A DNA stretch of 33,327 bases, taken from the IMG/VR virus record IMGVR_UViG_3300037042_001568, positions 1 through 33,327 of that record; one strand, given 5' to 3'. This DNA is from a virus. Position numbers and translations under genes: made by a program. Under the pieces are notes generated by a model. It made no database searches. It was given only the letters and a program-made list of their open reading frames with translations, and had not been told where the DNA came from. This document shows, in pieces, positions 1-33,327 of the stretch; positions within the stretch are counted from its first letter, which is position 1, and each line of letters opens with the position of its first letter.

Positions 1-124
1 TGCACCTGAGAGAAGGCAAAATTTTATTGAGATAGTTAAAAGTTATATCGACCACGATTGCAGTGATTTAACTTATATTGAGTTCAACAACGAATACACG
101 AAAATTAAAAAATATTTAAAATAA
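1..124 (+). CDS. 3' end of a small unknown protein (5' truncated by window start)
   Basis: The first 124 bases are the C-terminal 40 codons of a reading frame ending in TAA at 122-124. It is the same gene as the complete one at 31899-32111; the translated ends differ at one residue (N for K), and the DNA over 1-139 differs at about six positions from 31988-32126. No known domain is recognised; the visible part is acidic and helical. Because the window starts inside this gene and a complete copy lies at the far end, this is best read as a second strain's allele of the same locus rather than a separate gene. Confidence 0.75.
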   Translation, partial: APERRQNFIEIVKSYIDHDCSDLTYIEFNNEYTKIKKYLK

Positions 125-135
125 TCTTGGAAAAG

Positions 136-166
136 TTTGCATAATAGAAAAGTAGTTGTATATTTG
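136..166 (+). promoter_or_regulatory. Bacteroidetes-type promoter
   Basis: TTTG at 136-139 and TATATTTG at 159-166 are separated by 19 bases, matching the Bacteroidetes housekeeping pattern. It would start transcription near 172, about 17 bases before the ATG at 189. In the other allele of this locus the -33 box is kept (32123-32126) but the -7 box is a different sequence belonging to an HNH cassette. Confidence 0.65.
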
Positions 167-188
167 AGAACAAATTAAAACAAACAAT

Positions 189-446
189 ATGAAAACAATA
201 GCAGAACAAAGAGTAGCAGCGATAAGAGTGATAAATAACATTATTACTTTAAAAACAAACGTGTTTAACGGTTGCGAAGCTGACGAATTAGAACTGGAAG
301 AACAATCTAAAAGACTTGAAGGAATTAAAAATTGGGCAATTAGCAATAACCAACTACCTGAAATTAAAAACTATTTTAATTCTCATAATTTCGGGCAAAG
401 AAATCAATTTGCTGCTGCTGAACTATCTTCTTATTTTCATTCTTAA
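189..446 (+). CDS. Unknown 85-aa helical protein
   Basis: The product is not recognised. It is predicted to be mostly helical and charged, with an acidic stretch (ADELELEEQSK) near residues 31-41 and no membrane segment or cysteine pair. The ATG follows the A-rich leader AAAACAAACAAT, a leader type shared by several genes of this phage. It sits directly behind a good promoter (136-166) and 3 bases before the next small gene (450-626). This gene is absent from the alternative allele at 32127-32695, where an HNH endonuclease cassette occupies the same place, so it is dispensable at least in one strain. Confidence 0.6.
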   Translation: MKTIAEQRVAAIRVINNIITLKTNVFNGCEADELELEEQSKRLEGIKNWAISNNQLPEIKNYFNSHNFGQRNQFAAAELSSYFHS

Positions 447-449
447 TTC

Positions 450-626
450 ATGACAAACAAAAAAGAATGGGGAGGCGCTCGAAAAGGATCGGGCGCTAAA
501 CCAAAGTACAACGAGAAAACAACAACCATCGCTTTTCGTGTACCGATTAGCAAGGTTGAGGAGGTTAAAGAAATAATCAAAAACAAACAAACACAATGGA
601 AATTAAAAATATTTACGGAGCTGTAA
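450..626 (+). CDS. Small basic protein, possible ribbon-helix-helix DNA-binding type
   Basis: A 58-codon frame opening [20 protein letters not shown], then a stretch ending [17 protein letters not shown]. The GGARKGSG N-terminus followed by a beta-like strand and a helix starting at the PISKVEEV residues resembles a family of very small phage and plasmid proteins often regarded as ribbon-helix-helix or Arc-like DNA binders. That assignment is by resemblance only. Its last 31 bases overlap the start of the pentapeptide gene at 596 in another frame. In the other allele only the region matching its last codons remains, since an HNH cassette ends exactly there. Confidence 0.55.
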
Positions 627-1057
627 TTTATACCAGCAAAAAAGAAACAATCAGAGAGGCAGTTATTAATGCGAACTCGGAATGGGCGAACCTGAAAGGG
701 GCGTACTTGAAAGGGGCGAACCTGAAAGGGGCGGACTTGGAAGGGGCGAACTTGGAAGGGGCGTACTTAGAAGGGGCGTACTTGAAAGGGGCGTACTTGA
801 AAGGGGCGAACTTGAAAGGGGCGAACTTGGAAGGGGCGGACTTGGAAGTGGCGTACTTGAAAGGGGCGGACTTGGAAGTGGCGTACTTGAAAGGGGCGTA
901 CTTGAAAGGGGCGAACTTGAAAGGGGCGAACTTGGAAGGGGCGAACTTGAAAGGGGCGGACTTGGAAGGGGCGGACTTGAAAGGGGCGAACTTGAAAGGG
1001 GCGTACTTGAAAGGGGCGTACTTGAAAGGGGCGAACTTGGAAGGGGCGGACTTGTAA
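596..1057 (+). CDS. Pentapeptide-repeat protein, truncated allele
   Basis: The 153-aa product has a 30-residue head ([17 protein letters not shown]...) followed by 24 complete repeats of A(N/D/Y)L(K/E)(G/V) and a partial one. Such repeats fold as a right-handed quadrilateral beta-helix; some members mimic DNA and bind gyrase, but no function can be assigned here. The frame stops at TAA 1055-1057 because 11 bases present in the other copy (32715-33327) are missing after the last repeat. The lost C-terminal part remains intact in another frame to 1247. The start ATG is preceded by AAAAACAAACAAACACA. Compared with the other allele this is a truncated form, though an assembly error in the repeats is possible. 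Confidence 0.8.
682..1054 (+). repeat. 15-bp tandem repeat array (pentapeptide coding), allele A
   Basis: About 25 tandem 15-base units of the form GCG-NAC-TTG-NAA-GGG. Nearly all variation falls on two bases per unit: the first base of codon 2 (A, G or T giving N, D or Y) and the first base of codon 4 (A or G giving K or E). The only other change is GGG to GTG in two units. Its high GC contrasts with the AT-rich genome. Confidence 0.9.
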
Positions 1058-1247
1058 GTGGAGTGTTTTTATTGTAGGAGAAAAAATAAAAATAGGGTGT
1101 AAAGAAAGAACAATTGAAGAATGGGAAGAGTGGTTTAAGTCCAGTGAAGAGTTTTCAACTAAAAGAGGTACTCCCGAATTTAAAAGAATAGAAGGAATGT
1201 TTAATGCTTACGCGGCTTACTATAAAACTGTAAACGATGGAAAATAA
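1053..1247 (+). pseudogene. Frameshifted C-terminal remnant of the pentapeptide-repeat gene
   Basis: From 1053 to the TAA at 1245-1247 the sequence encodes [20 protein letters not shown] and continues to the end in the frame that is fused to the repeats in the copy at 32715. It has no start codon of its own. The segment has a beta-rich start (VFIVGEKIKIG) and an acidic helix with [11 protein letters not shown]. Retention of an open, near-identical frame suggests the 11-base loss is recent or an assembly artefact. Confidence 0.75.
1116..1242 (+). repeat. 127-bp perfect direct repeat, left copy (contig-end overlap)
   Basis: Identical base for base to 33201-33327, the last 127 bases of the window. 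The bases just before it differ (T at 1115, C at 33200). A length of exactly 127 equals the largest k-mer commonly used by de Bruijn graph assemblers, so this is most likely the overlap that closes a circular contig. Confidence 0.9.
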
Positions 1248-1509
1248 AGATACAAGGTTAATCTACGTTTACGATTCAAACGGCACTTTGGTAAACGGTA
1301 AGCCTTTTGTTGGCTTCAACAGCGTATTCGATTACATTGATGCAAGCGAGGGGCTTATAGAACTGATGGCAAGTTTAAAGAGATACAATCAAATTAGAAT
1401 GCAATGCAGACCGAACGGCGATATGATAGCTGGTTACTACTTCCGCACCAGACCTACAACCGTATTCAAATCAAAAGTGAAGTTTTACAGTTTAAAATTA
1501 AAAGCATGA
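1237..1509 (+). CDS. Unknown 90-aa protein, NUMOD1-like pattern
   Basis: The product begins MENKDTRLIYVYDSNGTLV and has the sequence order Y-x-Y-D-x-x-G ... F-x-S ... GYYFRTRP near the end. This resembles the small NUMOD1-type modules attached to homing endonucleases (YxYDxxGxxxxxFxS...GY), but no catalytic domain is present, so the resemblance may be incidental. The ATG overlaps the end of the pentapeptide remnant (1245-1247) and the TGA overlaps the next start at 1506, so it belongs to a tightly packed forward series of small genes. Confidence 0.6.
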   Translation: MENKDTRLIYVYDSNGTLVNGKPFVGFNSVFDYIDASEGLIELMASLKRYNQIRMQCRPNGDMIAGYYFRTRPTTVFKSKVKFYSLKLKA

Positions 1510-1829
1510 AAGCAGCAGAAAGAACAACGTACATCTACAGAATAGTAGGTGAACAAAGACACCTCGAAATGGTATGCCCAACGATAAGCGCAGCATCGAG
1601 ATTTGTAGCGACAGAATTAGATTTGAACGTGAGAACCTTTAGGATTGAAGGGCATATAGACACAGAGATACCAGTCGGGAATCGATACGTGTTAACTTCA
1701 TATTTAAAATGGAAAAGCAAAGCCAAGCAAATAAACGAATTGATGATTGAAGCAGCAAACAAACCTCAACATTTGCGATTTACTGGATTTAATTATAAGT
1801 TTGACGAATGCGACGAATTGCAAGGATAG
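1506..1829 (+). CDS. Unknown 107-aa protein
   Basis: Not recognised. The start is taken as the ATG at 1506, overlapping the previous stop by four bases (ATGA), rather than the longer upstream frame inside the previous gene. The product (MKAAERTTYIYRIVGEQRHL...) looks like a small alpha/beta protein with a basic middle (KWKSKAKQ near residues 70-77). The end overlaps the start of the nuclease-like gene at 1808 by 22 bases. No membrane segments or cysteine motifs. Confidence 0.6.
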   Translation: MKAAERTTYIYRIVGEQRHLEMVCPTISAASRFVATELDLNVRTFRIEGHIDTEIPVGNRYVLTSYLKWKSKAKQINELMIEAANKPQHLRFTGFNYKFDECDELQG

Positions 1830-2095
1830 ACAGCAACCAGAAACAAATAGTTGAACAACTAAGGAGATTAGGTGTAACGGTGTTGCATACTCACCAGCTT
1901 AAAAACTGCTTTGATATTTTGGTTGGGTACGAAAAAAAGAACTACGCTTTTGAGATTAAGGATGGAAGCAAGCCGAAAAGCGCAAGGAAGTTAACGGAAG
2001 GTGAGCAAAAGTTTTTTGACGGCTGGCTGGGGCAAGTTGATAAAGTTGAAAGCATTGAAGATATTTGTCGAATAATAGGTATAAAAATGATTTAA
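1808..2095 (+). CDS. PD-(D/E)XK-type nuclease, VRR-NUC-like
   Basis: The 95-aa product contains CFDILVGYEKKNYAFEIKDG at residues 34-53: a candidate acidic D36, then E49 and K51 in an E-x-K on a beta strand, as in the PD-(D/E)XK core. Length and pattern match the stand-alone nucleases of the VRR-NUC or Holliday-junction-resolvase-like group found in many phages. A role in DNA processing or resolution before packaging is plausible but inferred. It overlaps the previous gene by 22 bases, and the next gene begins just after its stop. Confidence 0.65.
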   Translation: MRRIARIDSNQKQIVEQLRRLGVTVLHTHQLKNCFDILVGYEKKNYAFEIKDGSKPKSARKLTEGEQKFFDGWLGQVDKVESIEDICRIIGIKMI

Positions 2096-2096
2096 A

Positions 2097-2273
2097 ATGG
2101 GCGATTACGACTTAATGCCTTTTGGCAATTATGAAGGCTGGGAACTGGGCGATGTACCAGCTGAATATTTACTCAGCATCCTTAAAGACGGCAAAGCAAA
2201 AGGGCAACTAAAAGAATACATCGAGGATGTGAAAGACATATTGGAGTTAGAAATACAAGGTAAATTGAATTGA
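2097..2273 (+). CDS. Small DUF3820-like protein
   Basis: A 58-codon frame starting one base after the previous stop. The product contains MPFGNYEGWELGDVPAEYLL at residues 7-26, matching the pattern of DUF3820 proteins (MPFGKYKGxxLxxVPxxYLxWL). These small proteins are common in phages and bacteria and have no settled function; some relatives are fused to or sit beside exonucleases. Here the neighbour is a nuclease-like gene, which fits but proves nothing. Confidence 0.6.
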   Translation: MGDYDLMPFGNYEGWELGDVPAEYLLSILKDGKAKGQLKEYIEDVKDILELEIQGKLN

Positions 2274-2324
2274 AAGCAAGCGTAATGAAGAAATTTTTAT
2301 AAATTCGTAAAAACAAACAAACGA

Positions 2325-2621
2325 ATGAGCGGCAATTTCGATGCAGAGAAAAGAGTTCTAATTGACAAGATGCTAAATGATTGCATTGAAGATATGACGA
2401 GAGAGAAGGTGAATGAATATTACGAGTATATTAGGGACAAGTTTTATATTTACAACCTCCCGAAAGAATGCGATTTGATGCACGTATTGAAACAAAGGTT
2501 CTACGGTAGGGGCAAATGGTGGATGATAGACTGCCCGATTAATAAGTTGAAATTGATACAAGCAAAGAGAGAAACATATAAACGACCTTACTTTATTGAG
2601 GTGCTAAAACAGATAGGATGA
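2325..2621 (+). CDS. Unknown 98-aa protein
   Basis: Not recognised. The product begins MSGNFDAEKRVLIDKML and is predicted helical in the first half, with several aromatic and basic residues later (RFYGRGKWWMIDCPINKLK, residues 68-86). The ATG is preceded by the leader AAAACAAACAAACGA. Its TGA overlaps the ATG of the next small membrane gene (ATGA at 2618-2621), indicating translational coupling. Confidence 0.55.
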   Translation: MSGNFDAEKRVLIDKMLNDCIEDMTREKVNEYYEYIRDKFYIYNLPKECDLMHVLKQRFYGRGKWWMIDCPINKLKLIQAKRETYKRPYFIEVLKQIG

Positions 2622-2773
2622 ATAGAAAATTAAAAGCAGTAGTTCAAACGGTGTTATTTACAGCCTTAATAGGTTCGTTGGTGTCGTTATCTTATCTTAC
2701 CAATTGGAAGGTCGGGGTAGCAGTTTACACGCTTATATCATTGCATTACTTATTAGCGAAAGATGAAAAGTAA
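2618..2773 (+). CDS. Small 51-aa membrane protein
   Basis: The frame starts in an ATGA overlap with the upstream gene. After a basic N-terminus (MNRKLK) come two hydrophobic stretches, about residues 8-28 and 32-47, separated by a short TNWK turn, followed by a charged tail. This is the pattern of a two-span inner-membrane peptide. No family is recognised; superinfection or host-modulating roles are possible but not supported. It overlaps the next small gene at 2763. Confidence 0.5.
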   Translation: MNRKLKAVVQTVLFTALIGSLVSLSYLTNWKVGVAVYTLISLHYLLAKDEK

Positions 2774-2852
2774 AGAGGCAGAGTATTACGCAAGGATAGT
2801 TAAAGAGGCTATCAAGGAAGTAAAGAAACGTAAAGTAAAGAAAAAGAAGTGA
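2763..2852 (+). CDS. 29-aa lysine-rich peptide
   Basis: A short frame whose ATG overlaps the upstream stop and whose TGA overlaps the GTG of the following gene (GTGA at 2849-2852). The product is very basic, ending in a run of KKRKVKKKK, and may be a nucleic-acid-binding peptide. Support is only the tight overlap on both sides; it may not be a real gene. Confidence 0.35.
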   Translation: MKSKEAEYYARIVKEAIKEVKKRKVKKKK

Positions 2853-2953
2853 ACGAATTAACAATAATAAAGTGCATAGTGTGTGAGTCTGTTATAGACC
2901 ACGCTGAGGTGTTTTGTTATAAGTGTGGGGTTGCATTGAAGCAGCCTATTTAA
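2849..2953 (+). CDS. 34-aa zinc-ribbon peptide
   Basis: Reading from GTG at 2849, the peptide has two CxxC knuckles, KCIVCE (C9, C12) and FCYKCG (C23, C26), separated by ten residues. This is a compact zinc-ribbon. The start overlaps the previous stop as GTGA, and the TAA is 14 bases before the ParB-like gene. Small zinc ribbons of this size occur in phage genomes, usually without known function. Confidence rests on the spacing of the four cysteines. Confidence 0.5.
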   Translation: MNELTIIKCIVCESVIDHAEVFCYKCGVALKQPI

Positions 2954-2967
2954 TTAAAAGAAAACAA

Positions 2968-3567
2968 ATGGAAGCAAAAAAAGTTAAAATAAGCGACATT
3001 AAACTTAACCCGAATAACCCGCGATTAATAAAAGATGACAAGTTTGCCAAGCTGGTGAAGTCGGTTAAAGAATTTCCCGAAATGTTAGACATTCGCCCGA
3101 TAGTGGTGAATAGCGATATGATTATTTTAGGCGGCAATATGCGATTTAGAGCGTGCAAAGAAGCTGGTTTAAAAGAGATACCCGTTATCATTGCAGAAGG
3201 ATTGACAGAGCAGCAACAGAAAGAATTTTTGATTAAAGATAATGTAGCTGGTGGAGAATGGGATTGGGATATGCTGGCGAATGAATGGGAAAATGAAGAA
3301 TTGATTGAGTGGGGCTTGGATGTTGGCGGCTTTGATTTGGATAGCGATAAACTGGGAACTGATTTCACTTTGCCTGATGGAGAGAAAGCACCATTTCAAC
3401 AGATGACTTTTACACTTGCAGATGAACAAGCAATACAAATAAAAAACGCTATTGATGATATAAAGCAAACAGATGAGTATAAGTACGCTGAAACAATGGG
3501 TAATGAAAATAGTAATGGAAATGCACTTTATTTAATTATAATGCAATGGGCAGAGCAAAGGAAATAA
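2968..3567 (+). CDS. ParB-like nuclease-fold (ParB/Srx) protein
   Basis: The 199-aa product has the ParB N-terminal signature: LNPNNPRLI at residues 13-21, RPIVVNSDMIILGGNMRFRA at 43-62 with the GGNxR motif, and KEIPVIIAEGLTEQQ after it. The family binds CTP or acts as a nuclease; in phages such domains are common next to or fused with DNA-modifying enzymes, as here with the Mom-like gene, whose start overlaps its last 22 bases. I chose ATG 2968 because the family similarity starts directly after it; a longer frame from 2923 would run through the zinc-ribbon gene. The C-terminal third is less conserved and acidic. Confidence 0.8.
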   Translation: MEAKKVKISDIKLNPNNPRLIKDDKFAKLVKSVKEFPEMLDIRPIVVNSDMIILGGNMRFRACKEAGLKEIPVIIAEGLTEQQQKEFLIKDNVAGGEWDWDMLANEWENEELIEWGLDVGGFDLDSDKLGTDFTLPDGEKAPFQQMTFTLADEQAIQIKNAIDDIKQTDEYKYAETMGNENSNGNALYLIIMQWAEQRK

Positions 3568-4286
3568 TTGTTAAGGTAATACCGTCAAAGGTTGCTAATG
3601 AGTTTGTAAAGAAACATCATTATAGCGGTAAGGTTGTGCCAAATTCAACTTTACATTTTGGTTGCTTTTTAGATGATAAGTTGCATGGGGTATTAAGTTA
3701 CGGACCAAGTATTAATAAAAAAGGCACAATAAATTTAGTTCAAGGTACAGGTTGGAATGAATTTATTGAACTTAATAGGATGGCTTTTGATGACTATTTG
3801 CCAAAATATAGTGAAAGCAGGTGTATTGCTATAAGCATTAAATTAATAAAAAAAAATGCACCACAAATAAAATGGATAATAAGTTTTGCAGATGGTACAC
3901 AATGTGGTGATGGTACTATATATAGAGCAAGTGGATTTAATTTAGTTGGTATTGCAATAAGTGGGCAAGTTTTTGATTTTAATGGTGAAATAGTACATGG
4001 AAAAATATTGTGGGATAAAAGTCTAGTAAAAGGTTGGACTGTTTCAGATGATTGTATGAACAAATTAAGAGCAAAAGGTCATAAAATTGAAAGATTAAAT
4101 GGGTTTCAATTTAAATACATATATTTTATAGATAAACAAAAAATAACTGATTTAACAGTTCCAATACTTCCATTCAGCAAAATAGATGAAATGGGTGCGG
4201 GAATGTATAAAGGGAAAAAAATAACCCTCCAAGAAAGGAAGGTTATTAATAAGAGCGGTGCAATAGATTCGAACTTTACTTCTTAA
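3546..4286 (+). CDS. Mom-like DNA adenine-modification protein
   Basis: The 246-aa product resembles the Mom family of phage Mu, a GNAT-fold protein that converts adenine to a methylcarbamoyl-type derivative and protects phage DNA from restriction. Visible features: VANEFVKKHHYSGKVV near residues 16-31, WNEFIELNRMAFDDYLPK around 70-87, and WIISFADGTQCGDGTIYRAS around 109-128. Length is close to that of Mu Mom. It overlaps the ParB-like gene and together they look like a DNA-modification pair. Codons are visibly more AT-rich than those of the flanking genes, suggesting separate acquisition. Its last 33 bases overlap a tRNA-like gene on the opposite strand, so the C-terminus (KSGAIDSNFTS) may be a non-native extension. 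Confidence 0.75.
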   Translation: MGRAKEIIVKVIPSKVANEFVKKHHYSGKVVPNSTLHFGCFLDDKLHGVLSYGPSINKKGTINLVQGTGWNEFIELNRMAFDDYLPKYSESRCIAISIKLIKKNAPQIKWIISFADGTQCGDGTIYRASGFNLVGIAISGQVFDFNGEIVHGKILWDKSLVKGWTVSDDCMNKLRAKGHKIERLNGFQFKYIYFIDKQKITDLTVPILPFSKIDEMGAGMYKGKKITLQERKVINKSGAIDSNFTS

Positions 4287-4324
4287 CTGGAATGTTAAGC
4301 GTGCGACCATTACACTAACACCGC
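4254..4324 (-). tRNA. tRNA-Gly(UCC)-like gene with unusual anticodon arm
   Basis: Read on the minus strand from 4324, a 71-base cloverleaf forms: acceptor GCGGTGT with GCACCGC (one T-G pair), D arm GTG-TAATGGTCG-CAC, anticodon arm CTTAA with TTAAG, T-loop TTCGAAT and discriminator T, which is the bacterial glycine type. TCC after a T gives a glycine UCC anticodon. Oddities: the anticodon loop is eight bases (CATTCCAG), or six if the C-G closes; the variable region is only three bases; and the T stem has two mismatches in five. No CCA is encoded. It lies opposite to all surrounding genes and overlaps the end of the Mom-like gene. It may be functional, decayed or a remnant. Confidence 0.6.
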
Positions 4325-4358
4325 ATTGATTTGTCAAATATAAAAAAATAATTGAACA

Positions 4359-4772
4359 ATGGCATACGATAAAAAGAAAATATTAGAGCAAGCAAAGGAA
4401 GCAATCATAAAAAATAAGTTGTTTTTTACTGATGATATTATAGCCTTTATACCTATTGCACGAAGTACGTTCTATGAATGGCAAATGGATAAAATGGACG
4501 AACTAAAAGATTTGTTAGAGCAAAACAAAACAGAGTTGAAGGTATCGATGCGCGCCAAGTGGTATAAGTCCGATGCACCAGTGCTTCAAATGGCTTTAAT
4601 GAAATTAATATCTTCGCCCGAAGAACATCGTAAGTTATCAATGAATCATACCGATGTTACAACGAATGGTGAAGCGATTAACAAGCCGATAATCATAGAC
4701 TGGAAAACAGATGAACCAACAGACGAAAATAACACCATTCCAAAAGCAAAGGGAAGCCAAAAAAATAGCTGA
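4359..4772 (+). CDS. terS: Terminase small subunit
   Basis: The 137-aa product lies directly upstream of and overlaps the large terminase. Its N-terminal half holds a helix-turn-helix-like region (FFTDDIIAFIPIARSTFYEW, residues 22-41), where small subunits bind the packaging start site. The middle is helical and probably oligomerises (ELKDLLEQNKTELKVSMRAKW), and the tail is polar. Assignment rests on position, size and the HTH. The start at 4359 is the first ATG after the tRNA-like gene, in an A-rich leader. The last 62 bases overlap the large-subunit gene in another frame. Confidence 0.75.
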   Translation: MAYDKKKILEQAKEAIIKNKLFFTDDIIAFIPIARSTFYEWQMDKMDELKDLLEQNKTELKVSMRAKWYKSDAPVLQMALMKLISSPEEHRKLSMNHTDVTTNGEAINKPIIIDWKTDEPTDENNTIPKAKGSQKNS

Positions 4773-5952
4773 TACTAAGACCTTCACCTTATACGGGGGC
4801 GCTATCAGAGGTGGAAAAAGTTATTGGTTACTGCTTTGTTTACTTACTAATTGCTTTAAATACGATAAAAGTAGGTGGTTAGTGGTACGTGAATCATTAC
4901 CAACGCTTCGCAGAACTATATTAGTAACCTTTCAAAGATTGCTTGATGACGGCTTTCAGCAATACGTTAAAGAGTTCAATCAGCAGACAATGACGGTTAC
5001 CTTTACCAATGGAAGCCAAATTATATTTTTAGCTGAATCATTCGACACAGACAAAGAACTAAATAGGTTTAGAGGTCTCGAGATTAATGGCGCTGGCTTA
5101 GATGAAATAAACGAACTGCAAGAGGCAACATTAAACAAGGTGATCGAGAGAAGTGGAAGCTGGACTGGTTCGCCCAAGTGCCCTATTCAAATCTTAGCAA
5201 CGTGTAACCCTTCGGGCGGTTGGGTAAAGTCAAGGATATACGATAAGTGGAAGGATAACACACTGCCACCAACATGGGCATACATACCAGCGAAGATTAG
5301 CGACAATCCGCACATTCCAAAAGATTACGTCGAATCATTGAAGGCAAATATGCCAGCGCACGAATACGATGTGTTTGTTAATGGCAACTGGGAGGTTAGC
5401 TTAACGGGCTCACTATTCAAGCGTACAGAATTCAATTACTTCGAGGAGTTGCCAACGGGTAAAGCGGAAAGCGTGTTAGGTTATGTCGATGTTGCAGATG
5501 AAGGTAGCGATTACCTATGTGCGTTGTGGGCGAAGATATACGACGGCAAGATATACATTACAGACGCAATATTCACGCAAGACACAATAGATATAACATG
5601 CCCAATGGTTGCAGCTAAGATAAAAGAGTTGAACGCTGACTATACACGTATTGAGGCAAACAATCAAGGGAGTGGTTTCATTCGCTTACTTCGGCAATCG
5701 GTGCAGGAAGATAAAGTATTAAGCATAAAGAACACCGCAAACAAGCACACGCGAATATTGATGGCTTACCACATCATAAAGAATAAGTTTGTTTACGTTC
5801 ACCCTGAGAAGCAGACAGATGAATATAGGGCAATGATGCAACAGATATACGAGTATAAGAAAGACGGTAAGAGCAAGCACGATGATGCACCTGATGCGAT
5901 GGCTGGGCTGGCGAACTTCATACAAGCCTTACTGCCGCACATCTTTGAATAA
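4711..5952 (+). CDS. terL: Terminase large subunit (packaging ATPase and nuclease)
   Basis: The 413-aa product carries both terminase domains. ATPase: Walker A GGAIRGGKS at residues 29-37, Walker B acidic pair in GLDEINEL near 129-136, and a coupling motif ILATCNPSGG near 161-170. Nuclease (RNase H fold): GYVDVADEGSDY near 257-268, RIEANNQG around 313-320 and HDDAPDA near 390-396, supplying the metal-binding acids. It packages DNA into proheads with the small subunit. The start is the ATG at 4711 inside the small-subunit gene, giving a 62-base overlap; a later start would remove part of the lead-in to Walker A. Ends 47 bases before the portal gene, with a promoter between. Confidence 0.95.
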   Translation: MNQQTKITPFQKQREAKKIADTKTFTLYGGAIRGGKSYWLLLCLLTNCFKYDKSRWLVVRESLPTLRRTILVTFQRLLDDGFQQYVKEFNQQTMTVTFTNGSQIIFLAESFDTDKELNRFRGLEINGAGLDEINELQEATLNKVIERSGSWTGSPKCPIQILATCNPSGGWVKSRIYDKWKDNTLPPTWAYIPAKISDNPHIPKDYVESLKANMPAHEYDVFVNGNWEVSLTGSLFKRTEFNYFEELPTGKAESVLGYVDVADEGSDYLCALWAKIYDGKIYITDAIFTQDTIDITCPMVAAKIKELNADYTRIEANNQGSGFIRLLRQSVQEDKVLSIKNTANKHTRILMAYHIIKNKFVYVHPEKQTDEYRAMMQQIYEYKKDGKSKHDDAPDAMAGLANFIQALLPHIFE

Positions 5953-5958
5953 AAAAAA

Positions 5959-5986
5959 TTGACAATTACTTTTATAATTAATTTTA
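5959..5986 (+). promoter_or_regulatory. Late promoter before portal gene
   Basis: TTG at 5959-5961, 17 bases, then TAATTTTA at 5979-5986 (TAnnTTTG with a final A). The same TTG-N17-TAnnTTT arrangement occurs at 7440, 11160 and 20690. The portal ATG is at 6000, so the 5' leader would be only about 8-10 bases. Confidence 0.55.
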
Positions 5987-5999
5987 AAAAAAAAATCAG

Positions 6000-7427
6000 A
6001 TGAGTTACGTATCTAATTTAGTCGCCCGAATGTTTGGGCTTAGCACCTTTAACGGAATGTACTCAACATCTATTTACGACCGTAAGAACCCCATTCTTAT
6101 TGATACGGAGAACAAATTAAGGATATATAACACCATTCCTCATCTTCAATCGGTCATTAACCAGTTAGCCGATATGTTCAAGAATATGGACATCAAGCTA
6201 TACGATAAAAAGACTGGTGAGGAGATTAAAGAGCACGAAGTATTAAACCTATTGAATAGACCTAACCCGTTAAGAACGCGCGAGGAGTTTCTATTTGAAT
6301 ACTATGTGTTTAAGTCGGTGTTCGGTAATGCTTTTATATACGAGATTAAAGGACTGCCGAGCGCACTTCCTTCGTTAATGTGGAACTTACTTCCAAGCGA
6401 TGTTGAGGTTATTCCTACCGGTAAGCTATACAATCAAACGACCGTCGATGGCATCATTAAGTCTTATAAGGTATATGATCAAGGCACTTATTTTAATGTG
6501 CAGCCTTCGGATATGATATATAAGAATGAGGGAGTGGGCGGTAACCTTATAACATCACAAAGTAAAATTGATTCTTTGCAACTACCTTTGTCAAATATCA
6601 TAGGTGCGCTTAAGAGTGAAAATGTATTGATAGTTGAGCGTGGTGCAGAAGGTATATTAAGCAATGAAAGCCAAGCCGATGGAGGCGCAATACCTTTAGG
6701 TAAGGAAGAACGCGACAGAATAGAACGTGAGATGCAAAGAAGCTACGGCATATTTGACGGGCAGAAGCGCAAGATAATTACCAATAGTTCATTGAAGTGG
6801 CAGCCAATGACTTTTCCTATTAAGGACCTGATGTTATTGGAGTGCATAGAGAGCGACTTTCAAACTATCTGCGCTGCTTACGGTGCTGATAGAGATATAT
6901 TCCCAAGCACGAAGGGCGCAACATTCGAGAATAAAAACAACGGGGTTAAATCAACTTACCAAAATACTATACAACCTCAGGCCGATGACCTTATGAGCAT
7001 TTTAAATGCTGCTTTTGGTTTGGAGAAACAAGGTCTATACTTATATGCTGATTATTCTTATTTGCCAGTGTTGCAAGAAGATGAGCAACAGAAGGAAGCA
7101 GCAAAGAAAACGAAAATTGAATACTTAGCAATGGCATTAAATGATGCTGTTATTGATGTGAATGAGTACAGAGCAGAGTTAGGACTTGAACCGAAAATGG
7201 ATAGTGGTAAAGAAGAAATTATATCTGATAAATTATTAAACGCTCAACTTGCATTACGTGGAACGGTCGGAGGTGTTGAAGGATTGATAGGCTTAAACAC
7301 AGCCGTATCTTTGGGGCAGTTGAACAGAGAAAGCGCAATTGCTATTCTTACGAATGTTTACGGCTTCGATGTAACGGTCGCCAATCAAATGATAACCAGC
7401 ACACCAATAACACCATCGGCTACATAG
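6000..7427 (+). CDS. Portal protein, HK97-type
   Basis: The 475-aa product follows the terminase and precedes the protease and capsid genes. It shows the phage portal pattern: an N-terminal part with HLQSVINQLADMFKNMDIKL and LLNRPNPLRTREEFLFEYY (about residues 48-105), a central region with FPIKDLMLLECIESDF near 274-289, and the typical GADRDIFPSTKGATFENKNN around 294-313. Portals form the dodecameric ring for DNA entry and tail attachment. Length is normal for the family. The start ATG follows a promoter after an A-run, with no Shine-Dalgarno sequence. Confidence 0.88.
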   Translation: MSYVSNLVARMFGLSTFNGMYSTSIYDRKNPILIDTENKLRIYNTIPHLQSVINQLADMFKNMDIKLYDKKTGEEIKEHEVLNLLNRPNPLRTREEFLFEYYVFKSVFGNAFIYEIKGLPSALPSLMWNLLPSDVEVIPTGKLYNQTTVDGIIKSYKVYDQGTYFNVQPSDMIYKNEGVGGNLITSQSKIDSLQLPLSNIIGALKSENVLIVERGAEGILSNESQADGGAIPLGKEERDRIEREMQRSYGIFDGQKRKIITNSSLKWQPMTFPIKDLMLLECIESDFQTICAAYGADRDIFPSTKGATFENKNNGVKSTYQNTIQPQADDLMSILNAAFGLEKQGLYLYADYSYLPVLQEDEQQKEAAKKTKIEYLAMALNDAVIDVNEYRAELGLEPKMDSGKEEIISDKLLNAQLALRGTVGGVEGLIGLNTAVSLGQLNRESAIAILTNVYGFDVTVANQMITSTPITPSAT

Positions 7428-7439
7428 TAAAAAAAAAAA

Positions 7440-7467
7440 TTGTGAATAGTTTTTGTATTTATTTTTG
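7440..7467 (+). promoter_or_regulatory. Late promoter before protease and capsid genes
   Basis: TTG at 7440-7442 and TATTTTTG at 7460-7467 with 17 bases between. Only seven bases separate the -7 box from the protease ATG at 7475, so transcription would begin at or next to the start codon. Confidence 0.6.
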
Positions 7468-7474
7468 AAAAGAA

Positions 7475-8341
7475 ATGGAAGAAGCGAAAAAACATATACT
7501 AAGTGAAGTCGATAAGAAGTCGGCTCATTACTCAGTTAAAAGTGCTGACGCTAATATTTTAGATGTTAGCACATCGTCCCGTATCGTTACGGGCTTTTTC
7601 AATTCTTACAACTTCTTTGATTCAGATAAAGACGTGTTAATAATGGGTTCTGCTAAGAAGTCAATCGAAGAACGCGGTGTGAATAGCACAGCGGTTGCGA
7701 AGATTAAACACGCTTTGAATCACGACCTGACAACCTTAGTAGGTAAGTTGCAAGTGCTGGAAGAAACAACTAAGAATGGAATTACTGGTATTTATTTTGA
7801 ATCTAAGATTGCCAATACAACACTTGGGAATGATACTCTTATCAATTATAAAGAGGGTATTTACGACAATCATTCAATAGGCTTTAAGTACAATCAACTC
7901 TCTTTAATAGAGTCGGAAAAAAATCCCGTTGCTTGGAACGAAGTAGTGAGCAAATTACTTAACCCTGAGGAAGCGGAAAAATACGGGTACTTATACTTAG
8001 TAAAAGAAATAAACCTATTCGAGGGTTCAACCGTTGCCTTTGGTGCAAATTCATTAACGCCATTTTTAGGAGTTAAGAGTGGTAACAAGGAATCAATAAC
8101 ATTAGCATTAGACAGCAAATTAAATCAGTTGATGCACACCGTTAAAAACGGCTCTCAATCTGATGATATGATGCACACACTTGAACTGCAAATCAAGCAG
8201 ATTAAACAAGTATTAAAAGAGATTGAAGTAGCTGAAACCTTTGATAAGCCCACACTTTCACAAGTGCCGAGCGATGCGAAATCAAGCGAACCAGTGCAAA
8301 AATTCGACATAAATTCAATCATTAAAAATCTAAATTTCTAA
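7475..8341 (+). CDS. HK97-type prohead protease (S78 family)
   Basis: The 288-aa product matures the capsid by cleaving scaffold and capsid precursor. Key signs: the IVTGFFNSYNFFDSDKDVL strand region near residues 37-55, a histidine in NHDLTTLVGK (H83), and a serine in the DNHSIGF motif (S134), which are the catalytic His and Ser of the S78 fold, then FEGSTVAFGAN near 186-196. The C-terminal third is helical and polar and may act as scaffold. The ATG at 7475 follows a promoter almost directly. It ends 3 bases before the capsid gene. Confidence 0.88.
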   Translation: MEEAKKHILSEVDKKSAHYSVKSADANILDVSTSSRIVTGFFNSYNFFDSDKDVLIMGSAKKSIEERGVNSTAVAKIKHALNHDLTTLVGKLQVLEETTKNGITGIYFESKIANTTLGNDTLINYKEGIYDNHSIGFKYNQLSLIESEKNPVAWNEVVSKLLNPEEAEKYGYLYLVKEINLFEGSTVAFGANSLTPFLGVKSGNKESITLALDSKLNQLMHTVKNGSQSDDMMHTLELQIKQIKQVLKEIEVAETFDKPTLSQVPSDAKSSEPVQKFDINSIIKNLNF

Positions 8342-8344
8342 AAA

Positions 8345-9577
8345 ATGGAAGCACAAGACCAAAAAGCGTTAGTTGACGCAATCAACATTGAAGTTGGTAA
8401 AAAATTAGATGCAGCAAAGAGCGCATCACAAGATGAAATCACTTCATTAAAAGCCGAATTAGAGGCAGTTAAAGCAGCTAAAGAAGAATTGAAAAGCGAA
8501 GTAAATGGAGAGATTGTTAAATTGAAAGCAGCTAATGAAGCGGCCGTAGAGAAAACAGAGTCTTACAAATCACTTGCTGACCTATTCGTAGACGGTTACA
8601 GAGCAATCGTTAAAGAAAACGGTGCTAACATGAAGAAAAAAGGGTTTAGCGCACAGATGAATGTTAAAGCTGCTGGTACTATGACCACTGCTAACATTGA
8701 TGCGGTAGGTACTAACAGTATCCCTTATCAATTAGCTTCTTTCTCAACTGGCTTGGTAACAACTAAGAGAAGAAGACCTTTCATCATTGACCTTACTAAC
8801 TTCGGTCGTACTGACAAGATGTACGTTCAATGGGCTGAGATGGCTAACAACGACCCTGGCACAGCTGGTATGACTGCTGAGGGCGCTGCTAAGACCCAAG
8901 AAGATTTCGACGTAAACGAGAAATCTGCGAAAGTTGAGAAAGTAACGGCTTACACAAAAGTATCAATGGAGATGTTAGATGATGTTGCTTTCATGGAAGC
9001 AGAAATCAGAAACAACTTAATTGAACTTATTGCATTGAAAGCTGATAGTGGTGTATTAAGCGGTAACGGTACTACTCCGAACTTGAATGGTATCATTACT
9101 CAATCAACTACTTACGCTGCTGGTTCTTTTGCTGGTACTTTCGGAACTGCTGCTAACAACTTCGATGTATTGCGTACTGCAATCAACCAAGTTGAGGCTG
9201 CTAATTACTTACCTTCTGCAATCGTGTTACACCCGACAGATGCTACCTTCATGGAGTTGACTAAAGCAACTGACAACGGTTATGTTGCACCTTCATTATT
9301 CGTAGTGAACAACGGTGTTACTACTTTCGCTGGTATTCCAGTTATTAAAAACACTGGTATCACAGCTGGTACTTTCTTACTTGGTGATTTCTCTCAAGTT
9401 AACGTGAGAATGAGACAAGATGCTACTATCTCAATGGGCCACGAAAATGATGATTTCACTAAAAACTTAATCACTATCCTTGCGGAAATGAGATTAGTTT
9501 GCTACGTGCAGTCTAACAGAGTTCTATCTTTGGTTACTGGTTCATTCGCAACTGCGAAAACAGCGTTAAACGCATAG
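8345..9577 (+). CDS. Major capsid protein, HK97 fold
   Basis: The 410-aa product begins with about 75 residues of charged coiled coil (KSASQDEITSLKAELEAVKA...), the delta or scaffold domain usually removed by the prohead protease encoded just upstream. The rest has the HK97 capsid look: LVTTKRRRPFIIDLTNFG, AEGAAKTQEDFDVNEKSAKV leading into a beta strand, YTKVSMEMLDDVAFMEAEIR, and SAIVLHPTDATFMELTKA followed by GIPVIKNTGI. Codons are noticeably richer in GC-ending optimal forms than neighbours, as expected for the most abundant protein. A strong terminator follows at 9583-9610. Confidence 0.92.
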   Translation: MEAQDQKALVDAINIEVGKKLDAAKSASQDEITSLKAELEAVKAAKEELKSEVNGEIVKLKAANEAAVEKTESYKSLADLFVDGYRAIVKENGANMKKKGFSAQMNVKAAGTMTTANIDAVGTNSIPYQLASFSTGLVTTKRRRPFIIDLTNFGRTDKMYVQWAEMANNDPGTAGMTAEGAAKTQEDFDVNEKSAKVEKVTAYTKVSMEMLDDVAFMEAEIRNNLIELIALKADSGVLSGNGTTPNLNGIITQSTTYAAGSFAGTFGTAANNFDVLRTAINQVEAANYLPSAIVLHPTDATFMELTKATDNGYVAPSLFVVNNGVTTFAGIPVIKNTGITAGTFLLGDFSQVNVRMRQDATISMGHENDDFTKNLITILAEMRLVCYVQSNRVLSLVTGSFATAKTALNA

Positions 9578-9582
9578 TTAAT

Positions 9583-9618
9583 AGGGTGAGGAATTAAAAC
9601 ACCTCACCCTTTAATTTT
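9583..9618 (+). terminator. Rho-independent terminator after capsid gene
   Basis: Perfect 9-bp stem AGGGTGAGG (9583-9591) with CCTCACCCT (9602-9610), a 10-base A-rich loop, then TTAATTTT. It lies 5 bases after the capsid stop and would limit readthrough into the tail genes. Confidence 0.8.
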
Positions 9619-9631
9619 AAAACTATAAAAA

Positions 9632-9811
9632 ATGGCTAAGAAAGTAAAAGAAGTAGAGGTTATCGAAGTTGCAGAAGTTGCTGCTATTGTTGGCGACGTG
9701 TCAATTAAAATAATCAAAGATACTCAACACCTTAAAAAAGGTGAGGTGTATAAAGAAAGCGGCGATATTGCTTCGTTATTAGTAGCGAAAGGTATTGCCG
9801 AAATAATCTAA
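9632..9811 (+). CDS. Small 59-aa protein after capsid gene
   Basis: A short frame between two terminators, starting MAKKVKEVEVIEVAEV. The C-terminal half (SIKIIKDTQHLKKGEVYKES, ending LLVAKGIAEII) resembles the small proteins often found immediately after phage capsid genes, which have the form K-x-x-K-G-x-x-Y ... L-x-x-K-G-I-A-E. Their role is unclear; some may be head-completion or decoration-related. Position supports a virion or assembly role. No family name is claimed. Confidence 0.6.
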   Translation: MAKKVKEVEVIEVAEVAAIVGDVSIKIIKDTQHLKKGEVYKESGDIASLLVAKGIAEII

Positions 9812-9842
9812 AAAAACACTTTTGTTTGTTTGTTTTGTTTGG

Positions 9843-9873
9843 AGGTGGGCGGTAAAAAACCCACCTTTTTTTT
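9843..9873 (+). terminator. Rho-independent terminator
   Basis: AGGTGGG (9843-9849) pairs with CCCACCT (9860-9866), followed by eight T residues to 9873. It is preceded by a TTTG-rich stretch. It separates the capsid group from the head-tail connector genes starting at 9892. Confidence 0.8.
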
Positions 9874-9891
9874 AAAGATAAATTTATAATT

Positions 9892-10455
9892 ATGGCATCA
9901 ATATTAGTTAAAACAACAGACTTCACTGGGCTTTATTACATCGCTCAAACAACATACACTACACCAATATTGCAAGCCTATATTGATGAGTTTGAAAAGA
10001 CATACATTCGTAAATTGTTAGGCTTAGAGTTAGGCGACTTGTTCATTGCATCGGTAACAAACTACGCGCCAGTTGGTGCGAGATACCTTAATGTGTTTAA
10101 CCCTTTGGCAATTCAAGTAAGTGGCTTAAATAACGGTGTTAGTCTATTGCAAGAGTATTATACAGAGGGCAGAATATTCGAGAGTAGAGGGATGAAAGAA
10201 ATATTGAAAGGCATTATTTATTGCTTATACGTACAAGGTACTCAGGCGCATCATTCACAGAGCGGTGTTGCTAAGTCTTTAGCCGATGTAGGTATAGTAA
10301 TGACGGGAGAGAATGCAGCGCGTATGGGCGAGATTAGACACAATGGAATCATATCCGATTGGGAGGCGGTTCAATACTATATTCACGTAAACGCGGCAAC
10401 ATATCCTGAGTACGATGGCTTGCAATTACAACCTAAATACAGCGCGATATTATGA
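9892..10455 (+). CDS. Head-tail connector (DUF6712-like)
   Basis: The 187-aa product sits where the first head-tail adaptor is normally encoded. The sequence (FTGLYYIAQTTYTTPILQAY near residues 12-31, then IDEFEKTYIRKLLGLELGDLF and RGMKEILKGIIYCLYVQGTQ further on) resembles a Bacteroidetes-phage structural family that I associate with the DUF6712 label; the exact name is uncertain. Mostly helical, as gp6-type adaptors are. It overlaps the next gene by four bases (ATGA). Confidence 0.65.
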   Translation: MASILVKTTDFTGLYYIAQTTYTTPILQAYIDEFEKTYIRKLLGLELGDLFIASVTNYAPVGARYLNVFNPLAIQVSGLNNGVSLLQEYYTEGRIFESRGMKEILKGIIYCLYVQGTQAHHSQSGVAKSLADVGIVMTGENAARMGEIRHNGIISDWEAVQYYIHVNAATYPEYDGLQLQPKYSAIL

Positions 10456-11150
10456 TGTATAAAACAGATATAATAGATTACTTGAATAGCGTACTAACTG
10501 CGGTGAATAAGACCGTAACAATTACGGCAACAAGTAACCCAAGCGTGGGCGTTTATACCATTACCGTTGATGATGTTAAATGGATTCAACCAAGCATAGT
10601 GCTATCGATAGGGAATAATGATTACACCGTAAGTTCGATTTCGGGCTGTGTGATTACTCTAAGTGGTAGTGCTGCAATAGTTGTTAGTTCATTCACGTTG
10701 CCAACGGTTTACTTTTTTCATGGGACGGTTAAAGAAACAAACATCACTTTAACTAAAAGGCAGTTCGATACACAGAAAACACCGCTTGTCTATTTGCTTG
10801 AAATATTTAGCGAAAGGTTCAATGAAGATGTTGATGAGTTTGAACGCGTTAGTGATTTGCGTTTATTCTTCCTTACTCATGCTAATTTTGAAGAGTGGGA
10901 GATTGACGAGTTTTACGCTAATAGCATCAAGCCTATGCAAAGATTGGTACAACACTTCATTGATACGCTTAACAAACAAGTGAGAGTTCAGCAGATAAGA
11001 GAATACGAATTAACTAACCTTTCTCGTTTTGGTGTTTACGTAAATAACAAAGGCTTTGAATCAACATTGTTTGAGGATAAATTAAGCGGTGTTGAGTTGC
11101 GTATTTCGCTTGAATTAAGAAAGCCGACCGATTGCGGTGGGTATTGCTAA
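10452..11150 (+). CDS. Head-tail joining or tail-completion protein (unknown family)
   Basis: A 232-aa product between the connector and tail-tube genes, starting in an ATGA overlap. Residues 15-80 look like alternating beta strands (TVTITATSNPSVGVYTITVD), while the middle is helical and acidic (EIFSERFNEDVDEFERVSDL) and the end returns to strands (GVELRISLELRKPTDCGGYC). By position it should be a head-tail or tail-completion component. Not recognised at family level. Confidence 0.55.
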   Translation: MMYKTDIIDYLNSVLTAVNKTVTITATSNPSVGVYTITVDDVKWIQPSIVLSIGNNDYTVSSISGCVITLSGSAAIVVSSFTLPTVYFFHGTVKETNITLTKRQFDTQKTPLVYLLEIFSERFNEDVDEFERVSDLRLFFLTHANFEEWEIDEFYANSIKPMQRLVQHFIDTLNKQVRVQQIREYELTNLSRFGVYVNNKGFESTLFEDKLSGVELRISLELRKPTDCGGYC

Positions 11151-11159
11151 CAAAAAAAA

Positions 11160-11187
11160 TTGGCAATTATAAATTGGATTAAATTTG
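11160..11187 (+). promoter_or_regulatory. Late promoter before tail-tube gene
   Basis: TTG at 11160-11162, 17 bases, then TAAATTTG at 11180-11187, an exact TAnnTTTG. The tail-tube ATG is at 11221, giving a leader of roughly 28 AT-rich bases. Confidence 0.65.
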
Positions 11188-11220
11188 ATGAATAAATAAT
11201 AACTTTTAAAATTAAAAATT

Positions 11221-12153
11221 ATGGCAAATTGTTGCAGTCTTACAGTCGCAAATACAGGGTTTGGCTGTACCCCTATCATGGAAGTGGTAGAGAAATTCAT
11301 TGAGGTTTCATACTTTAAAGAAGATGGTACTATCAATGAAATTGATTTGACAGATACATTCAACTTAGCTTACTTTACCGCATTGGTGAATAACGCTGAT
11401 GAAACTTTGCGTTGGTATCCATTGCCGTTCGTTAAGAACATGGTGGATGAGCGCGCAGATTCTGACTTTGAAACTTTTGATGACAAGACTAAAATCGAAA
11501 GACAAGTTGGTATTCGTTCAGTTAAAACAATGATCACTACTTTAGGGAATAACGCTGGTGCTGTTTCTCCTCAAATGGTTGGTAAGATAAACGATAAGAA
11601 ATGTAAAGTTTCGGGCTTGTTTGGTATTACTAAATCAAAGCAATTGGTAGGTGAAATGATTAATGATGGTTACTTGGCGCCAATTAGAATCGACAACGGT
11701 TCTATTTCTGCTAAATTAATCAAGACTGGCTCAGGTGCAACGACTCAAAAAATTGACTTAGCTTTCGATTGGCATTTAGATGTACAAGATGAGAGACTTC
11801 GTACTTTGGAAGCAGACGAAATGAGCACAGATATTAGCTTGTTAAACGGCTTGTTAGATGTTACTTCAACATACAGCGCAATCGGTCAAACATCGTTTAA
11901 AGCGACTTTAAAAACACAATACGGTTCATTCTTGAATCCTATTTTAGTTGAAGGTTTAGTTGCTGGTGATATGGCTCTTTACAATGTAACTGATAGTGCT
12001 TCGGTAACTATTACATCTATTGCTGAAAGTCCTGATGGAACGTATCAAATTAACTTTGCTTCGCAAACGGTTGCTGATGTGCTTCGTTTAACCATCACTA
12101 AAAACGGTTACAACTTCGCAGCGGTAACAGCTAACACAATTACGGTAGCATAA
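11221..12153 (+). CDS. Major tail tube protein (probable)
   Basis: The 310-aa product has its own promoter upstream and a strong terminator downstream, as expected for an abundant virion protein. It sits between head-tail joining genes and the tape-measure region. The start (MANCCSLTVANTGFGC) is followed by a mixed alpha/beta body. The last 80 residues (around DMALYNVTDSASVTITSIAE and FASQTVADVLRLTITKNGYN) read as an added Ig-like beta domain, common at tail-tube C-termini. Four cysteines lie within the first 17 residues. Family not confirmed. Confidence 0.65.
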   Translation: MANCCSLTVANTGFGCTPIMEVVEKFIEVSYFKEDGTINEIDLTDTFNLAYFTALVNNADETLRWYPLPFVKNMVDERADSDFETFDDKTKIERQVGIRSVKTMITTLGNNAGAVSPQMVGKINDKKCKVSGLFGITKSKQLVGEMINDGYLAPIRIDNGSISAKLIKTGSGATTQKIDLAFDWHLDVQDERLRTLEADEMSTDISLLNGLLDVTSTYSAIGQTSFKATLKTQYGSFLNPILVEGLVAGDMALYNVTDSASVTITSIAESPDGTYQINFASQTVADVLRLTITKNGYNFAAVTANTITVA

Positions 12154-12157
12154 ATTT

Positions 12158-12185
12158 AGGGGAGGGCTTCGGCTCTCCCTTTTTA
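12158..12185 (+). terminator. Rho-independent terminator with UUCG tetraloop
   Basis: GGGAGGGC (12160-12167) pairs with GCTCTCCC (12172-12179) around a TTCG loop, the very stable C(UUCG)G form, followed by TTTTT. It lies directly after the tail-tube stop and before the small gene at 12197. Confidence 0.88.
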
Positions 12186-12196
12186 AAACTAAAACA

Positions 12197-12457
12197 ATGG
12201 CAGCAGAAAATGAATTTTTAAAAGTTGGTGGTGTAACCTTCGCACTTTACGGTGTGGCTGGTTTAACTAAAGACGAATTTGTATCGATGTACAAAGGCAC
12301 TCCCCAGCTTACTGATGGCTTAGATAAGATTTGGGCGACCTTAAAAGCAGAGTGCAAAGCGAAAGGTATTGTGTGGGCAGAGGATGCGTTAAAAGAAGCG
12401 CCAGCAAACACAGACCTACAAGTAAAGCCTAAGAAGAAAAAGAAAAGCGATAAGTAA
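12197..12457 (+). CDS. Unknown 86-aa protein, tail region
   Basis: The product starts MAAENEFLKVGGVTFALYGV and ends in a lysine run (PKKKKKSDK). The GVAGLTKDEFVSMYKGTP segment near residues 19-36 is shared in style with small phage proteins following tail-tube genes. It ends 3 bases before the next gene and in the same frame, so a read-through would fuse the two. Role unknown; an assembly helper is possible from position. Confidence 0.55.
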   Translation: MAAENEFLKVGGVTFALYGVAGLTKDEFVSMYKGTPQLTDGLDKIWATLKAECKAKGIVWAEDALKEAPANTDLQVKPKKKKKSDK

Positions 12458-12460
12458 ACA

Positions 12461-12919
12461 ATGAAGGCGCTGGCTGATTTGTTGAGAAAGATAATCGGCT
12501 TAGAAAGCAAGGCGGACAAATTGTTTATTGAAATATTGAAGGATAGCAACGTACAAGCGCAGATAATTGATTTCAATTTAGAGCAAATGTACGAGGGAGG
12601 GATAGATAGCGAGGGGCGTTCTTTGGGTGAATATGCCACGATAACGGTGCAATACTACAAGCCTTTAGCGCGAAGTTTGGGCAACGATGGCAGGACAGAC
12701 CACATCACGTTAAAAGATACGGGAGAGTTTTATAAATCATTTAGAATTAAAGTAGAAAATGACGGGTTCAAAATCACAGCGGACACAATCAAAGAAAACA
12801 CAGATTTGGCGCAAATTTACCCCGATGTTATTGGGCTTACTAAAGAGAGTAAGCAAATGGTTAGTGAACTTATTACACCGTACTTTATTGAAAGCATACG
12901 CAAAGAACTATTGGTGTAG
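12461..12919 (+). CDS. Tail-completion or minor structural protein
   Basis: A 152-aa product with a recognisable pattern in the middle: EQMYEGGIDSEGRSLGEYAT, then YKPLARSLGNDGRTDHITLK and DTGEFYKSFRIKVEN. Similar proteins occur in many Bacteroidetes phage structural regions and are thought to be neck or tail-completion proteins, but I cannot name the family firmly. It lies after, rather than before, the tail-tube gene. The next gene starts 10 bases downstream. Confidence 0.55.
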   Translation: MKALADLLRKIIGLESKADKLFIEILKDSNVQAQIIDFNLEQMYEGGIDSEGRSLGEYATITVQYYKPLARSLGNDGRTDHITLKDTGEFYKSFRIKVENDGFKITADTIKENTDLAQIYPDVIGLTKESKQMVSELITPYFIESIRKELLV

Positions 12920-12929
12920 CATTGAGGAG

Positions 12930-13349
12930 ATGCCTATTTATAACTGGTTAAAATGGCACGAGGATAAAGACGATAAATGGTTAAGTAAGAAAGGCAAAGC
13001 TGGGTTACTTACTTCGTATATAGGAAACAAGTTAATGACACAATTCATTGAGCGTTTTGGCTTTAGTGAATCGTTTATAAAGGCTTTAGAAAAGGAAAAG
13101 GAATTGGTATTGTTACAGGCGAGAATGGCAATAACAGAAGATAGGAGTCTAAGCGCGTTCATTAAGATTTGTCAAATAGAGATTGAGGCGTTGAGAGCAG
13201 AAACGCAAGACAGAAGCGACTTTTACGAGATTAAGGGAGTGTTAGAATATGAGATGGGGTTTCAGATTGATATAAAGAAAGTAAGTGTAGCAGAATATTA
13301 CACATACTTCAAAGCATTAAAAAAAATAAGACCTAAGCAAAATGGCTGA
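12930..13349 (+). CDS. Possible tail assembly chaperone
   Basis: The 139-aa product precedes and overlaps (8 bases) the tape-measure gene, the usual place of tail assembly chaperones. I chose ATG 12930 because GAGGAG precedes it and the upstream part of the frame overlaps another gene. The protein is helical and charged (SFIKALEKEKELVLLQARMA, residues 45-64) and ends FKALKKIRPKQNG. No -1 frameshift partner was found, so the chaperone call rests on position only. Confidence 0.45.
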   Translation: MPIYNWLKWHEDKDDKWLSKKGKAGLLTSYIGNKLMTQFIERFGFSESFIKALEKEKELVLLQARMAITEDRSLSAFIKICQIEIEALRAETQDRSDFYEIKGVLEYEMGFQIDIKKVSVAEYYTYFKALKKIRPKQNG

Positions 13350-16245
13350 AAGCGGTAAAATAACGAGAGAAGATATAATCGCAAAGGATGCTTTTACGTC
13401 TGCTGTCGATGAAGCTAAGCAGTTGCTTGCTGTACTAAATCAAATTCAAGATGCTTTAAAGACTAAGGCTAAAAATACTGCTGATGGATTCTCTATTACG
13501 TCGCCTCAATCAATTGAAGACGTTAAGAAGTTAACCGCCCAAATAGCTGAACTACAAAAACAAATAGCAGCGTTAGAAGTTGTTAGCGCAAAGAATAAGC
13601 AAGTGCAAAAACAATTAACACAAGCACAAGCAGAAGAAAATATAGAGAGAAAGAAGAATACTCAATCTGTAAAGGAGGCAGCTATACTAGGAAGTAATTT
13701 AACTACTTCTTATGAAAAACAAGTTGCAAGATTAGCACAGATAAAAAGAGAATTAAAAAGCCTTTCAGTTGAAGGTGTAAAAGCACCTAAAGAGTTAAAA
13801 AAAGAATTCGATAAGCTAGATGAAAGTGTAAGAAAGGCGGAGAAAAGTGTAGGTGAAAACTTTAGAACAATAGGGAAATACAAAGAAGCAGCGTCAAGTT
13901 TACTTAGTTCTGTTGGAATAGGTTTAGGAATAGGTGGTATTGTTGCTGGATTGAAAGGTGGTATTGATACTATAAGAGAATTTGAATCATCGATAGCTAA
14001 TCTAAGCGCAATAACTGGATTACAAGGGGAATATCTAAATGAATTAGAAGGCGATATAGTTGGTTTGTCAATAACATACGGGCAATCGGCTAAAGATATT
14101 GCTGACGCTGTAACCGTTGTAGGTTCTAAATCACCTGAGTTACTTAAGAATAAAGATGCTTTAGTTAGTGTTACTGATTCGGCTTTACTATTATCTAAAG
14201 CTGGAAAAATAGACGTTCCAACAGCAGCAGAAGCGATTACAAAAGCATTAAATAAATTCAACATACCAGCGCAACAAGCAGGAAAAGTTGTTGACATATT
14301 AGCAGCATCATCAAAGGAAGGAAGTGTTGAGGTAGGCGAACTGTCTGAACAACTATCTAAATTCGGTGGTATAGCAAAAAATAGCGGTTTAAATCTTCAA
14401 CAATCTGCCGCTATTATTGAAACTGTTGGTAAAACGGTTGATGAATCAGGAACTAAGATACGAGGTGTTTTAGTTAGATTGGCATCGGGTGCTGATGAGT
14501 ACAATCCAAAAATAGTTGGGTTAAAGACAGCACTAAGTAATCTCGCTAAAGATGGATTTGATAATACCGCTGCTGCAGCTAAAGCATTTGGATTAGAAAA
14601 TGCAGAGGCTGCCATTCAATTAATTAAGAATAGAGAAGAAGTAGATAGACTAACAACTGCGGTTGATATTAACGGGGTTGCTTTAGAACAAGCCACGACA
14701 AACATGAATACCATAGATGGCGCGCTAGGCAGATTGGGTGCTGCGTGGGACGCTATGATATTAAGTTTTAGCGAAGGTGATGGGTTTCTAAGAAAAGCGA
14801 TAGACGGAATAGCTGAATTAGTTAATACACTTACTGGAAACACTAACTTCGATAAAGGGATAGATAAACTTTCTAAAATAGGAGTTAGCAAGGATAGTTT
14901 AGATACTTTTCAAATAACTGTTCAGCAAACTGAAAAGCTAGTTGGTTTGATAGGAAAGATTTCAGGAGCAAATATTTATGACGCTAATTTAAAGCAATTA
15001 GGGGCATTGGCTCTCGCTCAAAACGAGGTATTTAAAGACCTGCAAAAACAAATACAGGAAGCGGAAAAGTTAGATGAGTTCACGTACGGAAGTGATAAAA
15101 ACGTACAGTTTTTAAAGGCTAGATACGAAGTTGAAAAGAATAATTTAAAACTTCTTTCAGAACAAATTAACGCAGTAAAAACCGCAAATAAAAAAGCAGA
15201 AGATGAAAAACTAAACGACTCATTAAATGCTAATAAAGCTGGCAAAGAGGATAAAATAAAAACGATTAAAGAAACAAAAGAAGTTCAAATAAATGATGCG
15301 GCAGAAACTCAGAAAATAATTGATGATATTGCTTATGCTGAATATGAGGCAAATAAAAAAGCCTACGAAGATGCAGTTGAATTAGCAGAGAAAGAAGCGA
15401 AAGAAAAAGAAGCTATTGAAGAGAAAGAAAGGATTGATAAAGAAAAAAGAGATAGAGATAGATTAGAGCAAGAAAGAAAAGTACAGCAACAAGTACTACA
15501 AGGCATTGAACAAGGGACTAAAAGACGAAGCGAGATAATTCAAAACGGCTTGCAGCAAGAGATACAAAAGCAAGATGAAGCGGTGCAAAGACAGCAAGAG
15601 TTAGCGGCTCAAGGCTTAGATAATACTTTAGCATATCAAGAGAAAAAACGTGAGGAATTGCAAGCGAAATTAGAGCGCGAGAAAGAAGCGGAGAGAAGGA
15701 GAGAAGAAGCGTTACAATTAGCTGGAGCTTTCTTAGGTTCGTATCAAAGTAGAGTAGATAAAGGGCAAGAAACGACGGCAGCAATGGCTGGTGCGCTTGC
15801 TGATACATTAATTGCAAAGGCGATTAGTTCAACAATAGCGGGCGCATTTGCTGGCGGTGTTGAGGACTTTCAAGGTAAAGGAACGGGGACGAGCGATAGT
15901 AATTTAATTGCGTTTTCTCATGGTGAATCGGTAGTAACGGCAAAGGCAACACAACAATACAGCGGACTCGTTACAGCGATGAATAAAGGCTTGGTAGATG
16001 ATTATGTAAAACAAATGATTTTGCCTGACATGGACGCGCCAATGAAGTCAAACGGCAATAGTTTTCAAAGTGCTGCTATCATTTACACGCTTAACACTAA
16101 ACTTGAAAGCCTCGAAAAAGCAATTAAAAACAAACAAGAGATAAAAGTAAATTGGAACGCGCAAGGTGAACGAGTGGAGGAGATTGTTAAAGACGGAATG
16201 AAGACGGTTATTAAGCACGTAACAACTGGAAAGCGTAGACTATGA
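13342..16245 (+). CDS. Tail tape measure protein
   Basis: At 967 aa this is the longest product. It has long coiled coils near residues 20-130 and about 620-790 (KEAKEKEAIEEKERIDKEKR), a central TP901-type tape-measure core with GIGLGIGGIVAGLKGGIDTI (about 191-210), FESSIANLSAITGLQGEYLN, and the characteristic VGKTVDESGTKIRGVLVRLA and NMNTIDGALGRLGAAWDAMI segments. It sets tail length; at about 0.15 nm per residue the tail would be near 145 nm. It overlaps both neighbours by a few bases (ATGA at the 3' end). This identifies the phage as long-tailed with a tail tube. Confidence 0.92.
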   Translation: MAESGKITREDIIAKDAFTSAVDEAKQLLAVLNQIQDALKTKAKNTADGFSITSPQSIEDVKKLTAQIAELQKQIAALEVVSAKNKQVQKQLTQAQAEENIERKKNTQSVKEAAILGSNLTTSYEKQVARLAQIKRELKSLSVEGVKAPKELKKEFDKLDESVRKAEKSVGENFRTIGKYKEAASSLLSSVGIGLGIGGIVAGLKGGIDTIREFESSIANLSAITGLQGEYLNELEGDIVGLSITYGQSAKDIADAVTVVGSKSPELLKNKDALVSVTDSALLLSKAGKIDVPTAAEAITKALNKFNIPAQQAGKVVDILAASSKEGSVEVGELSEQLSKFGGIAKNSGLNLQQSAAIIETVGKTVDESGTKIRGVLVRLASGADEYNPKIVGLKTALSNLAKDGFDNTAAAAKAFGLENAEAAIQLIKNREEVDRLTTAVDINGVALEQATTNMNTIDGALGRLGAAWDAMILSFSEGDGFLRKAIDGIAELVNTLTGNTNFDKGIDKLSKIGVSKDSLDTFQITVQQTEKLVGLIGKISGANIYDANLKQLGALALAQNEVFKDLQKQIQEAEKLDEFTYGSDKNVQFLKARYEVEKNNLKLLSEQINAVKTANKKAEDEKLNDSLNANKAGKEDKIKTIKETKEVQINDAAETQKIIDDIAYAEYEANKKAYEDAVELAEKEAKEKEAIEEKERIDKEKRDRDRLEQERKVQQQVLQGIEQGTKRRSEIIQNGLQQEIQKQDEAVQRQQELAAQGLDNTLAYQEKKREELQAKLEREKEAERRREEALQLAGAFLGSYQSRVDKGQETTAAMAGALADTLIAKAISSTIAGAFAGGVEDFQGKGTGTSDSNLIAFSHGESVVTAKATQQYSGLVTAMNKGLVDDYVKQMILPDMDAPMKSNGNSFQSAAIIYTLNTKLESLEKAIKNKQEIKVNWNAQGERVEEIVKDGMKTVIKHVTTGKRRL

Positions 16246-18119
16246 AAACAATATTCTATTTAAACGGCGCAGCTATTGAACCGCCAGCGAATCAAAAGGA
16301 GTTATCTATTCAACTTAACTTTGACAAAGACGCGCCAACGGCTCAGGTATCAATCAACAAGTGGCGATTCGTTCGAGATAACGCTGGCACTATTCAAGAT
16401 TACATCGATGGCGGTCTGTTGGGCGCTGATACTATTTACGGCAATTACACAACATCGACGGGTATCTTTGAAGGTTTGCCCTTTAAAATTGAATTAGAGC
16501 ACTTAGGGACAACGGATGTTATCTTTGATGGGTATTTAGATTTGAGCGACAACGTGGAGGTTAGCGATAACGATATAACCGCGAGTGCAAAAGAAACACA
16601 TAAAATAGATTGGCTAAATGAAAGTGCGGATAGCGTAGACTTTCAATTCTTATACGATACACAGCCATCATTATTCAATAACAAATTTATTGATATACCT
16701 TATGTAATAAACACAATACCAAAAGCTGGCGAAGCATTTTTAGCAATCATTTCCGCTTTCGTTATTACTAATTCATTGATTGTTACGGGCAAAGATATAT
16801 CGAAAGCAATAAGCAAAATAGGTACTGGTTGGGAAGCGGTGGGTGGTATCATTGAGTTGATCGCGGAAATTATTTACTTCATTACGCTTTTGGCTACTTT
16901 GATTAAATTAATTTATGATGCTTTCAACTATATTATTCAACCCGTTAAGTATCATCAAGCAATGAGGATAAAAGACCTTTTAGAAATTGGTTGCGCTCAC
17001 TTTGGTTACACTTTTCAATCTTCAATATTTAGCGGTGAATTAAAGGACGCGGTGATATTACCTGAGAAGTACCAAAACCCTGATACAGATGGTATTTTAG
17101 GCTTTCTTAATCCTAATGAACCTGAGATGAGAGGTTATTACAAAGGCACGTTCGGGCAGTTATTACGCGATATTAAATTGATGTTCAATGCAAAGATTAT
17201 AATTAACAACGGTACTTTAATAATCGAGCGTCGCGATTACGATTTATTCCCAGCTACAACATACCAACTGCCTGACTTAAGAAACGATTGGAATGGCTTT
17301 AATTCGGATGAGTTTAAAAGCGGTTACTACTTAAAGTTTCAAACAGATTTAAACGATAAAAACACGATTGATAAATACGAGGGCACAGCGTATCAAATTA
17401 CGTTGCAGCCTAACATCGTTAACAATCAATTCAATCTATTATACAAAGGCTATGAGCGTGTAGATTTCCCTTTTGCACTCGCTAAAAAGAAAACATCATT
17501 AACTTTCCCTGAGCAAGTTTTTAGAGTAATATTAGATACATTCAGCGCGGTTGCGAATGTCTTTGTGTTGATTATTAATGGCGCGATTGATGCCTTGCAA
17601 GCGGTGATAGGTGCAATAAATGATTTAATTGATTTTCTAAATACATTTGGCATACCGATTAATTTTAATTTACAAGCACCTGAGAATATCCCTCCAGTTG
17701 TTTTAGGTACTTTAATCACCGACAGACTTGGAATGTTACTACTTGAAAACGACTTTGTAAACGTACCTAAAATATTTATCATTCAAGAAGGAAGCACACC
17801 TCGTAAAACAGATATAGATGAAACACTTAACGCGAAATATCTTTGGGATAACTATCATTTTATTAATTCCTTTTATCCAATCTCAGGAAAGCATAATCAG
17901 TATATTAAGCGCACTTTTGATAACGTGCCTTTTTGTTTCGAGGATTATCAAAAAGTAAAATTAGATAATCGAATATTGACTAATTTTGGAGAGAGCGCGC
18001 TTGTTGATTCTTTAGAGTGGAACGTGTATAGACAGAGCGCGAATATCAAGTACAGAGTAAACAAGCTATATTACAACAACTTCAAAACACCGACAACAAA
18101 TGAAGCAACAGGAAATTAA
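16242..18119 (+). CDS. Distal tail or baseplate protein
   Basis: The 625-aa product follows the tape measure, the usual position of distal tail proteins, and starts in an ATGA overlap. The N-terminus (MKTIFYLNGAAIEPPANQKE) leads into beta-rich sequence. Unusually, residues 165-225 contain two hydrophobic stretches (AFLAIISAFVITNSLIV; IIYFITLLATLIKLIYDAF), and a third lies around 433-465 (VFVLIINGAIDALQAVIGAI), which could be membrane-interacting or core helices. The C-terminus is beta-rich and tyrosine-rich. It overlaps the next gene by 20 bases. Confidence 0.6.
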   Translation: MKTIFYLNGAAIEPPANQKELSIQLNFDKDAPTAQVSINKWRFVRDNAGTIQDYIDGGLLGADTIYGNYTTSTGIFEGLPFKIELEHLGTTDVIFDGYLDLSDNVEVSDNDITASAKETHKIDWLNESADSVDFQFLYDTQPSLFNNKFIDIPYVINTIPKAGEAFLAIISAFVITNSLIVTGKDISKAISKIGTGWEAVGGIIELIAEIIYFITLLATLIKLIYDAFNYIIQPVKYHQAMRIKDLLEIGCAHFGYTFQSSIFSGELKDAVILPEKYQNPDTDGILGFLNPNEPEMRGYYKGTFGQLLRDIKLMFNAKIIINNGTLIIERRDYDLFPATTYQLPDLRNDWNGFNSDEFKSGYYLKFQTDLNDKNTIDKYEGTAYQITLQPNIVNNQFNLLYKGYERVDFPFALAKKKTSLTFPEQVFRVILDTFSAVANVFVLIINGAIDALQAVIGAINDLIDFLNTFGIPINFNLQAPENIPPVVLGTLITDRLGMLLLENDFVNVPKIFIIQEGSTPRKTDIDETLNAKYLWDNYHFINSFYPISGKHNQYIKRTFDNVPFCFEDYQKVKLDNRILTNFGESALVDSLEWNVYRQSANIKYRVNKLYYNNFKTPTTNEATGN

Positions 18120-18336
18120 CCCGAAAGATTTACAAAAGGCAATGAAGGTTCTAAGTGATTTATCATCGAACGCTTCTTTGTTTCAAAACCTTGCAGAAAA
18201 CATGATAAACACCTTATCTCCTGAGGACAAAGAAAAAGTAAATAAGGCGGTCAATACAAAAGACATGAAGAAGGCAATGGATAAATTAAAGGGTGCGCTA
18301 AATAAAATGCAAACATATGGCAGTAAGAGTAGATAG
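18100..18336 (+). CDS. Small 78-aa helical protein in tail operon
   Basis: A lysine-rich, fully helical product (NPKDLQKAMKVLSDLSSNAS, later NTKDMKKAMDKLKGALNKMQ). The motif DLQKAMKVL ... DMKKAMDKL is repeated, suggesting two similar helices. It overlaps the upstream gene by 20 bases and the downstream gene by 20 bases in other frames, so it is surely translated with the tail genes. Function not recognised. Confidence 0.55.
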   Translation: MKQQEINPKDLQKAMKVLSDLSSNASLFQNLAENMINTLSPEDKEKVNKAVNTKDMKKAMDKLKGALNKMQTYGSKSR

Positions 18337-20683
18337 CATTTCGTTTAATAGCGAATTGACCAGCGGTTCAACTGATTACCTATTGGGCAATGTGCTTAAT
18401 AGCGTAACGGCAACGGTGAATATATCGGTGGGGTGGTTTGCTTTTGCTTCGGCTTCAACTAAGATTCAATTCGCACCTACTACGGGCTATCCTAACCCTG
18501 ATGAAGTAATTAGATGCAATAGTCCTTTATTTGCTGAGTTCAATTTAGGTGATACAATAGATGTTAATGGCACTACTTCCAACGATGGCAGCTATACGAT
18601 AGCAGCTATTATAAGTGCAAATGAAATAAGACTAACAACATCGCTTGTTAATGAGTTAAGCAGCACAGCAGAAATTATAGGTACAACACCGATAACAGCA
18701 TTGAACTACTTTTACAACTTGATAGAAAATGCAAATGCACCTTCTTATATCAGTCAAATTGATGGCAGCGTTCAAAAGTATTTAGCCTTTGATTTAGATG
18801 CAACAGATACAAGTACGGTAGTTCCATTCGCTGGTGTTGGTGCTAAGTCTTGGCAATGTGGAGGCGCAACAATCAAAGGCGATGGTGTAGATGCTTACTT
18901 TCAATACTTCGAGATAACACACAACTTTTTAGTTATTCCTTATTATGTAGAGGGTGAATACAATGATTTGATTGCTGGCATTAAGCCGTATAATTTTGAC
19001 AACACAAATTCTTTAAAATACATTTCAAACTTTGAAGCCTTATATTTTAGGACTGACCCGAATAAAAAGCAAATAGGTTCATTCGTAAGTAATAAAGGGA
19101 ACGTAGGGTGGTTTGATGAGAACTTTAACACCGACCTTACAAACTATTCTCATACGGCAATAGTTCACAAAACACCAACAAATATTACTTTGCCAAGTGT
19201 TGAGATTTCACAAAATTTAAACACGTTTACCTTCGATGTAGTTAATACAACAGATGCGCCATTCGTATTGAATACAACGGCTTGCATTTTAGGTTTCTCT
19301 TTACTTAGTGATGAGATAGATTATACCGATGCAGCAAAGACGGTAGAGCAAAACTTTTATATCGACAGAATTATAACAACGGTTACAGATGATGTACCGT
19401 TGGCTAACGGTAATTATATAGAAAACGTGAATGTTGAGTTGATCAGTTCAAGCGTAGTAAGGGTAACTGGTAACTTTCAATTTTCTGCTGGCGATGTTAC
19501 TTATTTAAGTGCTTTGAGTGGCAAGCGTTATTGTATGACATTCGATGTAGTTGATGATGCTTTAACTATTGATAATGCAGATAGGGTAACACTTTTAGTT
19601 GATGCAAACGACCTTTATATTGATACTTCAAACGATGGCTTGATTGTATTTGATACCACGATTGTAACGATGGCGGACCAGCCGCAAACGGGTGTACTAA
19701 ATACGGAGGCTTTCCCGACCGATGCTATTGTGATTCGCTCAATCATTGCTTTTGATTACGAAATCAATACGGACTTTACGAGTATAACAGCAAAGATTAT
19801 AGCTGAGAATTCGACGGGCGATTCATTTGATTTAGATTCGTTTAGTTTCAACTTAAGCACACAGCCTAAGGTTAGTGATATAATGCAGATTAACATTAAC
19901 CAACCGCGCCCGTTTATACCGAGCGGTGAGGACTTTTTTCAAAACATAATTGTTAAACGTAGAAGTGATTTAGATGCTGGCAATCTTTATTATTATGAGA
20001 TTGATTTTCCTATCTTATTCCGTTGGGAATATTGGAGGTCATTGCTGGGTGTTAACGCTGCTTTTTTTAACACTTCACTACCGAATAACGGGTATAATAA
20101 TTTATGGTACAGATACGATGCAGCGCCATTCAATATCAAGGGGGTGATTCAATTAGATTTAATAAACGATGGGAACGCTTTAAGTTTTGAGGACAAAATA
20201 ACCTTAGACGCTTACAACTATTCAACTGGTGCGGACTGGACTATCAAGACTTTAAAAGCATACGACCTTAGTAATAACGAATTGACAGATGGCACTAATA
20301 AATTTGTGCAAGGCTTTGCGAAAACTAAAATAGTTGCGGTATTTGAAAACACTAACCCGATAGATTTACCAAGCGTATTTGTTCGCTTTGGTGCTGAGGT
20401 GTACGAGAGCGGTGGCATTAGTGGTTTGCATACAATAGATTCACTTTATCCAGTTGCTGCGAGTGAATGGTTTGAGAATGATAGTAATGGTGGATTGATT
20501 GAATTAGTATTGAGCGGAAATGAGATAACGGCAACGGCTTACTTAGACAATACTAAAATACCAACTGGCGGAACTTTAACGCTTTATGCGAGAATTTACA
20601 ACGGCACTCCAGCAGATGGTAAATTGACGGAAGCTGGTATATTTAAAGCGACGGAAGATGGCATTCTAAAACAACTTGAATAA
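18317..20683 (+). CDS. Large tail or baseplate protein
   Basis: A 788-aa beta-rich product beginning MAVRVDSISFNSELTSGSTD. The first 120 residues form strands with a DTIDVNGTTSNDGSYTIAAI segment typical of beta-sandwich modules found in phage tail proteins. Further repeats of similar modules follow, with no coiled coil and few cysteines. Position between the distal tail gene and the tail-fibre gene supports a baseplate or receptor-binding support role. There is a promoter right after its stop codon. Family not recognised. Confidence 0.6.
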   Translation: MAVRVDSISFNSELTSGSTDYLLGNVLNSVTATVNISVGWFAFASASTKIQFAPTTGYPNPDEVIRCNSPLFAEFNLGDTIDVNGTTSNDGSYTIAAIISANEIRLTTSLVNELSSTAEIIGTTPITALNYFYNLIENANAPSYISQIDGSVQKYLAFDLDATDTSTVVPFAGVGAKSWQCGGATIKGDGVDAYFQYFEITHNFLVIPYYVEGEYNDLIAGIKPYNFDNTNSLKYISNFEALYFRTDPNKKQIGSFVSNKGNVGWFDENFNTDLTNYSHTAIVHKTPTNITLPSVEISQNLNTFTFDVVNTTDAPFVLNTTACILGFSLLSDEIDYTDAAKTVEQNFYIDRIITTVTDDVPLANGNYIENVNVELISSSVVRVTGNFQFSAGDVTYLSALSGKRYCMTFDVVDDALTIDNADRVTLLVDANDLYIDTSNDGLIVFDTTIVTMADQPQTGVLNTEAFPTDAIVIRSIIAFDYEINTDFTSITAKIIAENSTGDSFDLDSFSFNLSTQPKVSDIMQININQPRPFIPSGEDFFQNIIVKRRSDLDAGNLYYYEIDFPILFRWEYWRSLLGVNAAFFNTSLPNNGYNNLWYRYDAAPFNIKGVIQLDLINDGNALSFEDKITLDAYNYSTGADWTIKTLKAYDLSNNELTDGTNKFVQGFAKTKIVAVFENTNPIDLPSVFVRFGAEVYESGGISGLHTIDSLYPVAASEWFENDSNGGLIELVLSGNEITATAYLDNTKIPTGGTLTLYARIYNGTPADGKLTEAGIFKATEDGILKQLE

Positions 20684-20689
20684 ATAAAT

Positions 20690-20717
20690 TTGTGAGTAAA
20701 AAAATAATTTAATTTTG
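20690..20717 (+). promoter_or_regulatory. Late promoter before tail-fibre gene
   Basis: TTG at 20690-20692, 17 bases, then TAATTTTG at 20710-20717. The ATG of the fibre gene is at 20723, only five bases after the -7 box, so the transcript would be essentially leaderless. Confidence 0.65.
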
Positions 20718-20722
20718 AATTT

Positions 20723-22018
20723 ATGAGCGAGAAGATTAGCGAATATACAACAAGCGTTACAGCCTTAGCGAGTGGCGACCTTATGGATGTGAGTAAGTTG
20801 ATTTCGACTTCTCCCGATGTTTATCAATCGCAAAAATTAAACTACTCGGTATTACTTACTGAGTTGAACGCTGACCTATCAATAACGCTACAAAGCGCAT
20901 ACAACGCATCCACGCAACCGCAGATATTAACATCTGTTGCTAAGGGTGGTGTAGTGATTAGAAGCGGTCAAGCGTTAGATACAAATTCAGTTTTAGAACT
21001 AAAAAATATTGCTGGCTCATCAACTTTTGTGGTAGGTGGTAATGGTATAGTTGCAACGGGCAACTGGCAAGCAACGACAATAGCTGCTGCCTTTGGTGGT
21101 ACTGGTCAAACTTCATATACAGCAGGTGATTTGATTTATGCAAGCAATACAACAGCGATTGCAAAGTTAGGTATTGGAACTTCGGGACAAGTGTTAACGG
21201 TAAGTGGTGGTGGCATTCCTTCGTGGGCGGCTGTATCATCTTCTAACTTAGGCTCATCAAACTTAACATCAGCAGACGATGCAAGGACATTCACACTTAA
21301 AAGTGGGACAACTTCATCGCAATATTTTCAAATTTTAAATAGTGCAGGGGCTAATTTATATACAGCGAGAGGCGACAATAAAGTTGTTTTCGGCTCATCA
21401 TCAATAGGACTTTCAATAGATAAATACCTTAATAATTCTGTTAATACCGACACCTATATAAACAATGCACTATTTAATCGAATACAAACTAATCAAAGGG
21501 GCGAAGTTTGGTATAATGCTGCAGGAACTGGAAAAGTACAAATAAGCGGAACGGGTGAAATATCTCTTTTTGGAGCATTGACAGAATATAATATTTATAA
21601 TGCCAGTAACAATAGAGCAGCCATATTAGCGTGTTCCAATGCTAATACAGGGCAGTTGTGGATTTTAAATTCTTCTGGCGTAACTAAATCAATAATTGAA
21701 GTTGGTTATAGTGTATTTGATTCCTTGATGAAAATTGGCGGCAGCTATGCGCTTGCAACGGCTCAATTACAAGTTGTAGGAACTGGCGCAACATCATCAA
21801 CAAAAACGGCATTGTTTCAAAATTCTGCGAGCGTATCAGCACTAACAATAAAAGATGATTTGTATTGTATTTTTAGAGCAAAAGACGCTGTTATACCCGA
21901 TGCAGATTTAGCAAATAATGAAATGAGTTTTTATATCGAAGAAGCTACAAACGACTTGCATTTTAAGGTCAAGTATTCAACAGGGACGGTGAAATCAGGA
22001 AAAATAAATTTAACTTAA
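20723..22018 (+). CDS. Tail fibre protein
   Basis: The 431-aa product starts MSEKISEYTTSVTALASGDL, typical of Bacteroidetes phage fibres that begin with an ISE(Y/L) attachment segment. Residues 110-175 contain AAFGGTGQTSYTAGDLIYAS and KLGIGTSGQVLTVSGGGIPSW, the collagen-like or trimeric shaft motif widely seen in fibre proteins. The C-terminal half is less repetitive and probably the receptor-binding tip, ending in a beta-rich stretch. It is transcribed from its own promoter. Confidence 0.8.
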   Translation: MSEKISEYTTSVTALASGDLMDVSKLISTSPDVYQSQKLNYSVLLTELNADLSITLQSAYNASTQPQILTSVAKGGVVIRSGQALDTNSVLELKNIAGSSTFVVGGNGIVATGNWQATTIAAAFGGTGQTSYTAGDLIYASNTTAIAKLGIGTSGQVLTVSGGGIPSWAAVSSSNLGSSNLTSADDARTFTLKSGTTSSQYFQILNSAGANLYTARGDNKVVFGSSSIGLSIDKYLNNSVNTDTYINNALFNRIQTNQRGEVWYNAAGTGKVQISGTGEISLFGALTEYNIYNASNNRAAILACSNANTGQLWILNSSGVTKSIIEVGYSVFDSLMKIGGSYALATAQLQVVGTGATSSTKTALFQNSASVSALTIKDDLYCIFRAKDAVIPDADLANNEMSFYIEEATNDLHFKVKYSTGTVKSGKINLT

Positions 22019-22023
22019 AAAAT

Positions 22024-22416
22024 ATGTTAAAAATAACCAACACAGCAGAAACGGCATTTACATTCAGCGGAATAGAAATGCCAATAGGTCAAGATATTTA
22101 CTTCTTTATTGAGAACTTCAATTCAAATAAAGGAGTGATGAATATTAACGCTTTTCCTCAAAAGTTAGTATCTGAAACGATTGACGGTATAACGACCAGC
22201 ACTTATCATCCTTTACCAAAAATAGACCAATTAGATAGCGTAGGAATTGAAATAACGGGTGATGATGAGTTAAGCAAAAACGGTTTGAAAGGCGTAGGAC
22301 TTCGTGTAGATACTATTTACGAAGCATCACTCTTGGCAGTTAATTACTTTGAAGTAAACGTACCATCAACAGCGGGCTTATTTTCAATCATAGGTTTAAA
22401 TTTAGAATCAATATAA
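22024..22416 (+). CDS. Unknown 130-aa protein beside tail fibre
   Basis: A beta-rich product (MLKITNTAETAFTFSGIEMP) that starts 5 bases after the fibre gene stop. It probably belongs to the virion or assists fibre assembly, but no family is recognised. It has no membrane segment. The AT-rich spacer AATTAAATAAAACAAA after it leads to the next small gene. Confidence 0.5.
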   Translation: MLKITNTAETAFTFSGIEMPIGQDIYFFIENFNSNKGVMNINAFPQKLVSETIDGITTSTYHPLPKIDQLDSVGIEITGDDELSKNGLKGVGLRVDTIYEASLLAVNYFEVNVPSTAGLFSIIGLNLESI

Positions 22417-22430
22417 TTAAATAAAACAAA

Positions 22431-22598
22431 ATGAAAGCAGAACAAAAAAAACAATTAGCAGACGCGTTAAACTACATTTACAGCATCAGCACAAAGGCAG
22501 CAGTTGAAAAACAATCTCACGATGTTTGTTTTGAAGCAGCAAAAGAATTAATGAAGCATATCGAATCAATCGAAGTCGTAGAAACTAAAGAAGATTAA
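22431..22598 (+). CDS. Small 55-aa helical protein
   Basis: A short frame starting MKAEQKKQLADALNYIYSIS, with an acidic end (IESIEVVETKED). Predicted to be two helices. The start follows an ATAAAACAAA leader and the stop is 3 bases before the next gene. Not recognised, but codon use and tight spacing support it. Confidence 0.5.
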   Translation: MKAEQKKQLADALNYIYSISTKAAVEKQSHDVCFEAAKELMKHIESIEVVETKED

Positions 22599-22601
22599 AC
22601 G

Positions 22602-23531
22602 ATGCCAACGGGAGAATGTATAAAAGGTAATTTCATTATTATAGGCACTAACCCTATCGAGGACTTGCCGAGTATTGGTGGAATTATACCAGCTTCACCC
22701 GTTGCTCAATGCTGCGCTAAAACTACATTCTTTGCAAGTACGCCAAGTGATGACGTGCTAAAAAATGATAAAACGTCGTTTCTTTGGGTGCTTTCTCCAT
22801 TGGTTTCTGCTGCTGAAATGACCTTGCAAAAGGCAAACGCGAGCGGAACTTTTGTCGATGTACAAACACTAAATGACAATGATTACGGTACGTTCTATCC
22901 GCTTAACTTCAATAGTGATGATGATAACAGAAAGTACATTGGTTATCTATTAGATATGCGCTTAGTTATCTTGGATGATGGCGCTGGTTTGTATCGAGTT
23001 AAGAACGTGATTACAACTATACTCGGAAACAAATCTTTGTACTCAAATGAATTTTGTTTATCCGAATACTCGCCAGCTTTGATTAACGGAACGGTAAGAA
23101 TTGAAACGTATACAAATGGTATTCGTGGCGCTGCTGGTTCACAAACAGATTACATCGACTTCAATTCAATTAATTGGTATAATCAAATTCGACTTAGTGG
23201 TATGTTTGGCTTCACATCAAGCGAATACACACGCGAGGAAGTTGAGTATAATAACGGACAGAAACAATGGGTAGTTGACGAGCAAAAAGAGAAGTACATT
23301 TTGAAGTTGAAACCTATTGAGCAAAGCACGCGCAACTTCGTTAAGACCGATATTCTGCAAGCCGATGAAATCATTATAACCGATTATAACAACACTAATC
23401 CCGATGAATTTATTGGTGTTTACGTTAAAGGTTCGGGAGGTTTTGAGCCACGACACAATATAAAAGAAGCGTTGCCAGTTGATATAAATTTTGACAGCGC
23501 ATTTAATAATCAAAGAAAAAAACGGTGCTAA
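22602..23531 (+). CDS. Unknown 309-aa structural-region protein
   Basis: Placed between the fibre genes and the lysis genes. It is beta-rich: near residues 33-45 AQCCAKTTFFAST, then SFLWVLSPLVSAAEMTLQKA and later a long polar region. The pattern suggests a tail-associated Ig-like or adhesin protein, but no family is recognised. It begins MPTGECIKGNFIIIGTNPIE, and the stop is followed directly by the ATG of the next gene at 23532. Confidence 0.5.
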   Translation: MPTGECIKGNFIIIGTNPIEDLPSIGGIIPASPVAQCCAKTTFFASTPSDDVLKNDKTSFLWVLSPLVSAAEMTLQKANASGTFVDVQTLNDNDYGTFYPLNFNSDDDNRKYIGYLLDMRLVILDDGAGLYRVKNVITTILGNKSLYSNEFCLSEYSPALINGTVRIETYTNGIRGAAGSQTDYIDFNSINWYNQIRLSGMFGFTSSEYTREEVEYNNGQKQWVVDEQKEKYILKLKPIEQSTRNFVKTDILQADEIIITDYNNTNPDEFIGVYVKGSGGFEPRHNIKEALPVDINFDSAFNNQRKKRC

Positions 23532-23762
23532 ATGAATCCGCAATCTATTACAATATTTCTAACAATTGGCGGAACATTCGTCGGAATAATAGCCTACTTT
23601 CTTAATAGATTAATTCAGCAAGTGGATAAGATGACGGAGAAAGCGAATAGTATTGAAAATTCAATGACAAAATTAAGTGTTGAGCTTTACTCCATCGATA
23701 AGAGATTGAGCGCAATGGAGAGAGATATATACGTTGTACATCGTAACGGAGTAACCAAATGA
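23532..23762 (+). CDS. Small membrane-anchored coiled-coil protein (lysis region)
   Basis: The 76-aa product has one N-terminal hydrophobic segment (ITIFLTIGGTFVGIIAYFL, about residues 6-24) followed by a heptad coiled coil (VDKMTEKANSIENSMTKLSV). This resembles XhlA-like proteins and other holin accessory proteins. It precedes a holin-like gene and an endolysin, so a lysis role is likely. Confidence 0.55.
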   Translation: MNPQSITIFLTIGGTFVGIIAYFLNRLIQQVDKMTEKANSIENSMTKLSVELYSIDKRLSAMERDIYVVHRNGVTK

Positions 23763-23802
23763 GTTTAGATGAAATTAATATAGCTTTTATTTCGTACGAA
23801 CT

Positions 23803-24036
23803 ATGACGATGTGGGAAAAGATAAAGGCAGAAGCTAAGGCACGTTATGTTATAGGCTTCATGATAGGAACTATTTTAGCGATTGCTTTTATACTTGCTTT
23901 TTTTGTTGAATATCCTAAAAATAATGAGGTCTTGATAGCAAAATTAGAAACAGCGTTTAGCATATCATTTGGCGCGTTTATTCAGCACGTTATGAAGACA
24001 CCCGATAAAGAAAAAAACAATACTACAAATGGATAA
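23803..24036 (+). CDS. Holin-like protein
   Basis: The 77-aa product has a strongly hydrophobic stretch (VIGFMIGTILAIAFILAFFV, residues 16-35) and a second weaker one (LETAFSISFGAFIQHVM), with charged ends. The size, topology and position directly before the M15 peptidase fit a holin. The first two in-frame methionines (MTM) could form a dual start, but this is not proven. It overlaps the endolysin gene by 8 bases. Confidence 0.6.
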   Translation: MTMWEKIKAEAKARYVIGFMIGTILAIAFILAFFVEYPKNNEVLIAKLETAFSISFGAFIQHVMKTPDKEKNNTTNG

Positions 24037-24517
24037 GATAAGCACACACATAAGCTATGAGGAGGCAGTAAACAGCCCAACAGCAAAGGCAAAAGGAATA
24101 AGCAACGAACCAACATTAGAGCACTTGAAAGCAATGGTAACGGTGGCGGTGAAATGCTTTGAACCAGTGCGCAAATTTGCAAACGTACCTTTAAAGATTA
24201 ATTCTTTTTATCGCTCACCTATCTTGAATAAAGCCATCGGTGGCGCGGTGGATAAGTTCGGACAAGCGAAAAGCCAACATTGCAAAGGTGAAGCAATAGA
24301 CTTTACTGGCAATGGTAAAATAAAAAACTCTTTGCTTTTTCAACACATTAAAACTAATCTTGAATTTGACCAGCTTTTGAACGAGTATCCCGTAAACGGT
24401 GAACCAACTTGGATTCATGTTAGTTATAAAGAGGGCGCGAATAGAATGCAGATATTGACAGTTGACAAAGAAAGTCCGAACGGTAGAGGGTATAAGAAAG
24501 GAGATTGCAATGAATAA
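24029..24517 (+). CDS. M15-family peptidase, endolysin
   Basis: The 162-aa product has the M15 (D-Ala-D-Ala carboxypeptidase) zinc site: H84 and D91 in SQHCKGEAIDF, and H130 in WIHVSYKEG, preceded by INSFYRSPILNKAIGG. It cleaves peptidoglycan cross-links to release progeny. It begins inside the end of the holin gene, and its own end overlaps the next gene by 8 bases. Confidence 0.82.
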   Translation: MDKISTHISYEEAVNSPTAKAKGISNEPTLEHLKAMVTVAVKCFEPVRKFANVPLKINSFYRSPILNKAIGGAVDKFGQAKSQHCKGEAIDFTGNGKIKNSLLFQHIKTNLEFDQLLNEYPVNGEPTWIHVSYKEGANRMQILTVDKESPNGRGYKKGDCNE

Positions 24518-25157
24518 GGAGGTAGCAATAAGAGATATAACAATTTTAGTGCTGGGCTTTCTAACAATCATGCTACTATTTAAAGGGTGCAACGATAGAA
24601 AAAAAAGCACATCGCTTGTTATCGACTTGCAGAATTATAGCGATAAGGTTAAAGAGTATGAAGATGCAAACGGTAATCTAATTGAATACAACGCAGCTAT
24701 GCAATTACTTGTTGACCAAAAGAGCGATGAGGTGCTGGCTATCGAAAAAAGATTAAAGTTAAAAGATACGGAGGTGTTGATAAAGTATAAATCAATATTT
24801 AAGTACGACACAATCAAGCACGTATTTCGTGAGCAGTTGCCTTGTACTGCCTTCATTGATTCATTTAGTATTGATAGTGCTTTCTTTAAATTTGATGCTG
24901 TTATAACGGAAAAGAATTTTAGCCTATACAACATTCAAGTCCCCAACGAGCAGACATTCATTATAGGTAAAAAAAAAAGCAGCTGGCTTAAAGATGATTC
25001 GCTTTCTGTAATAGTTGAGAATAGCAATCCAAACATAAAAGGAGAAAGCCTGAGAGCATTCACCTTCAAGCCTTCCCCTAAGTGGTACAATAGTTATAAA
25101 TTCAAAGGTGCTTTATTTGCTGCTGGTGTTATTGGAGGCGTTATTTTGGCGAAGTAA
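24510..25157 (+). CDS. Membrane-anchored coiled-coil protein, possible spanin (DUF6549-like)
   Basis: From ATG 24510, supported by AAAGGAG just upstream, the 215-aa product has an N-terminal membrane span (DITILVLGFLTIMLLFKGC, residues 9-27) and a coiled coil (NYSDKVKEYEDANGNLIEYN, then KRLKLKDTEV). A beta-like body follows and it ends in a second hydrophobic segment (FKGALFAAGVIGGVILAK). It resembles a phage family I know as DUF6549, and the spanin role is inferred from position and topology. The GC after the span could be a lipobox, but it is too far inside the span to be convincing. It ends overlapping the convergent gene at 25141. Confidence 0.6.
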   Translation: MNKEVAIRDITILVLGFLTIMLLFKGCNDRKKSTSLVIDLQNYSDKVKEYEDANGNLIEYNAAMQLLVDQKSDEVLAIEKRLKLKDTEVLIKYKSIFKYDTIKHVFREQLPCTAFIDSFSIDSAFFKFDAVITEKNFSLYNIQVPNEQTFIIGKKKSSWLKDDSLSVIVENSNPNIKGESLRAFTFKPSPKWYNSYKFKGALFAAGVIGGVILAK

Positions 25158-25377
25158 AAAAACCTCCACTTTGAAAACATTTAAGACCTATATTAGATAG
25201 TTGTATATGTCTATCAATTAATATGTCGTATGCCTTAAAGCACTCCATAAGTGCTGATTCAAGTTTTAATCTTCTCTCTCCTTCGAAGAAATTAATTAAT
25301 ATTTTTTCCTTCTCCTCCATGCTAAACTGGCTGCTTTGCATTGCGTGTATTAGCTGTTCGGGTGTTTCTATTTTCAT
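25141..25377 (-). CDS. Unknown 78-aa protein, leftward operon
   Basis: First of the leftward genes from the right, last transcribed. Product MKIETPEQLIHAMQSSQFSM... is helical and acidic, ending in FQSGGFFTSPK. It converges with the late operon and overlaps its last gene by 17 bases. Its start lies 1 base beyond the stop of the next gene on the same strand. Not recognised. Confidence 0.5.
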   Translation of the reverse strand: MKIETPEQLIHAMQSSQFSMEEKEKILINFFEGERRLKLESALMECFKAYDILIDRHIQLSNIGLKCFQSGGFFTSPK

Positions 25378-25378
25378 A

Positions 25379-25555
25379 CTACTTTGTATTTTGAATTAAT
25401 CCTAAAAGTTCATATACTGCCTTTTCACGTTCTTGTTGAGCGTATTCCTTCATAGCTTTATGAAAGTAAAGAATATACTTGTCGGATACCTTTTCGTTGT
25501 GCGTTTCAAAACATTCTTTGAAGTGCTTGTTCATTATTTCTTCTGCTGTTTTCAT
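25379..25555 (-). CDS. Unknown 58-aa helical protein, leftward operon
   Basis: A short leftward frame, product MKTAEEIMNKHFKECFETHN..., largely helical. Similar small acidic proteins occur in other Bacteroidetes phages beside early genes, but I cannot name a family. Positioned between two other leftward genes with 1- and 13-base gaps, supporting it as a real gene. Confidence 0.5.
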   Translation of the reverse strand: MKTAEEIMNKHFKECFETHNEKVSDKYILYFHKAMKEYAQQEREKAVYELLGLIQNTK

Positions 25556-25568
25556 ATCACTTTTGTTT

Positions 25569-25904
25569 TTAACTATTTACTGGTTCAATGTTTAATTTCA
25601 CTTCTATAATTGATATTGCTCTCTTATGATGTTCTCTTGCATCTTCCATAGAGTAATACTGCGAAAAGAATCTATAAGGAACATCTGTTTTTTGGCTCAA
25701 TGTTTCAATCATAAAAGTTTTCCACTCTTTTTGTGTAGTTGATAAAGATTCTCGATATAATTTAAGCCTTTCAGTATAATGAATAACATGCCATTTATAA
25801 AGTCCAATTAATTCCTGAGGTGCGTTGTTGCTTTTCAGCCAATCAAGGTGCTTCTCCTCATTTCTAATCATTGTTTCTATTTTATTCGCAATTTCTATTT
25901 TCAT
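25569..25904 (-). CDS. Unknown 111-aa helical protein, leftward operon
   Basis: Start taken at the ATG read from 25904 (MKIEIANKIETMIRNEEKHL), two codons inside the longest possible frame. The whole product is helical, rich in lysine, glutamate and tyrosine, with tryptophans near residues 19, 40 and 63. No domain recognised. Overlaps the next leftward gene by 4 bases. Confidence 0.5.
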   Translation of the reverse strand: MKIEIANKIETMIRNEEKHLDWLKSNNAPQELIGLYKWHVIHYTERLKLYRESLSTTQKEWKTFMIETLSQKTDVPYRFFSQYYSMEDAREHHKRAISIIEVKLNIEPVNS

Positions 25905-26089
25905 ATGCAATTAATTGAATGATTTTGAATAAGTGTTTTTACGTTCAACTTTAAAACGGTCGGCTTTTTGAAGCGGCTTATAAAAAAGTCAGCCATTCTC
26001 TCAGCAGTTCTTAACTGGTCTTTTGTCTTGCAGCTTACAATAGTGTCAATCACCTTTAGGTAAGCGCGTTCGGTTTGGTATGCGTTCAT
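25901..26089 (-). CDS. Unknown 62-aa protein, leftward operon
   Basis: Product MNAYQTERAYLKVIDTIVSC..., helical with a basic C-terminal half. The start codon is 2 bases from the stop of the next leftward gene, and its end overlaps the following gene by 4 bases. Not recognised. Confidence 0.45.
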   Translation of the reverse strand: MNAYQTERAYLKVIDTIVSCKTKDQLRTAERMADFFISRFKKPTVLKLNVKTLIQNHSINCI

Positions 26090-26091
26090 AA

Positions 26092-26247
26092 TTAAAGTTT
26101 TAGTTTGTTTGTAATTTCTTCAATCATCTTGGTTATTTCTTTGTTGTTGCTAAAGGCATCGTAATCGCGCAAGGCTAAAAGTAATAAACCTTTTTCATAG
26201 CTTTCTAATGATTGAGGTTCTTTGGTTGTTTTTTTATCTGTTTTCAT
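26092..26247 (-). CDS. Unknown 51-aa protein, leftward operon
   Basis: Short helical, charged product (MKTDKKTTKEPQSLESYEKG...) with a leucine-rich centre (GLLLLALRDYDAF). Placed between two leftward genes with a 1-base overlap upstream. No family recognised. Confidence 0.45.
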   Translation of the reverse strand: MKTDKKTTKEPQSLESYEKGLLLLALRDYDAFSNNKEITKMIEEITNKLKL

Positions 26248-26582
26248 TATATTAAGGATTTAATTACGTTTTTAATTGCTTCTATTTCGTTATCGGTACA
26301 AGGTATTTCATCGCCTTCGCTGGTGATATAATAAGCCTCGTTAATCTCGTTCAATTCGCGTTCAAGTAAATAGTCTGCTGGCTCCCAGCGTGTTTCTCTG
26401 CTATACGCAACAAAGGTCTCCGTTATAGTTGCGTTAACCACGAGGCTAACATTTCCCATATCAATTTCAAATTCAAAGGTGTCGGTGTCGTAATCGCCCA
26501 CACGATCAAAGGTAAAATCTAATTTGTCAATCGCGCTAACTATATAGCGTCTGTGTTCTAAAAATTTGTTAATGTCGTACAT
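26247..26582 (-). CDS. Unknown 111-aa acidic protein, leftward operon
   Basis: Start chosen at the ATG read from 26582, which has AAGGAAAA just upstream, rather than 39 bases earlier within the neighbouring gene. The product (MYDINKFLEHRRYIVSAIDK...) is very acidic, with FDRVGDYDTDTFEFEIDMGN and later EGDEIPCTDNEIEAIKNVIK. Small acidic early phage proteins sometimes mimic DNA or inhibit host defence, but nothing here shows that directly. Confidence 0.5.
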   Translation of the reverse strand: MYDINKFLEHRRYIVSAIDKLDFTFDRVGDYDTDTFEFEIDMGNVSLVVNATITETFVAYSRETRWEPADYLLERELNEINEAYYITSEGDEIPCTDNEIEAIKNVIKSLI

Positions 26583-26583
26583 A

Positions 26584-26730
26584 TTATTTTCCTTTAACAA
26601 GTGTATAACTAACTTCACCATTTTTTGTTAATATAGCGACATCCTTAATATATCCTCGCGCTATTTTTACTTTAGAAAACTTAATTTCTTTTACTTCGTT
26701 TCCTTCTTTTCTAATTACTGTTGCTTTCAT
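26584..26730 (-). CDS. Unknown 48-aa basic protein, first leftward gene
   Basis: The first gene after the leftward promoter. Product MKATVIRKEGNEVKEIKFSK... is a small basic beta-rich protein ending LTKNGEVSYTLVKGK. The leader before its ATG is rich in CAAACAAACAAA. Not recognised; its position makes it the earliest leftward product. Confidence 0.5.
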   Translation of the reverse strand: MKATVIRKEGNEVKEIKFSKVKIARGYIKDVAILTKNGEVSYTLVKGK

Positions 26731-26759
26731 ATTATCTGTTTTTGTTTGTTTGATGTTTA

Positions 26760-26790
26760 CAAATGTAGCAATAAAATATAGTTGCGCAAA
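26760..26790 (-). promoter_or_regulatory. Leftward early promoter with operator
   Basis: On the minus strand TTTG (complement of 26787-26790) and TACATTTG (complement of 26760-26767) are separated by 19 bases. The palindrome TTGCGCAA at 26782-26789 covers the -33 box, the same position as on the rightward promoter. Confidence 0.7.
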
Positions 26791-26808
26791 TAAAAATTGA
26801 ATTATTTT

Positions 26809-26836
26809 TGATAAATGATTTTAAATCGTTGATAAA
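26809..26836 (+). repeat. TTGATAAA direct repeats between divergent promoters
   Basis: TTGATAAA occurs at 26809-26816 and 26829-26836, 20 bases apart (about two helical turns), in the centre of the divergent control region. This fits two binding sites on one DNA face, but an AT-rich region can produce such repeats by chance. Confidence 0.4.
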
Positions 26837-26877
26837 CAGGCAGATAAATTTCATTGAAAAAAATAATAGTTAAAACA

Positions 26878-26909
26878 TTTGCGCAATTAACATAAAGCCC
26901 TTATATTTG
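26878..26909 (+). promoter_or_regulatory. Rightward early promoter with operator
   Basis: TTTG at 26878-26881, 20 bases, then TATATTTG at 26902-26909. The palindrome TTGCGCAA at 26879-26886 overlaps the -33 box. Transcription would begin near 26915, about 22 bases before the ATG at 26937. Confidence 0.75.
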
Positions 26910-26936
26910 CCCTATAACATTTAAAAACAATATAAA

Positions 26937-27116
26937 ATGAATTACTTAAAAATTGATTACGCAAAAAAAAAGGGGGTTAATCCTTCACGAATTAGCCAAC
27001 TAATAGAAGCAGGTAAATTAGAAACGGTAGAAGAAAACGGACGACAGATGGTTGTTGATTGTAAAGCCAACAATGAATTGTTTAATAGAAAAGCACATAA
27101 CGCTAAAAGAAAGTAA
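26937..27116 (+). CDS. Small DNA-binding-like protein, first rightward early gene
   Basis: The 59-aa product has a helix-turn-helix-like core: KKGVNPSRISQLIEAGKLET (residues 11-30), followed by a strand pair and a basic tail (NAKRK). It resembles the small excisionase-type winged-helix proteins. As the first gene behind the palindrome-covered promoter it is a natural candidate for the regulator of the divergent region, an inference from position. It starts MNYLKIDYAKKKGV with an A9G5 run in the DNA. Confidence 0.55.
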   Translation: MNYLKIDYAKKKGVNPSRISQLIEAGKLETVEENGRQMVVDCKANNELFNRKAHNAKRK

Positions 27117-27117
27117 T

Positions 27118-27321
27118 ATGCTAAAAAGTAAAATTCAAGAAACGCTTGACACGATAGGTCAAATTGATTTCGACATCCGCTGGGTTCAGCAGAAAATTGC
27201 TAAACAGAATTACAATAGCTTTAAAAAGTCAATAGAGCATCAGGAGAAGATTCAAATGATGGTGCTGGAAAGACTTAAAGAGCGATACAACAAGCAAGTC
27301 GAGAAGTTAAAAATTTATTAA
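27118..27321 (+). CDS. Unknown 67-aa coiled-coil protein
   Basis: Starts at ATG 27118, one base after the previous stop. The product MLKSKIQETLDTIGQIDFDI... is fully helical with heptad spacing of hydrophobic residues. It lies upstream of the recombination genes. Not recognised. Confidence 0.55.
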   Translation: MLKSKIQETLDTIGQIDFDIRWVQQKIAKQNYNSFKKSIEHQEKIQMMVLERLKERYNKQVEKLKIY

Positions 27322-27332
27322 ATCAAACAAAA

Positions 27333-28031
27333 ATGGAAAACAAACAAACAACAATCACAGATGTCAACATTGAGCCGATCATTGAATTGGTGAATGAAGG
27401 CGAGGCGCACCAAGTAGGTGAGCAAACAGAAAGTAATATAACATTGCACCCAGCACCTCAACAAGGCGGTGAACTAAGTACATTCGGCAATAAAGAAGGC
27501 TTTGAGCACGCTATGAGAGTAGCAAAGGCTTTAAGTGTTAGCGACCTTGTACCAGTGCAATATAAGGGTAATATTTCAAACTGCCTTATCGCTATCGATG
27601 TAGCTAAGCGAATAGGTGCGAGCGAATTAATGGTTATGCAGAACTTATATATCGTGCATGGCAAACCTTCGTGGAGTTCTCAGTTTCTTATTGCTACATT
27701 AAACGCGAGCCGTAAATTTTCACCGCTTAGATTTGAAGAAGACGATAAGAACGGTGGTAGATGTAGAGGTGTGGCGATTGACCTGGCAACAGGCGACAAA
27801 GTAGAAGGTGTTTGGGTTACTATGGAAATGGCTGCTGCTGAAAAGTGGATTGATAAAGCTGGTAGCAAATGGAAAACAATGCCACAATTAATGATGCGCT
27901 ACCGGGCAGCTGCATTCTTCACGCGTCAATTCGCGCCTGAGGTGTCAATGGGTATAATGACTCAAGAGGAAGTTTATGATATTACAGCAATTCAATCTAA
28001 ACCAACAACAAAATGGAACACAGCAGAATAA
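27333..28031 (+). CDS. Single-strand annealing protein, RecT-like (probable)
   Basis: The 232-aa product contains AKALSVSDLVPVQYKGNISN, IGASELMVMQNLYIVHGKPS and WSSQFLIATLNASRKFSPLR, and ends with YRAAAFFTRQFAPEVSMGIM. This sequence style occurs in phage annealing proteins paired with a YqaJ exonuclease; here the exonuclease gene follows and overlaps by 19 bases. The pair would perform homologous recombination and repair during replication. The first 55 residues are low complexity. RecT-like is by pattern and context, not by a family match. Confidence 0.7.
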   Translation: MENKQTTITDVNIEPIIELVNEGEAHQVGEQTESNITLHPAPQQGGELSTFGNKEGFEHAMRVAKALSVSDLVPVQYKGNISNCLIAIDVAKRIGASELMVMQNLYIVHGKPSWSSQFLIATLNASRKFSPLRFEEDDKNGGRCRGVAIDLATGDKVEGVWVTMEMAAAEKWIDKAGSKWKTMPQLMMRYRAAAFFTRQFAPEVSMGIMTQEEVYDITAIQSKPTTKWNTAE

Positions 28032-28675
28032 TAGTAGAAGCGGAACAGCGTAGCCCTGAGTGGCACGCTGCCCGTTTAGGGTTGTTTACTTCATCTGAAA
28101 TTTATAAACTGATGAGCGATCCAAAAAAGAAAACGGAAGTATTGAGCGAAGGCGCTAAAACGTACATCATGCAGAAGGTGGCCGAGAGTTTAACGGGAAT
28201 AGTTGAGGATGTGCCAGTAAATAAAGCAATGCAATGGGGTATTGACAACGAACCGCTGGCTAAACAATGGCTTTCTAAGATGCACAACTTTGAAATTATT
28301 GAAACGAAGTTTATCTATATCGAAGGTATGAACTACGGAGGTTCATCTGACGGCTGGATTCGTGAGATTGATTCTGCTTTGGAGGTGAAATGCTTGAACA
28401 CAGCTAACCATTTAACTGAGATTCGTTGTGCTGAAAGTGTGGAAAGCATTAGACAAAATTTGGCGAATCGCTATTGGCAAATAACAAGCGATGCATACCT
28501 TCGCAACGCTGCTAAATGTACTTTATGCTGGTTCGATAGTAGAGTGCCGAATGACTTCGGACTATTCACTAAGACTTGGGATATAGTGCCTTCCGATGTT
28601 GAATTGATGCTAACTAAAATAAAGCTGGCAAACGAATACTTTCACGAACAACTTGAATACTTTACTAAATTTTAA
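28013..28675 (+). CDS. YqaJ-type exonuclease (lambda Exo fold)
   Basis: The 220-aa product starts MEHSRIIVEAEQRSPEWHAA, with RSPEWHAARLGLFTSSEIYKL typical of YqaJ enzymes. Catalytic signs: E80 in GIDNEPLAKQ, D113 in GGSSDGWI, and E124 and K126 in ALEVKC. It degrades 5' strands to leave a tail for the annealing protein encoded just upstream. Length is typical for the family. Confidence 0.85.
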   Translation: MEHSRIIVEAEQRSPEWHAARLGLFTSSEIYKLMSDPKKKTEVLSEGAKTYIMQKVAESLTGIVEDVPVNKAMQWGIDNEPLAKQWLSKMHNFEIIETKFIYIEGMNYGGSSDGWIREIDSALEVKCLNTANHLTEIRCAESVESIRQNLANRYWQITSDAYLRNAAKCTLCWFDSRVPNDFGLFTKTWDIVPSDVELMLTKIKLANEYFHEQLEYFTKF

Positions 28676-28694
28676 ACAATTAAAAACAAGCAAA

Positions 28695-29045
28695 ATGGAA
28701 AATCAAATTAAAATTAAACAGCACCCGAATGAAAGAAAAGTAATTTTTCGTAATTCATTGCTCAGCATGCCCGAGTTTTTTTCCTCGACTGAATTTGCTG
28801 CTGAGGCTCGTAAAAATGGACTATCAGCACATTATACGTGTAGTGGTTTATGTGGAGAATTTCTGCAAAGTGTTGCAAAACGATTAACCAATAGAACTTG
28901 GCAAAGGAAAAATTATATTAGCGGCTCAGATGTAAAAATTAAACACTTTAATACTGAATTAACTGAGGACTTGTGCATTGAATTTTTAAAGAGCACAGGC
29001 AAATACAAGATACTGGTTAAATATTTTGAATATAAAGAAGTGTAA
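28695..29045 (+). CDS. Unknown 116-aa protein, early region
   Basis: Start at ATG 28695 after AAAAACAAGCAAA; the longer frame from 28653 lies inside the exonuclease gene. The product contains FFSSTEFAAEARKNGLSAHY and ends KYFEYKEV. It looks like a small alpha/beta protein with a possible helix-turn-helix region near residues 30-50. Not recognised. Confidence 0.5.
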   Translation: MENQIKIKQHPNERKVIFRNSLLSMPEFFSSTEFAAEARKNGLSAHYTCSGLCGEFLQSVAKRLTNRTWQRKNYISGSDVKIKHFNTELTEDLCIEFLKSTGKYKILVKYFEYKEV

Positions 29046-29046
29046 T

Positions 29047-29214
29047 ATGAAAAAAGGCTATTGGTGTAAGCAGCGCGAACTTGTTACTATTCTGCAAGAG
29101 GATAGGACACATTACGTAATTGAATTCTTTAACGGAGTAAAAATATGCACGAATAAAAACGCGGTGCAAGATATTTATTTTGAAAATAATTTAGAAGATG
29201 GAAGGTTATTCTAA
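29047..29214 (+). CDS. Unknown 55-aa protein
   Basis: Start chosen at ATG 29047, directly after the previous stop; the longer frame from 29026 overlaps the previous gene. Product MKKGYWCKQRELVTILQEDR... is a small beta-rich protein with no recognised domain. The stop is 9 bases before the HNH-associated -7 promoter box. Confidence 0.45.
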   Translation: MKKGYWCKQRELVTILQEDRTHYVIEFFNGVKICTNKNAVQDIYFENNLEDGRLF

Positions 29215-29223
29215 ATAATTTGT

Positions 29224-29231
29224 TATATTTG
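29224..29231 (+). promoter_or_regulatory. -7 box before HNH leader (no clear -33)
   Basis: TATATTTG, an exact TAnnTTTG, at 29224-29231. No TTTG or TTG was found at a good distance upstream, so the promoter is incomplete. Transcription from it would begin near 29237, just before the structured leader. Confidence 0.4.
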
Positions 29232-29242
29232 CTCAACTCTTT

Positions 29243-29343
29243 TGCACGAAGTGGAATTCAACAAAAGATTTTTAAAAACAGCTTAATCGGGCGACTAGTA
29301 TAAAGGTATTTCCACACCTGTGCAGCTAGTCCCCGAAGCGGCT
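29243..29343 (+). ncRNA. HNH-associated structured leader, pseudoknot (copy 1)
   Basis: Two interleaved helices form. Helix 1: TGCAC (29243-29247) plus GTGGAA (29251-29256) pair with TTCCAC (29310-29315) plus GTGCA (29320-29324), separated by an internal loop. Helix 2: AGCT (29280-29283), TCGGG (29287-29291) and GACTAG (29293-29298) pair with CTAGTC (29326-29331), CCCGA (29332-29336) and GGCT (29340-29343). The order 1a-2a-1b-2b is an H-type pseudoknot. Helix 2 ends 12 bases before the HNH ATG at 29356. The same order, loop sequence and tail are found upstream of the HNH gene at 32255. Confidence 0.6.
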
Positions 29344-29355
29344 TATTTATATATT

Positions 29356-29718
29356 ATGCAAAAAAAATTAAACTGCAAATTTGTAGAAGGTACTGATAAA
29401 AAGTATAGAGTTTGTGACAATGGAATTGTTATATCATTAATGCAAAAGAAAGCTAGAATACTTAGACATGAAGTGCGAAGCGATGGATATTTACAAGTAT
29501 CTATATCATTTAAGAAAGATGTTAAAATGAAATCATTGCATAGATTAGTAGCAGAAGCGTTTATAGAAAATAATGAAAATAAGGAGACGGTTAACCATAA
29601 GGATGGTGATAAAACAAATAATTGTGTTTCAAATTTAGAATGGAACACAAGAAGCGAAAACATACAGCACTCTGTTCATGTTTTAAAAAATCAACACGGA
29701 AAAAGAAAAAAACAATAA
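29356..29718 (+). CDS. HNH endonuclease, NUMOD4-HNH_3 type
   Basis: The 120-aa product starts MQKKLNCKFV, with KKYRVCDNGIVISLMQKKAR as the NUMOD4-like strand region and the HNH_3 core: SLHRLVAEAFI (H62), TVNHKDGDKTNNCVSNLEWN (H81, N93) and ENIQHS. These are free-standing homing-type nucleases that spread by cutting alleles lacking them. It sits alone between two unrelated early genes, and the leader upstream is structured. I chose ATG 29356 because the upstream frame runs through the leader structure. Confidence 0.8.
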   Translation: MQKKLNCKFVEGTDKKYRVCDNGIVISLMQKKARILRHEVRSDGYLQVSISFKKDVKMKSLHRLVAEAFIENNENKETVNHKDGDKTNNCVSNLEWNTRSENIQHSVHVLKNQHGKRKKQ

Positions 29719-29728
29719 AAAGAAATTT

Positions 29729-30586
29729 ATGGCAAGACCTAACAGAAATGATGTAGATTATTTTCCTTTATATTGTAAGGAGGGTAAGACAATGCACTTT
29801 ATCAGAAATAAATTTGGTAACGATGGATATGTTGTTTGGATAAGAACACTGAGAGCATTGGCGGTTAAAAACTACCATTACTTAGATTTTAATGATGAAA
29901 CGGAATTGTTATTTCACGCATCGGATTGTAATGTTGAACCTGATGTATTATTAGGTGTTTTAAATTGTCTTGCTAAATTTGGAGAAATAGATAGTGAATT
30001 TTGGGAATGTAACGTAGTTTGGAGTGAAAAATTTATTGATTCAATAAAAGACGCATATCGCAAACGGGCGGTAAAAATCCAGTTACGGGCGGATATACTC
30101 CGCCTATCTTCCGCCCTAAACCACATTTCTTCCGCCGAAAACGAGGTTTCTTCCGCCATTAATCCACAAAGAAAAGAAAAGAAAAGTAAAGAAGATTATA
30201 ACGAAAATAAATTTTCTGAAAAAATTATTGAATTAGGTAAATATGTTTTCAAAGATAAATTTTCAGTTGACAGAGCAATAACAACTTACTCAACTTCCTT
30301 AAACAACCTAAAAGAATCTTTTTTAAATTTCCTGATGTCGGAAAAATACCACGAAAAAGAATTGAATGAATTAGCGATGGATAAAATGAGTAAGCACTTT
30401 TTTAGATGGCTTTTAACACATCAGCCAAAGAAAGTCGAAAATAAATATGCTGATTTATTGCAAGGTGAATGGGGTGTAGATTTTCATTTGAAGCCAACAC
30501 CGAATGATAAGGAAGCTATACAAGAACTATTAAACGATGGCTGGGTAAGAACTAATGAAGGAATGGCTAAACGTATAAAAAAATAA
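29729..30586 (+). CDS. Replication initiator, Lin1244/DUF4373-like, with embedded iterons
   Basis: The 285-aa product begins MARPNRNDVDYFPLYCKEGK and FIRNKFGNDGYVVWIRTLRA, the start of the DUF4373 or Lin1244/Lin1753 replication-type domain (residues 1 to about 112), with YHYLDFNDETELLFHASD. The middle (about 113-147) encodes repeated seven-residue units of the pattern RA... and SSA..., each from a 21-bp DNA repeat. The C-terminal part is helical with KMSKHFFRWLLTHQPKK. Such proteins start replication of phages or plasmids, and the repeats inside the gene resemble the lambda O arrangement. It is followed by the helicase gene 2 bases later. Confidence 0.7.
   Translation: MARPNRNDVDYFPLYCKEGKTMHFIRNKFGNDGYVVWIRTLRALAVKNYHYLDFNDETELLFHASDCNVEPDVLLGVLNCLAKFGEIDSEFWECNVVWSEKFIDSIKDAYRKRAVKIQLRADILRLSSALNHISSAENEVSSAINPQRKEKKSKEDYNENKFSEKIIELGKYVFKDKFSVDRAITTYSTSLNNLKESFLNFLMSEKYHEKELNELAMDKMSKHFFRWLLTHQPKKVENKYADLLQGEWGVDFHLKPTPNDKEAIQELLNDGWVRTNEGMAKRIKK
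30065..30169 (+). repeat. Five 21-bp iteron units within the initiator gene, probable origin
   Basis: Five consecutive units of 21 bases start at 30065, 30086, 30107, 30128 and 30149. The first two carry CGGGCGG; the last three carry TCTTCCGCC, whose CCGCC is the reverse complement of the GGCGG in the first two. The units are aligned with codons. An A-rich stretch (AAAGAAAAG repeats, then AT-rich DNA to about 30235) follows and could be an unwinding region. Confidence 0.7.
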
Positions 30587-30588
30587 AT

Positions 30589-31569
30589 ATGAGCGTAAAA
30601 AATTATTTCTGTGAGCCAAGCGAGGCAATAGATATGCTCGATAACATTCGAGAAGGCAGAGTTAAGTTAGGGTTAGGTATTGGAGACGAACTATCTGATA
30701 ATCATTTGAGATATAAACAAGGGCAGTTCGTAATGGTGAATGGCGCAGACAATACGGGCAAGACTACTTGGATTCTTTGGTACTTCGTTGTCCTGGCACT
30801 TAAACACAAAATTACATTTGACATTTATTCTGCCGAGAATTCAATAGCATCATTGAAGCGCGATATAATGCAGTTCATGACCGGTAAGACATTGAACAAG
30901 CTAACGGATTTAGAATACCGAAGAGCCTTTGATGAAATGAATCATTACTTTAAATTTATTCGCAATGATATTATTTACAACATCAAAGAACTATTGGCAA
31001 TAAGCGCGCAGAGTGATAGCAAGTGTTTACTAATTGACCCTTGGAATAGTTTGAAAGGTAGTGGAGGCAATAAGCACGAAGAAGATTATGAAGCCTGTGG
31101 AGAGATTCGCGTATTTTGTAACACAAAGAAAAAGAGCGTTTATGTTAATGCTCACTTGGTAACTGAGGCAGCCCGTAAGAAGTACGCTAAAGACCACGAA
31201 TACGAAGGGCATCAAATGCCACCAAGTAAAAGTGATACGGAGGGAGGGCAAAAGTTTGCCAACAGATGCGATGACTTTATTACCATTCACCGTATGACAC
31301 AATTCGAGGCACGTAAGAACTTTACAGAGATTCACGTAAGGAAGGTTAAGGAAACTATTACGGGCGGTTCAGTTACTCCATTAGACAGACCATTGATATT
31401 CAAGATGTGGAATTTCACGAGGTTTGAAATCGGGGAGGGTAACCCAATAGCCAACGAAACAGGACAAGGCACACCGGTACAACAAACACTAACAACTTTA
31501 AACCACGCAAAAAATGAAAAATTTGAAACTGAGAGCGTTCAAAAAGATGCAGACGATTTCCCGTTCTAA
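30589..31569 (+). CDS. DnaB/RecA-fold replicative helicase or loader ATPase
   Basis: The 326-aa product has a RecA-fold NTPase core: Walker A GADNTGKTT (residues 52-60) after FVMVN, and Walker B CLLIDPWN (146-153). Downstream are AHLVTEAARKKYAKDHEYEG and PPSKSDTEGGQKFANRCDDF (substrate sensing region). It lacks a DnaB-type N-terminal domain, so it is a short phage helicase or DnaB-like ATPase. It follows the initiator gene by 2 bases, as expected for replication partners. The next gene overlaps its end. Confidence 0.75.
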   Translation: MSVKNYFCEPSEAIDMLDNIREGRVKLGLGIGDELSDNHLRYKQGQFVMVNGADNTGKTTWILWYFVVLALKHKITFDIYSAENSIASLKRDIMQFMTGKTLNKLTDLEYRRAFDEMNHYFKFIRNDIIYNIKELLAISAQSDSKCLLIDPWNSLKGSGGNKHEEDYEACGEIRVFCNTKKKSVYVNAHLVTEAARKKYAKDHEYEGHQMPPSKSDTEGGQKFANRCDDFITIHRMTQFEARKNFTEIHVRKVKETITGGSVTPLDRPLIFKMWNFTRFEIGEGNPIANETGQGTPVQQTLTTLNHAKNEKFETESVQKDADDFPF

Positions 31570-31921
31570 GATAGCAGCCGAACGAGAAACCGATAGCCTA
31601 AACGATTTATTTAAAGACGAAATAATGATAGATTTATCATTCGACTTGGCACTTTGCGAAATGATGGCGAAAAAATCAGCTGGTGCGAAAAAGAATAATT
31701 GGGAAAATATGGCTTTGCGAATTGAAGGATATAAAACTTACATTGAGAAAATTCATTTGAAGGCTAAAAGAGAGTATCTAATAAACGATTTAAAGCCAAG
31801 TGATATAATTACACTACTCGATAAAAATAAGCGATTAGAAAGGCTTAATTTAAGTTTGATGAAACAGAATGATAATTTAAAAACGCAAATTGATAACTAT
31901 GTCGCAAAATTTGGATTATAA
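31514..31921 (+). CDS. Unknown 135-aa helical protein
   Basis: Not recognised. The frame begins at ATG 31514 inside the helicase gene; a second start at 31547 would reduce the overlap to 23 bases. The product is helical, with coiled-coil character at the end (LLDKNKRLERLNLSLMKQND). It overlaps the next gene at 31899. Regulation presumably follows the early operon. Confidence 0.5.
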   Translation: MKNLKLRAFKKMQTISRSKIAAERETDSLNDLFKDEIMIDLSFDLALCEMMAKKSAGAKKNNWENMALRIEGYKTYIEKIHLKAKREYLINDLKPSDIITLLDKNKRLERLNLSLMKQNDNLKTQIDNYVAKFGL

Positions 31922-32111
31922 CGATAAGGTGTGGGGACTGCTTATTTCAATGAATGTGGGTGATGAATTTAATATAATTGAGAAGGTTGCACCTGAGAGA
32001 AGGCAAAAGTTTATTGAGATAGTTAAAAGTTATATTGACCACGATTGTAGTGATTTAACTTATATTGAATTTAACAACGAATACACGAAAATTAAAAAAT
32101 ATTTAAAATAA
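31899..32111 (+). CDS. Unknown 70-aa protein (complete copy)
   Basis: Starts at ATG 31899 (MSQNLDYNDKVWGLLISMNV), overlapping the end of the previous gene; a TTG nine bases upstream is less likely. The C-terminal 40 residues match the truncated gene at 1-124 except for one substitution. Contains VAPERRQKFIEIVKSYIDHD, a helical segment. No domain recognised. Confidence 0.6.
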   Translation: MSQNLDYNDKVWGLLISMNVGDEFNIIEKVAPERRQKFIEIVKSYIDHDCSDLTYIEFNNEYTKIKKYLK

Positions 32112-32122
32112 TCTTGGAAAAG

Positions 32123-32153
32123 TTTGGTACTTAAAAAACAATTACTAATTTAG
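32123..32153 (+). promoter_or_regulatory. Promoter of the HNH cassette
   Basis: TTTG at 32123-32126, 19 bases, then TAATTTAG at 32146-32153 (one mismatch to TAnnTTTG). Transcription would begin near 32159, at the first base of the pseudoknot. The -33 box is shared with the other allele (136-139), while the rest belongs to the cassette. Confidence 0.55.
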
Positions 32154-32157
32154 CCAC

Positions 32158-32243
32158 GCAGTCCGAAATGAAAAATATTAAAAACATAGCCGTTACATTG
32201 CCTTTGGGGTTTCACCTCTTCGGACTGCCTTTGTAACGGCTGT
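32158..32243 (+). ncRNA. HNH-associated structured leader, pseudoknot (copy 2)
   Basis: Helix 1: GCAGTCCGAA (32158-32167) pairs with TTCGGACTGC (32219-32228), ten perfect pairs. Helix 2: AGCCGTTACA (32188-32197) pairs with TGTAACGGCT (32232-32241), ten perfect pairs, extendable by a wobble and an A-T pair to 32186 and 32243. A small hairpin, GGGGT-TTC-ACCTC (32206-32218), sits between 2a and 1b. The order 1a-2a-1b-2b makes an H-type pseudoknot ending 13 bases before the HNH ATG at 32255. Confidence 0.75.
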
Positions 32244-32254
32244 ATTTTATATTT

Positions 32255-32695
32255 ATGGCACACCTAAATATTGATGAAAGAAGAAAAGCTGTTGAAGAAG
32301 TTATTAAAACTGGATTCAATGTTAAAAAACTAAAAGAAATAGCGATTAAGTATGGTTGTAGTTACACAGCTTGCCGTAGCGACTTTGCTTATTTGCAAAA
32401 CAAAACCGGAATAACTTTATATCCTTGCCCATCAGTAAAAGAAAATGTAAGGAAAAGAGATAATAATACTTGTCAGTATTGCGGTGAAGTTGGAGGAGAA
32501 ATTATAATAGAACACGTAATACCATATATTTATGGGGGATTAGGAAAGGAATATAACTTAGTTTGCGCTTGTCAAGTTTGCAATACAAAGAAAAAGAAAA
32601 AGGTATGGATACCTAAAAATATTGATGTATTAATTTCAATCAATAAAGAATGGAGTGATAAAATATTAAACCACGAAAAACTAACCAAGTATTAA
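32255..32695 (+). CDS. HNH endonuclease, CxxC type
   Basis: The 146-aa product has an N-terminal helix-turn-helix-like region ([20 protein letters not shown], residues 21-40) and a C-terminal HNH domain: C73 and C76 in NTCQYCGE, H87 in IIEHVIPY, N101 in YNLV, and C106 and C109 in CQVCN. It lies in a cassette that replaces 140-573 of the other allele, and its stop codon TAA is at the right boundary. Free-standing phage HNH nucleases of this kind can be mobile. Confidence 0.8.
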
Positions 32696-32714
32696 TCAAA
32701 AACAAGCAAACTAT

Positions 32715-33327
32715 ATGGAAATTAAAAACATCTACGGAGCGGTAATTTATACCAGCGAAAAAGAAACAATGAGAGAAGCTGTTATCGAGGCGAACTTGAA
32801 AGGGGCGTACTTGGAAGGGGCGTACTTGGAAGGGGCGAACTTGGAAGGGGCGTACTTGAAAGGGGCGAACTTGGAAGGGGCGTACTTGAAAGGGGCGAAC
32901 TTGAAAGAGGCGAACTTGAAAGGGGCGTACTTGGAAGGGGCGTACTTGGAAGGGGCGAACTTGGAAGGGGCGAACTTGGAAGGGGCGAACTTGAAAGGGG
33001 CGAACTTGAAAGGGGCGAACTTGAAAGGGGCGAACTTGGAAGAGGCGAACTTGGAAGAGGCGAACTTGAAAGAGGCGAACTTGAAAGAGGCGAACTTGGA
33101 AGGGGCGAACTTGGAAGGGGCGAACTTGCCTATTTACTGTAAATGGAGTGTTTTTATCGTAGTTGATAAAATAAAAATAGGATGCAAAGAAAAGACAATC
33201 GAAGAATGGGAAGAGTGGTTTAAGTCCAGTGAAGAGTTTTCAACTAAAAGAGGTACTCCCGAATTTAAAAGAATAGAAGGAATGTTTAATGCTTACGCGG
33301 CTTACTATAAAACTGTAAACGATGGAA
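32715..33327 (+). CDS. Pentapeptide-repeat protein, intact allele (3' truncated by window end)
   Basis: From ATG 32715 the frame is open to the last base, giving at least 204 residues: head [19 protein letters not shown]..., 22 full A(N/Y)L(K/E)(G/E) repeats, then [20 protein letters not shown] and an acidic helical tail. The stop would lie just beyond the window, judged from 1245-1247 in the other copy. Unlike that copy, no 11-base deletion is present. The repeats fold as a pentapeptide beta-helix; function unknown. Confidence 0.85.
32790..33128 (+). repeat. 15-bp tandem repeat array (pentapeptide coding), allele B
   Basis: Twenty-two complete 15-base units plus a partial one of the same form as 682-1054. 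Here no D codons (GAC) are used and five units end in GAG in place of GGG. Repeat number and order differ from the other allele, as expected for fast change by slippage or recombination. Confidence 0.9.
33201..33327 (+). repeat. 127-bp perfect direct repeat, right copy (contig-end overlap)
   Basis: Identical to 1116-1242 and running exactly to the window end. See the left copy for interpretation as a circular closure overlap. Confidence 0.9.

What the first reader, a model, noticed from the sequence alone, without database searches (positions are those of the whole stretch)
29232..29355. A second HNH leader with the same pseudoknot layout and related sequence
The unrelated HNH gene at 29356 also has a leader whose helices are arranged 1a-2a-1b-2b, with 1b and 2b one base apart. 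The first loop shares TTAAAAACA-AGC with the other leader (TTAAAAACAT-AGC), and the tail after helix 2 is nearly the same (CGGCTTATTTATATATTATG versus CGGCTGTATTTTATATTTATG). The helices themselves have different sequences but the same order, which is what a conserved RNA with compensatory changes looks like. Two independent HNH types carrying it suggests an RNA that associates with mobile nucleases.
Basis: partly seen in the sequence, partly recalled or inferred. Interest (0 to 1): 0.85.

Follow-up and report, generated by a model that had tools for sequence, protein, structure and literature searches.

The report
Phage replication-operon leader with knotted RNA
The stretch before this HNH gene is the start of a phage messenger RNA that folds into an intricate, evolutionarily maintained knot; in related phages the knot sits in front of the DNA-replication gene, so it belongs to that gene's operon and the HNH gene is a later insertion, not its partner.

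Summary
The leader at 29237-29343 is a real structured RNA, but not an HNH-associated one. A covariance model built from ten relatives, without the window, finds the window copy at 72.5 bits (E 2.6e-11). Fourteen distinct leaders share six helices: a 5'-terminal hairpin (P0), a long helix (P2/P4), a small hairpin (P3), and two pseudoknots (P1, K2) joining P0's loop to P3's loop and 3' flank. 98% of base-pair cells are standard, and 21 of 34 pairs show two-sided compensatory changes (shuffle maximum 18). In every relative contig spanning the region the RNA starts six bases after a flavobacterial -7 promoter box and precedes the replication-initiation gene, directly or behind one small ORF. Only the window has an HNH gene there, inserted between leader and replication gene. 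None of 82 loci with other HNH genes carries the RNA. The 'other' HNH leader (32158-32241) is also a strong 5'-terminal pseudoknot with compensatory changes and occurs only with its HNH gene, but the model does not recognise it (4.4 bits), so homology is unproven. No Rfam family matches. Most likely it is a cis-acting 5' cap or operator of the replication operon; that mechanism is inferred. Shown: structure, promoter linkage, context.

The parts
29224..29231 (+). -7 promoter box TATATTTG (flavobacterial sigmaA consensus TAnnTTTG); predicted transcription start about 29236
   Evidence: Sequence; aligned upstream regions; consensus and its -12 to -5 position from PMC9723704. Exactly 6 bases separate box and P0 in all aligned leaders (some lineages have TAnnTTAG).
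29237..29343 (+). structured leader RNA (whole element)
   Evidence: 72.5 bits, E=2.6e-11 with model R1, which did not contain this copy
29238..29268 (+). P0 5'-terminal hairpin, arms 29238-29243 and 29263-29268; its loop holds P1a and K2a
   Evidence: 5 bp in relatives, UCUUA/UAAGA to UCUUUU/AAAAGA double change
29244..29323 (+). P1 pseudoknot helix, 29244-29247 GCAC with 29320-29323 GTGC
   Evidence: 3 of 4 pairs with two-sided changes
29251..29315 (+). K2 kissing helix, 29251-29256 GTGGAA with 29310-29315 TTCCAC in the P3 loop
   Evidence: 6 of 7 pairs with two-sided changes
29288..29335 (+). P2 helix, 29288-29291 + 29293-29298 with 29326-29335 (one bulged base)
   Evidence: 8 of 10 pairs with two-sided changes
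29304..29319 (+). P3 hairpin, 29304-29307 with 29316-29319
   Evidence: 100% paired, UA/AU/GC variation in its innermost pair
29280..29343 (+). P4 helix, 29280-29283 with 29340-29343
   Evidence: 100% paired, 2 of 4 pairs with two-sided changes
29344..29355 (+). AU-rich unstructured start region before the first ORF
   Evidence: Sequence; a similar AU-rich stretch follows P4 in the relatives
29356..29718 (+). HNH_3 endonuclease gene, inserted between leader and replication gene
   Evidence: Pfam HNH_3, PHROG 59/959; absent at this site in all relatives
29729..30586 (+). replication initiation gene (Lin1244_N domain), the usual owner of the leader; in L086 the same N-terminal allele follows the leader directly
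   Evidence: Pfam PF14297, PHROG 2562 replication initiation, L086
32146..32153 (+). -7-like box TAATTTAG of the second leader (the TAnnTTAG form also seen in L107 and L111)
   Evidence: Sequence. Predicted +1 (32158) is the first base of its helix 1.
32158..32241 (+). second 5'-terminal pseudoknot leader: P1 32158-32167/32219-32228, P2 32188-32197/32232-32241, P3 32206-32210/32214-32218
   Evidence: 0/300 shuffles; all 6 differences to L083 within it fall in stems and keep pairing, including two double-changed pairs in P3
32255..32695 (+). second HNH endonuclease gene (PF01844), found with the leader above in all three phages that have it

Best explanation
The element is the promoter-linked 5'-terminal leader RNA of a flavobacterial-type phage's replication operon. 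Transcription is predicted to start about 2 bases before the first helix. The RNA folds into a compact six-helix structure in which one continuous 3' strand (K2b-P3b-P1b-P2b) pairs end to end with four separate upstream segments, giving two interlocked pseudoknots, and is followed by an unstructured AU-rich start region. It acts in cis on the mRNA it heads, most likely as a 5' cap or operator that protects the transcript's 5' end and sets how much replication protein is made, perhaps modulated by a bound phage protein as T4 gene 32's leader pseudoknot is. The HNH gene in this window is a free-standing endonuclease gene that landed between leader and replication gene and uses the leader. Shown: structure, strand, promoter-box linkage, operon context, HNH as an insert. 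Inferred: actual transcription start, cis action, stability/translation role, any regulator.
For: Blind detection of the window copy and of L089, L102, L107, none of them in the seed, and of L241/L247/L253 by a promoter/P0 pattern that ignores the other stems, then 94 bits. Covariation including both pseudoknots: 96.4% paired, score 0.538 versus 0.173 +/- 0.017 shuffled and at most 0.09 slid; with 14 leaders and hand-fixed registers 467/475 cells, 21 pairs and 89 cells double-changed versus shuffle maxima 18 and 38. G-U 13 versus A-C 2 marks the + strand. Constant 6-base spacing from the -7 box to P0 although upstream genes differ (consensus from PMC9723704). One copy per genome, always ahead of the replication gene. 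The leader runs into an ORF in every case.
Against: No expression data. The first gene behind the leader varies (small ORFs, several unrelated initiator N-termini, HNH), which argues against a specific contact with the first gene's product and leaves no obvious regulator. A trans-acting RNA or a role at the replication origin is not excluded. The start codon is not occluded by the fold, so simple start-site masking is unlikely.
Confidence: 0.65

Rival explanations
1. One reading: an RNA that associates and moves with HNH nucleases (a guide or regulatory RNA of the nuclease, in the manner of HEARO/omega RNA).
For: Two different HNH genes in one phage have pseudoknotted leaders; the second leader is found with its HNH gene in 3 of 3 phages.
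Against: The RNA of this finding precedes replication genes, not HNH genes, in all relatives; no match in 82 other HNH loci; the two leaders are not recognisably homologous; the HNH proteins are small, 120 and 146 aa, with only an HNH domain.
Confidence: 0.05
2. Trans-acting noncoding RNA or an antisense-controlled copy-number leader, as in plasmids of the ColIb-P9 (RepZ) or ColE1 kind, where kissing loops set replication frequency; rapidly changing stem sequences would be incompatibility types.
For: The leader is placed before a replication initiator; stems differ between phages whose flanking genes are 86-98% identical; a kissing helix K2 is central; iteron-like repeats lie inside the initiator gene downstream.
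Against: No antisense promoter or terminator was identified; leader alleles do not track initiator alleles; these are tailed phages, not plasmids.
Confidence: 0.12
3. Self-cleaving ribozyme or ligand-sensing riboswitch in the leader.
For: Compact, doubly pseudoknotted fold with invariant unpaired bases in the P0-P4 linker and the P2/P4 internal loop.
Against: No match to any of 4227 Rfam families, ribozymes and riboswitches included; helix order resembles HDV ribozymes only partly; downstream genes share no metabolic theme.
Confidence: 0.08
4. The structure works at the DNA level, as a folded single strand at the replication origin.
For: Located next to replication genes.
Against: Fixed position relative to a promoter -7 box, G-U pairs preferred over A-C (13:2), the element directly precedes a start region; the iteron-like repeats are elsewhere, inside the initiator gene.
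Confidence: 0.05

Closest known systems
T4/T2/RB69 gene 32 leader pseudoknot (autogenous translational operator; PMC3014915)
   Same: A pseudoknot at the 5' end of a phage replication mRNA leader, followed by an unstructured AU-rich stretch over the start region.
   Different: T4's is a small two-helix pseudoknot bound by its own SSB; here six helices with a kissing loop, ahead of an initiator and helicase operon; no binding protein known.
RNA structures before homing endonuclease genes (I-TevI, Aeh1 mobE, T4 segB; PMC3014915)
   Same: Structured RNA in front of a phage endonuclease gene.
   Different: Those reduce translation initiation by sequestering the start region; here the fold ends 12 bases before the start codon, and the RNA precedes replication genes in the relatives.
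HEARO / IscB omega RNA
   Same: A structured RNA upstream of an HNH gene.
   Different: No Rfam match, much shorter, HNH protein of 120 aa without the further domains of IscB, and no linkage to HNH in relatives.
HDV-like ribozymes
   Same: Order P1a-P2a-P3-P1b-P2b with P3 between 2a and 1b (from general knowledge).
   Different: No Rfam hit; no P4 hairpin between P1b and P2b; extra 5' hairpin and kissing helix; long linker between P1a and P2a.

Membership tests
HEARO / omega RNA of IscB | Matches the family's Rfam covariance model | tested here: not met
   No Rfam 15 match at gathering threshold; none relevant up to E=10
HEARO / omega RNA of IscB | Adjacent gene encodes a large RuvC+HNH protein | tested here: not met
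   120 aa with HNH_3 only
HEARO / omega RNA of IscB | RNA and nuclease gene co-occur | tested here: not met
   RNA without HNH in all relatives; HNH without RNA in 82 loci
HDV-like ribozyme | Rfam model match | tested here: not met
HDV-like ribozyme | Self-cleavage at the 5' side of P1 | not testable with these tools
   needs in vitro transcription
T4 gene 32-type autogenous operator | Pseudoknot near the mRNA 5' end followed by AU-rich start region | tested here: met
   sequence 29344-29355
T4 gene 32-type autogenous operator | Leader of the ssDNA-binding protein that binds it | tested here: not met
   Downstream genes are replication initiation and helicase proteins; no SSB found immediately behind. 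Binding by another protein was not testable.
Start-site-masking leader of homing endonucleases | Start codon or ribosome site paired in the RNA | tested here: not met
   P4 ends at 29343, ATG at 29356; AU-rich between
Structured 5' UTR RNA (candidate cis-regulatory motif) | Covarying structure between a promoter and an ORF on the same strand, conserved across genomes | tested here: met

The most novel reading that the evidence does not exclude
A new RNA fold class: a promoter-coupled, 5'-terminal structure with a kissing loop and interlocked pseudoknots that serves phages of SD-less flavobacteria as an mRNA cap or switch for the replication operon, with a second, separately evolved 5'-terminal pseudoknot on an HNH cassette of the same phage pointing to a general strategy of knotted 5' ends.
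Probability: 0.35. Interest if true: 0.75.

Novelty: new variant of a known kind. Interest (0 to 1): 0.6.

Why it matters
It is a covariation-supported, multiply pseudoknotted RNA with no Rfam counterpart, sitting at the predicted 5' end of the replication mRNA of a phage group whose hosts appear to be flavobacteria (the nearest isolates by helicase similarity are Cellulophaga and Maribacter phages). Such hosts lack Shine-Dalgarno sequences (PMC6847099), so how their phages control translation and mRNA life is open; this gives a concrete, mutable element to test. It also corrects the tempting reading that a pseudoknot before an HNH gene is a nuclease RNA.

Tried and rejected
BLASTN of both leaders against isolate phages: only chance hits. 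Rfam at gathering and at E<=10: nothing relevant. Single-sequence folding (z -2.7, z -2.1) and two-helix shuffle test: not decisive for this leader. Model against the second leader with filters off: 4.4 bits, so homology not claimed. Search for the operon in bacterial genomes with helicase and terminase alignments: no relative, so no prophage or named host. Survey of Bacteroidota genomes not possible because no genome handle was available. Distant relatives L148-L150 (helicase 46%) have no leader. The alternative helix GCTT/AAGC next to P2 was rejected: relatives show P4 as AGCT/GGCT, AACC/GGTT or AGCAT/ATGCT across an internal loop. Literature search for HNH plus pseudoknot leaders: nothing that fits.

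Full report
Observation. The leader is present. By itself it is weak: a two-helix pseudoknot as good arises in 54 of 300 shuffles, and its plain fold has z -2.7. The sister leader at 32158-32241 is strong alone (0 of 300 shuffles; top of 2214 tiles of the window).

Relatives. The neighbouring genes 29729-30586 and 31514-31921 were used to fetch related viral contigs, and the window's features were mapped on them. The leader has about 72% identical counterparts, but behind them stands the replication-initiation gene (L086, L090, L106, L109, L111) or a small ORF followed by that gene (L087, L088, L091, L092, L100, L101, L104). The HNH gene is at this place only in the window. L086 has the same N-terminal allele of the replication gene directly after its leader, so the HNH gene lies exactly between leader tail and replication start codon in the window.

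Structure. A covariance model was built from ten relatives without the window. It finds the window at 72.5 bits and, also outside the seed, L089, L093 and L102 at 59 bits and L107 at 52. One strong copy per record is found, on the operon's strand, and every contig that reaches upstream of the replication gene has it. On the 14-row alignment, 34 pairs including the two pseudoknots are 96.4% standard; 21 pairs have changes on both sides; the covariation score is 0.538 against 0.173 +/- 0.017 in shuffles and at most 0.09 for slid partners. The pseudoknot helices are well supported on their own: P1 3 of 4 pairs, K2 6 of 7. A pattern made only of the promoter box and P0 arms then pulled out L241, L247 and L253, whose P1 (GCUG/CAGC), K2 (GGUCUAA/UUAGACC) and P2 (GCAAGU/ACUUGC) are all complementary. 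With this leader and hand-fixed registers, 467 of 475 cells pair; 5 of the 8 exceptions are a register shift in L111. G-U outnumbers A-C 13 to 2, so the + strand is the functional one.

Promoter. All leaders begin 6 bases after TAnnTTTG (TAnnTTAG in L107, L111 and L241) although the genes upstream differ. This is the flavobacterial sigmaA -7 box, at -12 to -5 of the start (PMC9723704), so the RNA is predicted to start 2 bases before P0. In the second leader the same arithmetic puts +1 on the first base of its helix 1. Both are therefore probably 5'-terminal structures.

HNH link. Model R1 finds nothing in 82 loci, nearly all fetched through HNH relatives. For the second leader, leader and HNH gene occur together in window, L082 and L083, and the site holds other cassettes or nothing (L099) in other phages; all six changes in L083's leader RNA keep its helices. 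R1 gives it 4.4 bits, so common origin is not shown. The shared A-rich linker and tail could be inheritance or convergence.

Mechanism. The fold leaves the start region free and lies at the predicted 5' end of an operon mRNA. Precedents are the T4 gene 32 leader pseudoknot (PMC3014915) and 5'-terminal stems that slow mRNA decay (general knowledge, e.g. the ompA leader). Because the leader is kept while the first gene changes, a general effect on the transcript's 5' end is favoured over recognition by the first gene's product. Bacteroidetes mRNAs lack SD sequences and translation is tuned by mRNA structure and a few key bases before the start (PMC6847099), consistent with a fold that stops short of it. 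This step is inference.

Limits. All relatives are metagenomic contigs of one phage group; no isolate or host genome with the RNA was found.

Noticed in passing
30064-30162: Iteron-like direct repeats at 21-base spacing inside the replication gene (GGGCGG x2, TTTCTTCCGCC x3); other alleles have their own repeats (GGTCATATG in L106). Possibly the replication origin, exchanged together with the initiator's N-terminal part.
   Followed up: partly
29729-30586 and relatives L086-L112: The initiator's N-terminal half is replaced by unrelated sequences between close relatives while the C-terminal half is conserved: a modular swap site just behind the leader.
   Followed up: partly
32112-32700: Site between gene 31890-32111 and the gene homologous to 1237-1509 is a cassette site: HNH, a methyltransferase-like protein, a Gly/Asp/Ser repeat protein and small ORFs in different phages, empty in L099.
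   Followed up: partly
596-1057 and 32716-33180: Two pentapeptide-repeat genes with the same N-terminus ([14 protein letters not shown]) lie near both ends of the window.
   Followed up: no
4253-4324 (-): ARAGORN reports a tRNA without a readable anticodon that overlaps the end of a coding region; probably a false hit.
   Followed up: no

Follow-up and report, generated by a model that had tools for sequence, protein, structure and literature searches.

An initiator gene with an internal repeat cluster

Can a phage carry its replication origin inside the coding sequence of its own initiator, and can such an origin be recognized from DNA alone? The question is raised by IMG/VR record IMGVR_UViG_3300037042_001568, of which we analysed positions 1-33,327; this whole stretch of 33,327 nucleotides is referred to as the window. 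The gene of interest (29729-30586, plus strand) encodes a protein of 285 aa composed of a winged-helix Lin1244_N domain, a linker whose DNA would bear the origin, and a C-terminal domain. The protein matches PF14297 (Lin1244_N) over aa 11-101 (E 7.5e-8; 33.4 bits against a curated cut-off of 25), the only Pfam match at E 0.01, and PHROG 2562 "replication initiation protein" over aa 1-192 (E 3.8e-21); its PHROG matches are initiation and replisome-organizer families. Profile matches place RecT- and YqaJ-type recombination genes upstream and a RecA/DnaB-like helicase gene downstream (30589-31569, plus strand; phrog_18375 DNA primase/helicase, E 3.9e-37). Directly 5' of the initiator gene is a free-standing HNH endonuclease gene with a weak NUMOD4 motif (29359-29718), which is where a boundary of module exchange would lie. 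A megablast search of window positions 20000-33327 against phage records gave no match, and the literature that we searched barely mentions the Lin1244_N family, such mentions concerning other topics.

The N-terminal domain (aa 1-112, encoded at 29729-30064 on the plus strand) is presumed to bind the iterons described below. Its AlphaFold2 model has a pLDDT of 92.5; the model of the full-length initiator was poor (pLDDT 48). Fold comparison with the N-domain model returned winged helices, with the N-domains of RepA plasmid initiators from pSK41, pSK1 and pTZ2162 (4pql, 4pt7 and 5kbj) at Z 6.1-6.5. The DnaD N-domain scored Z 5.1. Other, unrelated winged helices reached Z values like those of the RepA domains, and the modelled comparison supports a winged-helix fold type only.

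Six phased boxes on both strands

An iteron cluster at 30065-30159 (plus strand), identified by box scan and shuffles, contains six GGCGG/CCGCC boxes, GTTTCTTCCGCC in their fullest form. Boxes 1 (30067-30071) and 2 (30088-30092) lie on the minus strand and boxes 3 (30100-30104), 4 (30111-30115), 5 (30132-30136) and 6 (30153-30157) on the plus strand, with boxes 2 and 3 forming a dyad. From first to last they cover 91 bp (30067-30157) and are spaced 21, 12, 11, 21 and 21 bp apart. A preliminary description of this DNA had listed five units at 30065, 30086, 30107, 30128 and 30149; all five are present, and its total was one short, box 3 at 30100 on the plus strand having been overlooked. It was right that the DNA encodes seven-residue peptide repeats between the N-domain and the rest of the protein. 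The boxes are distributed over the two strands and over two codon frames of the initiator gene, and so are not a by-product of this heptad peptide.

Neither shuffling nor synonymous recoding reproduces the clustering. GGCGG/CCGCC occurs 34 times on the two strands of the 33 kb window, six of them within these 91 bp. None of 500 Markov shuffles of the window reached six boxes in any 91 bp (highest, five), and 20,000 synonymous recodings of the linker gave a mean of 0.09 boxes and a maximum of three. As the earlier reader had noticed, the repeats stand out as GC-rich in an AT-rich gene (0.51 in the island, about 0.32 in the gene) and are followed by AT-rich DNA: the next 95 bp (30166-30260) have a GC content of 0.18 and include an AT-rich stretch at 30192-30260.

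Other potential origin signals in the window were considered and set aside. The change in cumulative GC skew expected at the site was not seen; the skew climbs steadily with gene direction, which dominates it, and with no inflection we dropped it as an origin marker. The other GGCGG cluster (730-1049) was rejected as a second origin, since it belongs to an ordinary coding array of 15-bp units; this tandem array, at 700-1055, encodes a pentapeptide-repeat protein. The window contains no second run of at least four of the pentamer units described below. In a scan of viral contigs for TCTTCCGCC pairs, most of the 29 matches were GC-rich chance occurrences or peptide repeats; L030, L044 and L048 are real initiators.

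Linker repeats are conserved as DNA

A profile search of viral contigs yielded 76 unique relatives, 67 of them non-redundant (less than 80% N-domain identity). We counted identical 7-mers within 135-bp linker windows and compared the counts with synonymous shuffles. Across the 67 relatives, linker 7-mers recurred 191 times in another frame (null mean 26, maximum 46) and 158 times on the opposite strand (null mean 28, maximum 45), and control windows in the N- and C-domains were near the null. The excess held when the downstream tract was trimmed from the linkers (149 versus 19 in another frame; 145 versus 22 on the opposite strand), and both classes were also several-fold above a codon-permutation null. 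Direct copies recur at lags of 21, 32, 33, 42, 64 and 74 bp, and the repeats follow a 10.5-bp periodicity (vector strength 0.74, null 0.05) that persists when lags divisible by three are set aside. Among loci derived from genomes, one without a pentamer tract has three 21-bp repeats (L149).

At closer range, comparison of the window with its near relative L001 revealed 27 synonymous and 10 amino-acid differences in codons 1-112, and four synonymous differences and one amino-acid difference in codons 113-148, none in any box. The preliminary description had named conservation of the repeats at synonymous sites as a check; both this comparison and the 67 linkers bear it out.

These data speak to the idea that the repeats are a protein feature, with heptad or pentad peptides under selection and the DNA repeats merely following. 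Same-frame 7-mer repeats are indeed the largest class in the linkers (252), as this idea would have it, but it is contradicted by the frame and strand tests, in which other-frame and opposite-strand repeats exceed both nulls several-fold. Moreover, one motif gives different peptides according to its orientation and frame: the box motif encodes SSA in the window phage and AEE in L030, L044 and L048, because it is inverted there. L077 has GTTTCTAC in three frames, and L124 has it in both orientations. Copies also exist in non-coding DNA. We regard selection for the peptide as scarcely credible.

A search of known phage records for a related N-domain found only MT837445.1 (L161), a GC-rich faecal phage record with GGCGGAA-like sites and no pentamer tract.

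A pentanucleotide tract adjoins the iterons

Directly 3' of the boxes, at 30167-30191 (plus strand), lies the window's only run of at least four pentamer units, CAAAG AAAAG AAAAG AAAAG TAAAG, which we propose as an unwinding or loading element. The window phage's own tract is degenerate, with one TAAAG among NAAAG units. At the same position relatives have tracts of the form CAAAG TAAAG TAAAG GAAAG TAAAG and so on, encoding QSKVKESKVKE. Runs of at least four units are found in 55 of the 67 genes and are missing from 12, the mean longest run being 5.8 units against 1.6 in the null. Identity at lags of 5, 10, 15 and 20 is 0.62-0.69 (0.69 at lag 5 itself) against 0.39. Eight further loci derived from genomes divide equally into four with the tract, one of these having three units only, and four with none. 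The linker of L084 has a long run encoding ERERERER where the tract would be.

The first base of the unit varies with codon register. Of 226 units in the relatives' tracts that lie off the codon boundary, 186 begin with T; of 138 on the boundary, where TAA or TAG would be an in-frame stop, only 10 do, every one of them TATAG or TATAC. Because T is thus kept except where a stop would arise, the QSKVKESKVKE peptide appears to be a by-product of the DNA tract. A 5-bp period is also present in L002, L003 and L005, which have another N-domain (lag-5 identity 0.60-0.70). The literature searched contained nothing matching pentanucleotide or TAAAG repeats at phage origins; we did not find a TAAAG tract beside iterons described, and we present it here as new.

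N-domain and repeats are exchanged together

Lambdoid phages exchange the N-domain of O together with its origin. A similar pattern is seen here. The window phage and L001 have N-domains that are 92% identical and iterons in common; their C-domains are not shared, and their helicases are 58% identical. Conversely, the window phage, L002 and L004 have the C-domain and the helicase (97-98%) in common, with unrelated N-domains and different linker repeats. The part of the gene that encodes the C-terminal domain (30203-30586, plus strand) is 86-92% identical to that of phages L002-L004, all with unrelated N-domains, and the helicase gene co-varies with it. Among the relatives, the frequency with which two linkers have a repeated 7-mer in common rises from 0.16-0.30 at less than 50% N-domain identity to 0.55 at 60-80%. 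By sequence, then, the N-domain and the repeats appear to swap as a unit, with the C-terminal domain following the helicase gene, which is the pattern to be expected of an N-domain that recognizes the iterons and a C-domain that makes contact with the helicase.

One of these phages (L004, 2620-3384) encodes an initiator with a DUF6291 N-domain joined to the window phage's C-domain. The linker of this protein contains GTGTT/AACAC repeats together with a tract of period 6/12 (GTAAAC GATAAC GTAAAT GATAAT) that may be analogous to the pentamer tract. A survey of DUF6291 in Bacteroidota genomes returned one locus only.

Like elements occur in non-coding DNA

On its own strand, a pure (TAAAG)5 tract is interrupted by stop codons in every frame. 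Such tracts were found at 17 viral loci and at none in 395 Bacteroidota genomes, so there is no sign that the pure-tract element is a host oriC. The 130 bp on the 5' side are significantly repeat-rich at seven of the 17 loci; on the 3' side p<0.05 was reached in L132 only. About half of these non-coding loci, those without significant adjoining repeats, may be chance occurrences.

Several loci link the non-coding and coding forms. The initiator linker of L145 is duplicated past the stop codon, the non-coding copy having four iterons and a pure tract and the gene copy two iterons and no tract. The 58.7 kb record of L144 has an initiator gene with GCCGAAAC iterons and the tract, and about 11 kb off a non-coding site with the same GCCGAAAC iteron and (TAAAG)5; the 33 kb record of L117/L166 is similar, with iterons common to gene and non-coding site. 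Each of these two records thus has a candidate origin within the initiator gene and a second, non-coding one. The initiator gene of L131 is without the element, and the iterons and tract are found in the non-coding DNA upstream of this gene. The Lin1244 frame of L165 terminates within a pure tract, (TAAAG)4, near 5146-5166 on the minus strand, so that its N-domain is separate from any C-domain.

These arrangements bear on two further explanations. The boxes could be an operator through which the initiator represses or times its own operon, the tract encoding a flexible Lys/Glu linker with no role as DNA. A DNA-binding domain does adjoin sites in its own gene, and the tract peptide is charged and linker-like, but the tract holds its 5-bp register at the expense of codon choice, pure (TAAAG)n exists beside iterons in non-coding DNA, and the sites lie about 340 bp into the gene, not at its start. 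We consider this explanation quite improbable. Alternatively, the element could be some other phage cis site, such as a packaging start or a recombination or partition site, that lies in an initiator gene by chance. Phages can have packaging sites inside genes, and the non-coding tracts of L133 and L141 are near structural genes. Against this, the site travels with the initiator N-domain, and iterons beside an AT-rich tract are the arrangement of known origins (PMC7466680, PMC6316719). A cis site of another kind strikes us as very improbable.

A model for origin opening

The claim that an origin lies inside the initiator gene in the manner of lambda O is supported by the initiator families, the DNA-level repeats, their phasing, the module swaps and the non-coding copies. 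We consider it highly likely that the phage has its replication origin at 30065-30260, within the DNA that encodes its own initiator; the winged-helix N-domain would bind the iterons, and the tract beside them would serve for unwinding or loading. The layout and the adjacent TAAAG repeat are very probably common to a large family of relatives, most of them unstudied phages.

Sequence alone shows the elements, shows that they are conserved as DNA, phased and inherited together with the N-domain, and shows that related phages have similar elements in non-coding DNA; from this we infer N-domain binding, tract unwinding, helicase recruitment and origin activity. We envision a scenario in which the winged-helix N-domain binds GGCGGAAGAAAC-type iterons and, because these are placed at multiples of about 10.5 bp, the bound protomers would stack on one face of the DNA. 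The resulting nucleoprotein would strain and open the A-rich pentamers next to it (NAAAG, consensus TAAAG) and one of their strands would be held, possibly in sequence-specific 5-nt steps, and the C-terminal domain would then recruit the helicase encoded by the next gene. A bolder proposal, to which we would give slightly less than an even chance, is that (TAAAG)n acts as a sequence-specific code for opening the origin in steps of 5 nt: the initiator, or a shared host factor, would bind one strand in register, comparable to the reading of 3-nt DnaA-trios by DnaA. Initiators that differ in their iterons and in the replication genes downstream would have such a code in common, and where the tract is translated the code would be bent around stops (TAAAG to GAAAG, CAAAG or TATAG).

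Lin1244_N proteins are found in many environmental and gut phages. If our reading is true, the origins of many uncultivated phages could be located from sequence alone, and each initiator could be paired with its binding site through its own linker. The TAAAG tract would make the opening of a phage origin and the strand used for helicase loading directly testable. These findings also carry a warning: where a replication protein has a repetitive linker of low complexity, this can be a DNA element and not a protein feature.

Comparison with known systems

The locus appears to work like the lambda, SPP1 and pSK41-type systems, and by sequence it belongs to Lin1244_N. In phage lambda the origin lies in the O gene, with iterons in mid-gene, an AT-rich tract and then a helicase-related gene (PMC7466680). 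The window phage has the same order of elements, but its sites are of mixed orientation at multiples of 10.5 bp, its initiator has no sequence relation to lambda O that we could find, and a pentanucleotide tract is not described for lambda in the literature searched. Bacillus phage SPP1 has oriL inside gene 38 and a second origin, oriR, about 13 kb away (PMC6316719). Here too the initiator gene would contain the origin, and the phages of L144 and L117 add a non-coding copy with the same iterons; unlike SPP1, the window holds one such site only and has TAAAG pentamers. The pSK41-type plasmids have their origin inside the initiator gene (PMC5703833), and the N-domain model aligns to RepA_N initiators at the Z values given above, no higher than to other winged helices. 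In contrast to these, the window phage's initiator has no match to the RepA_N profile (PF06970) at E 0.01 and is encoded in a phage operon with its own helicase.

For the tract itself, the nearest functional analogue would be the DnaA-trios and DnaD recognition element of B. subtilis oriC, short repeated steps beside initiator boxes that are read on a single strand after opening (PMC10201434). The pentamer tract similarly consists of short repeated nucleotide steps beside initiator boxes, and its complement, CTTTACTTTA, presents one TnnT per unit, a further likeness to these elements. It differs from the DnaA-trios in that no DnaA boxes were identified and in that its period is 5 nt and not 3 nt.
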